Positions 1-64,000 of a DNA stretch of 64,000 nt are shown here, one piece after another. The translations under genes and the position numbers were made by a program. Source of the stretch: Daphnia pulex (Eukaryota > Arthropoda > Branchiopoda > Diplostraca > Daphniidae); contig NC_060026.1 of assembly GCF_021134715.1 (NCBI RefSeq), positions 9,415,001-9,479,000 on the forward strand, in the 5' to 3' direction. The notes beneath the pieces are model-generated. The model ran no database searches. It saw only the letters and a list, made by a program, of their open reading frames with translations, and was not told the DNA's origin. Position 1 is the stretch's first letter; every line of letters begins with the position of its first letter.

Positions 1-132
1 TAAAAGCTTTTGCAAGAAGTCAGTGATAGAAAAACAAAATGAATTGTTATGGAAGCCTGACCTGCCTTGAAACTTGCTCTTCACATAACACAGGAATTTT
101 TCTTCTTATACTGTAATTATTGTCATCCAAAG

Positions 133-1311
133 GGTTTGTTGGCTTTGCTGCGAAAGTTGCGCGCTTCTTCCGAACAAGAACTACGAATATTGCTGCTAGG
201 ACTTGATAATGCTGGTAAAACAACCCTTTTGAAGCATCTGGCCAACGAGGACGTAACCCACATTACGCCTACTCAAGGATTTAACATAAAATCCGTCCAA
301 TCATCGGGGTTTAAGCTCAACGTTTGGGATATTGGTGGACAAAGAAAAATTCGGCCATATTGGCGAAATTACTTTGAAAATACTGACGTGCTGGTAGGCC
401 TATTGCATTTATGTCGTTCGACAAATCATTTTAAATTCGAAAATTAAAAAGATGTTTAACTAGGCCTATTATAAAGTTTGAGCTATGTTATTCAATTTAT
501 GTTGTCTTTACACAGATCTATGTGATAGACAGTTCCGATAGAAAGCGCTTCGATGAAACTGCCGAGGAATTGTCTGAACTTCTTAATGAAGAAAAACTAG
601 AAGGAGGTAAACATTAAAATTCGTAGTAACGCTAGATTCATTAGTTAGTTGATTAATCTAGTTGTAGGCCTACAATATCAAACTTTTAGCTTAGAATGTA
701 TAAATTTAATATGTGTTTATGTTTCAGCTGTTTCAGCTTTTTTTTTTTAATCACGATGTAATCTCAATTGTTTTTAGTCCCCTTGTTAGTGTTCGCTAAC
801 AAACAAGATTTATTGGGTGCCGCGACGCCTTCGGAATTAGCTTTGGGCTTGGCTCTCCAGACAATTAAGGACAGAGGATGGCAGATCCAGGTAATATAAC
901 AAATCAGAAAGGCTTAAAGGTCATTCTTGTAATGAAAATCAGCAGAAATTTAATTTATTTTTCGTTGTACTTACATACAGGCCTGCTGCGCTTGTTCTGG
1001 TGAAGGCGTTCAGGTAGGTAGGAATTTGCTAAAGACACATACATATTTCCAAATCGTTAACTTTTTCACTCACGCACTATCCGTACGCGGAATGCACTAT
1101 CTAGTTATGCGTTCGGTTTGTTATTTAGTAGATTAGATAAAAGTAGCAACATCATATTTGATCTTTTTTTTCCTTCGTAATTCGTAATAGTTTGAAAATA
1201 AAATAAAAATAGCACGCGTCCTCGTGATAGTTTTCTTTATCTTATTTATCCAAAATTCTTTTAATACAGGATGGAATGAACTGGATATGCCAAACGATTA
1301 AGAAAAAATGA
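133..1311 (+). CDS. ARL3: ADP-ribosylation factor-like 3 (ARL3) small GTPase, 5' end outside window
   Basis: Five exons read in frame: 133-393, 516-606, 778-890, 981-1013 and 1270-1311 (TGA). The first visible exon follows an AG acceptor and opens with GLLALLRKL, the residues that come right after Met in ARL3, so the initiator codon must sit in an upstream exon that I cannot see. Visible motifs are the P-loop GLDNAGKT, switch I threonine in ITPTQGF, switch II WDIGGQ, the guanine-specificity box NKQD, and CSGEGVQ, where the SAK-type serine is replaced by CS. Length (about 181 residues with the missing Met) fits the family. ARL3 is known as a ciliary GTPase that releases lipidated cargo from UNC119/PDE6D carriers. 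Resemblance to animal ARL3 is close throughout, and no lesion is seen. Confidence 0.93.
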
Positions 1312-1810
1312 TTGCATTGTCTTTTCGTTAGAGATTGATGAATTTTCCAATCAGTTATGTTAATGAATGTTATTATTTGCCCTTCAATGTTCACCTTCCA
1401 ACGATAATCGAAATTTGAACCCCGCCCGTCTCAATGTTTACTTTCGTAAAAATTGTTCTGCCACTGTCTGTCCGCAGTCCGCTTTATGAGCGAATCTTTT
1501 TAAAAATAAACTTTGAAAGAAAGACCTATTTCATTTACTCATATAAAAATCTGGAATTTTTTTATGCCTGCTTTTTTTCATTGCAAAAATAAAAAATTCT
1601 GGATTTGCATGATTCTTTGTTCTAAATTCAAGCAAGTTTGCAACATAGGAATAATCGCTCAATATGATGGTAAACAGAAAAAAGTGTTGTCTTGACGACG
1701 TTTAAATAACAAGAAATAACGTTCGCAGGAAATCATCTCGACGTTTATACTCGGGTAAAAAATAATTTGCAGTGGTTTGCACTTCGCTTTGGCCTAACTA
1801 TTTTTCTATA

Positions 1811-3124
1811 ATGGTACTGTTGTCAAGATTTGTTTCTATTGCATCAAAAATGACGACTTGGAGCAATAAAATACACTCTAAATGTAGAGGTGAAATATAC
1901 CCTCGTTCAGATCAAAAGGTGAAACAAATTATTTTTTAAAAAATTATTGTCTGAAGTTATTCTTCTATATTCTTCCAATTAGCGACTCATCGTTCCTATT
2001 GATAAAGTCAAATGGTCTGTTTCATGGCCAGATTACGATCCACCTGCATATACATCAAAATCATTAAATGGACAACCTTGGGCTGATTTAGAAATAAGGT
2101 CTTTAACTGTGGGCTTTACAATTCTTTTGTACTGATCATAACTGTTCCTACAAATTAATGCAGTGAACAATTTTCTCCTAAATTTAATGAGGTAGAACAT
2201 GATGAATATGTAGTTAGAAATAGAGTCAGCTACATGGGAGACTACCAGATCGCAAATGGATATCCACTGTAACATATTTAAATTTCTTTAGTTCATTATA
2301 AAATTATTAATTATAATATATTTTAAATTATATGTTACAACAGTAATCCAGTTGGCAGAACTGGACTGAAAGGAAGAGGTGTTTTGGGTCGCTGGTACGT
2401 ATTTTCATTATATTCCATTTTTTTCTCGTTTTTCGTGCTGATTACGTCATCATTCACGTTTTTTTTGTATTCAGGGGTCCAAATCATGCTGCTGATTTTA
2501 TTCTAACGCGCTGGTTGAGAGACCAAGCAAATGGCCAAAAGATTTTGAATGAAGATACCAAAAAACCTATCCTTCAGTTTGTCGGTATCCAACGGCGTAA
2601 GGGGGATGAATGGGCTATTCCAGGCGTGAGTCTTTTTTTTAATAATAGAGCATAACATTTTTTTGTTTCACTGACTGAATTGTAAAATAGGGCATGGTTG
2701 ATGCTGGAGAAGATCCTGCTCATGCTGCTCAGAGAGAATTTTTAGAAGAAGCTATGGATAGTGAAAATTTAGAACAAAACGAACTAGAAGATATCATGAA
2801 ACTAGTCAAGGAAATGTTTGATCAAGGGCTATTGGTAAAAAAAAACTTAACTAACAAGTTAAAATCAGTGTTTAATATCATAATATGATTTTTAAGATTT
2901 ATCAAGGTTACGTTGATGACTCCAGAAATACAGACAATGCATGGATCGAGACTTCGGCAATAAATTGCCATGCTGAATTTCAAGAGGTCGATCATTGGCA
3001 TTTGAAAGCTGGGAGTGATGCGAAAAATGTAGCATGGATAGAGATAACATCATCATTGAATCTTTTCGCTAGTCACATTGATTTGATAGAAGCTGTTGCT
3101 AATCGCCATCAAGCCCACTGGTGA
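1811..3124 (+). CDS. NUDT9: ADP-ribose pyrophosphatase, mitochondrial type (NUDT9)
   Basis: Exons 1811-1918, 1983-2098, 2164-2268, 2344-2394, 2475-2625, 2691-2834 and 2897-3124 join in frame with GT-AG borders. The start at 1811 ([13 protein letters not shown]) gives a short Arg/Ser/hydrophobic leader like a mitochondrial presequence; a second in-frame ATG at 1850 could give a cytosolic form. Family signatures include [47 protein letters not shown] and the Nudix box [22 protein letters not shown], followed by [13 protein letters not shown]. The Nudix box keeps the REFLEE core; its catalytic helix ends in AM rather than the usual EEXGU, as in NUDT9 itself. The enzyme hydrolyses ADP-ribose to AMP and ribose 5-phosphate. 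The protein ends with ...NRHQAHW, about 300 residues. It lies head-to-tail behind ARL3, 0.5 kb downstream. Confidence 0.93.
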
Positions 3125-4208
3125 TATGTAATGGTGTATAATATTCAATAGTTGTTGTTTTTCCTATTGAATAACCCGCACTTGCGATAAAATAAACTTG
3201 GAACTTGGTAAGAAAGTTGTTGGTCAACGCGAAGTTTATTTTCAAAAAAGTGTATTCTGCCCCCAAGTCGAAGTAAGAACGGATTGCTTTACGGAGGAAA
3301 CATAACCAAAAAGTAGAGGTGACAGCAGCATTAGTTTTCATCGAACCGAGCGAACAACTTTGTTTCCAATAGAAACAAAGGAGTGAAAGTACGGTAGGGT
3401 AATAATAGAAGTGATCAAGACCACAAGAGGAATTCGAGAGAATTGATGGTGACAATTGGTTCTAACCGAATTTTCCGACGTGAACCCAAAAGAATGATTA
3501 TCGAAACAGAAGTGCAAACGTTACCAAAAGAAATGAATCACTTTTTCTTTAGGATGAAAAATAATAATAAAGGGGTATCGATAAACACTACATTGGTTTC
3601 CGCCAACACCTATGTAAAATTGAACAGTTTGTGTTGCTGGTAGATGGATGTTGATGATATAGCGAGTTTAACAAAATAAAAAAAAAAAAAATCTAGCAGT
3701 TTAAAAAAAAAAATGAATTACAGGAAACAGGGAATTCACTCGAGGACAATTACAAGAAAAAGATACAATCGCTGCTTGAAAACCACAAGGTTTGGTTTGG
3801 TTTCTTTTACTGAAATCTTAAACCTAATGTAAATCGCGACACAAAAAAAAATATGTTTTAAGGTGGTTTTGTTATGTGTTTCTTTTGTGGTGGTTGTTGC
3901 AAATTCACTCGAACAAATCAACAGACAATGTGAACGCTATCATTTCCCTCTGCGGGAGGCCGAGCGCAGTACGCGCTTGTCGGTGGGGGTGTTGGTCATC
4001 ACTGGCGGACGGGTGTCGGCAGGCGATTCTCCCGGATCGTTGTCGCAAGCCTCCTGAGTTCTGGCGGCTTTGGGCGCCTTGGGTTCCGCCTCCCTATCGA
4101 CCGTACCCCGCCCCCCGCTGCCAGCCAGTCACTTGCGAGCGGCAACCTCTCGCTCACGTACCTCACGCAGTTCGCGATCGTCTGCTGGAGCTGGAAGGGG
4201 TTGCATTG
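3125..4208. other. Convergent intergenic stretch with A-runs and a GC-rich, coding-like block on the minus strand
   Basis: This is the space between the 3' ends of NUDT9 (+) and casein kinase I alpha (-). The left part is AT-rich with A-runs near 3675-3715 and shows no gene. From about 3950 to 4208 the composition becomes strongly GC-rich, and the minus strand reads an open frame interrupted by one TGA. This may be an additional C-terminal exon of the kinase (see findings); no protein relative was recognised. Confidence 0.5.
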
Positions 4209-4236
4209 CCTGCATCGAAGAATTACAAAGTTGCAT

Positions 4237-6812
4237 TCAAGCGAATCGACTAAGCCGAAATCTGATTTCTAGTACCTGTGATGAGCTGCCTCCTATGACT
4301 GCAGCCGAAGCCGCTGCCTTTTGTTTAAGCATGGTCCAATCAAAGGTGTAGTCGTACTGATGATTTAGCGTGCGGAATAAAATTCGGAACAACTGCCTCA
4401 AATACATATAATCGGGTTGCTCTTCGAAGCGCAAGCCACGACAATAATTCAAGTACATGGCGAATTCCGCTGGGAAACCCTATACGACAATAAAACAAAA
4501 AAATTAATATTGACATCAATTGATTCATTGTAGCAAATGCGATTAAAAAATTACCTTGCAAAGGACTTCAACTGGAGTTGACATTTTCTTCTCGCTAATT
4601 TTCTCATATTTTTGTTTCTTGGTGGCCGCCTTACCCACATGGAAATTAAAACGAACAATTGTAAGGTCAGTGAGAATCACTCAATAAGGTTCATTCAGTT
4701 CAAGCCAACTAATTACTTCAGAGTGATAAACATAATGAAATTATTTAGGATTGCTATACATTTCAATAGCCAAATTCAAGTTATAACTCATTTTGATTAA
4801 CGGACAATGCCAGTCCGACAACAACTAAGCAATTAAATCGGATACCTTGAGCCCCTGCCAGGGTAGACTACCACGATTGAAGTACATTAAGACATAGCCC
4901 ATGGACTCCATATCATCACGCCGGCTGAAATAATAGATAAATGAAAGCGCATAGGTCAGAGTATTGTTCCGCAATCACAATTTGCATTCTCTAATTACAC
5001 AAAGTCAACAATGGAGAAACAATAGTCCAAGATAAGAACTCCGCCGTTAACACTGAATATTGGTCTCTTGATAAAGTGTATGAGGCGCAAAAATATGATA
5101 CCTTTGTTCGATGCCTAAATGGGCATTTATGGAAGCATAGCGAGCAGTTCCGGTCAGGTTTTTGTCCTCTCGGTACGAGATGTGGAGGCGAGTACGTGAG
5201 TCACGATACTTCTTGGCCAGACCGTAATCTATCAGGAATAACTGCAAAAGAAATCGAAGATTACAAATGTGTATGTAACGTTTTAATTCACATGAGGAAC
5301 ATACCTTGTTACAATGACGACCAATGCCCATAAGGAAGTTATCGGGTTTGATATCGCGATGAATGAAATTTTTCGAGTGGACATATTCGATCCGACCAAT
5401 CATCTGATCTGCCAGCATCAACACCGTTTTCATGGTGAAACGGCGTGAGCAGAAATTAAACAAATCCTCTAAAGATGGACCGAGAAGATCCATCACCAAA
5501 ACATTGTAATCTCGCTCTTGGCCGTACCATCTGAAAGAACACAAAACGATTAATATGAAAGGAAAATCCGTTGCAAATTGGAGTAACATCACGCAATCCT
5601 AAACCCTGTATTTCCAACATTGATACCTAACAAAGGATTTCTTTTAAAACCACATTATTAAACATGGCGGGACACTGATGGGCTTTCACGGTAAAGTTAA
5701 ATCCCTGATCCAAGCAAACCTCACACTTAGTTAATAATATGTTACGGTATGGAACTAGAAGAAAATCCGGGAGAGAGCGGTAGGGCACGATACTATCGAA
5801 CGAAATGGCTGTCACGAACATAGGGAAAGTTACGGAAGAAGGTAAGAGTCTACACAATTCCACGTTTCGAATCTCGAAAGCATATTTTAGTCTGTTTATC
5901 CAAATGGCTGGCTGTCGCTTCTTTCGCTCCTCCCCTCCTTTCTTGCTCTCACCAAAAACTTTCGAAAGTGACTACGACTCTAACACCAGCCGAAGTAAAT
6001 AATAATTGCTGAAAAGAGACGGATGAAACCACGACTGATCATACAATAGCCCCGAGGGGCTAGAGAAACCTACAATCGACGTAAACCGTCTATGGCTTGA
6101 CTATGTTCAAGCTACAATGACAAAGGAAGGTGGGGATAGACGACTGACACACAAACTTCACAATACTTCACCAACTAAAATTCAGGGAGAATAGAAACTT
6201 GCATTGGTTAAATCTACACTAAACCAAAGAAACAATGATGAAGGTTAATTAATTGAGTTTGGGATTTGAAACTAGGGCGCAAACTATTGAGGTCAAAACC
6301 ATATATGGTTGTGTGGGCATTGTGTGGCACACTTGCTCAACCACAGGCTTGACATTGCCAGAAAGAAAGCACATGCTAACAAGGATTTCACTTTCTGGAG
6401 AAAACCATAGATTGGAACCGTAGATTTAAAGAATAAAAACACTTGATGCATGAAAGTCTTACACATAGATGCTCCGCCTAAACTAAAATACATAATAATA
6501 GTTATTACCTGATGTGTGGAATCCCGAGGCCACCTTGCAAAACTTTATACAGTTTACTCTCATACAACAGCTGAGGATGTCTGGCTTTCATGGGTTCCAA
6601 CTTCACTGCAACCTCCTGTAAATTAGAGAAGAAAATAAGGAATTTAAAAAAAAAAAAAGTTATGAGATGCCACAAAGAAAATAAATTTTTACCTCCCCAG
6701 TTGCAATATTGATTGCAAGATAAATGTCACCAAAAGAACCGCTGCCAATTTTTCTGACAAGACGGTATTTCTGTGCAATCACGAATTCGGGAGGCCTCAC
6801 TAGGCTCGACAT
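4237..6812 (-). CDS. CSNK1A1: Casein kinase I alpha
   Basis: Seven exons on the minus strand, in order: 6812-6693, 6615-6509, 5530-5305, 5241-5102, 4924-4846, 4629-4555 and 4479-4237. ATG at 6812 gives [25 protein letters not shown], the usual CK1 alpha start; an in-frame upstream ATG at 6842 is less likely. Visible kinase elements are GSGSFGDIY (glycine loop), EVAVKLE (lysine), [10 protein letters not shown] (catalytic loop), [12 protein letters not shown] (DFG replaced by DYG; CK1 usually has DFG), [20 protein letters not shown] and the C-terminal lobe ending in [13 protein letters not shown]1 alpha phosphorylates beta-catenin, Ci/Gli and PER proteins in metazoans. Reading straight through gives a tail [16 protein letters not shown]; a good donor at 4275 after SSSQ suggests an alternative last exon starting at 4209. 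Confidence 0.94.
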
Positions 6813-7679
6813 TTTATAACCAGAGTTATCGCAACAATGCAAGCGACAGATACAAATTTATATAGAACTCCAATCAGCAAATCAAAAACTCAAAACTTGG
6901 GTCAAAAAAAGAAAAGAATGAGAAAAGGTGGAGACGAAGGCAAGAGAACCAAGTTAATCGTTCACAAAAAGGTGGAAATTTCGCCTCACACCCGATACGG
7001 TGGATCAGAGCACAAATCTAACAATGTGAATCAGCAGCCATTTTGTTGTGTCGTCGAGCCGCGGCTCCACCGAGAAGGGGGGGAAGGGAACAGAACTGGC
7101 TGGAAAACCAGCTGTGGGCGCTGCAGTGCAACAACGACCTGGCCTCCTTTTCTTTTACTTATGATTTACACCAGGAATTGCGCACTTGTTATTAAGTTGA
7201 TAGATTCTAACTGAAGAACACTAACTGCAGCTACTCGTACACAAGCTTCTCTTAAAACTATCACAGTTTTCAAGTTAACTTCTCCGAGCGAGAACCACGC
7301 ACAAAAAGAGAGGCACCAGACCAGAGTTACCAGCACCTCCGCTCTCTCGCACCAGTCCCATTCTAAAGCACCGTTGTCTTTTGGCGCTGCACACCACGCA
7401 CTAGTGGCGCACTCTTTTAGAAATTAAAATTTCTCGATCGTTTTTCTTTTTTTTTTTTTTAATTGGACGTGAAATCACATGATCACATTTTGAAATGATT
7501 TTATTTTGAGACGACGTTAAAAATTGATTTCCCTGGTTTTGCTATGAATTTAAAAAAAACAACAACAGTGAAGCGTAAAGAAGGATTCAAATTTCGATGG
7601 GTTTTAATGCAAACAAATTCAAAATTGGGAAGCAAAGATTTAAAATGTTCAGGATCAAAAAATCCTATTTTCGCCATGT
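6813..7679. other. Upstream region of casein kinase I alpha, no gene seen
   Basis: This 0.87 kb lies between the start of the kinase gene and the 3' end of the next minus-strand gene. It is richer in GC around 7040-7140 and 7270-7410, which fits a promoter/5' leader, but no TATA box or certain initiator was identified. A plus-strand open frame at 6837-7214 has no recognisable similarity and is taken as chance. Confidence 0.4.
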
Positions 7680-8416
7680 TCATAGATATTTAGGAAGCTT
7701 AAATGCACCTTTTACACTCATGGTTGTAGAACAGTTAAAACATGTGATCAAAACATTTCCAGTTTTTAGACAGAAGACACTGGATTTCATACTATTAGGA
7801 TACAATTCTTGATGGCAGTGAACACAGAAATCAGTAGGCTGAATAACATGAACAATTTCAGGTTTTTTTCTACTCCTAGTGTTTCTGTAATTATTGAAAG
7901 TTAATATCATGGATTTGTCTTTACATTTACTAGATCTCTTCCCCACTTTTGACTGGATTTTTTCTGGTTCTAACAGGTTTTTAGGAACTGATGGGTCAGG
8001 AATATTATTTACAATTTTCATTTTTAGCTTTCCAGTCTTAACAATTGATGCTGAATTTGTTTTTGCTTCTTGGCAACAAGAAATGAGACATGCAGCATTA
8101 TGCTGGCTCTGTCTATAAGAATGAGAAGATGTGATGCTATATGTATGGTCACAGTGTTCATCTGGCAATTGATAACAAGATAATAATTAGTGGTGAAGAT
8201 CAAAACAGATTAATATAACACATATTACATAGCAATTTTTAGGTTTACCTGGGTGATGCAAATCTATGCTTGGTAACAAGCAGTCAAATGTGGGCAAACC
8301 TCCATTAAGATTACTTTTGATTTCAATTTCAGATTTCATACAATCATGTTGTAGAGAAGGTATGTTCAAAGAGAAACTTTCCAGCAGTTTTATTTCATAC
8401 CCATCAGATATTGAAT
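7680..8416 (-). CDS. Unrecognised protein with C-terminal CxxC/CxxC zinc motif (paralogue of the 10.6-12.9 kb gene), 5' end unresolved
   Basis: Two exons are supported: about 8416-8249 and 8161-7680, joined by a GT-AG intron in phase (HHP/D-EHCDHTY). The visible part is about 215 residues, Ser/Lys/Asn-rich and probably disordered, ending in DFCVHCHQELYP...FCLKTGNVLITCFNCSTTM...FKLPKYL. The two CxxC pairs bracketing LKTGN look like a small zinc-binding fold. The same pattern ends the larger gene at 10608-12877 on the same strand, so the two are probably duplicates. An in-frame stop blocks extension just upstream of 8416, and I could not find the first exon; it may lie between 8.5 and 9.4 kb, or this copy may be truncated. 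Function unknown. Confidence 0.6.
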
Positions 8417-9439
8417 CTATTGTTTGTAGAATTTATAACTGGGGATATTGTAATAAATGTATAATACTTCAGTTATCTTAAATACCTTTACCTTTGTCTA
8501 ATTCTAACATTTTCTAGTTGTTGAATATCCACATTTTACAATTTCCTAATTAATAATACATCAAATTATGGATGGGCTAAAAATTACACTGGATTAATGC
8601 TTTGATAAACAAGATCACAACCTTATAATGTAAAGAAAGATTTGATCTGAAAGATATTCATGAATTACCCATAAATATGTCATCTTGTTTTCCTAAGATC
8701 CCGTCCATCGTCCGTTTTTTTAAGCATGTGAATTGCTCAATATTCCTGCTAATTCCCTTTAGAAAATAAATTCCGAACTATCTACTACTGACCTTTAATT
8801 TAATCATAATCTTATCATAATAGCTGAATACTAAAACCAAATATTGATCTCAAGAGTTTATGCTCAAACGATCTTTCCAAACAAAACTTCACATACTTTA
8901 TATGAGCTGAGCATGGACTCTCAATCAGCCAACTGCCCCACATTTTCTCCTGCCATCTATTGTAGAAAATCTAGTAAATAGAAAGTACTACTGAGCCCCT
9001 AGCGCGCGCCTGGCCTCGTGCATTGGCGGACGCGGACTGTAAAAACGGGATCGTTTTATGGAATTCTTTGAATGATCGAAAGTAATATGGGAATGATTTT
9101 TATATAGGTTGCCACAACAAATAACGGAAAAATGATTAAATCCATTAAGAAATCCGAAAACTTAACTCAATAAATGTTCCATTTATTGTTTGTAAACAAT
9201 AGTTGTAATCCGGGTTATGAAAGATAAGTATGCAATAAATACAAAAAAATATTTTTTACTACGAATTAAATTTAAAAAAAAAAGGGAAACCTAACTTTTG
9301 GGGATTTTGCTTCATGTATACTTAGTGATTAGTGAATCGGTGCCAACTTCACGAGTTCACGAAGAATGATGAAACATGTTCGTTTTTTTACGTTTTGGCT
9401 TCTTAGCGTTGAGTGCCAAATGGGATGATGATTCTTTCA
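8417..9439. other. AT-rich gap, no gene resolved
   Basis: Mostly AT-rich sequence with a short GC-rich patch near 8998-9045. It should contain any 5' exon of the upstream minus-strand gene, but no convincing start or conserved segment was seen. Confidence 0.35.
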
Positions 9440-9828
9440 TAAAAAAAACGCTGTGTCCATGATAAGGAGAGCTGGTGAACACCGCCTCCGACCGTTCCGG
9501 TCCACTGATAGCAGATCAGGTGTCAAGTAGGCGTACGTCTTGGCGATCGCGATGACGCGATGGCAGAGTAAGTGGCCTTGGCTGGAAGAAATAAAAACAA
9601 CTTAGAAAAGCTTATAAGAAATTATTCAAAATTATAAACATTTAAAAATTGCCCAGAGTTCGAGTGCTGCCTCGGACAGCAGTTTAGCAATCCTCAATAT
9701 CAGCCATCTGCAAAAGTTTCTTGGGAACAGGAGCTGAGACAGTGCCTGTTCCTCGAGGATCAACCTCGTCCTCCATATCCACGATGACCAAAACCTCCGC
9801 GACCACGGACCGGAACTGCATCCGCCAT
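9440..9828 (-). pseudogene. RPS2: Ribosomal protein S2 (uS5) pseudogene, internally deleted, intron retained
   Basis: On the minus strand an ATG at 9828 opens [14 protein letters not shown] followed by RGYGGRG, the Gly/Arg-rich N-terminus of RpS2. The reading then jumps to the C-terminal third, [24 protein letters not shown], then a stop, then VRGSTRTLGNF. After an intron-like gap (about 9645-9590, ending TTCTTCCAG) come remnants of AKATYSAIA, IAKTYAYLTPDL and VFTSSPY with frameshifts and duplicated bases. About 150 central residues of the normal protein are missing. Retention of an intron between GNF and AKATY argues for a decayed genomic duplicate rather than a retroposed mRNA. It cannot make functional RpS2. 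Confidence 0.85.
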
Positions 9829-10607
9829 TTCTAAAAATTATTTTGAAATCGTTATTAACACACCGCTGTGCTAGCGCCTCGAGATTTTCGAAATAATGAA
9901 ATCTTCAATAATTTCATTAAACTCAATATACCTGCTGTTCTTATACTGTCCTCTTCTCCCTACTCGTTTCTCCTCCTCACTACTTCGCTCGTATACCCAA
10001 GATGAATGAGCACGGATAAAAAAAATTTTAATATGAAAAGTTTTTTTTTTAATTTTATAATTATAATTATTTTTGGTGAGTTATTTAACTCTCCAGAGGA
10101 TTGTACTAAAGTTAACCGAATGGCCCACCATCTACAGACGAAAAATTGTTGTTTATACTTGCACTAGACTCAGCAAGGCCTGACGAAACAGCAAAAAAAA
10201 AAAAAATGAGAACTAGAATAATCGTTTTCCATACATGAACTAGTGGCTCCAAACCTGAAAGAGCTTTCTTTAACCACTGCAATATATTTGAACTACAATC
10301 TCGGCCACTTAAAAGTTTGATTTTATGACTACGAATGATCCACCGAAGTGGGTTATCTTAGAAATGCCGGTTATTTATTCCAATCTAAAATGGAACGGAA
10401 TCTTGAAATGATGGTAGATAAAACAAACAAATCAATTTTTGTATTATCAAAAGTATAAAATTGGCTTTACGGTACTTCTGGAAATTTTGTACAACAAAAT
10501 GGCTTAGACAGTAATGCACAAACAAAAACTTTACCAACTTTAGATATTAAAACGTTGAAGAGAAGAGAGGGGGGGGGGGGTGAACAATAAGGGACACTTT
10601 CCGTTCA
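9829..10607. other. Intergenic: possible untranslated leader exon of the RpS2 copy, then 3' flank of the zinc-finger gene
   Basis: Minus-strand sequence near 9932-10005 ends in GAACAGCAG followed by gtatat and precedes an acceptor just before the RpS2 ATG, so a leader exon may have been copied too. The rest is AT-rich with a G-run at 10568-10578 and no gene. Confidence 0.35.
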
Positions 10608-12877
10608 TCACAACTTTTTGAAAACATTGGCCATGACTATATGAACATCGCATCCAAGACAAGTTACTGAGGCGTTTCCGGTTTTTAAATCGATCTTCAA
10701 CCCAAGAATGTCAAGGAGAGTCTGGCAACTGGGACATGAATCAACCACTTCTTCAGTAGTGACCGACTGTTCAGCTGGCTTAGGTGAAGAAGTTGAAGAA
10801 TTTCCCGGGGAATCAACGTTGGCAACTTCTTCCTTGACGGATTCGCCCAATATCTGCAATGAACATGACTCGACACTTTGTACAACATTTTCAGCGGTAA
10901 GAGATAAAGTTACATGTTGTGATTTATCTTCCACAATTACGGGTGATTGAGGTACATCTACGTTTTCAGCATTATTAGAAGTAAGTACTTCAGATGAAGC
11001 AGACTGAATCGGTTTTGACAATAACAACTCTGAGGCGTCGAGCATTGAATTCAGTGATCCCAATGCTTCCAGTATGTCCGCTTCTACTTGACGGTCTATT
11101 ACTGGGCGAGGAATGAGAGGGGGTATTACATTAGTCCGTAAACTAGGAATCTCGGCTTCAGTGCTTTTATGAGAGCTGGTTCCGTGATCACATTTAGGCG
11201 AAGAAGGCGAACACGATGTAGAATCAGCGTTCCAAGGCTCTTTATCCATCAGCTCTCCAGTTCTATTTGTCGCTGATTTTCCATCAAGGTCCACTACTGA
11301 CTTGGTAACAGTATGATTCTCTTGAACTCCTCTGGCTCCGTCTGGGCAAGGTACTGGTGACTGTATAGACGCTCGATCATCCGGTGAACTGGACGGATGT
11401 GGAGCGGCGCACGTGGAGATCACGTCCCGACTGAAGCGCCTCATAAGGTTTCCTTCAAAAGAGACAGGGGAATGGGAAACATTGGCTTCCGTCCTTGAAT
11501 AGGGTATAAATGTCGCACCAGTATTTTCCTTCAATTGTGCAGCCAGCTGATCAATCGATACATCTTCAGTAGGACTAGGAATTCTGGGGTTTGACGCTCT
11601 GCTATCAGAGAGTTGATTACCAGGGTAATTTGATGGTACAAGGTCTATTGGAATCAGCTTCCAGGGAATCCGCTTTTCGACCAAGTTGGGTTTCGGGCGA
11701 TCGCAGTAGATGGGTGCCCATTTCGTGTTTAGGTTCCTTGATTCTTTCTTGTCCGACTCTAGCCTGGCGGATGGGATTTTTCTACGGGGATCGGTTGCTG
11801 GAACGGAGGTTTCCATAGGAATAACAGCCATTCCTTTTTGAATCTCGGACGTAGAAGGCGATTCATTTGATATTTTCGACGAAACAAGAATTGAGCTATC
11901 CGGACTTGTAATAATTGACTGATCATGATCTGTTCCCAAATTAGAAGAAATCATTGGCATTTTTACTTTACCTATATGTATAATACATACATTTAAAAAT
12001 ATGTATATATTAACTTATTGAAATCTACTTAAAAAATATTAATAATAATTTTAAAAAATATTACTCGATCCGGAATTATCACCACCCAACGCACTTATGT
12101 CTTTTTCTAGTACGGGAACAGGAGCGGGATCATCCAAAACCACAGAACACACATATGATCGTGCCCTGGACCCTGGACTGGGATCTTTTCCTCTGGATTC
12201 TGCATAAGAAATAAGTATAATTGTGGTAAAATTACACATCATTATTGGTTAGATTAAACCTTCTGCAGCAACAAGATCTGGATTTTGGCAAGCAAATGAT
12301 CTATCTGATCTTGTATCAGTAGAAGATGAATGTCGTCGACGATCAGAATACTCATGTTCATCTAAACAAACAAACACCATTCAGTTTTGACAACCATTTA
12401 AGTAATTAGAATTTTTGTCCAAGTATTACATGCAGTTTTGTCATGGGATGACATGTGTTTAACTCGTTTTGCTGACCAATGATGACCAGATTCTGTAAGG
12501 TGCTTTTTTAGTTCATTGTGAGTATCAAACTCATGGAAACAGACTTTGCAAAAAATGCCATGATGTTTTCGTTTCCTGTTTGGAAATGTTTCTTCATCTT
12601 CAGGTACGTTTAATCTCGAAAGGGGTCTTAAATGCTGTGCAGCGTGCAAATGAGCATATAACTCTCTATTGCTTTGATAAGTATTCAAACACACTCTGCA
12701 TTCAAAAGTTGATTGAGCAGATGTCCTATGAGAATTTGGTGATTCTGAGTTTGACTTAGAAGATCTTGCATAGTTGCCATCAAATGATTCCCTAGGGGAA
12801 GATTCATCACAATAGTTTGGCTGGTATTTACTATAGTGGTTACTAGGTCCTCTATTTCTTCTCTTGTATGAATCCAT
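10608..12877 (-). CDS. C2H2 zinc-finger protein with C-terminal CxxC/CxxC motif
   Basis: Four exons join in phase: 12877-12430, 12361-12260, 12199-12065 and 11971-10608, giving about 680 residues. The N-terminal exon carries two U1-like C2H2 fingers, FECRVCLNTYQSNRELYAHL...H and IFCKVCFHEFDTHNELKKHL...H, in an Arg/Ser-rich setting (MDSYKRRNRGPSNHY). A long Ser/Pro/Asp-rich, probably disordered middle follows. The C-terminus has CPSC...IDLKTGNASVTCLGCDVHIVMANVFKKL, matching the tail of the gene at 7680. U1-type fingers often bind RNA or act in RNA processing, but the role here is unknown. Start chosen at the first ATG of the finger exon. The gene looks intact. Confidence 0.8.
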
Positions 12878-14982
12878 TGAAAAATACCTGCAAAACCCAC
12901 CTTGATCTTTTCATCTAAAAAAATTTAGGTAATTTATATCTTTGACCTAGGTTATTGAAAGCCTTTAAATTAGTGTGCCATGTTCTTTGGTTACCTTGTT
13001 GTTAGTTTAGAAAGGCATGCACATTGTTGATACCGAGACCGCGCTTTTCAGTTAAAAAAAAAGGCGTCAGTTGACGTGAAAATGAAATATTTAGCAACTA
13101 ACCAAAGATGTGTCTGTTTTATTAAGAATTATAAGGTAACCTTCTTTTTAGTAACTGAGTACTGACGAAGAGAACGAGAAAAACTAATTATGCTGACTCG
13201 AAAAACAATTACATGTAATGTCTGTTTGCAGCGCTGCCATATTGTAATCTTTGTAGGGTCGGTGAAGTCGTCAGGGCAGGGAGGCAGAGTTGCAGAGAGT
13301 CCAGACTCCAGAGACTTTTTAAAAATAAATCCAACAAAGTTCTGAAACCACGCGACTATCAAGTATGTTCAAAAGTGGGGAAAATCTTAAATATGTATTT
13401 AAAAAAACCATAAAGTTCTACTAGGTTATGCAGGTTATTCCAGAGCCACAGAAATGGATTGAATAGAATGCCAAGTATTTTTAGCTTTTTTAATATTTTC
13501 GTTATCAGCAGGCCGTAGCGAACACACGTAAGGACCATAGTCTGGAACGATAAAAAGTTAAAAACAAAGGAAAGAAGGGGAGAGTAGTGGAAATTGAAAT
13601 CCTTGAAATCCAAAAGTAAAAGGGAAAATAGAAGTAGAAAAAAAAAACATAAAATTTCGCGCCCTACCCATTAGTTCTCCCGTATTTTTTTACTTGTTCC
13701 TTGAATAGAAAAAGATATTATTCAAATCAAACTTTCTGAGTGTTCATTATTTTTCAGTTTTTCACGTAATACTAAAACCAAATAAAATTTTAGTGAGTCG
13801 AAACTACTTTTTGAAAAACCATGTTTTTACTGGCGCGTAATACGAATCCTTGGTTTATGAGATGAGCGGAGGCAGGGTCGGGCTATGCTTTAATGTTAGT
13901 CATAATTTGAAATTCGATAAGATTTTGTTATTATGCGTCTAGAGTTTCGCACAACTTCGGACTTCCACTTGAAAAGATCGCCCGTAACCAAAACCGAACC
14001 ATACTTATTTGGTTATTTACAAAGCATGGGAAAAGAGAGCTTGAAAAAACATATTTATAGCAAAAATCCCACACGTCTACAGATTTTTTAAACAAACTCT
14101 TGTAATCTTTTTCGTTAAAGAGATACAGGAAAATCCCTCTCCTTGCTTACTTAACCTTGCTTACCTTAAAGCTTAAAGGGAGGAGAATGAATACGATAAA
14201 AATCGCCTTACTAACCTTGAGAAAAACAAGTTTTATTTTTTTAAATTTTTTTTGTGATTTTGTTTTCGTTGTGTGATGGGGGGTGAGGACATCAAAAATA
14301 TTCGGGTGCGAGATCCGCCTAGAGATTTTAGTTTGTTATTCGTTATTCCTTGTTCCAATCATCGTTCACCATCACTTCATCAGATTCATTCAGTTTTCGT
14401 TGTTGTTGTTGTGTGATAGTGTGAATTGATAATAATTTGTTAGTTATGTCATGACTGAGTTCACTTAAATAATTGGAAAGTATCAGATACAGATTCCTTT
14501 CACACGCATTTGAATTTTATTTGTAAGATAATGCAGCTGCGGTTATTTTGTGTGTAAGGAATGCACTTGTGATAGTACACCCGACTCCATTAATATAGCA
14601 CTTTGTTAATTATCTTGGCTCTTAAAAAAACAACGATAACGTATAGAGGGATGGGGTAGAAAAATTTTAATCTTGTTTTTTTTACCATCGCTTCAAGTGA
14701 CAAGTTACATTTCAAATAACTGTTTACTTCGTTTTTTTACAACATGTTTCAAAGTCCGACATGTATGGAGTCGGGTACCGGTTGGCTATGTATTGTTATA
14801 CGAAGGGCTCCACAATATAATAATAATATATTCACGTTGATAAATAACAACGTGTAATATGAAGATCGAAATTTAGTGTTTTACTGCTTTGTAGGATTTT
14901 TGCGCTGATTTATTGTGGATCAGGTGGTTTGATTTATTCTGTCAAACTTGTGTTATTCAGTTTTCTTACTGGTTTTGATATA
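12878..14982. other. AT-rich intergenic region, nothing identified
   Basis: Two kilobases with no open frame of note, no repeat and no conserved RNA that I recognise. It probably holds the promoter of the minus-strand zinc-finger gene at its left edge. A (TTG)n run lies near 14398-14410. Confidence 0.4.
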
Positions 14983-15054
14983 GGGGGTATAGCTCAGTGG
15001 TAGAGCATTCGACTGCAGATCGAGAGGTCCCCGGTTCAAACCCGGGTGCCCCCT
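14983..15054 (+). tRNA. tRNA-Cys (anticodon GCA)
   Basis: The 72-nt cloverleaf can be folded by eye. The acceptor arm GGGGGTA pairs with TGCCCCC (one U-G), the D-arm is GCTC...GAGC, the anticodon loop is CTGCAGA with GCA, and the T-arm CCCGG/CCGGG encloses TTCAAAC. The B box GGTTCAAACC and the D-loop AGTGGTAGA are canonical. The discriminator is T, as expected for cysteine tRNAs. There is no intron. It stands alone between two minus-strand protein genes. Confidence 0.96.
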
Positions 15055-15058
15055 CTGC

Positions 15059-15064
15059 TTTTTT
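15059..15064 (+). terminator. RNA polymerase III terminator of the tRNA-Cys gene
   Basis: A run of six T residues begins four bases after the mature tRNA end, the standard pol III stop. Confidence 0.85.
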
Positions 15065-15730
15065 GTAATGTTATAAAAATAATTGTTTTTTTTTATTGAT
15101 TTCAGTGATTCTCAACAATAAAGTATGAATCAATTTAGTTACAGTTTCAATTTCATTTTGATTGTTAGGTATGATTTGCAGTCAGATAACGACTGTCGAG
15201 CTGGTGTCCTTAGTGCTTGTATGGCAGTCTGCTGTGTAATCTAAGCTGAATGTAAGATTAATCTTATACTTACACTTACAACGGGATTCGGGATAATTGG
15301 GTTATGGAAATGCCATCCCCAAAGGATATGACCGAATAGTAGGACAACTTGCAATAGAAATGTGATAATGGGTGATTATTGGGGTGAGTTTTGTGGACTG
15401 TGTCTTGAAAGCGTCATCCGAGCGTCAATCCTGCCTCGGCTTTAAGGAATGCGCGGGAATGCGTAAACGGATCGATAGATGCGGATGCGATACGCCTTTA
15501 TTTAATATACGTTAGATTTACGTATATCTACATATATAATTGTATACATAATTTTTCGGTTCGAGGAAATAAATTGAAAATATATATTTGTCTGCCAAAT
15601 TAAATTTTGTATTTCAAGAAAACTGTGGAAACTGTTGTCTAAATATAGTTTAGGCCACGTTCTGTTCCCACTATATATTTTCCCAAACACCTTAAACATT
15701 TCAAGGTAATGAAACCAAAAATACAGTTAG

Positions 15731-17509
15731 CTACACTGTGTTGCTTTTAATCCAGTCCATGAAAGAGGTGGTTCTCATGTATATTCCTGGGTAATTGAAA
15801 TCCATACAGCCTTTCCCCCAGCTCATAATACCTACTTGACGGCCCTCGACAATGACTGGTCCTCCGTTGCTGTCGTCCTATAATGAAAAATAATGTTGTT
15901 TTTGTTAATTTTTTTCAAATCAACAATCCCTCTCCCAAACCCCTCAGCATGTCCGGCCCTCCGGCCACTTTAAAAAGTAATTACTGTAAAGTACGGAAAC
16001 AACACTTACGTTACAAGTAATTCCCTCTTGAGAACCGGCAGAGGCGCACAAAGAATTGTCGTAAATCTTAAACTGGTACTTTGAACTGCACTCTGAATTG
16101 GAGATGATGGATACTGGGGCTTGCAGTAGAATTTTGTGAGTTGTACTGGCTTCAAAGGGAAATTGCAATTAGAAATTAGAAAAGATAAGAAAACATTTAG
16201 AAGAAAAACAACCTGATTTGGCTGCTCCCCAACGAAGGATTGTACCATGTTTCCCAACGTAATCATCCGTTGTGCCATCCGCAGGAAGACTCAATGGATA
16301 CAGCGTCGTGACATTCGTTTCCAAAGTCAACACAGCAATATTGTTGGCCTATTTTGGTGGGGACGGACAAGACAAATTAACTTTGTTGAACCGCACACAA
16401 ATTATAATTAACAGATAATTTTAAAATGTTGCTCACTTTCGTCTTTCTGTCGTAGAGTTCGTGAAATTTAATGTGGCGTACATTGCTGATGATTGCGCCA
16501 GGGTTGTATGTTTTCAAGGCAACCGTGTTCAAATAAATCCTAAGCTTTGCTAGATCGTTGGATTTCTCCGCTCCATGCAAACTGTGCAACATCAAATTAT
16601 TCCAGTTATTAACGGCGTTAACTAACCACTGTGTCTAGTCATGTTTAACAGACTATAGTAATTAACATTATTTTATATCGCTGAACAAAAAGAAATATTA
16701 GCCTACTATAGTAAAAACTGAATATTATTATTTTATGTGAAAATTTTCTCTTTTAGTGGATCAACAGGCTAGATATTTTGTGTTTATTTCAATTTGACCC
16801 ACAAAATACTTACAAAGACACACAATCGGCTCCAGTCAATACGTGGTTGGTGCTGATAAGAGTAGCACCGCAAATGTGGCGTCCATCAAACAAAATGGCA
16901 CCCTAAATAAACAGCTTCTTCATTAACTTCAATACATACTACTTTTTTTAAAAAGTACGCACCGGTAGGTCTTTATTAATGTGAAATTTTAAAAAATGAA
17001 AAAATACTTGCCACATTTGGGAAGGCACCACGACGAGCAGGTGTCCCAACCAATGATTCGTTCGTATCGTCGTCATCAGCTGAACGCTTTTTCGCTGTTC
17101 AAAATAAAATACGCAACCCATTTTACGGTTCAGTGCGATTTTTACATAATTGCACGTATTCATTAAAACTATTAGAATTGCATCTAGTTCAAGGGATTCG
17201 ATTAGCAATTGAGTGCGCATTTCGTCACTCGGCTGTGTGTCCCCAACCCAATAAAAAAAAATCAACAATACGGGTTTTAAAAATTCCGGCTTACAAAGTA
17301 AACTCGGAGAATGTTTAACCCAGCACTGGCATATATTTGCATATTATACAGTACCTTCCGCAGATGGCCATGAATTGGCAACGACGGCAAGCAACCCAAT
17401 CACCTGTTTATTTTGAAATGCTGTTAGTATTAGAGCTTTCTGTTATTCAATTGAAAGAATGTATCAATTACTATGGGATTAATTAACTTACGAAGATATT
17501 AGTTTGCAT
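15731..17509 (-). CDS. Secreted trypsin-fold serine protease homologue, catalytic triad lost
   Basis: Eight exons: 17509-17492, 17403-17355, 17094-17012, 16902-16814, 16581-16437, 16348-16213, about 16153-16010 and 15877-15731; one intron uses a GC donor (17011). The start MQTNIF-VIGLLAVVANSWPSA is a signal peptide. A short acidic pro-segment (KRSADDDD) leads to ESLVGTPARRGAFPNVGA, where an active protease has R/IVGG. The histidine site reads VLTGADC instead of LTAAHC (H57 to D), the aspartate site reads NNIAVLTL instead of NDIAL (D102 to N), and the serine site reads CNDDSNGGP instead of CxGDSGGP (serine kept, loop altered). It therefore should not cleave peptides. Such homologues act in arthropod immunity and melanisation as cofactors; that role is inferred. 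About 270 residues, otherwise complete. Confidence 0.85.
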
Positions 17510-19634
17510 TCTGTGACTATATGCAACGGACTAGATCTAAGAACGTCTAAATAGCAGAGCACTTTTCAGTGTATTGGTTTAACAGTGGCGATACGAGAAA
17601 GATGCGTTCGTCCCTCGGTCTGACGTGTTCACAGAAGCGGCTAATGTCCACACAGATTTTTTGGGGCGAAATAAGGGCACTTGGGATTGCCCAGAATTCG
17701 ATTATGGGCCATCGATATACGCAGTTCTGCAAATCCAGGTGGTAATGAATCAACAATGGACAGGATCTGGTCATGCAGACATACTTGCGACCGATCACAT
17801 ATTCCCATTAGTGGTTTTTCCGTGGATATGTGTTTAATCAATATGTGCGGCAGTGGCGCAAGAACATTGGGTATTTGGATTAATCGAAAATCAATATCAA
17901 TATCGAACAGGACCATTTAGCCTACTTAAATTACCCAACACATTTGCGCCTAAAATAAAAGTGTTAGAGTTAAAAAAAATCCGTTTGAGAAAAAAATTGT
18001 TTAACTATATAAAATTTAAGTTACTGTATGTTACCTTTTAAATTTCAAAAAATGTACGAAGAAATATGCTGCAATTTCGGTTTATTTTAACTGATTTTAA
18101 CCACAGTAGCAGCATAGTCATATTCAAAACCTTGTCCGAAATTCGCATTTTCGCATTTCTATAGTGAGCTATTTCTTGTAAGAATGAGAATCAGCTTTCT
18201 CCTTGTTACATGGACCCTTTTGCAAAAAAAACAAAAAACAAAAAAACAAAAAACATTTAATTATACATGCACTTCTTTTTTTGCGATTGCAACTGATTCG
18301 CCGCTTGCTTGTGGGGCGCAGCCTGCCCGGATCTATTATGTGCCACAAGGAAAATCTTGTGTTTTCTGAACACATTCATCATTATAATTTTTTTATAGGT
18401 ATATAGGGAAAAGAAAGTTAATTTTGTGTGTATACATGGTGGTTCCCCGTGGCAAAAAAAAAAAAGAAAAACGTTGTCCGATACTTTCTCACAGGCTCAT
18501 ACGCGAATCGAACAATACCGGTTGTACACTGGCTTTGTTTCTTTGTAAACAGCTACGAATCAGCCATCAACAGAACATTCGGTTTCTCCTGCATTAATTT
18601 GCAATTTTTTTAAGGACTGAAGAGTCACCCATCCAGTAATCCTCCCTTTTCCTTTTCCTTGTGTTGATGTTCTGTTACCGGTTTGAAAAGAAAGTGTTGA
18701 AGCGGGTGAGAGTAAAACATCTCAAAATCCTGTTCAACCGGTGAAAATATTTTCTGTCCCAATTGCTCGCAATGGATTTCCATTTTGGCTTAATAATTTC
18801 CATACAATTACAAAAAATCGAGCCAAATATGAAACGATAAAAAGGAAAGACTTATTTCATGAAAGTATGAAAAAATCTGCTTTCTTTTCACCCAAAACGC
18901 TTAACAATACTTTCATTTGTCCGTTCGGTCAAACTCAAATAGAGAGATCCACCACAAAAACCTTGTGCGAAACAAAATGGTCGTCCTTGAAACGAACAGT
19001 ATACACGCGCGAATGTTGTGTGTACATTGTAAATTCTTTGGCTGTGAGTTGAGAGTATCGAACACAAGCATTAAAATAAACAAGCCCGAAAAGGGAAGAT
19101 TCCGAACTTGGCCTTCACAACTCGGCCGGCTCGGCTCTCAATATTACGTACTATATTTGCAGAGTCATCGCGAGGTGACTAAAAAAACCAAATTATGGGT
19201 TCTCGGTTTTGTTTGTTTCTCTCGTATCATCGTGGTGAGGGTTAAAATGTAGGACAAAAGTACGTAACTTGCTCGTGTTGCAATCCGCATCACCTTGAAT
19301 CCACCCGCCCAGCAGTCAAAATGACAATCTATAGCTTCTGGTATAGAACCGAGAATGCTTGTACAAATAGTTATAAAATGTTCTAAAATAAACTATAAAA
19401 ACCTGCCCCCCTCAACCTAAATTTCATCACCAACAATCAAAACAAATCAATTCGTTGTCAAAAATAGCTGGAAAAAAAACTGGAATAAGAGAAAATCGCG
19501 CGTTCGCGAAATCAGTTGCTTTTACAAGACCTTGTCCTGCTTCCATTATTCTATTCTTGTTGTTACATGCGGGATAAGAATGCATTACTATTTTAACGAA
19601 ATGGTAAAAAAAAAATTATTTTGGGTACGTGAAC
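17510..19634. other. Intergenic, nothing identified
   Basis: Upstream of the protease homologue. It contains an A-rich (CAAAAAA)n stretch near 18222-18258 and several overlapping short open frames without recognisable similarity. No promoter element or RNA gene is supported. Confidence 0.35.
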
Positions 19635-20019
19635 CCTTACGGAAAAATCTCATTAAAACTCATAAAGAAATACATGAGAATAACCTTAATTCTCATTCAT
19701 TTTGTCGTGATATTTTGGTGAGATTAACAGCAAAATATCATTTATTTGATGACTTTTGATGAGAATTTGGGACATTTTCAAGTTTAAAATCAGCCGTTAA
19801 TCATTAATTTCATGTGAACAAAGTGAGAATTATGTTATTTGTCATCTAAATATAAATGATTAGTCGCGTAAATATAATGATTTCTGACTGAGGGTTTACT
19901 GTAATCTCGCTTAATTTCTCTTTTTCCACAAAAATGTTAATGATTTTCTCACTAAAATTTGAATGAGAATTTGAGCGCTTTTTAATGAGATTTTAATTAT
20001 ATAAATTGAAAAAAGAATT

Positions 20020-20085
20020 GCTCTGACCAGGAATCGAACCTCGACTTCCAGGGTGGCTTGCCAATCTGCTAACCACTACACCACC
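20020..20085 (-). tRNA. tRNA-like segment (pseudo-tRNA) inside the 2.2-kb element
   Basis: The minus strand reads GGTGGTGTAGTGGTTAGCA (A-box-like) and, 30 bases on, a perfect B box GGTTCGATTCC. Acceptor and anticodon stems do not pair well, so this is a decayed tRNA or a tRNA-derived SINE head rather than a working tRNA. Confidence 0.55.
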
Positions 20086-20125
20086 AATTGATGTTATAAT
20101 TGAAGCTTTTTAACGTAGAAATTAA

Positions 20126-20412
20126 TAAATTGGTTAGTTTAGTGATATAACAACAGGGTTATGGGACTTAGAATAATTTACACAAAAAACACATACCAGA
20201 GTCAAACAGAAATTGCACTAAAATTTACTTAGCGCGTGAAAAAACTTAGTAAAAATTTCTATGATGCGTTTTGACATACCATATAATCAATTGGTTAGTT
20301 TAGTTAGATAAAAGCCAGATTTCGGGACTTAGAATAATTCACACACAAAAAAACACACCAGAGTAAAATAGAACTTTCACTCTAATTTACTTAGCGCGTT
20401 AAAAAAAATAGT
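20126..20412. repeat. Two diverged copies of a ~125-bp unit, start-to-start 161 bp
   Basis: Both units begin with TTGGTTAGTTTAGT (20130 and 20291). Both continue with GGGACTTAGAATAATT, a (CA/AC)-rich stretch, ACCAGAGTNAAA and TTTACTTAGCGCGT. They lie inside the 2.2-kb inverted-repeat element. Confidence 0.75.
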
Positions 20413-20843
20413 TATCCCAGCCTATCTTGTGATTATAAAAACATCGTGTAATTTTTGTGAGAATTAGATAGCTACCATATATTTACGAAAGGTATAAAAT
20501 AAAAAATGTAAAAGTTCAAAAAGAATTTAAAGTCAGAATATTTCATTCCAGGTAGGCCTATATACTTATTTGCTGATTTTAACTGATATTTTTAGGATTG
20601 TATTAAAAGAATACAAGAAAATATTTTGATGTCATATATGTAGAAATTTTCCGTGATTTTTCACACATCATTACAAAACATAAGAAAATATTGACGATTA
20701 AATAGTTATAATTTCACATCTGATCTGTTGAATTGTAGCTGATTATTACTGACTTTTTGTTATGAATTTGAAGATTTTAAAGCCCAAAATTGGGTAAAAA
20801 TAATACCAAAGAATCTTTTGATTCCTTAGTGGGAACTGATTTT

Positions 20844-21620
20844 CACATGATTTTAATGAAAAATCTCACTATAAAGCATTAGAGAAATGATTGATAAAAA
20901 GCTCTTAATAAATGATAATATGCAAAATAATTATAATTAAATATCATGATCTCACACCTAAATCTACCTGATTTCTGATAGACATTTAAAAATAAATTTC
21001 GTGATTTTTAAGCCAAAAAACTGTATAAAAGAAAACCAAAAAAATCTTATAATGTCATAGGTAAAATTGATTTTCACATGATTTTATACAAGTATCTCAA
21101 CACAAAACATCAATAGAAATTAATGATTAATAACTCAGAATATATGATAAAATATTGATTTATTATAAGAATATATCATGATATTCCCGCTTAATAATCA
21201 CTGTTTTTTTGCAGATTTTTCATGCGAAAAAACTGTGGAAAAATCATGAGATTTTATTGATTTTCACATGAATTTATACAAGTATCTCATTACAAAATAC
21301 CAATAGAAATTAATGATTAAAAACTCAGAATTTATGACAAATTACTTATTGATTTTAAGAAAATATCATGATATTCCTGCTTAATAATCACTGATTTTTT
21401 GCAGATCTTTTATGCGAAAAAAACTGCGGGAAAATCATGACATTTTATTGATTTCCACATGATTTTATACAAGTATCTCATTACAAAATACCAATAGAAA
21501 TTAATGATTAAAAACTGAGAATACATGATATATTACTGATTTATTTTAAGAAAATATCATGATATTTATGGTTATTTATCACCAGTTTCTTGCATATTTC
21601 TCATGCGAAAAGTCTGTGGT
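20844..21620. repeat. Diverged tandem repeat, period about 190 bp, four units
   Basis: The anchor CACATGATTTTA recurs at 20844, 21075, 21265 (one change) and 21456 (spacing 231, 190, 191). Each is followed by ACAAGTATCTCA, AATAGAAATTAATGATTAA, ATATCATGATATT and TTTTGCAGATTTTTCATGCG, in the same order. The first unit is most diverged. It forms the right half of the 2.2-kb element. Confidence 0.75.
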
Positions 21621-21852
21621 AAAATCATGAAATTTATATGATTTCTTTCTGATTTCTTACTACGGATTGGGTTATATCTCATATAAAATGAGACAAAAAT
21701 ATTTTAAACACTTTTAATGATAAATATGAGGGTGAAAATTCTCATCAATTTAATGAGAAATATATGAGATCATCAAAAATGATTAAAAAATCATTGATGT
21801 CATTAATAAACATATGATTTCTCATATAGTTTGATGAGATTTTTCCGTAAGG

Positions 21853-23571
21853 GAACTTTTGAGTGTGGTTAAATCCGAATTTGTGAGATAATTAAGTCCG
21901 ATAAAGTCGAATGGCAAATAATCGCATCTGACCATGCAGAAGGCATCACCTACTTTTACAAAATTGCCAACTGGGGCGCACGTCGTTTGAATGAACCAAT
22001 TCAAATACTCGGTCAAAAACAACAGGCTATCGAGTGTGTCTTCTTATATAATGTGCGGCGAAGGATGTCTGAAATGGTTTTGATAGATTGTATTCAGTCC
22101 TGCAATTTAAAGTGAGATTGTTTGAACTACACTATAAACCCTAATAGCCCAAACAAAGGTAAATATACCACATGAAAGAGGTGCTTCCTCGCTATATAGT
22201 CTTCCACCACAATCAGCGTGAGAGTATTGATTGGGGGTACTACTATTCCGGCTGTTTCCATCAATGCATTTATACAATCGCCAAAGCACGTTTTACTATT
22301 ATTACTGTGAATGTAGTATGTAGTTTCGGTCGATTTTACTGTGGGCAGTCCTACTTAAAAAATTCAGTTGTAATCTGATGTGTTACATTCGAGATATCCA
22401 TTGGGAAATGACACTGCGAAAGATACGTCTTGTTTAACATTGCCAGTTAACGGTAGATAGCGTAGTAATTGCCATTGCTCCCGATTACTCCCGAAGGCGA
22501 ATATAGAGAATCAAATGGGACAAATGAGCGCTGCGCGTGTCGTAATATTTGCGGTGGAAAGGGAAGTAAAGACCAAAGAGTGGGAAAAAGAACTATGAGG
22601 AGAAAAGCTATAAGAAAGATGGAGCGATATTTGAGTTTTCCCCGTCTTTTGTCCTGCTAGGTGAGTGTCGTATGTGCCTTTTTTGATTGTTTGTTGTCGT
22701 TTCCGTTTCACAAGGCGCATGGGTTCTTAACTAGCAGAGAGAGAGAGAGCTAAGGATCTCGTGACAACTGGTTTTGGTCGAGCATTCTCCCTCAAGGTTG
22801 CCCCATGCCCATTTCAGCTTAAGGACGCTATCTTCAATTCATACTAATAAGTTGTAAGTCTTTTGCCATGCAGTCGACATCGGTGCCAGGCGCGGGAAGA
22901 AACTTGGATATTTGAATTCACATCAAGGTCGATCGTCGACGCCAGCTATTCTGCGCTGTTCTACTAGGCTACTAGGCTCTTCTGTTTTGAAATTTTGTAG
23001 TGCGTGACAAAATTAAGGTCAGCGAAAGGGCTAAAACTGCTGAGCGCAAAAATGCGTTCGTGGGCCAAGATTTTTGACGGAAGGTGGCGTGTAACAATTT
23101 CTTTGAGAAATTTGGCAGTCAGTGCATTCACACCGGGACGACAAGCTGACTTGGGACTCTGCGCTCCTGGTCCGTCGATTCAGACGTATCACGTTGTTAG
23201 CTCTGCAACATCGTGGTGTTGAATCGCGCTCACGTTTAGCACTGCGTTCAGCAGGGTGTATAATAGTGCTGCGGTCAAGTGTACTGCTATTATCACGCTG
23301 TCTATCATCCCGATCGATATTGGTGATTTTTTTAATCAGTTTGTACTTTGCGCATTTTTTTATTGTTTTTGTTTGTTTCGGTAATGGAAGACGCAGACAG
23401 AGTTTTTTTTATCGGCCTGGGACGATAAAACTTGCGTAACCACTTTGGACAAAACTGAACGAATTTTTCTTTCTCATTTAAAAAAAAATAAAAATTGAAG
23501 ATTCACTTTCGTGTGCGCAGTGACTGAGTTTCATCAGTTTATCGTTGATCGCCAATCTGTCCGGCTGCACC
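21853..23571. other. Intergenic / promoter side of the hydroxylase gene, nothing firm
   Basis: No conserved coding segment was found. A short (GA)n microsatellite sits at 22736-22750. Sequence near 23120-23290 is GC-richer and may be an untranslated leader of the gene that starts at 23572. Confidence 0.35.
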
Positions 23572-25449
23572 ATGGACAAAGGGCAGCAACCATCGTTGTG
23601 GGCATGGGCGAGACATTCAGCTCTGCTAGTTGCCACCATCGTCGTGATTTTCGCAGCGTTTAGCAACAGTCTAACTTGGTAAAACAATATTTGACAACCG
23701 TGAAAGTCGTCGTGCAGCATAGCTGTCTATCTAATCGTCCAGTATTCGACCTCCACCAGAAGATTTAACGACTTTTTTTTCCTCATTTCTTGGCAGGTAT
23801 TTGCAGCAACTTTGGGGAGCTTCGGGAGACTTTTGGCAATCGCTATGGAATCGATTCCTCGATCGATTCGGAGACGACGAATTCAGCCTCTTTGTTTACG
23901 GTTTGTTATATTCATTCTTGAAAGCCTCAGCACGGAATATTTTGTTTTTCCTTTTTAGTTCAATGTCACTACACAAGGAAGTGTCGGTGTACGAACGTGA
24001 ACTGATACGGTCACGTAAGCCATGGCTTTACTGATGAAACGCTGATTTTTCTTTGTCCTTTTGTCAAGAACAGGAACGACTATTCTAACCATGGGCCTGT
24101 ATTGGGGTGTTGGCTCTATCTACGTCATGATGGATTATTTTAATTTACCCAAATGGATTCGTAAATACAAAGTCCAGCTTGGTACCAACGAACCCGTCGA
24201 CCGAAAGCGGCTCATCACGGTAAGACCTTGCTTTTATCTGCGTCTGGCCTACGAGTTGCGTGCTGTTGCTGTGCGTTATCCTAATAAAGAAAAAAGGAAC
24301 TATCCTACCTGTCGGTTTGACCTTGGCTTTGACCAAGTGATGATTCATTCCAAGATCGATGTCTCGGTATATAATGAATACAAGGAATTGCTATATCATC
24401 CTTCACGCGCTTAGGCGTGGATAACAACACTATTCATGTATACTGCTTGGTAACAACTTGTACTTTTTCTTATTACGCAGGCTGTTGGTCATGTGTTGTT
24501 TAATCAAATATTTGTCGGCATTCCGTTCGCCGCCTTTGGATATTGGATGATGAAAAAACCTTTAGCGCCATTCCGTGAGCTGCCAAATTTCAGCCGTGTG
24601 CTACTAGGTAAATTATCGTTCTAAAAATGTGACAGACGAATAAATTTACAGTTTAGTTGAATCTAAACCTAAATCCAATCAAATAATTTGAAACGGCCTA
24701 ATTAAATAACTTATTATATTTTGCGTAATAGAGTTGGCCGTTTTTATCGTCGTTGAAGAAATTGTCTTTTATTATTCACACAGGTAAGTTATTCAAGCAT
24801 TTGTATTTAACCTTTATGTTTCTTACTATTTATAGTTAAAGTCATTAAATAACGTGTTTCTATTGGGTGCAACAATAATTTTGGAAATAGGTTTTTACAT
24901 CACAGACGGCTGTACAAATACATCCACAAGAAGCATCACGAGTGGACTGCACCCATCGCTGTAACTGCTATTTACTGCCATCCGCTTGAGCACCTCTTGT
25001 CTAATATTGTGCCTCCAGCTCTGGTGAGTTGTTTGAAATCATATTCCGGGAAATACCCGGAAGAAACAAAAAATCTTTTTCTTCGTCATAGTTTAGTATC
25101 CGTGTTGCATATTTTATATAATCTCCAGGGCACAATCATCATGAGCTCGCACATTTCCACTTGTTGGCTTTGGTATTCTATGGCCATCCTTAGGACGTTG
25201 AATGATCACTCGGGCTATCATTTGCCCTTTTTCCCGTCGCCAGAGGCACACGATTTTCATCATCTGAAGTTCAATGAATGTTACGGCTTTCTCGGTATTC
25301 TTGACTACCTTCACGGAACCGACACATTATTTCGTTCCTCGCCTCCTTTCAAGCGTCATATTGTGTCCTTAGCCATAAAACCGCTTCGTATACAGTTCCC
25401 CGATGAGCCCAAAAGTAAAAAAAACCTGAATGACAAGTACAGCGAATAA
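23572..25449 (+). CDS. FAXDC2: Fatty acid hydroxylase superfamily membrane protein (FAXDC2-like)
   Basis: Exons 23572-23678, 23797-23900, 24074-24219, 24481-24607, 24732-24783, 24891-25023 and 25129-25449 join in phase. The product is about 330 residues with several membrane spans, the first being SALLVATIVVIFAAF. The superfamily histidine boxes are visible: HRFLHH, HKKHH and HDFHH, with further HP/NDHSGYH and FNECYGFLG segments. These bind a di-iron centre that oxidises C-H bonds in lipids; animal FAXDC2 acts in the ER on sterol intermediates. The N-terminal WGASGDFWQSLWNRFL matches FAXDC2 rather than C4-methylsterol oxidase proper. An open stretch at 23950-24034 is skipped because joining 23900 to 24074 keeps the family frame (VYGTTIL). 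Confidence 0.9.
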
Positions 25450-27114
25450 CGAGATCATTTGGGCTATAGCGAGCTCGATCGATCCCGTCAAACACTACAG
25501 CTGTTTCGTTTTTTCGTATACATTTTAAATATATCTGAATGAGTTTAGTTGTGAACTTGTTGGGAATTACGGGAATAGTCTGTGATTTATTGATATCTTT
25601 CATAATTTATGCTTTAAAAAAATTCAAAGGATATTACGCCATAACAATATGTCAACTCGATTATACCAGATAATAACGTCAGGTAAGAATTGTCGTCAAC
25701 GGTAAGTAAGCAAGTCTCGCGATGCTTCAAATGCTTTAGCTTCATCACCTAACAAAAGTCCATCTGTTCGGAAATTATTCAAACTTATACTGTAAGTGTA
25801 ATTGTTTTATACTGACACTGAATAAGTTTGCAATTTCCTTTCTATATAAATAGAATTAAATATATATACATAACGAAAAAAAAAATAAATAAAAAACCAT
25901 CAAAATTTGCACAATCAAAAGCATAATCGTGACTTTTATTGGAACTAGACAACTAGTTAAGCTGGATGCTGCTGGAACGTACAGTGTTTGAGGAATCACC
26001 ATTTACTTTGATTTATGAATAAAAATCAAAAATCATTTTTAGAAACTTTAGATGAATCAAATAAAAAATCAAATTAAAATTTTTTATTTAATTCATAAAT
26101 CAAAATCAAAAATCAAATTTGTGCAATTTTTTTACATTTATCTTGGAAAAAAAAAATTAGTTGCTGACAGTAGAACTCAAAGGACAGAAGAACTCCTGAT
26201 TTAGATATTTATAAAAATTATCCGACAATAGAATTCCATTTCCCGACAGTAGAACTCCAATACGCTACAATAGAACTCCAATAATTTTTTAAAAGGGGTC
26301 ATTCCACGCCAAAACATCCAGTGGCCGTTGCGACCTGGCTGGGATTTCAACTATTTTTTGAAAGTGGATTCTTTTTATAAAGAAAATAAGATGTTCAAAA
26401 GGATTTTGCTACCGAAAGTATCCGTACGGCTGAGAGGATCAGTAGGGAAAAAGCCTTTTTTAAAACTCTCCCATTAATAGAATTCTCGGTGTTGGAATTC
26501 AATGAAATTTTTTCCTAAGGGTAATATTAGGGTGGGGTTTTATGTGACCTTTTTTTGGATTTTTTCAACAACGCGATATGCTGTTTTTATCACGTTGCGT
26601 AAGTATCCGTACGGCCGAGAGGCTTAGTAGTTAGTAGGGATTGGGCTTACTTGTTTTTCAAAAAATCATAACTCAAATCTAGTTTTTGATTGCAGTGAAA
26701 ATTACAAGTTGTGACACATAGTTGTTCACTATGTCTTCTAAAACATACCAAAAATTGAAAAGTGTTATATTTTGTTTGGGAGATAATTTTTTTTACTGGA
26801 AGATATAAAACAAAACGAAAATAGCTAAAGAAAGGTAGGGAACAGGCGGGGTTGGGTAAATAAAGCTTAGGTTTTATGCAGAAATGTATTTTACGGTTCA
26901 GGGATATCCCAGTCAAGACTTCGATAAGAAATTTCAATGGGAAAACTAAAAAAAATTTTGTCAGTGCGAAAAAGGGTGGGAAGGATAGAAAAATTTTAGT
27001 TTTCATTCATGAGCTTTTTGTATGTTCTTGAAACTTATAAGAACATGGATTTTTATCCAAATATCTATTGACAATTTTTGAAATTATATTAAAATAACGG
27101 GTTCAGTTTCAGTA
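25450..27114. other. AT-rich intergenic with low-complexity and short repeats
   Basis: A (CAAAAAT)-type low-complexity block with inverted symmetry lies at about 26018-26122, followed by four loose copies of a GACAGTAGAACTCCAA-like phrase (26166-26282). GTATCCGTACGGC plus GAGAGG occurs twice, at 26418 and 26603. No gene is seen. Confidence 0.45.
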
Positions 27115-27369
27115 CCCCCTGTTCCCGTGTTTAACAAGGCGCTTATGGACGATCCCTTTCTAAAAATGGGATTTGCTGAAGTACCTGATGAAGTACCTTA
27201 TCAAACATAGTGAATTAGTATTCCTACAGGTAACACTGTTATAAAATAATGCACATTAATAAAAATATCTATATTTCATTCAGATTAGCGGTAATAATTG
27301 TTTCATCATAATTACATTTTGAGAAAGGGATCTTCCGTAAGCGCCTCGTTAAACACGGGATCAGGGGGG
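27115..27369. mobile_element. Small inverted-repeat element (MITE-like, ~255 bp)
   Basis: The left arm CCCCCTGTTCCCGTGTTTAA continues with CAAGGCGCTTATGGA and GATCCCTTTCT. The right arm is its inverted complement with a handful of changes, giving about 48-bp terminal inverted repeats. There is no coding capacity. Short outward similarity (AACGGGTT/AACCCGTT) suggests the true ends may lie a little farther out. No clear target duplication was found. Confidence 0.6.
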
Positions 27370-30300
27370 ACCTTAACCCGTTTATTCATAATTTTGATTT
27401 TGTAAAATATATTTTTTCTGGGTCAAGTTATACACAAACGAGGGGTGAGTTTGCTGGAAAATGGGTAGGGGAGGGGTAAAGTCAGAGCAAGAATCAAGAC
27501 GAAGGTTCAAAATCGATTTAAAATAAAATAAAATTGAAGATCGATATAAGTTTAACTCCCCTTTTTCTTTTGCATCCACTATGACAAACTTATTGCATAA
27601 CAAAATATTTTATTTATCAATATTTTTTTAAAGAATTTATGTTGTAATTGTTCATTACTTAAATAACTATAACCAAATTTTTTTTTAAATTTTAAAATGG
27701 ACCCTTATTCGCCATTTTCCGACGTCTAGCGCCCTATTGTTGTTGCCGGTTTTCCAAATACCTAGATTTAAAAAAAGGTCGAAGCTTTTTTCTTCCCCTG
27801 CCCCAAACATTTAAAATCTCGGCATTAGAACAAATTGGCATCTACGAAAGGGGGAACAAAGAGGGAATATCTTAGAAATACAAATTGCAATTTTAAAATA
27901 AAAATTAAAGTGATTTTTCATATGGCATGGTGGCCAAAATTATGCATGAGATTATAGAACCAACGATGCTTTTTTAAGCCCTAATGAGTCTTATTTTCTG
28001 TAGCGTAAAAGAAAGCCAAAGTAGTCCCATTTACTACTGGCCCTCTTGAATATGCGAAACTTTTGATTCCAATTTTAAAGGGCCCTTCCCGTTAAAAAAT
28101 CCCTCCCAAAATACATTATATTAAACTTAGGTCTAAGAACCCCCAGTCTAAAAATTGTTTTCGTCGAACGAAAACTTGATTTTTGGCGATTTTTTTTAAG
28201 TTAAAGGGGATAGAAAAGATAACTTGTTTCTTTCAGTTGAAGAGCTTATAAGCTGATTAGCTGAAGATTTGTTGTCCAAAAAGAAATTACTGATAAATTG
28301 TGTTTGGAAATCAACGGAGATGTCAAGTAATACAAAAGTAAATATGCTACTGGAGGAAGACACAGCAATAATGCAAGTTGTATGTTGATATCAACAACAG
28401 TATTAAAAACTTCAAGAAGATTTAACAGCAAAACGTCCCGTAAAAAATATCCCAAACAGAAAAAAGCTTTTGGTTAACTGAAACTGAATAACAATTAAAG
28501 AAAGTGAATTTTTAACTTTCTGATTTCATTTTAATTTATTTCACTTCTATATCACAGAGTCGTTGAACAACCTTTAGCCAGTGAAGATTTAGAAGTTAAT
28601 ATATATTGTGGTGTGTGACAACATGATTTGGTGACATGGAATCAAAATCTAGTATTTATGACGAAGAAAACATTATGCTATCAATGGGGGTTGAAGAACT
28701 GGTGGATAAGTATTTTTATTAATGTTTCATGTTTATAAAAAGTGTCCACACCGTGTACTCATTTCAATCACGGCCTCGTAATAGCCCCGTATCGTTATTT
28801 TCGTCACTACTCTTTTCTTTACTTATTTCCCCCTAAAAACTCTACTTTATTTTATTAAAAATTATTCTAAAATGTAGTCGACGAGAGACGAGACCAATGT
28901 GCCCAAATGGAAGACACAGTATTAACGATAAAACCATTCTTATTTATTAAATATCGATTGTTAGATTTAAACCATTGATCACATTTATCGTAATCCAGTG
29001 CTATTCCAAAGAGCTCCTCACCGCTGTTCCACTTAAGAAATAAATATAAAAAACAAATTTCACAGTCATGTATCCATCCAGAAAAAAAATTGGCAATTAT
29101 GGCAACACTGTTTTAATAATATTGCCAGTAAGCCAGTCTGCTATACGGTAGAGAACATAAATGTTATGTAAACCAACTAATCTTAATTAAGTAAAAGTTA
29201 ATCAAAAGTTAAGTGATAGTAAAATTAGTTATCACTTAATTAAGTTAGAGTTAAGCAATTCATTAAGTAAATTTAGTAAGCTAAAATAGACTTTAACCAA
29301 AATCAGTAATTTTATTGTTCAAATCGAGCTGAGGGATGAACAAGAAAGATGGAGAACAAGAAACGATTCAAATGCAAATACCAGGGGAGGGGAAAGGTAC
29401 TATCGGACTTTATACACCATTTCGCCATCCTTTCTGCCAGAGTTAATTTTACCCGACTCATGTTATACTTGTCCGAAAGGCTGAAAAAAGCAATAGCAGC
29501 ACACGCGGCATCATAAATTGCAAAACGGCCGTTGTTTTAAATCTTTTAAGGTGGAAAATTATTCCGTATTTACTGAACTCCTCTTTTTAGCATACCCTCC
29601 GTCATTACATTCTCGTTCAAGTTTCTAATATAAATGCAATTCACCTTTACTGCCAGTACCTTCTTTTCCTTGAAAGCCCTGCAATATAAATCATAATTCG
29701 ATCTTTCATTGTTTTTTTCCCACGTTATTACATGGAAAGTTCTTACCGAGTGAATATCAATTCAACCTCAAAATATTCATTTTATTCTTAAGTTTTTTAC
29801 CAACCCTTCGTTTTCTTTTTCAGCTAGAGGTAAAACAATAAGTCAACTATAACAGTTTTTGCAAACACAAAGTTTAACGTTAAGTTTAGCGTTTGTTGAT
29901 TAGATTGTTGAAGTATAAAATATGAGAAGCTAGGAATCACGCATTTTTTAAAGACCATTCGCGCTTATTCTTTCAGCAGATTCGTTTTGGTCTATATGTA
30001 CAAGTTAAATTGATAAAACAGTAAATCATAGTTTATGAAAATAAAAATGGCTTACCAGGGCTTTTTTTGCTTTTTTGACTTCCTGTGCCTGAGTCAACTT
30101 TTCCAATAAAACAAAAAAATTCTTCCCAATAAGGAGGTTTCAATTTCAATAAATTTACTGAAATCCACATTAACCACATAAAAAATGATCCATTAGCTTG
30201 CTAATCTTTGATTTTGAATCCGCTGTTTCAACCATCGCAGAAGATCGTCAACATTTCGAGAAACACTCTGGCCACGCGACTGTAACGATGAAAACTACGC

Positions 30301-30542
30301 AAAAGCTAGGTAGCAAAATAAACCCGCTAGGAGGGGGAGGGACGTGAAAGTGCGTGAAGTTCAGAGAGTTTCACTGAGTCACGAGTTCTACAAGCAGCCG
30401 CAAATATCGTTCATTCCCACTTCGCTATTTTTCATCGACTGGTCGGCTCTTTACAAAACTCAGGTCGAATCCAAAATTCCTTGATTCAAAAAGATAATTA
30501 ATTTACGTAGAATCCTCGTTTCAATTAGCAACAATCTTTAAG
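27370..30542. other. Gene-poor AT-rich stretch
   Basis: No supported gene. Two tiny minus-strand exon-like pieces with Gly-X-Y flavour (about 30105-30058 and 29683-29650) could be scraps of a collagen-like gene, but this is weak. TAATTAAGT-type low-complexity sequence fills 29180-29300. Confidence 0.35.
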
Positions 30543-30961
30543 CCGAACGCTGCCAGCCAACGTAAACTTGCTCACTCTGGAAACCTTAAATCAAGGGAAA
30601 TATTTGATGAGGTTGGAGCACATTTACGATGTCGGTGAAGACAGCATTTTATCACAGCCGGCTACAGTGTCGATCGAGGTAAATTGGCCAGTTTAATTAG
30701 GTAATATCATATCTAAAAGTAATTCATTAATTTCTATTTTATTAGGGTTTATTTCCTGGATTCACCGTTACTTCGGCGGAGGAAACTATGTTGGGCGGTA
30801 ATCAGTTCAAGAAAGACTCGAACATGTTAGTTTGGAACGTTGCGTCCACTTCCAACAGAAATGAGGACGGACAGCAGATTTGGGACGAACGCGCTATTCC
30901 GGCAGTGCAATTAAAACCAATGGAAATCCGCACATTTATCATTACTTTAGTTCGCATTTAG
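30543..30961 (+). pseudogene. C-terminal fragment of lysosomal alpha-mannosidase (GH38)
   Basis: Two exons, 30543-30678 and 30746-30961, read [29 protein letters not shown] and ATVSIE, then GLFPGFTVTSAEETMLGGNQ, KPMEIRTFIITLVRI and stop. This is the conserved C-terminal beta region of lysosomal alpha-mannosidase. The catalytic GH38 domain should lie several kilobases upstream, but no trace was found between 25.5 and 30.5 kb. The two exons themselves are free of lesions, so the fragment is either a partial duplicate or the end of a gene with a very long intron. Confidence 0.75.
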
Positions 30962-31439
30962 TCTATTCAGTGTGGGTGTGATGTTATTCATTATAACCAA
31001 AAGGCATATTACGTATATGGAAATTTTGACAGTTTTAATGGGGAATACAATAGTGAAGGCCGTTGCAGGCTATTTTGCGCGCAAGTAATAAATGTTTTCG
31101 TTAGTTTTAGTCATAATATTCAGATGTATCGATAAACAAGATAATGCGGACTGAAATTTGGCCAGTTTATCTGCTTACAGATAATCCCAAGAAGAAAGCA
31201 AAACGTGTTAAGTCTAAAGAAAACAAAGTTTGCGCTCCAAAGAGTAACCTTCCTATCGCAAATTGCAAAAAAAAATAGATCAATGAAATACCGCGAAATT
31301 CGAATGTTTGAGGTAGGACTCATGGTCGTTCTTCAATTATACGACTAGTTTATTGACTATTATTTAGTTTCTCCAATGTCACCTAGAAAATACCTTTTGC
31401 CAGATAACCTACCAATTTATCAAAGGTTTTTTCGAGTCT

Positions 31440-31596
31440 TGCCATCAAGGATAACGGGATAAATCTAATCAATGATACAAGAGCATTGGTCAGGAAATCA
31501 AAATTACTATTTAGTTCCCAAGGAAAACCCTTCCAATCTATGGAGATACGCACTTTCATTTTGAATCTCGTTCGGAATAATCAACTCGATAAATAG
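31440..31596 (+). pseudogene. Second, more decayed alpha-mannosidase C-terminal remnant
   Basis: An open frame ends SSQGKPFQSMEIRTFILNLV, repeating the KPMEIRTFIITLVR tail of the fragment 0.6 kb upstream, then stops at 31594. Upstream residues are barely alignable. It points to a former tandem array of mannosidase genes here. Confidence 0.55.
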
Positions 31597-31978
31597 TTTG
31601 CTTTTTATTCCCCTGTGGAAATGCATATTTTAACCCTAAGTTGTTTTTACTTCGATAAAAAATAAATCGAAAATCGGTACCACAAGTCGTTTTTATGTTA
31701 ATCACGAAATGATATAACGAAGTTACGACAATAAAGTTCACGGTTATACTGATTGGAAATCTTTGAATATGTTGATTAAGAAGAAACTGTCGGTCACGAT
31801 AGTCCTATACGTGCTGGTTCGTTTTTTTTAAAATAATTGATCAACATAAAACGCGTGTGCTTTTTATTAGTTTTATTGAAATTTGATCTGCCGACACCAT
31901 GTCATTAATGTGGGAAAGTAGGAAAACTGAATGAGAATGAAAGAAACAGAAGGCAAAGCAGTGTACCTTGTGGTGTTA

Positions 31979-32638
31979 TTACGGATACAAAATTTTGTCG
32001 TTGTTCACCAGCATCATGTACGCTTGGTGACAGTTGGTTCGCTTTCCGTAAATCGTCATGCCGGGGATGTTCGGGTTTGTTCGGTCAATTTTGACACCGC
32101 ACTGAATAGTGGCATTTTTCAACGCGTGACCATACTTTTAAGGTTGGGGCAATCGACTACCACCGGCAGATTCTCGATGATGTCGTCGGAGGCCGCACGA
32201 CGAAGGTCCGCATCTCCTTCTGATATCACGAGCTTTAAATTTTCCAATTTGTTTTGGCGATCTAAAAAATTGATTTTCACGCCGTATTCCCGTTCCAGAC
32301 GCTGCGCATTTTGACCCCCTAGCCCAATGACACGGCTGCGGAACCGATCCGAAATGTTCGTCAGAAGGAGCCTGCTATTACCCACATCCTCTCGCTCAAT
32401 TTCCTCGGAAGTAATTATGAAATCCTCGGCCGGAATATCTTCGGGTTGGCGCGGTGAAAACTTGATGATGGTGTCGAGTTGCATTGGAATCGGTTCAGAG
32501 AGTTCAACTTCACGCACTTTTCGCTTTGTCTAAGCTATAACCATGGGCATGGTCAGTAGTGTTTTGCGGATTGTTCGTGCAACAAAAAACTCACCTCAAC
32601 TGCAGAAGACACGTCGTTCTCAACATTTCGAACTATTT
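31979..32638 (-). pseudogene. KH-domain RNA-binding protein fragment with a frame break
   Basis: Two exons on the minus strand (about 32638-32598 and 32533-32119) join as ...NDVSSAVE/TKRKVREVELSEP. A KH core follows: ISDRFRSRVIGLGGQNAQRL, with the GxxG loop GLGG and then EREYGVKINF and LVISEGDADLRRAA. The frame stops at SMVTR, but the next frame continues sensibly (KNATIQCGVKIDRTNPNIPG to ILYP, stop at 31979), suggesting a one-base indel. The KH type resembles vigilin-like repeats; the parent gene is not identified. It may belong with, or simply adjoin, the JmjC fragment just upstream. Confidence 0.55.
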
Positions 32639-32703
32639 CGGTGAGAAACGTTCTTAAGTTGTTTGAGAATTAGAAATTGTAATATTTTATCAATTACCTG
32701 GAC

Positions 32704-33371
32704 TTAAACGTTAAAACGTTTGGCAATCTCCTCTACGTATGTTGAATGGTCACAATCACAAGTCGGGATAGTTTTGCGGTGCGTCACCCAGTCTTCAGTT
32801 GGTTGCTTCCGCGATGTTGCTGCCAGCATTTATTACGAAATGGAATCCTACCGGAAGTGTAATGACGTAGTCTCCTGGTAGTGGTTTCAGGGTCCAGAAT
32901 GGAATGTTGGCCAGCAACAGTTCTTGTGGTAGCAAAACCATATTCTTGTGTCTCTAACGATGATGGGTATTTTTAGAGAAGAGTTAAATATAATTTTTTA
33001 AAAATAGAATTATTACTTACAAATCTGCGGATTGGCAATTTTTGTAAAGTTCTGGATATTTTAGTTTGAAAATGGCTCTTAGCTGTTTTTGGTATGTGTA
33101 AGATACTCTGCAAGATAAAAATGTTCTTAAGTAATCATGGAACTTGTGTGTTATTTGTAGTGTTATATTCTACTTACGCGACCCAAAATTTAGGTTTGCC
33201 AGATTGTAAATAATTGACACTACCAAAATTTAAATCCTCGGCGTGCCATCCTGATAGGCCACCAGCCTCACCGATAAACAGTTCAACGGTGTCTATCCGA
33301 GGCATGTTCAGTTTTTTTGGGGGGTACAACAAGTGCTTAGAAAACGAATTTGCCAAAGATTTCAAGCACAT
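32704..33371 (-). pseudogene. KDM4-like JmjC histone demethylase fragment, broken
   Basis: Minus-strand exons about 33371-33180, 33106-33018 and 32954-32704 encode a JmjC fold. GLSGWHAEDLNFGSVNYL keeps the HxE iron-binding pair, followed by SGKPKFW, YQKQLRAIFKLKYPELYKNC, RHKNMVLLPQELL and PGDYVITLPVGFHFVINAGS. The family's third iron ligand (NHG) is NAG here. A stop follows AEATN, but a one-base-shifted frame resumes as TEDWVTHRKTIPTCDCDHST, matching the KDM4 zinc CxC segment. The joint before RHK is also out of phase. KDM4 enzymes remove methyl groups from H3K9/K36; this copy should be inactive. Upstream N-terminal JmjN exons were not recognised. Confidence 0.7.
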
Positions 33372-34013
33372 GTGAATTATTATTTATATGATCAAGGCTG
33401 TTAATAATGCTTTAAAGGGAAGTTAATTATATTAATGTAAAACAATATTACCACTCGTTATTGTTTTCCTTCAGGAAAATTAATATCCCTTGTCCATGAC
33501 GTATTTAGGATAAGTTTTGGACTCGGTCACATTTGTAAGGAAGGATAGAATTGATGGCCAAAAAGAATATCGTCCTCCGAGGTCGTATCCTGGTGATCTT
33601 TTGAAATCTGCGTCGAGGGCCGCTTTCTGAATGTGTTATATGTCGCCCAGCCTTTATGTTTCTCAGGTTGCTGATAAACCGTGAAGCAGCCTTCAGAATT
33701 CTTTGTTAAGACTTCCACGTAACATGTTCCCGGCTTATGGATGTAATGTCCGGAATGCATTTCGCAGTGCACGGACGAACGAGAAAGGCAACATGCTCAG
33801 ATCCGTGCTCTGCATATGTTCGGTGTACTTCGCCGTAGAAGTTTTCCGTATCTATGTCGATTACCAGAGTCAGACAGTTATGCTCATTGATTTCTGAAAT
33901 ATTGAAAAATTTATTAAAAATTGATGTTAATTGAAAGTGAAGGCGAAATATGTTTTTTACCTAGAAGGGTAAGACTCTCTAGTTCTGACATATTTTGGGA
34001 ATTCAGAATTTAG
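33372..34013. other. Unassigned sequence with a minus-strand open frame
   Basis: A minus-strand frame at 33772-33527 contains CEMHSGHYIHKPGTCYVEV and an overlapping one above it reads VIDIDTENFYGEVHRTYAEH before an acceptor at about 33895. They may be exons of a decayed gene upstream of the JmjC fragment, but no family was recognised. Confidence 0.3.
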
Positions 34014-34268
34014 TCATTGAGTTTTGAGCATTTGTGAAATTTGTGATCGAAATCGCCGCAATAGTTGCTTTTTACTCTGTCTGGACACTGGCGATGATAG
34101 TGGCCGGTTATATTGCAGGTGTAGAAAATCTTGTATATCCACTATCTCTGTTGAACCACTGCAGCATATAACGTGCGGAACTAATCGGCGATCTTTCTCT
34201 CCCGTGGAATCTAGGATGTTGACGCTGCGCATGGATACGAAAATTACGCTCACGGACTCTGTCTCAAT

Positions 34269-35732
34269 CAGGGCCGCAGAGAGCTATTTTGGCGCCCGGG
34301 GCAGGCGTCGTCCGGCGCCCTGCCACTTTCGAGTAATACAGTTCTAAAAAAAATTGGACGAAATTTGACGATGAACCAAATAGGCTTTCATTTATTTAAG
34401 TTTGCAGTTTTCTGGGTTATTACATTTCAAGATAGCACAGTAGTCTAGTTTAACTAGTCACTTCATCCGTGCAGTATTTAGTATTAGTAAAGCACGTAAA
34501 ATCCAATATTCTATGCGCATAGATCGTTATTCAGTAGATAGATCCAACAGGCATTCAAGACATCACAAATCACAATCACATATTTATGCAAGGCATATTT
34601 TGCGAGCTTTCCTCGACGCGAAATTTGAAATTACTTCTTCATACGACACGGATCTGGCCAACTCGTTTTCAATAGATAACATCATAAGGCTCGAAAGCCT
34701 TTCCTGTCCCATGGTCGCTCTAAAATAGTTCTTGATGATTTTCATTTTGCTGAATGACCTTTCTCCCTCGGCGACAGAGACTGACATCGTATTGAAAATC
34801 CGCAGAAGGATGCAGATCGATGGAAACATGGGTTCTAGCCCCTTAGAAAAGATCTGATTGAGGAGTTTCAATGAGTTGCCAGGATTAAACAGGGCCCCTT
34901 TCACGCGATCAAAGTGACGAATTTCTGCCACAAGATCTTCTTCATTCACGTCGGTAGAGTAGAACTTGGCAAGCTCACGGGCTTTTTGTTCTTGAGCAAC
35001 AATATCATCAGTCAATGACCATATGAAATCAAATCTAGCATAAACCTCTTTAACGACTTCGAATCTTGATCGGATTTGTTGTATAAGATGATCCAATCCA
35101 ACGTTGAAAACACTCACCTCGAACTTCTTCTCTGCGCCGTCGTGGAAGTAGGCTGTATTCGGAGGTTCATCATGGTGCCTTTTTGTTTTCCTTGTTCGTT
35201 TGACTTCAAAGTCCTTTTCAAAACCGAGAGATTCGGCCACCAATTTTGCTTCTGACAAAAGTTCGTTCCATGACGAACGAATGCGGCCCAAATCATCTAA
35301 TAGCTGATTGATGAGGATAATTTCGTCGTCAATTGCAATTGAATTAGATTGCAAGAGACGACTGACGTCGTCCGCCGCTTGAAGCGTCTTGAGCCATACA
35401 GTAAGAAGGACCACCGTATCAAAAGATTTTAACCATTTCTTTAAGGATTTGGCTTGATTGACCATTTCGCCAGTGTGAAGTACTAATTGGAAAATCGTTT
35501 TCATATCGCTTACTCGCTTCTCTCACTTTCTCACTTTCGTCCTAAAATTCAATTTAAGTATGAAATAACATAGACGATTTCCTATTTCAAGACACATCAT
35601 TTACAATCATTTATTTATTTCTTTTATTTTTTAATTTCTGTTTTTTTTTCGCGCCCTCCGCTTTTTGGCGCCCCCCGCTTCTTGGCGCCCAGGGCAGCTT
35701 GCCCCTCTAGCCCCCCCCTCTCGGCGGCCCTG
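34269..35732. mobile_element. hAT-superfamily transposon, deleted copy
   Basis: The element starts CAGGGCCGCAGAGAG and ends with the inverted form CTCTCGGCGGCCCTG. It is flanked by an exact 8-bp direct repeat GTCTCAAT (34261-34268 and 35733-35740), the hallmark of hAT insertion. GGCGCC-rich subterminal sequence occurs at both ends. Inside is the C-terminal half of a transposase on the minus strand. At 1.46 kb it is too short to be autonomous. Confidence 0.9.
34584..35504 (-). CDS. hAT transposase, C-terminal part (ZMYM/DUF4371-type)
   Basis: An uninterrupted 306-residue frame. The C-terminal hAT dimerisation region is clear: IFNTMSVSVAEGERSFSKMK, followed by IIKNYFRATMGQERLSSLMM and SIENELA. 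The upstream part (LKTLQAADDVSRLLQSNSI, IFSKGLEPMFPS) matches the helical insertion region of transposases related to zinc finger MYM-type 1. The BED/TTF zinc finger and the first catalytic aspartates are absent, so the protein is an N-terminally truncated, inactive transposase. The open frame suggests recent loss of activity. Confidence 0.8.
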   Translation of the reverse strand: MKTIFQLVLHTGEMVNQAKSLKKWLKSFDTVVLLTVWLKTLQAADDVSRLLQSNSIAIDDEIILINQLLDDLGRIRSSWNELLSEAKLVAESLGFEKDFEVKRTRKTKRHHDEPPNTAYFHDGAEKKFEVSVFNVGLDHLIQQIRSRFEVVKEVYARFDFIWSLTDDIVAQEQKARELAKFYSTDVNEEDLVAEIRHFDRVKGALFNPGNSLKLLNQIFSKGLEPMFPSICILLRIFNTMSVSVAEGERSFSKMKIIKNYFRATMGQERLSSLMMLSIENELARSVSYEEVISNFASRKARKICLA

Positions 35733-35929
35733 GTCTCAATCAGAGTCCTGTTCGAAGCCCTCAGCATGTGGATCAAAAGCCCAATAATTGAAAACCACTT
35801 GGTGGTGGTTGGTTTCTACGGGTCCTTGACATTATGTTATAGCGTTTTTACTTGCTCAGAAGAAGGCAAGGTGACTTTCAAAATCTTAAAAGACTAAAAA
35901 AAATGAGTCTACGCCCTTAAGGTTTCTCT

Positions 35930-38330
35930 CTAATTCTTCCTCATACGGATAAACCAAAGATTGGATACATTGCTACTATGATTATCAAATATCATTTGAA
36001 ACAAATGAATATAAAACATAATTTAATTTATAACAATAAAATAATAAATAAAAATGGTATATAAAGAACAATCAAGCACAATAATTAGACCAGAATTTAA
36101 AAAGTTCATAATCGTTAACACTTATGAAAAACCCAAAATGAGACAGGAGCCAACCGACACTTATTCCTCTTCCACACTCTACTAAAATAAAAATAACGAG
36201 AAAAACACAATAATACTAGGTGATTTTAATTGTGTAGTTGAGCCTAAAGACAGAGCCCAAGGAGAAAAGAAAAAAGGAAATCACAAATTTAAGAAATTAA
36301 TGGAGAGACTAAAATATATTTATTGTTTTTAGATCTCTGCACCATATTTAATTCATAGCCTACATAACACCAAAAGGAAAATCCAGTATAGATAGAATTT
36401 ATGTATTCACACAGCACAAAGAAAACTCAAAATTGAATAATTATTTTATGACGGTGACCACTCATCAGCAGTTTTGATGCAGTTTAAGGGAAACACACAT
36501 GCAACTGAATCAGAATTATCTATGGGAACTTAGTACCAGTATTTTTCATAACTTAGATTAAAAGATGGAAAAAATTTATCAAAAAACGAAAAACAAAAAA
36601 ATTACCATTATAAATCCATGGTGGAATGGTGAGAGACGAAAAAAAAACCTTGAAAATCGGTGTTCGACGTATTAAACCTCAAAATCAATAGAGAAATTTC
36701 ATGAGAAGATATTTCACTAAATGCCTAGATAAAGTAAAAGCCAAAATTGACAAATATTATTGTTTTAAAAACAAATTTATTAAAAGAAATTTACAAACAT
36801 ATTTAGGAAGAAAAGGAAATTAGAGGAAAATCAACCCACTCAGTGGACTATGAAATCAGTACAGTTGCATGTACTATAAGAGAATTTTTTTGTTGAAGCA
36901 AGAACAACTAATTGGTTGGAAGATAATGGAATCAATCCCAGATCCTAAAATACAAAGTACAAAGTAAAAAACACATTTTACAAAGATACATACACTCTCA
37001 AACACATGATCACGCGAAAAGAGAGGAGGTTTTAAAAAACATAAATAAAACAGAGGAAGAAGCTTGGAGCGCAATAAAAACACTACTTGAAGGAAATTCC
37101 GTGGAATAGATGGGTTACCAATAGCATTTTACAGACATGACCCTTTTAAAAACTGAAATGACCAATATGTACAATTATATTTCTAATTCAAATATCCTCA
37201 GAAAAACTCAGAAAAATGGAATAAAATAATTCTAATATAAAGGGTTTATACGGAAAACACCACGAAATCAAAGACAAATAAGTCAAGTGTCAAGTGTTCC
37301 GTTTACAAATTTTTGCAAAAATTTTGATTAAAAGACATAAACCAAAAATATTTTACCTCACAAAGTAGTTGAAGAAAAAACCGATGGAATAAAAAACAGA
37401 GAAACAACCCAGAATCTTATCACCATCAACCCAGAAACGTCATTGAACACTTTTCATCAACAATCGAATATGAAAATAACATATTGGACCAGCTGAAGTT
37501 ATACCTAGATCGGCCCATAAAAAGGGGGATGGGGTGAAAAATTGTTAGTTTAGATTTTGAAAAACCATGTGCCATGGTAGAAAGAAAATTTTTATATGAT
37601 GCACAAAGAAAATATGGAAAAGAGGAAAATTTTATAAAAAAACATCAAAACAGTTTTTATCAATAAAAAATAGAGGAAAGTATTGAACAGGGGAGTTAGG
37701 CAAGGTTGGCCATTATCAATGTATTATCTAAATAATTTTTATCGAACCCTTTTTAAACCTCATAACAAACCAAATAAATCGTTCCAAAATAAAAAAATGT
37801 AGTGTAGTCAGTGCATTTGTTGACGAAATTTCCATTAAAAAAAAAGAAATATGGTATCCCAAAACTAGAACGGTCGAAACTTTTAGCTGTCAACCAATTC
37901 CAAAATGAACAGATTCTAACCCTATCCTTTCAAACAAGGGAGGTTGGCCACAGAAAGCCTGTGGCCAGTTACTTATTGGATAAAGGCACAAGAATCCATT
38001 ACAATGTTAGGAATCCACTGGCATCAAGATATTTTAACCACAATGAAAACAAACTGACATATACTAGTTGACAATTCTAATAAAAAAAGATGAACAATTT
38101 TAACAGACTTTTAACCATTCACCAAATAATCTTCTGTGACACTTTTTTAAACCAAAAATTCACACTAGTAAAAAATTTTACCTATTTCAAAGAAGAACAT
38201 AGACAAAATTCAACAACTTTAGGACACAACTTTTTGGGCAGCACAACAGAAAGTCTTACCTTATATGGACTTAATCACCCAACTGAGGGAGGTTTAAATT
38301 GATCAAATGCCAAATTTAAATATCAATCCT
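35930..38330 (+). pseudogene. Dead non-LTR retrotransposon (LINE), endonuclease and reverse transcriptase remnants
   Basis: Translated in all three plus frames, the stretch shows the APE endonuclease phrase ILGDFNCVVEPKDRAQGEKK near 36210 and reverse transcriptase blocks SLDFEKPCAMVERKFLYDAQ near 37550. Then come RGVRQGWPLSMYY near 37690, AFVDEISI (the FVDD active-site box, second Asp changed) near 37815, and a downstream open segment at 37811-38071. Dozens of stops and frameshifts separate these. It cannot encode protein. Target duplications and a poly(A) end were not found. Confidence 0.75.
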
Positions 38331-41300
38331 TATTTTTTAAAGAATTTTTAATAGTTTCAACGAAAAACACAACAGTGAAAACAGTAACAAATTATGTTTT
38401 ATTGGACAGGACTAAAACTTCAAATCATATTCCATCCAGTAAAAAAGTGAAAATTGTGAAAAAACACAATTTATTTTTAAAGTTAGGATTCTTTGTCCCT
38501 TTTTTTTATCAGTGTCCCAACTAGGGAAAATGCGTTCGACCTTCCGCACCATTTAGCAAAAGCCAAAAGAGTGTTCCAAATTAGAAACAATATCATAGCT
38601 TTACGTAGGGAAAAAAATTAATGCGGGAAATATGAATATTTTCAACAATAGATAAGTAGTGAAAAGAAGTAATTGTTTTGCATCCAGGTGTTGTTGGAAT
38701 GGCGCAATACATCGACTGTTACCTTTTTTACAATAATAATCGTTACTATTTACATTTCATAGGTTGCATAAGTGTTGCATAAAAGCTTATCAAATGCTGT
38801 CAAAATATGTAATCTAAACATTTTTGAATCTTGAGGTTGAACACAACTAAGATTTTTGCATTATTCCATTCAAAATTTAATTGAAATGTCTTTTTAGACA
38901 GAACACGCAATGCACAAAAAAGAAGGGAATAATTCAGAAAGATATTAACGATTTAGCAATTTTATACTGAACGAAATGCGAAAAAGCTCAAAAAATTTTA
39001 CAAATTGCAGTTATGTTAAACATGTAGACAGGGGGAGTAACATTCAGATTTCATTAGACTTGCATTTCAACAAATTTTAGTCACGATGACACCAGGCAAT
39101 TTAGTTTTTATTCGACTGATGAACTTGAAGTGGGTGTTCTTCTGGTGATTCTAACTTTTTCAGTTTGAATGAAAAGACTTACAAATAATTTTTTAAAATG
39201 TATTAAATAGGTATCTAGCATAGTAGAAAAAAATTCACCTTATTCAATGAGTCTTATTCAATAGAAAACTGATGCAAATGCATCAAAGAGGGGGGGGGTG
39301 GTTTATCAGAAAGATATAGTAATAGTTTGGCAATTGTATGGATTTTATACTGAATTAAATATATAACGAAACACTTGAACAATTTCTTTAACACTTTTGG
39401 CAAGTTTTTTGAGCAAGTTTTTCCATGGATGATGTATGCAATAATAGTCCAGCAGCTTACGGACTATCAGGTGCGTTGAACTGTCTGGTTGAATGATCAA
39501 GCAAACCATCATGTGTTGAAATTGAAAACGAACATAGGTTGAACTACACCAGTCCCCCCCCCCCCCTCTGGTGTAGTTCCAGTCTGACCCATTTTGAAGA
39601 CACTAGAGAATATATAAAAACTAATGCGAACGTGATTTGCGTTGCATTTTTCATGTGATTTGTCATTATTCTAAACTGATTTGACGAGCTGCTTTTCCAT
39701 CGATTTAAATAGAAGCGGCGGTGATTTGATACTATACTGATGATTTGATTTGATACGATATTGCTGTTTAAAAACGCAATTACCCATGGGAAGAGAGAGC
39801 CCATTGAGAAGACTCCAACCACCCACAATAGCTTACATTGGCATATTTTCATACGAGTCGTTAATCAAATATGTCTAAATAATGTGTTTGTTTGGAAATC
39901 TCTTTAAGTTATAGCAGTACGTAGGAAAATATAAATAAATGTATAGAAAATATAAAAATTCATGCCAATAGATTCATGCAGTGAAAAGAATGGCACAATT
40001 TATGTGGAAATCACGTCGAATACCCGTCCCAAATTGTAGTTGGTCAACCGATTCACTTCCTCGTACCTATAACCACCATCAAACATTTCCGGCGTATAGT
40101 ATTCGATTTAAATACTTCAAAATTTTTTAAAACTTTAACTTAACCACTTTTAGGGTTTGCTTGTTGCTTCGGGACTGGAGCGGGATCATCGTTACTCACA
40201 AATAGCAAAAGTCAGGCCCATACTTGGCCTAAATTCGGAATAGAGTGGTAAGTTGGATTTTGCTTTCGTGTTGTAAAAACATCAATTTTCTTCAATTTGT
40301 ACTTTGATCCTACTCAATTCGATTCTGTCCGCCCTTCTTTTCTGGAATTCCCTTTCGTGCTCTTTCTTTCGTCTTTCTGTGTGCTGTCTGATTATCCTCT
40401 TTCGCTGCCGTACATAGTTAATTGATTCGGAGATGTTTTGTTATTTTTCATTCTCTGTTTTATCAGGTGTTTGGCATACACGCCTTTATCCGACAAGTAA
40501 AGCTGGATAAAAATACCTGACAGGCATTTAAAAAAATATTGTCACCATTCTAACAATCATGTCCGCCAAGGGCAAAAGGGATAACGTGGCAGTTTTTTCC
40601 TCAATCCAACCTCATCAACTCATCATCCAAACTCATCAATCACCATACTGTAACGATGAGTAATGCTGCTGTAACAATATTGATAAATACAGAGTCCCAC
40701 CCTTATATAGAATGTAATAAATCAAAAGGGGAAGACATGGTAAGCATCTTCTTCAACTTTAACGATAAACCTCACACTGAATCCAATTTTCTGATGTAGG
40801 AAGGGGACACAAGAAAACCGCATAAAGAATGAAGCCAACCTGCATTGGAAGCAGCAAATAAAAACAGACAGATGAAGAAGACATCTATATATGTCTTCAA
40901 CCGCTTTCAATATCATTTGTTTGAAACACTTACATTCTAGTGGTAATCGAGGTGAAAAAAGACAACCCACATGAAATCAATCCAAAAGTAAAAAATGATA
41001 TAACTGTTTCTGGAAAAGTTTTGAAAAATTTTAATGTGAAATTGACTTCCAGAAATCCAATGAGGACACTCAGTTTAAAGATGACTAGTACTACAGTAAA
41101 ATTCATAAAGACACAGTCCCAGCTCGATATGAATTTACGGTTTTAAAAAAATTAATTTTTATTTGACCTTAGCTTTGACCAAGTGATGAAATATGCTCCC
41201 CCATTTTAAAAAGGATCAACGCCATGTTTTTTCGGTGGTCCTTAATTTCCGATGAACTTGCTGAAGACCTTTATCCAGATCAACCTTTTGGTGATGCCTA

Positions 41301-41766
41301 CATCATCCCTCTTTTGCCCATAGGGCTTAAAATCCTTATTTTGCTTTAGGTTTTCAAAAATTATGCGTTACTTCATTATATATTTTTTTGCATAGGATCG
41401 TTTATTTATACTTTTTTCTTTTAAAAAAATGGATGTCAGAAAAAATCCTTACAGCCACGATGAAAAAAGACCCGTTAAACTTGGATAGATCTGATGGATC
41501 TGATCAAGGTATAGAAAAACGTAAGCCTCGTGTTGACTCAGGCTTACTTAGGATCACGCAACCGTATCCTATTCTTTACACAAATAGCATAACCTCGTAA
41601 AAAAATTAATAGCTGACGATGACAATTTGAGTCCCATCAACAATCAGCGGTACAGCGGAGTCACCCGTCATTAAAATTAGAAGATAATAACTAATTAGAG
41701 ATATGCAAAGTAGTTAAACTTGTTACGCAAAGTTCTGATATTGATCATCTTTTTCTTTTATAGGTA
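38331..41766. other. AT-rich stretch without supported genes
   Basis: Only short frames and simple sequence. A short frame near 40156-40250 (GLLVASGLERDHRYSQIAKV between an acceptor and a donor) could be an exon scrap, but nothing connects to it. Confidence 0.35.
39541..39579. repeat. Perfect 12-bp stem hairpin with a C-run loop
   Basis: GAACTACACCAG (39541-39552) and CTGGTGTAGTTC (39568-39579) are exact inverted complements separated by a loop that is almost only C. It can form a strong hairpin on either strand; the loop would be a G-run on the minus strand. Confidence 0.85.
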
Positions 41767-42638
41767 AGGGAGACTGAAGTAAGCCGGGACGGTTTTCGTT
41801 TTCCCCCTATATCTTCCAAACTAATAATTAAATTTATTTATAATTTAGTTTTTATGTTTTCCATACCGTAATGTACCCCCCATATGTTTTGTATAATTTA
41901 ACAATCAACCATTTTCCCATATAAGACATTTAAAGTTTTCTCAGATTTGTGGGAGGTACCTATTTTGAGGGGTATGTGAGGACACTGGGGTGGGTGGTGA
42001 GAGACGTCCTCCAATTTCGCCTTAAAATTCATTAAAAAATTTGTAAAAATTTAAATAGCGTCCCACTGCATAGACTCTATAAGTTAATAAATTCTTCAAT
42101 TTGATTATTGTGTTATTAAAATTGTTTTCTTAGATGATAAAAATCGTAATGGAGCAGTAGGACATACTGCGTTGTGAGGTCTGAAAATCGATTTTGTGTA
42201 CAGCCTCTTTAAAACGATGTACGCTGATTAGCCCTAACTGTCCCAAATAAGTCAAAACAGCTGTCCCGATTTCCTGATAAAGACAATTTTTTTTAAACGT
42301 TAATATTATCTAAAGTAATTGATGGAAAATTATAATTTTTGTTTTAAACGATAAAAAAATGATTGAGCTTCATTTCTAAATTTAATTAACATGCCATTTG
42401 CTCTTTGTTTTTTCTAAAAACCTTATCTGGTGGAGAGAAAATTAACTAAAAAAATCCGTTTTTTTGTTTTGTTTAAAACTGATACAGTTTTTGACAAAAC
42501 TCAACCAAATTTCAAGCCAAATTAGATGGCATGTATCTAAATGACATACTAAAAAAGTTTTTAATTGGATTAAAATTTACTATTTTTCCCCCTACTGTCC
42601 CTCTTGACCCGGTGTCCCGGGATACTCCAGTCTCCCCT
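41767..42638. mobile_element. ~870-bp inverted-repeat element, non-coding
   Basis: The left end AGGGAGACTGAAGTAAGCCG continues GGAC; the right end read in reverse is AGGGGAGACTGGAGTATCCC followed by GGGAC. The arms match with few gaps. The interior has no transposase. No certain target duplication was seen, although TA-rich bases flank both ends. Confidence 0.65.
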
Positions 42639-43835
42639 AAACAAGTATGTTCCAAGTATTGGATCATAAAGCCTAAGCGCATACCATTGAGGCACTGATT
42701 TTAGTTTCTTTACTTTCGGAATACATCGTAGAACAGTGGGAATTACTAATGCCTTGCAAGGGATATTCCATAAGCGTATTAGATCTTTTCCTGGTCGACG
42801 CCATGGTTTTTAGTGTACGTCCAAATCCTATTACTATGGCTCACCGGAATAACTAAGTTCTTGGACAATCAGCTTTGTGACACAGTAAGCACAAATAATT
42901 TCAATGTCAGAGAATGGAGAGTCTAACGTGATATCATTAACCTGCGTAGTTATTTTAAAAATAGCAATTTATGAAAATTCAACAATGATTTTAAAAAGTC
43001 AAATGTCTCACTAATTGACACAATAAGCAGCAATCAGAATGTGATTTGCCCTTTTTCAAGAGATCCGCCACAGAAAGATTCCCTATCACGTAACAAAGTG
43101 GCTGTAATCAATAAATCCAGGATTAACTGAGGTCAGCCCCAATTTCCTTAAAATAGGCTATTATTAACAATCGCATCAGTTATTAATTTGGTGTGATAAG
43201 AAATTTAATTAACAAAATAGCAATTTCAAATTCCAGTCTTAATTAGGCATAGCATTCACGATGCCTTTTGAAAGCGTTGCAATAAGGAATCCTTTGTTAA
43301 ACTCCTGCACTATTATGAATGATTGGCGTGTTCCAAAGAAACACGTAAAGCAGTGTTAAAAAATATAGAAAACATTCTATTTACATATGCTGGAATAGTA
43401 GTTTGAAATTTTTTGAGTAAACACCGGTCATTTGTCACTGGTATGTCTGGTGAGACTTACTTTTTATAGTTTTCTATTAACAACTTCTACAGCATGACCA
43501 AGAAAAAGCTGTCCCTTCTGATACTGTGCTGTCAAGTCTGAAAGTACTGAAACCAAATTTGACTAACTGAAAAATTATTTTACTGAATTTTTATGATTTG
43601 GATTATTTTTTGAAAAGTATCAAATAAAGTTGTTATACAAGCAGAGAAGATCCCTGAAAGAATTTATAGAAAAGCCAATTTTGTCTTAAGTAGCCAATAA
43701 TGAAACACTAGAGAACTCCAAAATATTTTTTTTTAACATTTCAAAATTTCATAATCATTTAAAGAAGACAATCAAAGCAATACATCGGGGAACTGCTTGA
43801 GAATAATCATACATCAGAAGAAATACTGCCAAAAC
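42639..43835. other. AT-rich stretch, nothing identified
   Basis: No open frame, repeat or RNA gene could be supported here. Confidence 0.35.
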
Positions 43836-44270
43836 TGTTCGAGTAGAGACAAGATGACCAAATTAGAAACGAAAATATTATGATTGAGAAAACTGATTAA
43901 GAAAAGATTGAAACTACAATTGTGAATGCCGTAAGAGAAGAATGCATTTATTGAAAAAAAAAGAAACAGTTAAAACCGCCAAAATTGTTCGAGTAGAGAC
44001 AAGACGAACCAAATTAGAAAAGAAAATATTATGATTGAGAAAACTAATTAAGAAAATATTAAAACTACAATTGTGAATGCCGTAAGAGAAGAACGCATTT
44101 ATGAAAAAAAAACAGTTAAAACAACCAAAATTGTTCGAGTAGAGACAAGACGAACCAAATTAGAAAAGAAAATATTACGATTGAGAAAACTGATTAAGAA
44201 AAGATTGAAACTAAAATTTTGAATGTCATAAGAGAAGAATGCATTTATTGAGAAAAAAGAAACAGTTTAA
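43836..44270. repeat. Three-copy tandem repeat, period ~147 bp
   Basis: GTTCGAGTAGAGACAAGA recurs at about 43837, 43987 and 44133. Each is followed by ACCAAATTAGAAA, TATTATGATTGAGAAAACT, ACTACAATTGTGAATG and TAAGAGAAGAA, so whole units of 146-150 bp are repeated with a few differences. The second and third copies are most alike. No coding sense was seen. Confidence 0.8.
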
Positions 44271-44719
44271 GTTTTTTATGCCAAATTAGCAGCGTTAAAG
44301 CGAACGTTAACCTTCGTAACAACAAGTACCTTTATTTGTAAATATATTACACAAGGAACACAGTTCATAAGTAACTTTAACTTAACTTTTTAAATAAGTA
44401 CTTCCGTCATTAACAAATTTTTTGTCACAGATCTCAGAAATAAAAAAAAAAACACCTCCGGCTGCGTACACGAATGGCGGGAAAATTTGTAATACCGCAG
44501 CTATTATTCTTAACCAAAATATCATGCAACGGCATCTCAAAATTCTTTTCGGGGTATTCTTTGACTATTTTTTTTAAATAGCAGGCGTGATTGGGGTGGG
44601 GGTAGAAAACCAGGGAAAAACAAGAAGAAATTTGGTTGTTAGAAAATACAAGGAATATTTATTTCTGTATTACACAAATCTGTCTAAACATAAAATTTCT
44701 GTTTTCTTTCTCTATTAAT

Positions 44720-45480
44720 ATCCTGTCCACCTACCTCCCGCATCGATAACCTTCTGAAGACGTTAGCGCATATTTTCTAACAAACTTTGATGGTAAACCT
44801 CGGTATTGATCAGTTTTCCCCATTCATTCCTTACCAATTCAAACAAGAAATTGGCGTTGTTAGCGCTCGTGACGCGGCATTCGTTTGTCGGTTCTAGCTT
44901 TCGTTTTGCTTTCTTGTCGTCTTTATTTTGCATTCAACATATCCCAAATATTCTCTGTTGGGTTCATGTCTGCACCTTTTGTTGGCCAATCCAATGCAAA
45001 AAGCTGTGGATGGAGGGCAAACCATTCTCGTGTGTCGCGCTTTATGAATAGCAAAACCAAATTATTAAAAATATAATTAATGAATTAATCGACACCAAAT
45101 AACACATTGTCTTGGAAAAAGTCATGGGGTAAAAAAACTGGAAATTCAACAGTAACATATGGTAGCAAAGTTCTTTCTAAAACAACTAATCCTAACCAAC
45201 AATCTAAAACCACGTTACCAACGGAATAAATATTTTCTCGGCTGAATCTTTGTTATGTTGGTCGCCGAACTCTGAGTTATTGCCCGTGCGCTGAGGATGA
45301 CCATGAATTTTCGTCTGTGAAGATCACCCATCATAGACGTGTTGCATGGTGTTCTTCAGTTAAAATATCTTTAACAGCAGAAACACGAGTATTAATTCCC
45401 GATTTCGTTAGACGCCTTGAAATAGAGTTTTGGAATAATTGGGCAAGTCCAACATTTCCCGCAAAGTCAAAGGACTTTTT
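44720..45480 (-). pseudogene. Dead Tc1/mariner-family transposase
   Basis: On the minus strand, pieces of a DDE transposase appear in order despite stops and shifts: GNVGLAQLFQNSISRRLTKS, then VIFTDENSWSSSAHGQ (first Asp), FFQDNVLFGVD (second Asp region), REWFALHPQLFALDWPTKGA followed by DMNPTENIWDML (the W-P-x-x-S-P-D-x-N-P-I-E block carrying the third acid), and ELVRNEWGKLINTEVYHQSL followed by LENMRQRLQKVI at the C-terminus. The N-terminal helix-turn-helix was not found and terminal repeats were not located. Inactive. Confidence 0.75.
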
Positions 45481-46096
45481 TAAAGTTGTTATCCACGATT
45501 GGAAAAATTTAAATAAATATTGAACATCGATTATAAACTTTATAAATCAAAATAAAACCTGAACAATTTAATAAGAAATCTTCGTTTTCAATTGTGAGTC
45601 TATGTCGACCATTATAATTAACTTTATTTTTAGATTGCAATTTTTTTCTTGTTCATACCAATTAATCCACAGATTAACGGACCTCATGGATATGTTTAAT
45701 GTTTTGCAATTCTATGGGTAGTTCCAAATTGGAAAGAAATGAGGAACTTCAAATTCATTTCTATGCCTTGCTTTTTCAATTTAAATTGCTTCAAACAACC
45801 AGCAAGTTTTACGGTGGAATTCGGAAGGATAGATTTTGAAACGTCTCCAGGAAGAAGAAGGTAGTGATGTAGTTCTTTCTTAAGTCCACTCTTGAGTCCG
45901 TGAAAAAGAGGGTAGAAGAACATTAAGATGACAGTGAACTCGATTTTGACGAACAATCTCCGTCAGAGGACGACGACGAAGTAAGTGTTTCAATGGAAGG
46001 TAGTAGACTTATAAGATTGAAACGGTGTTGAGTGTCGCCCCCTTTAACAAATGCCACCCCCCCCCTCCGTGGGGTCAACTATAGCCCCGTCGACTG

Positions 46097-47914
46097 CTAC
46101 AGAAAAGCCTTAAATTCACTGAAACGGCAACGTTGCATCCCTATGGGGTATTTGAAATCTGATTTCACTTTTTCATGTGAGCTTTGCATCCTGACTTCTA
46201 TCGTCTTAAAGATTTTTCCATCAATTACTTTATAACAAAAACACGTAGATCCTTCTGTCATGTACAAATTTTTTTCATGCAATATATCCGAAAGAGATTC
46301 TTCTTCAAATTCCAGAGTAAAAAACTTCACAAATTCACGTTTGAAGTTATCGTTCCGCAATGCCTTTAGAAAATTTGGCAGGCTTTTTTTTGCTTTTTTC
46401 CAATGACATCGTATTCCGCATTTATGTCACCATTATCGCTTCGTCGATCCCTTTTGAAATCTTTGATCGAAGGATAGAGAATTTGATCAAATATCAGGTG
46501 AGTTTCCTTTCCTTGGTACTTGCAGAGTTTTATAAGTAACACCCGTGCAATGGCTTCATACGTCTGAGGAAGGTTATTGGAGAGTAAGTGGAGGAAGAAA
46601 AATCCGTCAATGATGTATACTTCGATTGTTCTCGGAGAATTACTTACAATTCGTTTTTCCAGATTTTTATATTATACGACTTTGTTGGTTAAATTTTTTG
46701 CACCGTCGAGGTGACAAAATACCAAGGGCACCGGAGTTAATGGGTAGGAAAGGACAATTCCAATGTCCCTCTTGTCTTTTAGGGGTATTAGCCTTAGTCG
46801 TTCTCTTCGTTATTTTTCCTTCTTCGTAAAAGTGTTAATCTTTTGTCTTTTGATTGGGTGTTCAAATGCCGAGGTCTGCAATCAACATCGAATGGATTGT
46901 TGCATGAAGCAAAGAATTATAAAATATCAGAAAGGTGCTTCTTGTCTTTACGAATTCTGGGTGGGTAGGCTTCCTTTAAAATGTCTTCTTTTCTTTTTAA
47001 GTCTAATTCTTTAATTAAATGCGAAACTAATGTAGTGCGAATGAAGTGAGACATTGCCCACCTCTGTCTTGCTGAAATGGATTCCGTAAAATGAATAACA
47101 CCTGTAGCATAAATTCACCGGTTCAATTATAAAATGATTGTCCCATAAATATATCTATCACGCATATAGGCCTACCTTTAGCAGAGCTCGCTGCATCGGC
47201 ATTGGCAGTTTGTTCTACAGTAAAATCAATGGGAATTTGGGAGAACATATATACCTGTATTGTTTCGTTCGAACAAGTTACTAAATTTTCCGTTTTATTG
47301 TTCAACTGTTTTCTTATTTTGTTGCTGAACACACACTTTTTGGCAAATATGTCAGTTCTAGTAACGTTGGGTTTTTTTTGTTGTTGATCTGAGAGTTCTC
47401 TGGCTAGGAATGCTGTTAACTGTTTGTGACGTTGCTGCTGGTTGATCTAAAACTAAAATGCAAAGTTAAATTATGTCTAATTACTATTGGAAATGCACTA
47501 CAAGGTAAAGTTATTCTGCAACAAGGATAAATATTAGAAACACTGTAATGTTTATATTCCTGGTTGATTTTCTTGTTCAGTGTAAACGAGAACATTTTTC
47601 TTTTCAATAGCCAATTGCACTTCCTGGCTAGAAACAGATGTAAATTTACTGTAACAGGATGGGTGATATCCTGGAGAATTTTCAAGACTTTTTTGCACTT
47701 GAATTGTACTGTATTTTGTCTTAGCACGAAATTTATACACAAGCTGGGCATCTTGACACTTTTTCAGATGTTTGTCAGTGAAAATCTTAACAGATTCTGA
47801 ACATTTCGCAACGTGAATCACGCACTGACTTGATTCTTTTGAAACACAATCAATTCCTGAAACCGTTTCAATTTTAAAAAAGTATTCTAACATTATAACG
47901 ACAAAAGTTTTCAT
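46097..47914 (-). pseudogene. Decayed multi-copy element-like gene (unit 1)
   Basis: Minus-strand pieces in collinear order: a Cys/His-type start (CSESVKIFTDKHLKKC ... GYHPSCYSKFTSV), then ARQRWAMSHFIRTTLVSHLI with RIRKDKKHLSDIL and NPFDVDCRP, then LPQTYEAIARVLLIKLCKYQ with FDQILYPSIKDFKRDRR, then FLKALRNDNFKREFVKFFTL. I recognise this order from large families of uncharacterised, highly repeated invertebrate genes, probably transposon-derived; no family name is claimed. Several stops and frameshifts separate the pieces. Confidence 0.5.
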
Positions 47915-49129
47915 GTTAAAATCTTCCAGAGCTGGCTAAACACAGAGTAAAAAACGTTGCCAATTGGCGAATAACGTTATCATTTATAATTTTATAGCTG
48001 AATTATTTTAGTATCGGATTTATATTTAAAATTAAGACTTTAAATTCAAACAGGGTACTGCTATTTTACATTTTTACATAGAAAAGGAAAATCAGATTTC
48101 AAACCCCCGCGTTGGGATGCAACGTTGCCGTTTTAGTGAATGGTAGGCTTTTCTGTCAAATCGAGTAAGAAAATGAGGTCTGGATGATATAAATCAACTT
48201 TTAAAGAAGTCTGGTCTTCAACAGTTAAATTGTGCATGATTTGATATATTTGTTGGTATTTTTTTTATACCTGTCAATCAAAGTGCGTTTTTTCTTCATT
48301 TCACGCCGAATTCGGCAACATGTCACGCTTATACGCGGCCGCTGTGACGGACCAGACGTGACACTCACGTTTTACCCCACCCACCTCTTTCACATTTTTC
48401 CTTCAGACCTTTTGCTAATTAAAATGCGTCAAATTATGGGCTGGCTCTTAGCCTATTAGGTGTATTAAAAAAATACAATAGAGTTGAAGAAAAAACTACA
48501 CCACGATCGACAAACAAAAAAATTACGACACAAACAAAAAGGAAAATTTACACGGTTAAGGTTGAGGATTTAGACGAGATGAGTCAGTCAAGTCGGCAGC
48601 TCAGTAAAGAAAACTCCCCTTGGAAATCCTTCTGTAACAATAATCTAAACGATGATACTTTCAGAAAGCTAAAAATGATGGCAAATTCCGCTCCGCCAAA
48701 TGCCACTCCGACCAAATTATAGTTATCGTATGGGGTAAATTTTGTTCGATCCAAAGGATATCCTCTTTGTTTTTAGCTCGCAGATATTCCCGGCTAACTC
48801 GTCGGATGAATAAATTCGTTTGCCGTTCTGTGACGCACCTCTCTCTTCTGTGGAGAATCTTGTCGCCTTCACCGAAGTAAAGCCTATTATATGATTTGTA
48901 TGATTTCAAAGTGCTTCGGCTCCGGTGGAATTTTGTCTGTCTGGCTAACCATTGTTTCAAATCAATCAAATTCCATCTGCTGCACCTTTTCTCTGCTTGA
49001 TAAAACCTCAGCTTTTTCAAAATTTTTGGAAAACTGTCTCTTCGTCATTTCAAAAAGAGCAACAAACTAAAATACCTTTATCCAAATAGTATCTCCAAGC
49101 TGTTTAAGAATGTCATTCAGGCAAAAAAA

Positions 49130-49350
49130 TGTGCTTGGCAACTGCACACACGACAAAAATGGTTCAGCCCTAGTCAACATGGTTTCAGGGATGGTCTGTC
49201 AAACGAATCAGCCTCTCTTTCCCTTCTTAGGCAAATTGAAGTAAAAAAATAAAGCCTTTTCAGGTATTAAGTCAGCTTTTGAAGTGGCTTCGCCACCTGC
49301 AATTCTAAACAGTTTGATTCGTGGTGTTGTTGCAATTTCTCACCTGTTTT
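49130..49350 (+). pseudogene. Reverse transcriptase scrap (unit 1)
   Basis: QKWFSPSQHGFRDGLSNESA and, after a shift, VKSAFEVASPPAILNSLIRG match the SQHGFR and D-x-K-x-A-F-D-x-V blocks of jockey/RTE-type non-LTR reverse transcriptases. Only about 70 residues remain. Confidence 0.6.
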
Positions 49351-50396
49351 ATTTTCATAGACAAGACAACACCACAGGATGGGGTAGAAGGTGGAAATGG
49401 GCTAAAATAATGAAGTTCATTTTTCATTTGAAATGCGTTGTTGATACATAATTATTTCCCTACTTATAGACCTACAAAGTAGCCGAATTGCGTTAAGGTT
49501 CTACAGCATTTACCCAAGTTTTTACATCCATTTGAATTTTCCTTTTACTATAAAAATCTGAAAAAAATTCAGGAAAAAGCCAACCCTCAAGAATAAATGA
49601 AGAACAAAATTGGAGTTACACGGAACAGACGAGCCAAGGGAAAAATGAAACACCATTTTCTCTGCAACGGCTGAATTATATATATTAAGATGCAAAGGTG
49701 AAAGGAAATTCCCTTCTCTTTCAGAAGTGCTGTCTTTTGATTTTTTCAATTAAGTGGAGATACTATAAAAAATAAAATGCATTTTTACTATCTTTTTTAC
49801 CTTGTTTTTGTCGGTGGGTGGTCGTTTGTGTGGCTCTATCTCAACCCTTGTGAACACGTGACTTTTTTTTACTTCTGTTAGGTCCCAGCCCTGGCCCTAG
49901 TAAAACAGTAAAAAAAGTTAGTCGCACTTTCTCCAACATGTAATAACATATTGCACTAAATGATTTGGTTTATAAAGTTAAATGTGTTGATAAACTACAA
50001 TTGTGTGAGTGTTAAAAAATTTGCTCAGGTTGTGTGTGATAAAAAGAGTAAACAAATTGTCAAACTTCTCTAGGGGGTTTCACACCTGGATTGTCAAACA
50101 TATTTTTCAGTTCTAAAAGTTAAGATTTATACACTAGTGAGTTGTGATCTCTTTTCTTTGTTGACTCAAATGAAATATTCACGAGAGTGACACAAAGTTG
50201 TGTATATTTACATTTAATAACATTGCTGATACTGAAATCAACACATGTTTAAACATTACAGGTTTTAATATGGTTCGTAACTACTAGAAGGAAAATAAGG
50301 TGCAAAGAGAAATATATATTAGTTTATATTAAGGTGTATAGAAGTATACAATAGCGCTCTGAGACAGTTGAAATTATGTCATGATCTTTAATGGCA

Positions 50397-50640
50397 GAAG
50401 AGTTCATATAGAAAAGTAGCAGAAAGTTATGGCATTCCTAAGACAACCCTTTTTAATCACTTTAAAAAAATTTAACATCTTGCCTCCATCCCTGATATCT
50501 ATTTCTCGAATCAAGTGCATCACAGGCAAATCCTGAAGTACGAAGAAGAGCAGGAGCTCGTTGCATATCTCAAGCTTGTTGAGCATCTTCAAAGTGATTC
50601 AACATGCATTTCGTCACCAAAAAGTCTTGGCCAGTCAAAA
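50397..50640 (+). pseudogene. Pogo/CENP-B-like helix-turn-helix scrap (unit 1)
   Basis: RKVAESYGIPKTTLFNHFKK is the first helix-turn-helix of pogo/jerky-type transposases, followed after a shift by YEEEQELVAYLKLVEHLQ, the start of the second. The frame then collapses. No DDE domain follows. Confidence 0.6.
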
Positions 50641-51076
50641 TGAAACAAAACATTTTTGTGTTTTTTTTTACACAGACATATTGAATAATGTTTGATATAG
50701 TCTCTTGTGTCGATGGCGAAGCACATGCTGTTCAAGAAGATTACTGTAATTAGCTGAATACAGTCTACCATCAACTCGAGAAATTGTTGAGTTCATTGTC
50801 GATTTCAGATTTGTGATAAAAATAGATTTTTATCGTGGTATTCAAACCTAACAAAAGAAGCAAGTGGTGTATATAATCAACATGAATAATAACATAACAG
50901 CTGAGCAAATATGTTGTACTGTACCTGAACTCTTGACTCCATTCGTCGGTTGTTCCAAAGCTCTTACTCCATTTCTACTTCATGGTCATAGATTAACGCC
51001 ATTTTTTCCTCGTGAAGTATGGAAAATAAGTTAACATTTCCTTTTTTTAGTGGATGAGATATTGTAGTTGACCGAA

Positions 51077-53144
51077 ATGGCAAATTCGACTGAACATTGC
51101 CTTGTCTGCTCTAATGGTTCTAGGGGTCTTTGTTACGGTGTCAGGACGTGTGCTGCTTGTGCTGAATTTTTCCGTACAAGTATTGTTGGTAAATTATTTT
51201 TAGATCACTTGTTTGAGAGAAAATTCTCCCAACCATGTATAAAAACCTATTATTTGTAATGTGTATATATGTTTTATTTTAGAATCCAAGAATTACGAGT
51301 GTCTGAAGTCGAACAACTGTAACACCTCGTATGAATACCGTTCCCAATTCCCAAGGAAATTCTGCAAAAGTTGTCGCTTCAAAAAATGTCTTGAAATTGG
51401 CATGGAATTCCAACAGATGGTAGAAAAGAAGTTCAAGTGTGATGAATGTTCGAAGTCATACAATCAAGAAAAACAGTTGCAAATACATATAAGGGACACT
51501 CATTTACACAAATTCCCGTGCACAGTTTCTGGATGTGCACGGGAATTTACTCGTAAATCCGACAGGGATAGACATTCAAAAATAACAGATCCAAAACGCC
51601 ACATTCCTGGGAAGAACTTAAAAAATTATGTGGAAGGAAATCAACAAGTCAGGTTTGAGTGTGTTCAATGTCGTTTGATAAACCAAGCGGAAAAATCTTT
51701 CTCTTCCCGGCGTGAACTTAAACGACATCAAATTAGTATTCATGGTGAAGTGAGATACTATATTGTCAAGTCCCTGGATGCAACCAGTTCTTTAGAGACT
51801 CTAGTACTCGTGGAGTTCATTCTAGAAATCTTTTACCTCATATACATGATCCCAAGTATTACGAGAAGAAATTGGTGGAAAGAAATCGATTAAATTCGAG
51901 AAAAAATTTGAAAATTCTTACAAGTTTCTCTGGGAAAGCAAACGGTAAACAATTTGACGAAGAACATTTAAAGAAGAATTCTTCGTCAATTCCTTTTGAA
52001 ACGATTGAAGACAGTAACAATAGAATTTTCAATAAGAAAACATTTCTGTTATCGAACAGTTATTTGAATCAATATTTGTTTGCTGCAAAGAAGATGCCAG
52101 ACCGAAAACGTAGACATTCGTCGTTGAACGTGGAACGAGAGATGTTAAAACAACACAAAAAAGGATCGAAATATCAAAAGTTTTGTGAAAAAAACGACAA
52201 AACTAAAATGGACCATGAATGCCAAAGTAAGTTCAATTTAATGGTATCAATTTTCATATTCGTTATTGACATTTATGCAAATATTTTCATTTTTAGGATT
52301 ACTTTCACTAGGAAATGCTGCAATGTGTTATTCTGGTGTTGAAGCCATGGAGGCTTCAACATCAATACAACAGGCTACACCATCAACAGATCCATCACTT
52401 CTAAAAAACATCGCTTTTAAGCCTATTATTAACTGCAACGTCAATGGAGTTCAATTGCCTGTAGTTTGGCTTTGGAAGGCAATCCATCAAGCACTCATCG
52501 ATCCAGCATTCCTGTTGAACGAAATTAAATTTCCTTTGCGCGATGTCATTCAACAGCTTAAATGGTAATTTATTTCATAAATTAAAATAAAAATGAAATT
52601 TTTAATTTAAATTATTAATAGGCAAGTCAGTCCGGCTCACTGTGTTTACGAAATATTCAAGTCGGAAGTGCTTGTTTTGAAAAAGAAATTGCCGACAGTG
52701 AACGGTTATTGCTGTGTAAAATATAAAGAATATGGTGCTTCAAGAATTTGCTATACCTGTGAAAATGGGTTTTTACCGAAAAGATTGCAGCCAACAAGTT
52801 CAGTTTTGCCATTGTTGATAAAGGAGGCACCCAGGAAAAATTCAACCCTTGTTTTCCTGGTTGTCCGGTTATCTGGTCCAAGAGAACCAGTGAACTATTA
52901 TAAAATTTTTAAGGATCTAAGAGCCTCAGTTGAACAAAGTGCAGAGTACGTTTACTACATTTATAACAGTGATGTTTTTTATTTTAACTGCATTAATTAA
53001 TCTTGCAAAATTTTTCAATTACAGAAATCCCGGACCATTTAATGGATTCAACTTTCCAGGTGCACCACAACCTATTGTATTCATGGAAAACTTCATGAAT
53101 TGTGCCTCTGCAACGACCGCCGTTGATAGAATGTTTGTAGGAAC
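51077..53144 (+). pseudogene. Nuclear-receptor C4 / C2H2 zinc-finger chimera, copy 1, 3' end cut by the duplication joint
   Basis: Exons 51077-51188, 51282-52226, 52297-52564, 52622-52945 and 53025-53144 (cut). Exon 1 encodes C4 finger 1, CLVCSNGSRGLCYGVRTCAA followed by CAEFFRTSI. Exon 2 begins with finger 2, YECLKSNNCNTSYEYRSQFP then RKFCKSCRFKKCLEIGM (spacing C-x5-C-x14-C-x2-C, five longer than usual). C2H2 fingers follow: CDECSKSYNQEKQLQIHIRDTH, CTVSGCAREFTRKSDRDRH and FECVQC...H. No ligand-binding domain is seen. A frame shift occurs near 51750. The last exon runs into foreign sequence at 53145 (..FVGT/WEFCNSMG), so this copy lacks everything downstream. Confidence 0.7.
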
Positions 53145-53515
53145 TTGGGAGTTTTGCAATTCTATGGGTAGTTCCAAATTGGAAAGAAATGAGGAACTTC
53201 CAATTCATTTCTATGCCTTGCTTTTTCAATTTAAATTGCTTCAAACAACCAGCAAGTTTTACGGTGGAATTCGGAAGGATAGATTTTGAAACGTCTGAGG
53301 AAGAAGAAGGTAGTGACGTAGTGAAAAAAGAGGGTAGAAGAACATTAAGATGACAGTGAACTCGATTTTGACGAACAATCTCCGTCAGAGGACGACGACG
53401 AAGTAAGTGTTTCAATGGAAGGTAGTAGACTTATAAGATTGAAGAGGTGTTGAGTGTCGCCCCCTTTAACAAATGCCACCCCCCTCCGTGGGGTCAACTA
53501 TAGCCCCGTCGACTG

Positions 53516-55333
53516 CTACAGAAAAGCCTTAAATTCACTGAAACGGCAACGTTGCATCCCTATGGGGTATTTGAAATCTGATTTCACTTTTTCATGTGAG
53601 CTTTGCATCCTGACTTCTATCGTCTTAAAGATTTTTCCATCAATTACTTTATAACAAAAACACGTAGATCCTTCTGTCATGTACAAATTTTTTTCATGCA
53701 ATATATCCGAAAGAGATTCTTCTTCAAATTCCAGAGTAAAAAACTTCACAAATTCACGTTTGAAGTTATCGTTCCGCAATGCCTTTAGAAAATTTGGCAG
53801 GCTTTTTTTTGCTTTTTTCCAATGACATCGTATTCCGCATTTATGTCACCATTATCGCTTCGTCGATCCCTTTTGAAATCTTTGATCGAAGGATAGAGAA
53901 TTTGATCAAATATCAGGTGAGTTTCCTTTCCTTGGTACTTGCAGAGTTTTATAAGTAACACCCGTGCAATGGCTTCATACGTCTGAGGAAGGTTATTGGA
54001 GAGTAAGTGGAGGAAGAAAAATCCGTCAATGATGTATACTTCGATTGTTCTCGGAGAATTACTTACAATTCGTTTTTCCAGATTTTTATATTATACGACT
54101 TTGTTGGTTAAATTTTTTGCACCGTCGAGGTGACAAAATACCAAGGGCACCGGAGTTAATGGGTAGGAAAGGACAATTCCAATGTCTCTCTTGTCTTTTA
54201 GGGGTATTAGCCTTAGTCGTTCTCTTCGTTATTTTTCCTTCTTCGTAAAAGTGTTAATCTTTTGTCTTTTGATTGGGTGTTCAAATGCCGAGGTCTGCAA
54301 TCAACATCGAATGGATTGTTGCATGAAGCAAAGAATTATAAAATATCAGAAAGGTGCTTCTTGTCTTTACGAATTCTGGGTGGGTAGGCTTCCTTTAAAA
54401 TGTCTTCTTTTCTTTTTAAGTCTAATTCTTTAATTAAATGCGAAACTAATGTAGTGCGAATGAAGTGAGACATTGCCCACCTCTGTCTTGCTGAAATGGA
54501 TTCCGTAAAATGAATAACACCTGTAGCATAAATTCACCGGTTCAATTATAAAATGATTGTCCCATAAATATATCTATCACGCATATAGGCCTACCTTTAG
54601 CAGAGCTCGCTGCATCGGCATTGGCAGTTTGTTCTACAGTAAAATCAATGGGAATTTGGGAGAACATATATACCTGTATTGTTTCGTTCGAACAAGTTAC
54701 TAAATTTTCCGTTTTATTGTTCAACTGTTTTCTTATTTTGTTGCTGAACACACACTTTTTGGCAAATATGTCAGTTCTAGTAACGTTGGGTTTTTTTTGT
54801 TGTTGATCTGAGAGTTCTCTGGCTAGGAATGCTGTTAACTGTTTGTGACGTTGCTGCTGGTTGATCTAAAACTAAAATGCAAAGTTAAATTATGTCTAAT
54901 TACTATTGGAAATGCACTACAAGGTAAAGTTATTCTGCAACAAGGATAAATATTAGAAACACTGTAATGTTTATATTCCTGGTTGATTTTCTTGTTCAGT
55001 GTAAACGAGAACATTTTTCTTTTCAATAGCCAATTGCACTTCCTGGCTAGAAACAGATGTAAATTTACTGTAACAGGATGGGTGATATCCTGGAGAATTT
55101 TCAAGACTTTTTTGCACTTGAATTGTACTGTATTTTGTCTTAGCACGAAATTTATACACAAGCTGGGCATCTTGACACTTTTTCAGATGTTTGGCAGTGA
55201 AAATCTTAACAGATTCTGAACATTTCGCAACGTGAATCACGCACTGACTTGATTCTTTTGAAACACAATCAATTCCTGAAACCGTTTCAATTTTAAAAAA
55301 GTATTCTAACATTATAACGACAAAAGTTTTCAT
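53516..55333 (-). pseudogene. Decayed multi-copy element-like gene (unit 2)
   Basis: Second copy of the 46097-47914 remnant with the same stops and shifts; the visible protein change is IFTDKH to IFTAKH. Because the lesions are shared, decay preceded duplication. Confidence 0.5.
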
Positions 55334-56548
55334 GTTAAAATCTTCCAGAGCTGGCTAAACACAGAGTAAAAAACGTTGCCAATTGGCGAATAACGTTATC
55401 ATTTATAATTTTATAGCTGAATTATTTTAGTATCGGATTTATATTTAAAATTAAGACTTTAAATTCAAACAGGGTACTGCTATTTTACATTTTTACATAG
55501 AAAAGGAAAATCAGATTTCAAACCCCCGCGTAGGGATGCAACGTTGCCGTTTTAGTGAATGGTAGGCTTTTCTGTCAAATCGAGTAAGAAAATGAGGTCT
55601 GGATGATATAAATCAACTTTTAAGGAAGTCTGGTCTTCAACAGTTAAATTGTGCATGATTTGATATATTTGTTGGTATTTTTTTTATACCTGTCAATCAA
55701 AGTGCGTTTTTTCTTCATTTCACGCCGAATTCGGCAACATGTCACGCTTATACGCGGCCGCTGTGACGGACCAGACGTGACACTCACGTTTTACCCCACC
55801 CACCTCTTTCACATTTTTCCTTCAGACCTTTTGCTAATTAAAATGCGTCAAATTATGGGCTGGCTCTTAGCCTATTAGGTGTATTAAAAAAATACAATAG
55901 AGTTGAAGAAAAAACTACACCACGATCGACAAACAAAAAAATTACGACACAAACAAAAAGGAAAATTTACACGGTTAAGGTTGAGGATTTAGACGAGATG
56001 AGTCAGTCAAGTCGGCAGCTCAGTAAAGAAAACTCCCCTTGGAAATCCTTCTGTAACAATAATCTAAACGATGATACTTTCAGAAAGCTAAAAATGATGG
56101 CAAATTCCGCTCCGCCAAATGCCACTCCGACCAAATTATAGTTATCGTATGGGGTAAATTTTGTTCGATCCAAAGGATATCCTCTTTGTTTTTAGCTCGC
56201 AGATATTCCCGGCTAACTCGTCGGATGAATAAATTCGTTTGCCGTTCTGTGACGCACCTCTCTCTTCTGTGGAGAATCTTGTCGCCTTCACCGAAGTAAA
56301 GCCTATTAAATGATTTGTATGATTTCAAAGTGCTTCGGCTCCGGTGGAATTTTGTCTGTCTGGCTAACCATTGTTTCAAATCAATCAAATTCCATCTGCT
56401 GCACCTTTTCTCTGCTTGATAAAACCTCAGCTTTTTCAAAATTTTTGGAAAACTGTCTCTTCGTCATTTCAAAAAGAGCAACAAACTAAAATACCTTTAT
56501 CCAAATAGTATCTCCAAGCTGTTTAAGAATGTCATTCAGGCAAAAAAA

Positions 56549-56769
56549 TGTGCTTGGCAACTGCACACACGACAAAAATGGTTCAGCCCTAGTCAACATG
56601 GTTTCAGGGATGGTCTGTCAAACGAATCAGCCTCTCTTTCCCTTCTTAGGCAAATTGAAGTAAAAAAATAAAGCCTTTTCAGGTATTAAGTCAGCTTTTG
56701 AAGTGGCTTCGCCACCTGCAATTCTAAACAGTTTGATTCGTGGTGTTGTTGCAATTTCTCACCTGTTTT
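56549..56769 (+). pseudogene. Reverse transcriptase scrap (unit 2)
   Basis: Same sequence as the fragment at 49130-49350, offset 7419. Confidence 0.6.
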
Positions 56770-57815
56770 ATTTTCATAGACAAGACAACACCACAGGATG
56801 GGGTAGAAGGTGGAAATGGGCTAAAATAATGAAGTTCATTTTTCATTTGAAATGCGTTGTTGATACATAATTATTTCCCTACTTATAGACCTACAAAGTA
56901 GCCGAATTGCGTTAAGGTTCTACAGCATTTACCCAAGTTTTTACATCCATTTGAATTTTCCTTTTACTATAAAAATCTGAAAAAAATTCAGGAAAAAGCC
57001 AACCCTCAAGAATAAATGAAGAACAAAATTGGAGTTACACGGAACAGACGAGCCAAGGGAAAAATGAAACACCATTTTCTCTGCAACGGCTGAATTATAT
57101 ATATTAAGATGCAAAGGTGAAAGGAAATTCCCTTCTCTTTCAGAAGTGCTGTCTTTTGATTTTTTCAATTAAGTGGAGATACTATAAAAAATAAAATGCA
57201 TTTTTACTATCTTTTTTACCTTGTTTTTGTCGGTGGGTGGTCGTTTGTGTGGCTCTATCTCAACCCTTGTGAACACGTGACTTTTTTTTACTTCTGTTAG
57301 GTCCCAGCCCTGGCCCTAGTAAAACAGTAAAAAAAGTTAGTCGCACTTTCTCCAACATGTAATAACATATTGCACTAAATGATTTGGTTTATAAAGTTAA
57401 ATGTGTTGATAAACTACAATTGTGTGAGTGTTAAAAAATTTGCTCAGGTTGTGTGTGATAAAAAGAGTAAACAAATTGTCAAACTTCTCTAGGGGGTTTC
57501 ACACCTGGATTGTCAAACATATTTTTCAGTTCTAAAAGTTAAGATTTATACACTAGTGAGTTGTGATCTCTTTTCTTTGTTGACTCAAATGAAATATTCA
57601 CGAGAGTGACACAAAGTTGTGTATATTTACATTTAATAACATTGCTGATACTGAAATCAACACATGTTTAAACATTACAGGTTTTAATATGGTTCGTAAC
57701 TACTAGAAGGAAAATAAGGTGCAAAGAGAAATATATATTAGTTTATATTAAGGTGTATAGAAGTATACAATAGCGCTCTGAGACAGTTGAAATTATGTCA
57801 TGATCTTTAATGGCA

Positions 57816-58059
57816 GAAGAGTTCATATAGAAAAGTAGCAGAAAGTTATGGCATTCCTAAGACAACCCTTTTTAATCACTTTAAAAAAATTTAACATCTT
57901 GCCTCCATCCCTGATATCTATTTCTCGAATCAAGTGCATCACAGGCAAAACCTGAAGTACGAAGAAGAGCAGGAGCTCGTTGAATATCTCAAGCTTGTTG
58001 AGCATCTTCAAAGTGATTCAACATGCATTTCGTCACCAAAACGTCTTGGCCAGTCAAAA
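57816..58059 (+). pseudogene. Pogo/CENP-B-like helix-turn-helix scrap (unit 2)
   Basis: Same as 50397-50640 with a few base changes (for example GCAAATCC to GCAAAACC near 57947 and AAAAGTC to AAAACGTC near 58041). Confidence 0.6.
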
Positions 58060-58432
58060 TGAAACAAAACATTTTTGTGTTTTTTTTTACACAGACATAT
58101 TGAATAATGTTCGATATAGTCTCTTGTGTCGATGGCGAAGCACATGCTGTTCAAGAACATTACTGTAATTAGCTGAATACAGTCTACCATCAACTCGAGA
58201 AATTGTTGAGTTCATTGTCGATTTCAGATTTGTGATAAAAATAGATTTTTATCGTGGTATTCAAACCTAACAAAAGAAGCAAGTGGTGTATATAATCTCT
58301 TACTGGTTTTTCCAAAGCTCTTACTCCATTTCTACTTCATGGTCATAGATTAACGCCATTTTTCCTCGTGATGTATGGAAAATAAGTTAACATTTCCTTT
58401 TTTTAGTGGATGAGATATTGTAGTTGACCGAA

Positions 58433-61400
58433 ATGGCAAATTCGACTGAACATTGCCTTGTCTGCTCTAATGGTTCTAGGGGTCTTTGTTACGGTGTCAG
58501 GACGTGTGCTGCTTGTGCTGAATTTTTCCGTACAAGTATTGTTGGTAAATTATTTTTAGATCACTTGTTTGAGAGAAAATTCTCCCAACCATGTATAAAA
58601 ACCTATTATTTGTAATGTGTATATATGTTTTATTTTAGAATCCAAGAATTACGAGTGTCTGAAGTCGAACAACTGTAACACCTCGTATGAATACCGTTCC
58701 CAATTCCCAAGGAAATTCTGCAAAAGTTGTCGCTTCAAAAAATGTCTTGAAATTGGCATGGAATTCCAACAGATGGTAGAAAAGAAGTTCAAGTGTGATG
58801 AATGTTCGAAGTCATACAATCAAGAAAAACAGTTGCAAATACATATAAGGGACACTCATTTACACAAATTCCCGTGCACAGTTTCTGGATGTGCACGGGA
58901 ATTTACTCGTAAATCCGACAGGGATAGACATTCAAAAATAACAGATCCAAAACGCCACATTCCTGGGAAGAACTTAAAAAATTATGTGGAAGGAAATCAA
59001 CAAGTCAGGTTTGAGTGTGTTCAATGTCGTTTGATAAACCAAGCGGAAAAATCTTTCTCTTCCCGGCGTGAACTTAAACGACATCAAATTAGTATTCATG
59101 GTGAAGTGAGATACTATATTGTCAAGTCCCTGGATGCAACCAGTTCTTTAGAGACTCTAGTACTCGTGGAGTTCATTCTAGAAATCTTTTACCTCATATA
59201 CATGATCCCAAGTATTACGAGAAGAAATTGGTGGAAAGAAATCGATTAAATTCGAGAAAAAATTTGAAAATTCTTACAAGTTTCTCTGGGAAAGCAAACG
59301 GTAAACAATTTGACGAAGAACATTTAAAGAAGAATTCTTCGTCAATTCCTTTTGAAACGATTGAAGACAGTAACAATAGAATTTTCAATAAGAAAACATT
59401 TCTGTTATCGAACAGTTATTTGAATCAATATTTTTTTGCTGCAAAGAAGATGCCAGACCGAAAACGTAGACATTCGTCGTTGAACGTGGAACGAGAGATG
59501 TTAAAACAACACAAAAAAGGATCGAAATATCAAAAGTTTTGGGAAAAAAACGACAAAACTAAAATGGACCATGAATGCCAAAGTAAGTTTAATTTAATGG
59601 TATCAATTTTCATATTCGTTATTGACATTTATGCAAATATTTTCATTTTTAGGATTACTTTCACTAGGAAATGCTGCAATGTGTTATTCTGGTGTTGAAG
59701 CCATGGAGGCTTCAACATCAATACAACAGGCTACACCATCAACAGATCCATCACTTCTAAAAAACATCGCTTTTAAGCCTATTATTAACTGCAACGTCAA
59801 TGGAGTTCAATTGCCTGTAGTTTGGCTTTGGAAGGCAATCCATCAAGCACTCATCGATCCAGCATTCCTGTTGAACGAAATTAAATTTCCTTTGCGCGAT
59901 GTCATTCAACAGCTTAAATGGTAATTTATTTCATAAATTAAAATAAAAATGAAATTTTTAATTTAAATTATTAATAGGCAAGTCAGTCCGGCTCACTGTG
60001 TTTACGAAATATTCAAGTCGGAAGTGCTTGTTTTGAAAAAGAAATTGCCGACAGTGAACGGTTATTGCTGTGTAAAATATAAAGAATATGGTGCTTCAAG
60101 AATTTGCTATACCTGTGAAAATGGGTTTTTACCGAAAAGATTGCAGCCAACAAGTTCAGTTTTGCCATTGTTGATAAAGGAGGCACCCAGGAAAAATTCA
60201 ACCCTTGTTTTCCTGGTTGTCCGGTTATCTGGTCCAAGAGAACCAGTGAACTATTATAAAATTTTTAAGGATCTAAGAGCATCAGTTGAACAAAGTGCAG
60301 AGTACGTTTACTACATTTATAACAGTGATGTTTTTTATTTTAACTGCATTAATTAATCTTGCAAAATTTTTCAATTACAGAAATCCCGGACCATTTAATG
60401 GATTCAACTTTCCAGGTGCACCACAACCTATTGTATTCATGGAAAACTTCATGAATTGTGCCTCTGCAACGACCGCCGTTGATAGAATGTTTGTAGGAAC
60501 CTCAAATCCCGATATTCTACCATTACATATGCTGGCGGAATATATCATTTTTCACTACTACCCGGGTAACACCATTGCCATTGGAATGACTCAACCCGGA
60601 AGTTTCACAGTATCACCCCAATATATGGTAAGACTTTTCAAAATTTTTTAATTATCATCACATTTCCAAATGTTTTGGACATGTGATGATATACGAATGA
60701 TGTTGTGCATTAAAACCGATGTTTCTAACATGATTTTATTTAACAAATTGCAGAAACAGTTCATCGTAGGACTTTTTTCCCGTGGAATACCGAAAGATTC
60801 ACTTTTTTTTACTGCCATTGCTTGAAATCAACTGAGGGGAAATCGATCAAACTCGAAACAATTGTCAAGGCAAATGATTTGTTGAAATTAATAAACAAGA
60901 ACTCCCCTACCTATGGAACTCGACCGGCGGCAGTAGCATATCTTCATTCCATGATTGTTGGTTAGTATTTGATTTTTTGAAATGAAATATGTGTATGATC
61001 AAACAAACAAGTAAGAGCTGCTGTTGAAACTCGACAAGGTCCTTGGGTATACGCCTTCGGGTTATTGTGGCTATTGGGATAACTATGTATTCGTTTTTTG
61101 TCATCCCCCCCCCAAGATGGCAGTACAATAGCTGGAAATAATGGCAAATGTTGAGGTGAAAGAGGTGGCAGTAAAATCGGGGCAATATATAAACCATAAT
61201 CGTTCATTTTGTAATGATGGGTGTGGTCGCTAGGGGAACCATATGTATAGGGTAGTGAGGGAATGGTATCGTTAAATTCGTTATGTGCAATCTTTATGCA
61301 TGGCTGTGTTCTTAATAGAGTTTTTTATATCGGTGCATCATGTCGCACATTGCAGGTCCGTCGCCCAAAAAATTTAGGTCGTCTTTGGCGACTTCATTGA

Positions 61401-63714
61401 ATGTTCCTGTGTCCAGCAATAACCAAATTTCCCATACAGCGATTAAAGATCTGTCTTTAGAGACACAATCGTAAGCACAACCGTGATGTATTTTCTATGT
61501 ATATTTTTAAATAATCATTTGCGATTTAACGTAACCGTATGTCTGCGCTACAAAGGTCTAAAAATGTTTAGTGGATGTCATGTGATTTCTTATCGGCTTC
61601 CCATTGGTTTAAACGTTGTGTGAACGGTTTCCCATTGGTTCGGTAGTTTAGTCATGTTTAGGGAACAGTTGGCGTTCACACTTTGCGCTTTTCGGCATTA
61701 TTTTCTTTATCAGCTGAATCTGCGTGAAAAACTACAGGGAAAGATGTAGTTTACATCGTGATTAGTTTAACATTTAAATTAGATATTTGTAATTTCAGAA
61801 ACGCCACAGTCCTGGTATTGTGAGCAGCGTTCGTCATTTGTTTTATGTTTTGATTGTCATTTCTAAGGGATTCATTTATGTAGTTTACATGAAATTACAG
61901 GGAATAATATAGTTGAGTTTCGTTAGGCACTTCTAACGATTTCTTTTTATCGAAATAATTGTTTGAGCCCCAAAACACGGCTATTTTTTAAATGAATAAT
62001 TAGGAGGTTGTCATTTTATTTCAAATTTAACGAATTATTTTGACGTGGATCGCAACACGTCGGGACCATCAAATCACAAATGTTGTTACTCGCCAGCAAA
62101 TACTTTGTTTCCATGATCATGGAAAATGGAAAAACAATGGAAAAAATCTCGTAGGCGGCATGCATCAAATGGCCATTTTTATATTTCTATTATTATTATT
62201 TATTTGTCAATAGGGTGTCCATCAAGTGTCTGGTGTTTGGCAAAAGTGCCGTAAACCAAACATCATCAGTGAAATACACCATTTTACTGAGTGATGGATC
62301 GGGAACAATAAAGGCTGAAGGCTGGGGTCAACCTGGTTTGGCCTTCTTCGAATCTGTTATTGTAAGTAATTAATTTTCATCAATCGTTTCCCGTTAATTT
62401 ATTGTTATTTTATAAAAAAACTAGGTCGGCTTATGTTATAGCTTATCTAGCTTTGCCATTAGGGATCTCAAGGAGAGATTTTTTAAATTTTCCTGGTTAA
62501 AGAATCCCCTTTATATATCCGTGGGATCCTCTTCCAAAGCCATTCCGGATGCGGATATTGATATAGAAGACTTCAACTAGGATTTCATTTCACTTAGGGC
62601 GTTAAGTAGAAAAGGACAAGGTAATTACCTTGTACCATTATGGTATGCAATTTTCAACATGAAAAAATAAAAAGAATTAAAAAAAAACCAACGCCATCTA
62701 GCGATCAACCTTTGATCTACATATGGTAAAAACGCCACTGCCATCTAGTGGTCAATTTTGGAACTACTTCCAATAACTTTTCTCCTTTTGATTTACAACT
62801 TTTAGTCTCGATTTAAGTCTTAGAAAAAATACTATACATATTCATATCTATCAGGGTCAATTATCAGTAGGCCTGCATGTTACTTATAATATCTTACTTA
62901 TAAACAGTGATTTATTGATCAATTTCCCTTGATGTATAGTATTTTCTAAGACTTGAACCGTGACCAAAAGTAGTAATAATTATGTAGAAAAGTTTTGGGG
63001 TTTAGTTTCAAATGTGACCGCTAGATGGCAGTGGCGTCTTTTAACCTGATGTAGATCAAAATTTGATCGCTAGATGTCGGGATTTTTTTTTTGCATGTTG
63101 GAAACGGCGCGCCATATTTAATGCTTGTTTGGTCCAATGATAGTTGATGAACATAATTTCTTTTATTAGGGGAAACGTTCGCCATTGTAGGGGCCGTCAT
63201 CGACGATTCGGGGGACATCGTTATCAATGTCAACAACAGAAACCTAACAAAGAGGGACATTACAATTACCGATCAGCTTAACGTAAAGGTATTGTTTAAT
63301 TTTTTTGGACGTAACACCTGCCATCTATCGGACAAATTTGGAACTACACCCTAAACTATTTTTTCTAAGACTTCAATGGAGACTAATAGTTGTAATTCAA
63401 AAGTAGAAAAGTTTTGGGCGTAGTTTGAAATTTGACCGCTAGATGGCAGTGGCGTTTTAAACCTGATGTAGATCAAAATTTGATCGCTAGATGGCGGAAT
63501 TTTTAATAGCAATCGTGATACCTAACCTAACCAAACTATTATTATCTTCCAGGTCATCGTTACCATGTGGGCCAGGGCCGCCCAATTTGTCCAAGCCCTA
63601 CACGATAGCAATCAAGATTCCCCCGTGGTTGCCTTTTGTGGGGTGCGCCGGAACATGTTTCCGCAGAAGCATTCGTTGGTTGTCATCGATTGCTTCGATG
63701 ACACCTTTATTGAT
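58433..63714 (+). CDS. Nuclear-receptor C4 / C2H2 / RPA-like OB-fold chimeric gene, copy 2 (3' end outside window, frame lesions)
   Basis: Exons with compatible phase: 58433-58544, 58639-59582, 59653-59920, 59978-60301, 60381-60627, 60754-60960, 61356-61470, 62214-62361, 62425-62620, 63170-63288 and 63553-63714. The first two encode the C4 pair and C2H2 fingers as in copy 1. Exons 3-6 encode about 300 residues of no known family (NGVQLPVVWLWKAIHQALID, GAPQPIVFMENFMNCASA). Exons 8-9 resemble DNA-binding domain A of RPA70 (VKYTILLSDGSGTIKAEGWG) and exons 9-11 domain B (DFISLRALSRKGQ/GETFAIVGAV, NRNLTKRDITITDQ). Lesions: a shift near 59107, a T8 run at 60803 that needs T9 to stay in frame, and TAG at 62578. 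That all exons form one gene is inference from phase and order; a separate RPA-like gene is the alternative. Confidence 0.6.
61471..62213 (+). other. Large intron, no content recognised
   Basis: The 743-bp gap between exons 7 and 8 of the chimeric gene. It is AT-rich, without open frame, repeat or RNA signal. Confidence 0.4.
62692..63079. mobile_element. Fold-back inverted-repeat element inside an intron
   Basis: The left arm begins CGCCATCTAGCGATCAA, then TTTGATCTACAT and CGCCACTGCCATCTAG. The right arm is its inverted complement (CTAGATGGCAGTGGCG, ATGTAGATCAAA, TTGATCGCTAGATG). Similarity continues inward through TTCTAAGACTT and TATAGTATTTTC, so each arm is about 170 bp. No coding content. 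Confidence 0.75.
63317..63497. mobile_element. Second, partial copy of the same fold-back element in the next intron
   Basis: The right arm GACCGCTAGATGGCAGTGGC, then GATGTAGATCAAAATTTGAT and CGCTAGATGGCGG, is nearly identical to the element at 62692. The left arm is reduced to CCTGCCATCTATCGG, TTTGGAACTAC and TTTTTCTAAGACTT. It lies in the neighbouring intron of the same gene. Confidence 0.7.
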
Positions 63715-63763
63715 GTAAGTATTTAAATGATTTATTAAAATCATTATTAGTTTTCCTGCTTTT

Positions 63764-63855
63764 GAATAATTGCGCTTAAATCAGAATTGTCATGACAATT
63801 CTTAATAGCTTAAATTAGAATTGTCATGACAATTCTAATTTAAGTGCAATTATTC
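63764..63855. repeat. Nested palindrome block
   Basis: The outer arms GAATAATTGCGCTTAAAT and ATTTAAGTGCAATTATTC are inverted complements with one change. Inside, the perfect 20-bp palindrome AGAATTGTCATGACAATTCT occurs twice (63783-63802 and 63817-63836). Confidence 0.85.
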
Positions 63856-63870
63856 ACATAATATAATTGA

Positions 63871-63940
63871 TATAATAATATAAATTATAATAATTGCGCT
63901 TCAATTAGAATTGTCAATTATTATAATTTATATTATTATA
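63871..63940. repeat. Perfect 26-bp inverted repeat
   Basis: The arm 63871-63896 (TATAATAATATAAATTATAA plus TAATTG) is exactly complementary to 63915-63940, with an 18-bp loop that again contains TTAGAATTGT from the neighbouring palindromes. Confidence 0.85.
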
Positions 63941-64000
63941 CCATTTATTATTATTGTATCTTTTAAATAATAACGATTTTAGTCAAACATTTTTCATTTC

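Follow-up and report, generated by a model that had tools for sequence, protein, structure and literature searches.

A nuclear receptor-type C4 module joined to disco/basonuclin-like C2H2 fingers in a dispersed, probably decaying gene family of Daphnia pulex

Results

Organization of the duplicated locus

We analyzed a stretch of 64,000 nucleotides, hereafter the window, which corresponds to bases 9415001–9479000 of contig C10 in the 133.2 Mb, 13-contig genome assembly of Daphnia pulex. The window contains a tandem duplication on the plus strand (45701–60500) with two units of ~7.35–7.45 kb each (45701–53144 and 53151–60500). The units are 99.7% identical in two long aligned pieces and 97.7% identical in a third piece of 173 bases.

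The gene under study lies on the plus strand and is more complete in the second copy, where six exons were delineated using splice sites that were placed by consensus and are therefore predictions. Exon 1 (58433–58544) comprises the start codon and the first C4 finger (CLVC...CAACAEFF). The first part of exon 2 (58639–59100) encodes the second C4 finger (C-x5-C-x14-C-x2-C) and C2H2 fingers 1–3 in a single frame. The frame is then broken ahead of C2H2 finger 4 (59100–59105), as it is in the first copy, and the remainder of the exon (59105–59582) continues in another frame and encodes a C2H2-like finger 4 (C-x4-C...HDP) and a linker. The C-terminal domain is encoded by exon 3 (59653–59920), exon 4 (59978–60301), which contributes its Cys-rich part, exon 5 (60381–60627), and exon 6 (60754–60965); DNA homology to the relatives described below stops near 60981.

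The first copy, also on the plus strand, consists of an exon 1 identical to that of the second copy (51077–51188), an exon 2 that differs from its counterpart at 2 of 944 bases and contains the frame break at ~51744 (51283–52226), and exons 3, 4, and part of 5 (52297–53144), with exon 5 cut at 53144 by the edge of the duplication. Across exons 1–4 the copies differ at only three positions (59434, 59542, and 60281 in copy 2 numbering), the last of which falls on the third base of a codon in exon 4 and is silent by manual reading. Given these few differences and the common first break, the duplication is recent and the first break older.

The zinc-finger region is held together by a splice junction and by a shared frame. 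At the exon 1/exon 2 junction, a GTAAAT donor after 58544 and a TTTTAG acceptor before 58639 connect the C4 fingers in frame, in phase 1. Beyond this junction, C4 finger 2 and C2H2 fingers 1–3 form one open exon 2 frame uninterrupted by introns, so RNA evidence is unnecessary for that half of the claim. The initial annotation described a C4 pair split across exons 1 and 2, followed by C2H2 fingers in the same exon and present in both duplicated units; its coordinates and frame hold. What it overlooked are the frame breaks, the type of the C2H2 fingers, and the repeated nature of the C-terminal domain. The joining of a receptor C4 module to C2H2 fingers is thus confirmed at the level of sequence.

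Seven stop-to-stop frames of at least 190 amino acids are found in the window, four of which are the exon 2 frames of the two copies; no frame of this length occurred in any of 20 mononucleotide shuffles. The other three frames are located at 24853–25446 (plus strand, 198 amino acids), 34587–35522 (minus strand, 312 amino acids), and 10611–12014 (minus strand, 468 amino acids). Two further features of the window were recorded. A loosely joined piece just upstream of exon 1 (57760–58070) resembles the Psq-type helix-turn-helix of a pogo-like transposase remnant (E 0.0018, below the cut-off). On the minus strand, at approximately 42000–44500, a frame with WPTKGADMNPTENIWDMLNAK is found, which resembles a remnant of a Tc1/mariner-type transposase.

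A divergent receptor DNA-binding module

Residues 7–79 of the spliced product match positions 2–69 of the 70 in the zf-C4 model (PF00105) with a score of 60.1 bits (E 3e-16; cut-off 21.1 bits), and all eight C4 cysteines are present. In a comparison with solved structures, the best match of the product was Aart, a designed protein to which the C2H2 part aligns (7.9e-15), followed by the DNA-binding domains of the glucocorticoid receptor and NR5A2 at ~1e-12, the former through the C4 part.

The zf-C4 model has 52 exon matches in the genome, four in the window and the rest at 29 other loci, as grouped manually. In all 20 other DNA-binding domains that were aligned, which represent 20 of the 29 loci (4 of them partial), the spacing in finger 2 is C-x9-C, as opposed to C-x14-C in the window protein, which bears out the five extra residues noted previously. 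By BLASTP, the window domain is 39–41% identical to seven of these 20 receptors and less similar to the remainder. The intron between the two fingers falls at the eighth residue counting from the first F of the FF pair, in phase 1. Two other genes share this position and phase: the one at C4:4548k, which, judging from its motif, we take to be ERR-like, and the C7:4950-4959k paralogue.

Two peculiarities could be taken to mean that the C4 likeness is a chance pattern of cysteines unrelated to receptor descent: the P-box of the window protein, CAACAEFF, lacks the lysine that is usual in receptors, and finger 2 has its five additional residues. Set against the strength of the profile match, the identity to seven receptors of the same genome, and the intron shared in place and phase with the ERR-like gene, such a coincidence is extraordinarily improbable.

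Assignment to a receptor subgroup was attempted with a tree of 17 rows and failed: the window domain received no supported placement and its branch is very long, and no single receptor stands out as its best match, several being tied. We regard the domain as a divergent module of the receptor type whose subgroup is uncertain. The P-box had also been likened to that of nematode receptors. This argument is weak because the ERR-like receptor of the genome itself has CEACKAFF and because several receptors are tied as the best match; a special nematode affinity is not supported.

C2H2 fingers resembling a disco/basonuclin pair

The zf-C2H2 model matches the spliced product in two stretches (E 3.7e-7). 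Finger 1 has the form C-x2-C-x12-H-x4-H and finger 2 the form C-x4-C-x12-H-S, a succession that constitutes the split-pair pattern of disco and basonuclin proteins. The genome contains a gene with pairs of this kind at C7:2466k that, from its motif, is presumably of the disco/basonuclin type, and our comparison with this family is a pairwise one against that gene. In a search covering eight loci, the C2H2 pair is 37% identical to it over 63 amino acids (E 3e-11). With the window protein as the query, two C2H2 matches fall outside the family, and C7:2466k (1.7e-6) scores better than C6:5123k (3.9e-4); with the relative on contig C3 as the query, C7:2466k is the only one of 17 matches that does not belong to the family (E 1.3e-11). 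C6:5123k was considered as an extra family member and rejected, being by eye an ordinary C2H2 array. A C3 relative has two disco-type pairs in succession, and the second pair of the window gene is split over the two frames. On these grounds, C2H2 fingers 1 and 2 resemble a split pair of the disco/basonuclin type.

The C-terminal domain

Exons 3–6 (59653–60965) encode a much-repeated domain, with 80 exon matches in the genome at E up to 1 and, when a member from contig C5 served as the query, 92 exon matches at E up to 0.001. Two of the members, C5:4278k and C5:4326k, have a different N-terminus. No Pfam family matches the window reading at E up to 1 or the C7 reading at E up to 10, and the C5 reading yields only one Pfam match, at the level of chance (E 2.5). 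Searches of solved structures produced nothing significant (best E 0.098, nanos), and 45 pattern matches in viral contigs include no relative of the domain. An OB or zinc-ribbon fold, suspected by eye, found no supporting match, and the family loci are absent among the matches of the RPA models PF16900 and PF08646. Further downstream, open frames at 62155–63726 are weakly similar to RPA OB domains (REPA_OB_2, E 0.0042 and 0.016, neither reaching the cut-off); this region is not among the seven matches of a whole-genome search with REPA_OB_2.

The initial annotation stated that the gene has no ligand-binding domain, and none was found, either in the Pfam search of exons 3–6 or in a genome search with PF00104, in which none of the 35 exon matches is on contig C10. 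As a control, the latter search detected a ligand-binding domain within 10 kb of 22 of the 29 other zf-C4 loci and missed seven, including the other zf-C4 locus of C10, so that on its own it is no proof of absence. Receptors that lack a ligand-binding domain are already known.

A dispersed family of C4–C2H2 genes

A piece of the C4 module lies 5' of the C2H2 array of this family at eight loci, two each in the window and on contigs C7, C3, and C2. Both fingers are retained in the two window copies. Finger 1 and an interrupted finger 2 are found at C7:4950-4959k, the finger 2 half at C7:4912-4921k, C3:7110k, and C3:7037k, and finger 1 only at C2:10782k and C2:11239k. Recognition by the zf-C4 model varies: finger 1 and the start of finger 2 at C7:4950-4959k score 27.5 bits, above the 21.1-bit cut-off, and the finger 2 halves on C3 and C7, aligned to the right-hand end of the model, fall narrowly short of it (18.7 and 19.8 bits). 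Finger 1 of the C2 copies matches nothing in Pfam and is recognized by its similarity to C7 finger 1 (E 5e-6); in these copies it directly adjoins the end of C2H2 finger 2, with no C4 finger 2 seen in between. In the stretches that were read, all six paralogues outside the window contain stops, frame changes, insertions, or deletions. That joined C4 and C2H2 pieces recur outside the window, at six loci on three contigs other than C10, indicates an inherited family rather than an accident of annotation.

Other copies preserve only part of this arrangement. At C5:1562k, C2H2 fingers and exons 3–6 are present together with a C4 remnant that is visible by eye only, and this locus was left out of the count of eight. 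Three copies at C5:5.93-5.97 Mb retain exons 3–5, and no C4 module or paired C2H2 fingers were found in the stretches of them that were read. These three (L043, L044, and L045) lie ~14–15 kb apart within blocks of at least 7.8–9.3 kb that are 99.3–99.9% identical.

One alternative is that a mobile element acquired zinc fingers in its coding part and carries the family, a reading favored by the dispersed and partly decayed copies on several contigs and by remnants resembling transposases, one close to exon 1 and one at 42–44 kb of the window. The introns, however, are retained; homology of the window to the C7 and C3 relatives at the DNA level spans the gene and ends near exon 6; none of the 14 inverted pairs within 57600–60900 brackets the window gene; many of the copies are local duplicates (~14–15 kb apart on C5, ~36 kb apart on C7); and the viral-contig matches (45) include no relatives. 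We therefore consider a mobile element improbable and treat the copies as products of gene duplication.

Frame breaks and coding capacity of the window copies

In the paralogues, six codons separate the last histidine of C2H2 finger 3 from the next cysteine, that of finger 4, compared with 20 nucleotides in both window copies. Because of this frame break, the product of standard splicing stops at 240 residues, with the C4 module and C2H2 fingers 1–3 followed by a tail read in a shifted frame. Downstream of the break, the frame contains no stop for 159 codons and continues in frame into exons 3–6. A second break affects exon 6 of copy 2: because of a run of eight T residues (60803–60810), the conserved stretch at the end (YCHCLKS...YLHSMIVG) is no longer in frame.

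An error of assembly or base calling in an intact gene would account for the frames being open on either side of both breaks, and the second break, in an 8-T run, is of a common error type. The first break, on the other hand, is outside any simple run and identical in both copies, and the paralogues have different breaks of their own, which makes sequence error a very improbable explanation, even more so than the mobile element.

The first break could also be bypassed. A GTGAAG donor-like site at 59101, only a few bases from the break, would, if spliced to 59653, skip it in frame and give a continuous product, computed to be open for 494 residues, in which the C4 module and the first three C2H2 fingers are followed by the C-terminal domain as far as exon 6. 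Such splicing also fits the distribution of differences between the copies, as two of the three (59434 and 59542) fall in sequence that this splice would remove and the third (60281) is silent. By eye, however, the 59101 site is a weaker donor than the GTAAGT at 59583; a donor in random phase would fit one time in three; exon 6 ends early regardless; and copy 1 has the same break and lacks the 3' end. We regard a window gene that works in this way as unlikely. The C4 and C2H2 modules of the DNA-binding factor proposed in the initial annotation therefore stand, but, with the breaks, the truncation of copy 1, and the damage to six paralogues, a working factor in the window is doubtful.

Past constraint

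Traces of selection were sought with Nei–Gojobori dN/dS estimates on short pieces, which are rough where dS is near or above 1, as it often is. For the C-terminal half of C4 finger 2, the window sequence compared with its relatives gives 0.17, 0.09, and 0.25 (27, 27, and 26 codons). For exon 5, the values are 0.17 and 0.16 (the two C7 copies), 0.34 (C5:5.95M), 0.30 (C3), and 0.33 and 0.29 (the two copies at C5:4.3M). In comparison with C3, C2H2 fingers 1–2 yield 0.36 and finger 3 yields 0.38, the latter being saturated in comparison with C7. Constraint is weaker in exon 3 (0.36–0.88), exon 4 (0.45–0.54), and the finger 4 region (0.39–0.80). When the relatives are compared with each other, values are mostly 0.31–0.61 in exon 5, mostly 0.6–1.0 in exons 3–4, and 0.51–0.70 in finger 2, and the two C7 copies exceed 1 in exons 3 and 4; this looser constraint is as expected for decaying copies.

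The low values in finger 2 and exon 5 suggest that a protein of the window line once worked. Purifying selection for a time on this line is, in this sense, indicated indirectly by dN/dS.

Discussion

The most probable reading of these data, in our judgment, is a dispersed family in which a receptor C4 exon pair is joined to disco/basonuclin-type C2H2 fingers and to a much-repeated C-terminal domain, and which is now decaying at this locus. According to the scenario that we favor, a receptor DNA-binding exon pair that kept its original intron was joined to split C2H2 fingers of the disco/basonuclin type and to the repeated C-terminal domain. The family would then have spread across four contigs by duplication, and the window copy would have gained its frame break before the recent tandem duplication. 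We infer that the ancestral protein was a ligand-independent factor contacting DNA through two kinds of zinc modules; it might have bound DNA hormone-free, perhaps at a composite site. With the P-box lysine missing and finger 2 longer, binding to a canonical half-site is uncertain.

The loss of function that we infer for the window copies has to be weighed against the 159 codons that are open past the first break and the open exons 3–5, which are more than would be expected of an old pseudogene. Since the 59101 donor would give a continuous protein, a working gene keeps some probability. More broadly, the family could consist of working ligand-independent factors with a C4 module, disco-type C2H2 fingers, and a new C-terminal domain, expressed either by means of that donor or from an intact member elsewhere; we hold this to be somewhat unlikely.

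Among the matches listed in our literature search, which covered the openings of abstracts and few subscription papers, no fusion of a receptor C4 module with C2H2 fingers is reported. If the fusion worked, it would mean that the DNA-binding module of a receptor is able to pass, intron included, into a different class of zinc-finger proteins and escape control by hormones. Even if the family is decaying, these genes document the shuffling of a receptor module into the C2H2 class.

Three known systems provide the closest comparisons. With the nuclear receptor superfamily, the window gene shares the two C4 fingers with eight cysteines, the GM end of the module, and the inter-finger intron as in the ERR-like gene; it differs in having no detected ligand-binding domain, a C-x14-C finger 2, a P-box without lysine, and C2H2 fingers directly behind the C4 module. 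The NR0A group of Knirps-type receptors combines a receptor-type DNA-binding domain with the lack of a ligand-binding domain, and its Knirps members have a kni-box; in the window gene, no ligand-binding domain was found. Two NR0A receptors have been reported for Daphnia pulex (PMC2774871). In contrast to the window gene, C2H2 fingers are not described for this group in the main text of that report, where the term 'c2h2' does not occur (PMC2774871). As for the disco/basonuclin family, a survey of Daphnia C2H2 genes reports one Disco homologue and describes Disco proteins as carrying paired fingers (PMC2889900). The window gene has the split-pair spacing, and outside the family no C2H2 gene of the genome matches it better than C7:2466k; in contrast, identity is ~37–39%, and the window fingers are joined to a receptor module and are not part of a long low-complexity protein such as that encoded at C7:2466k.
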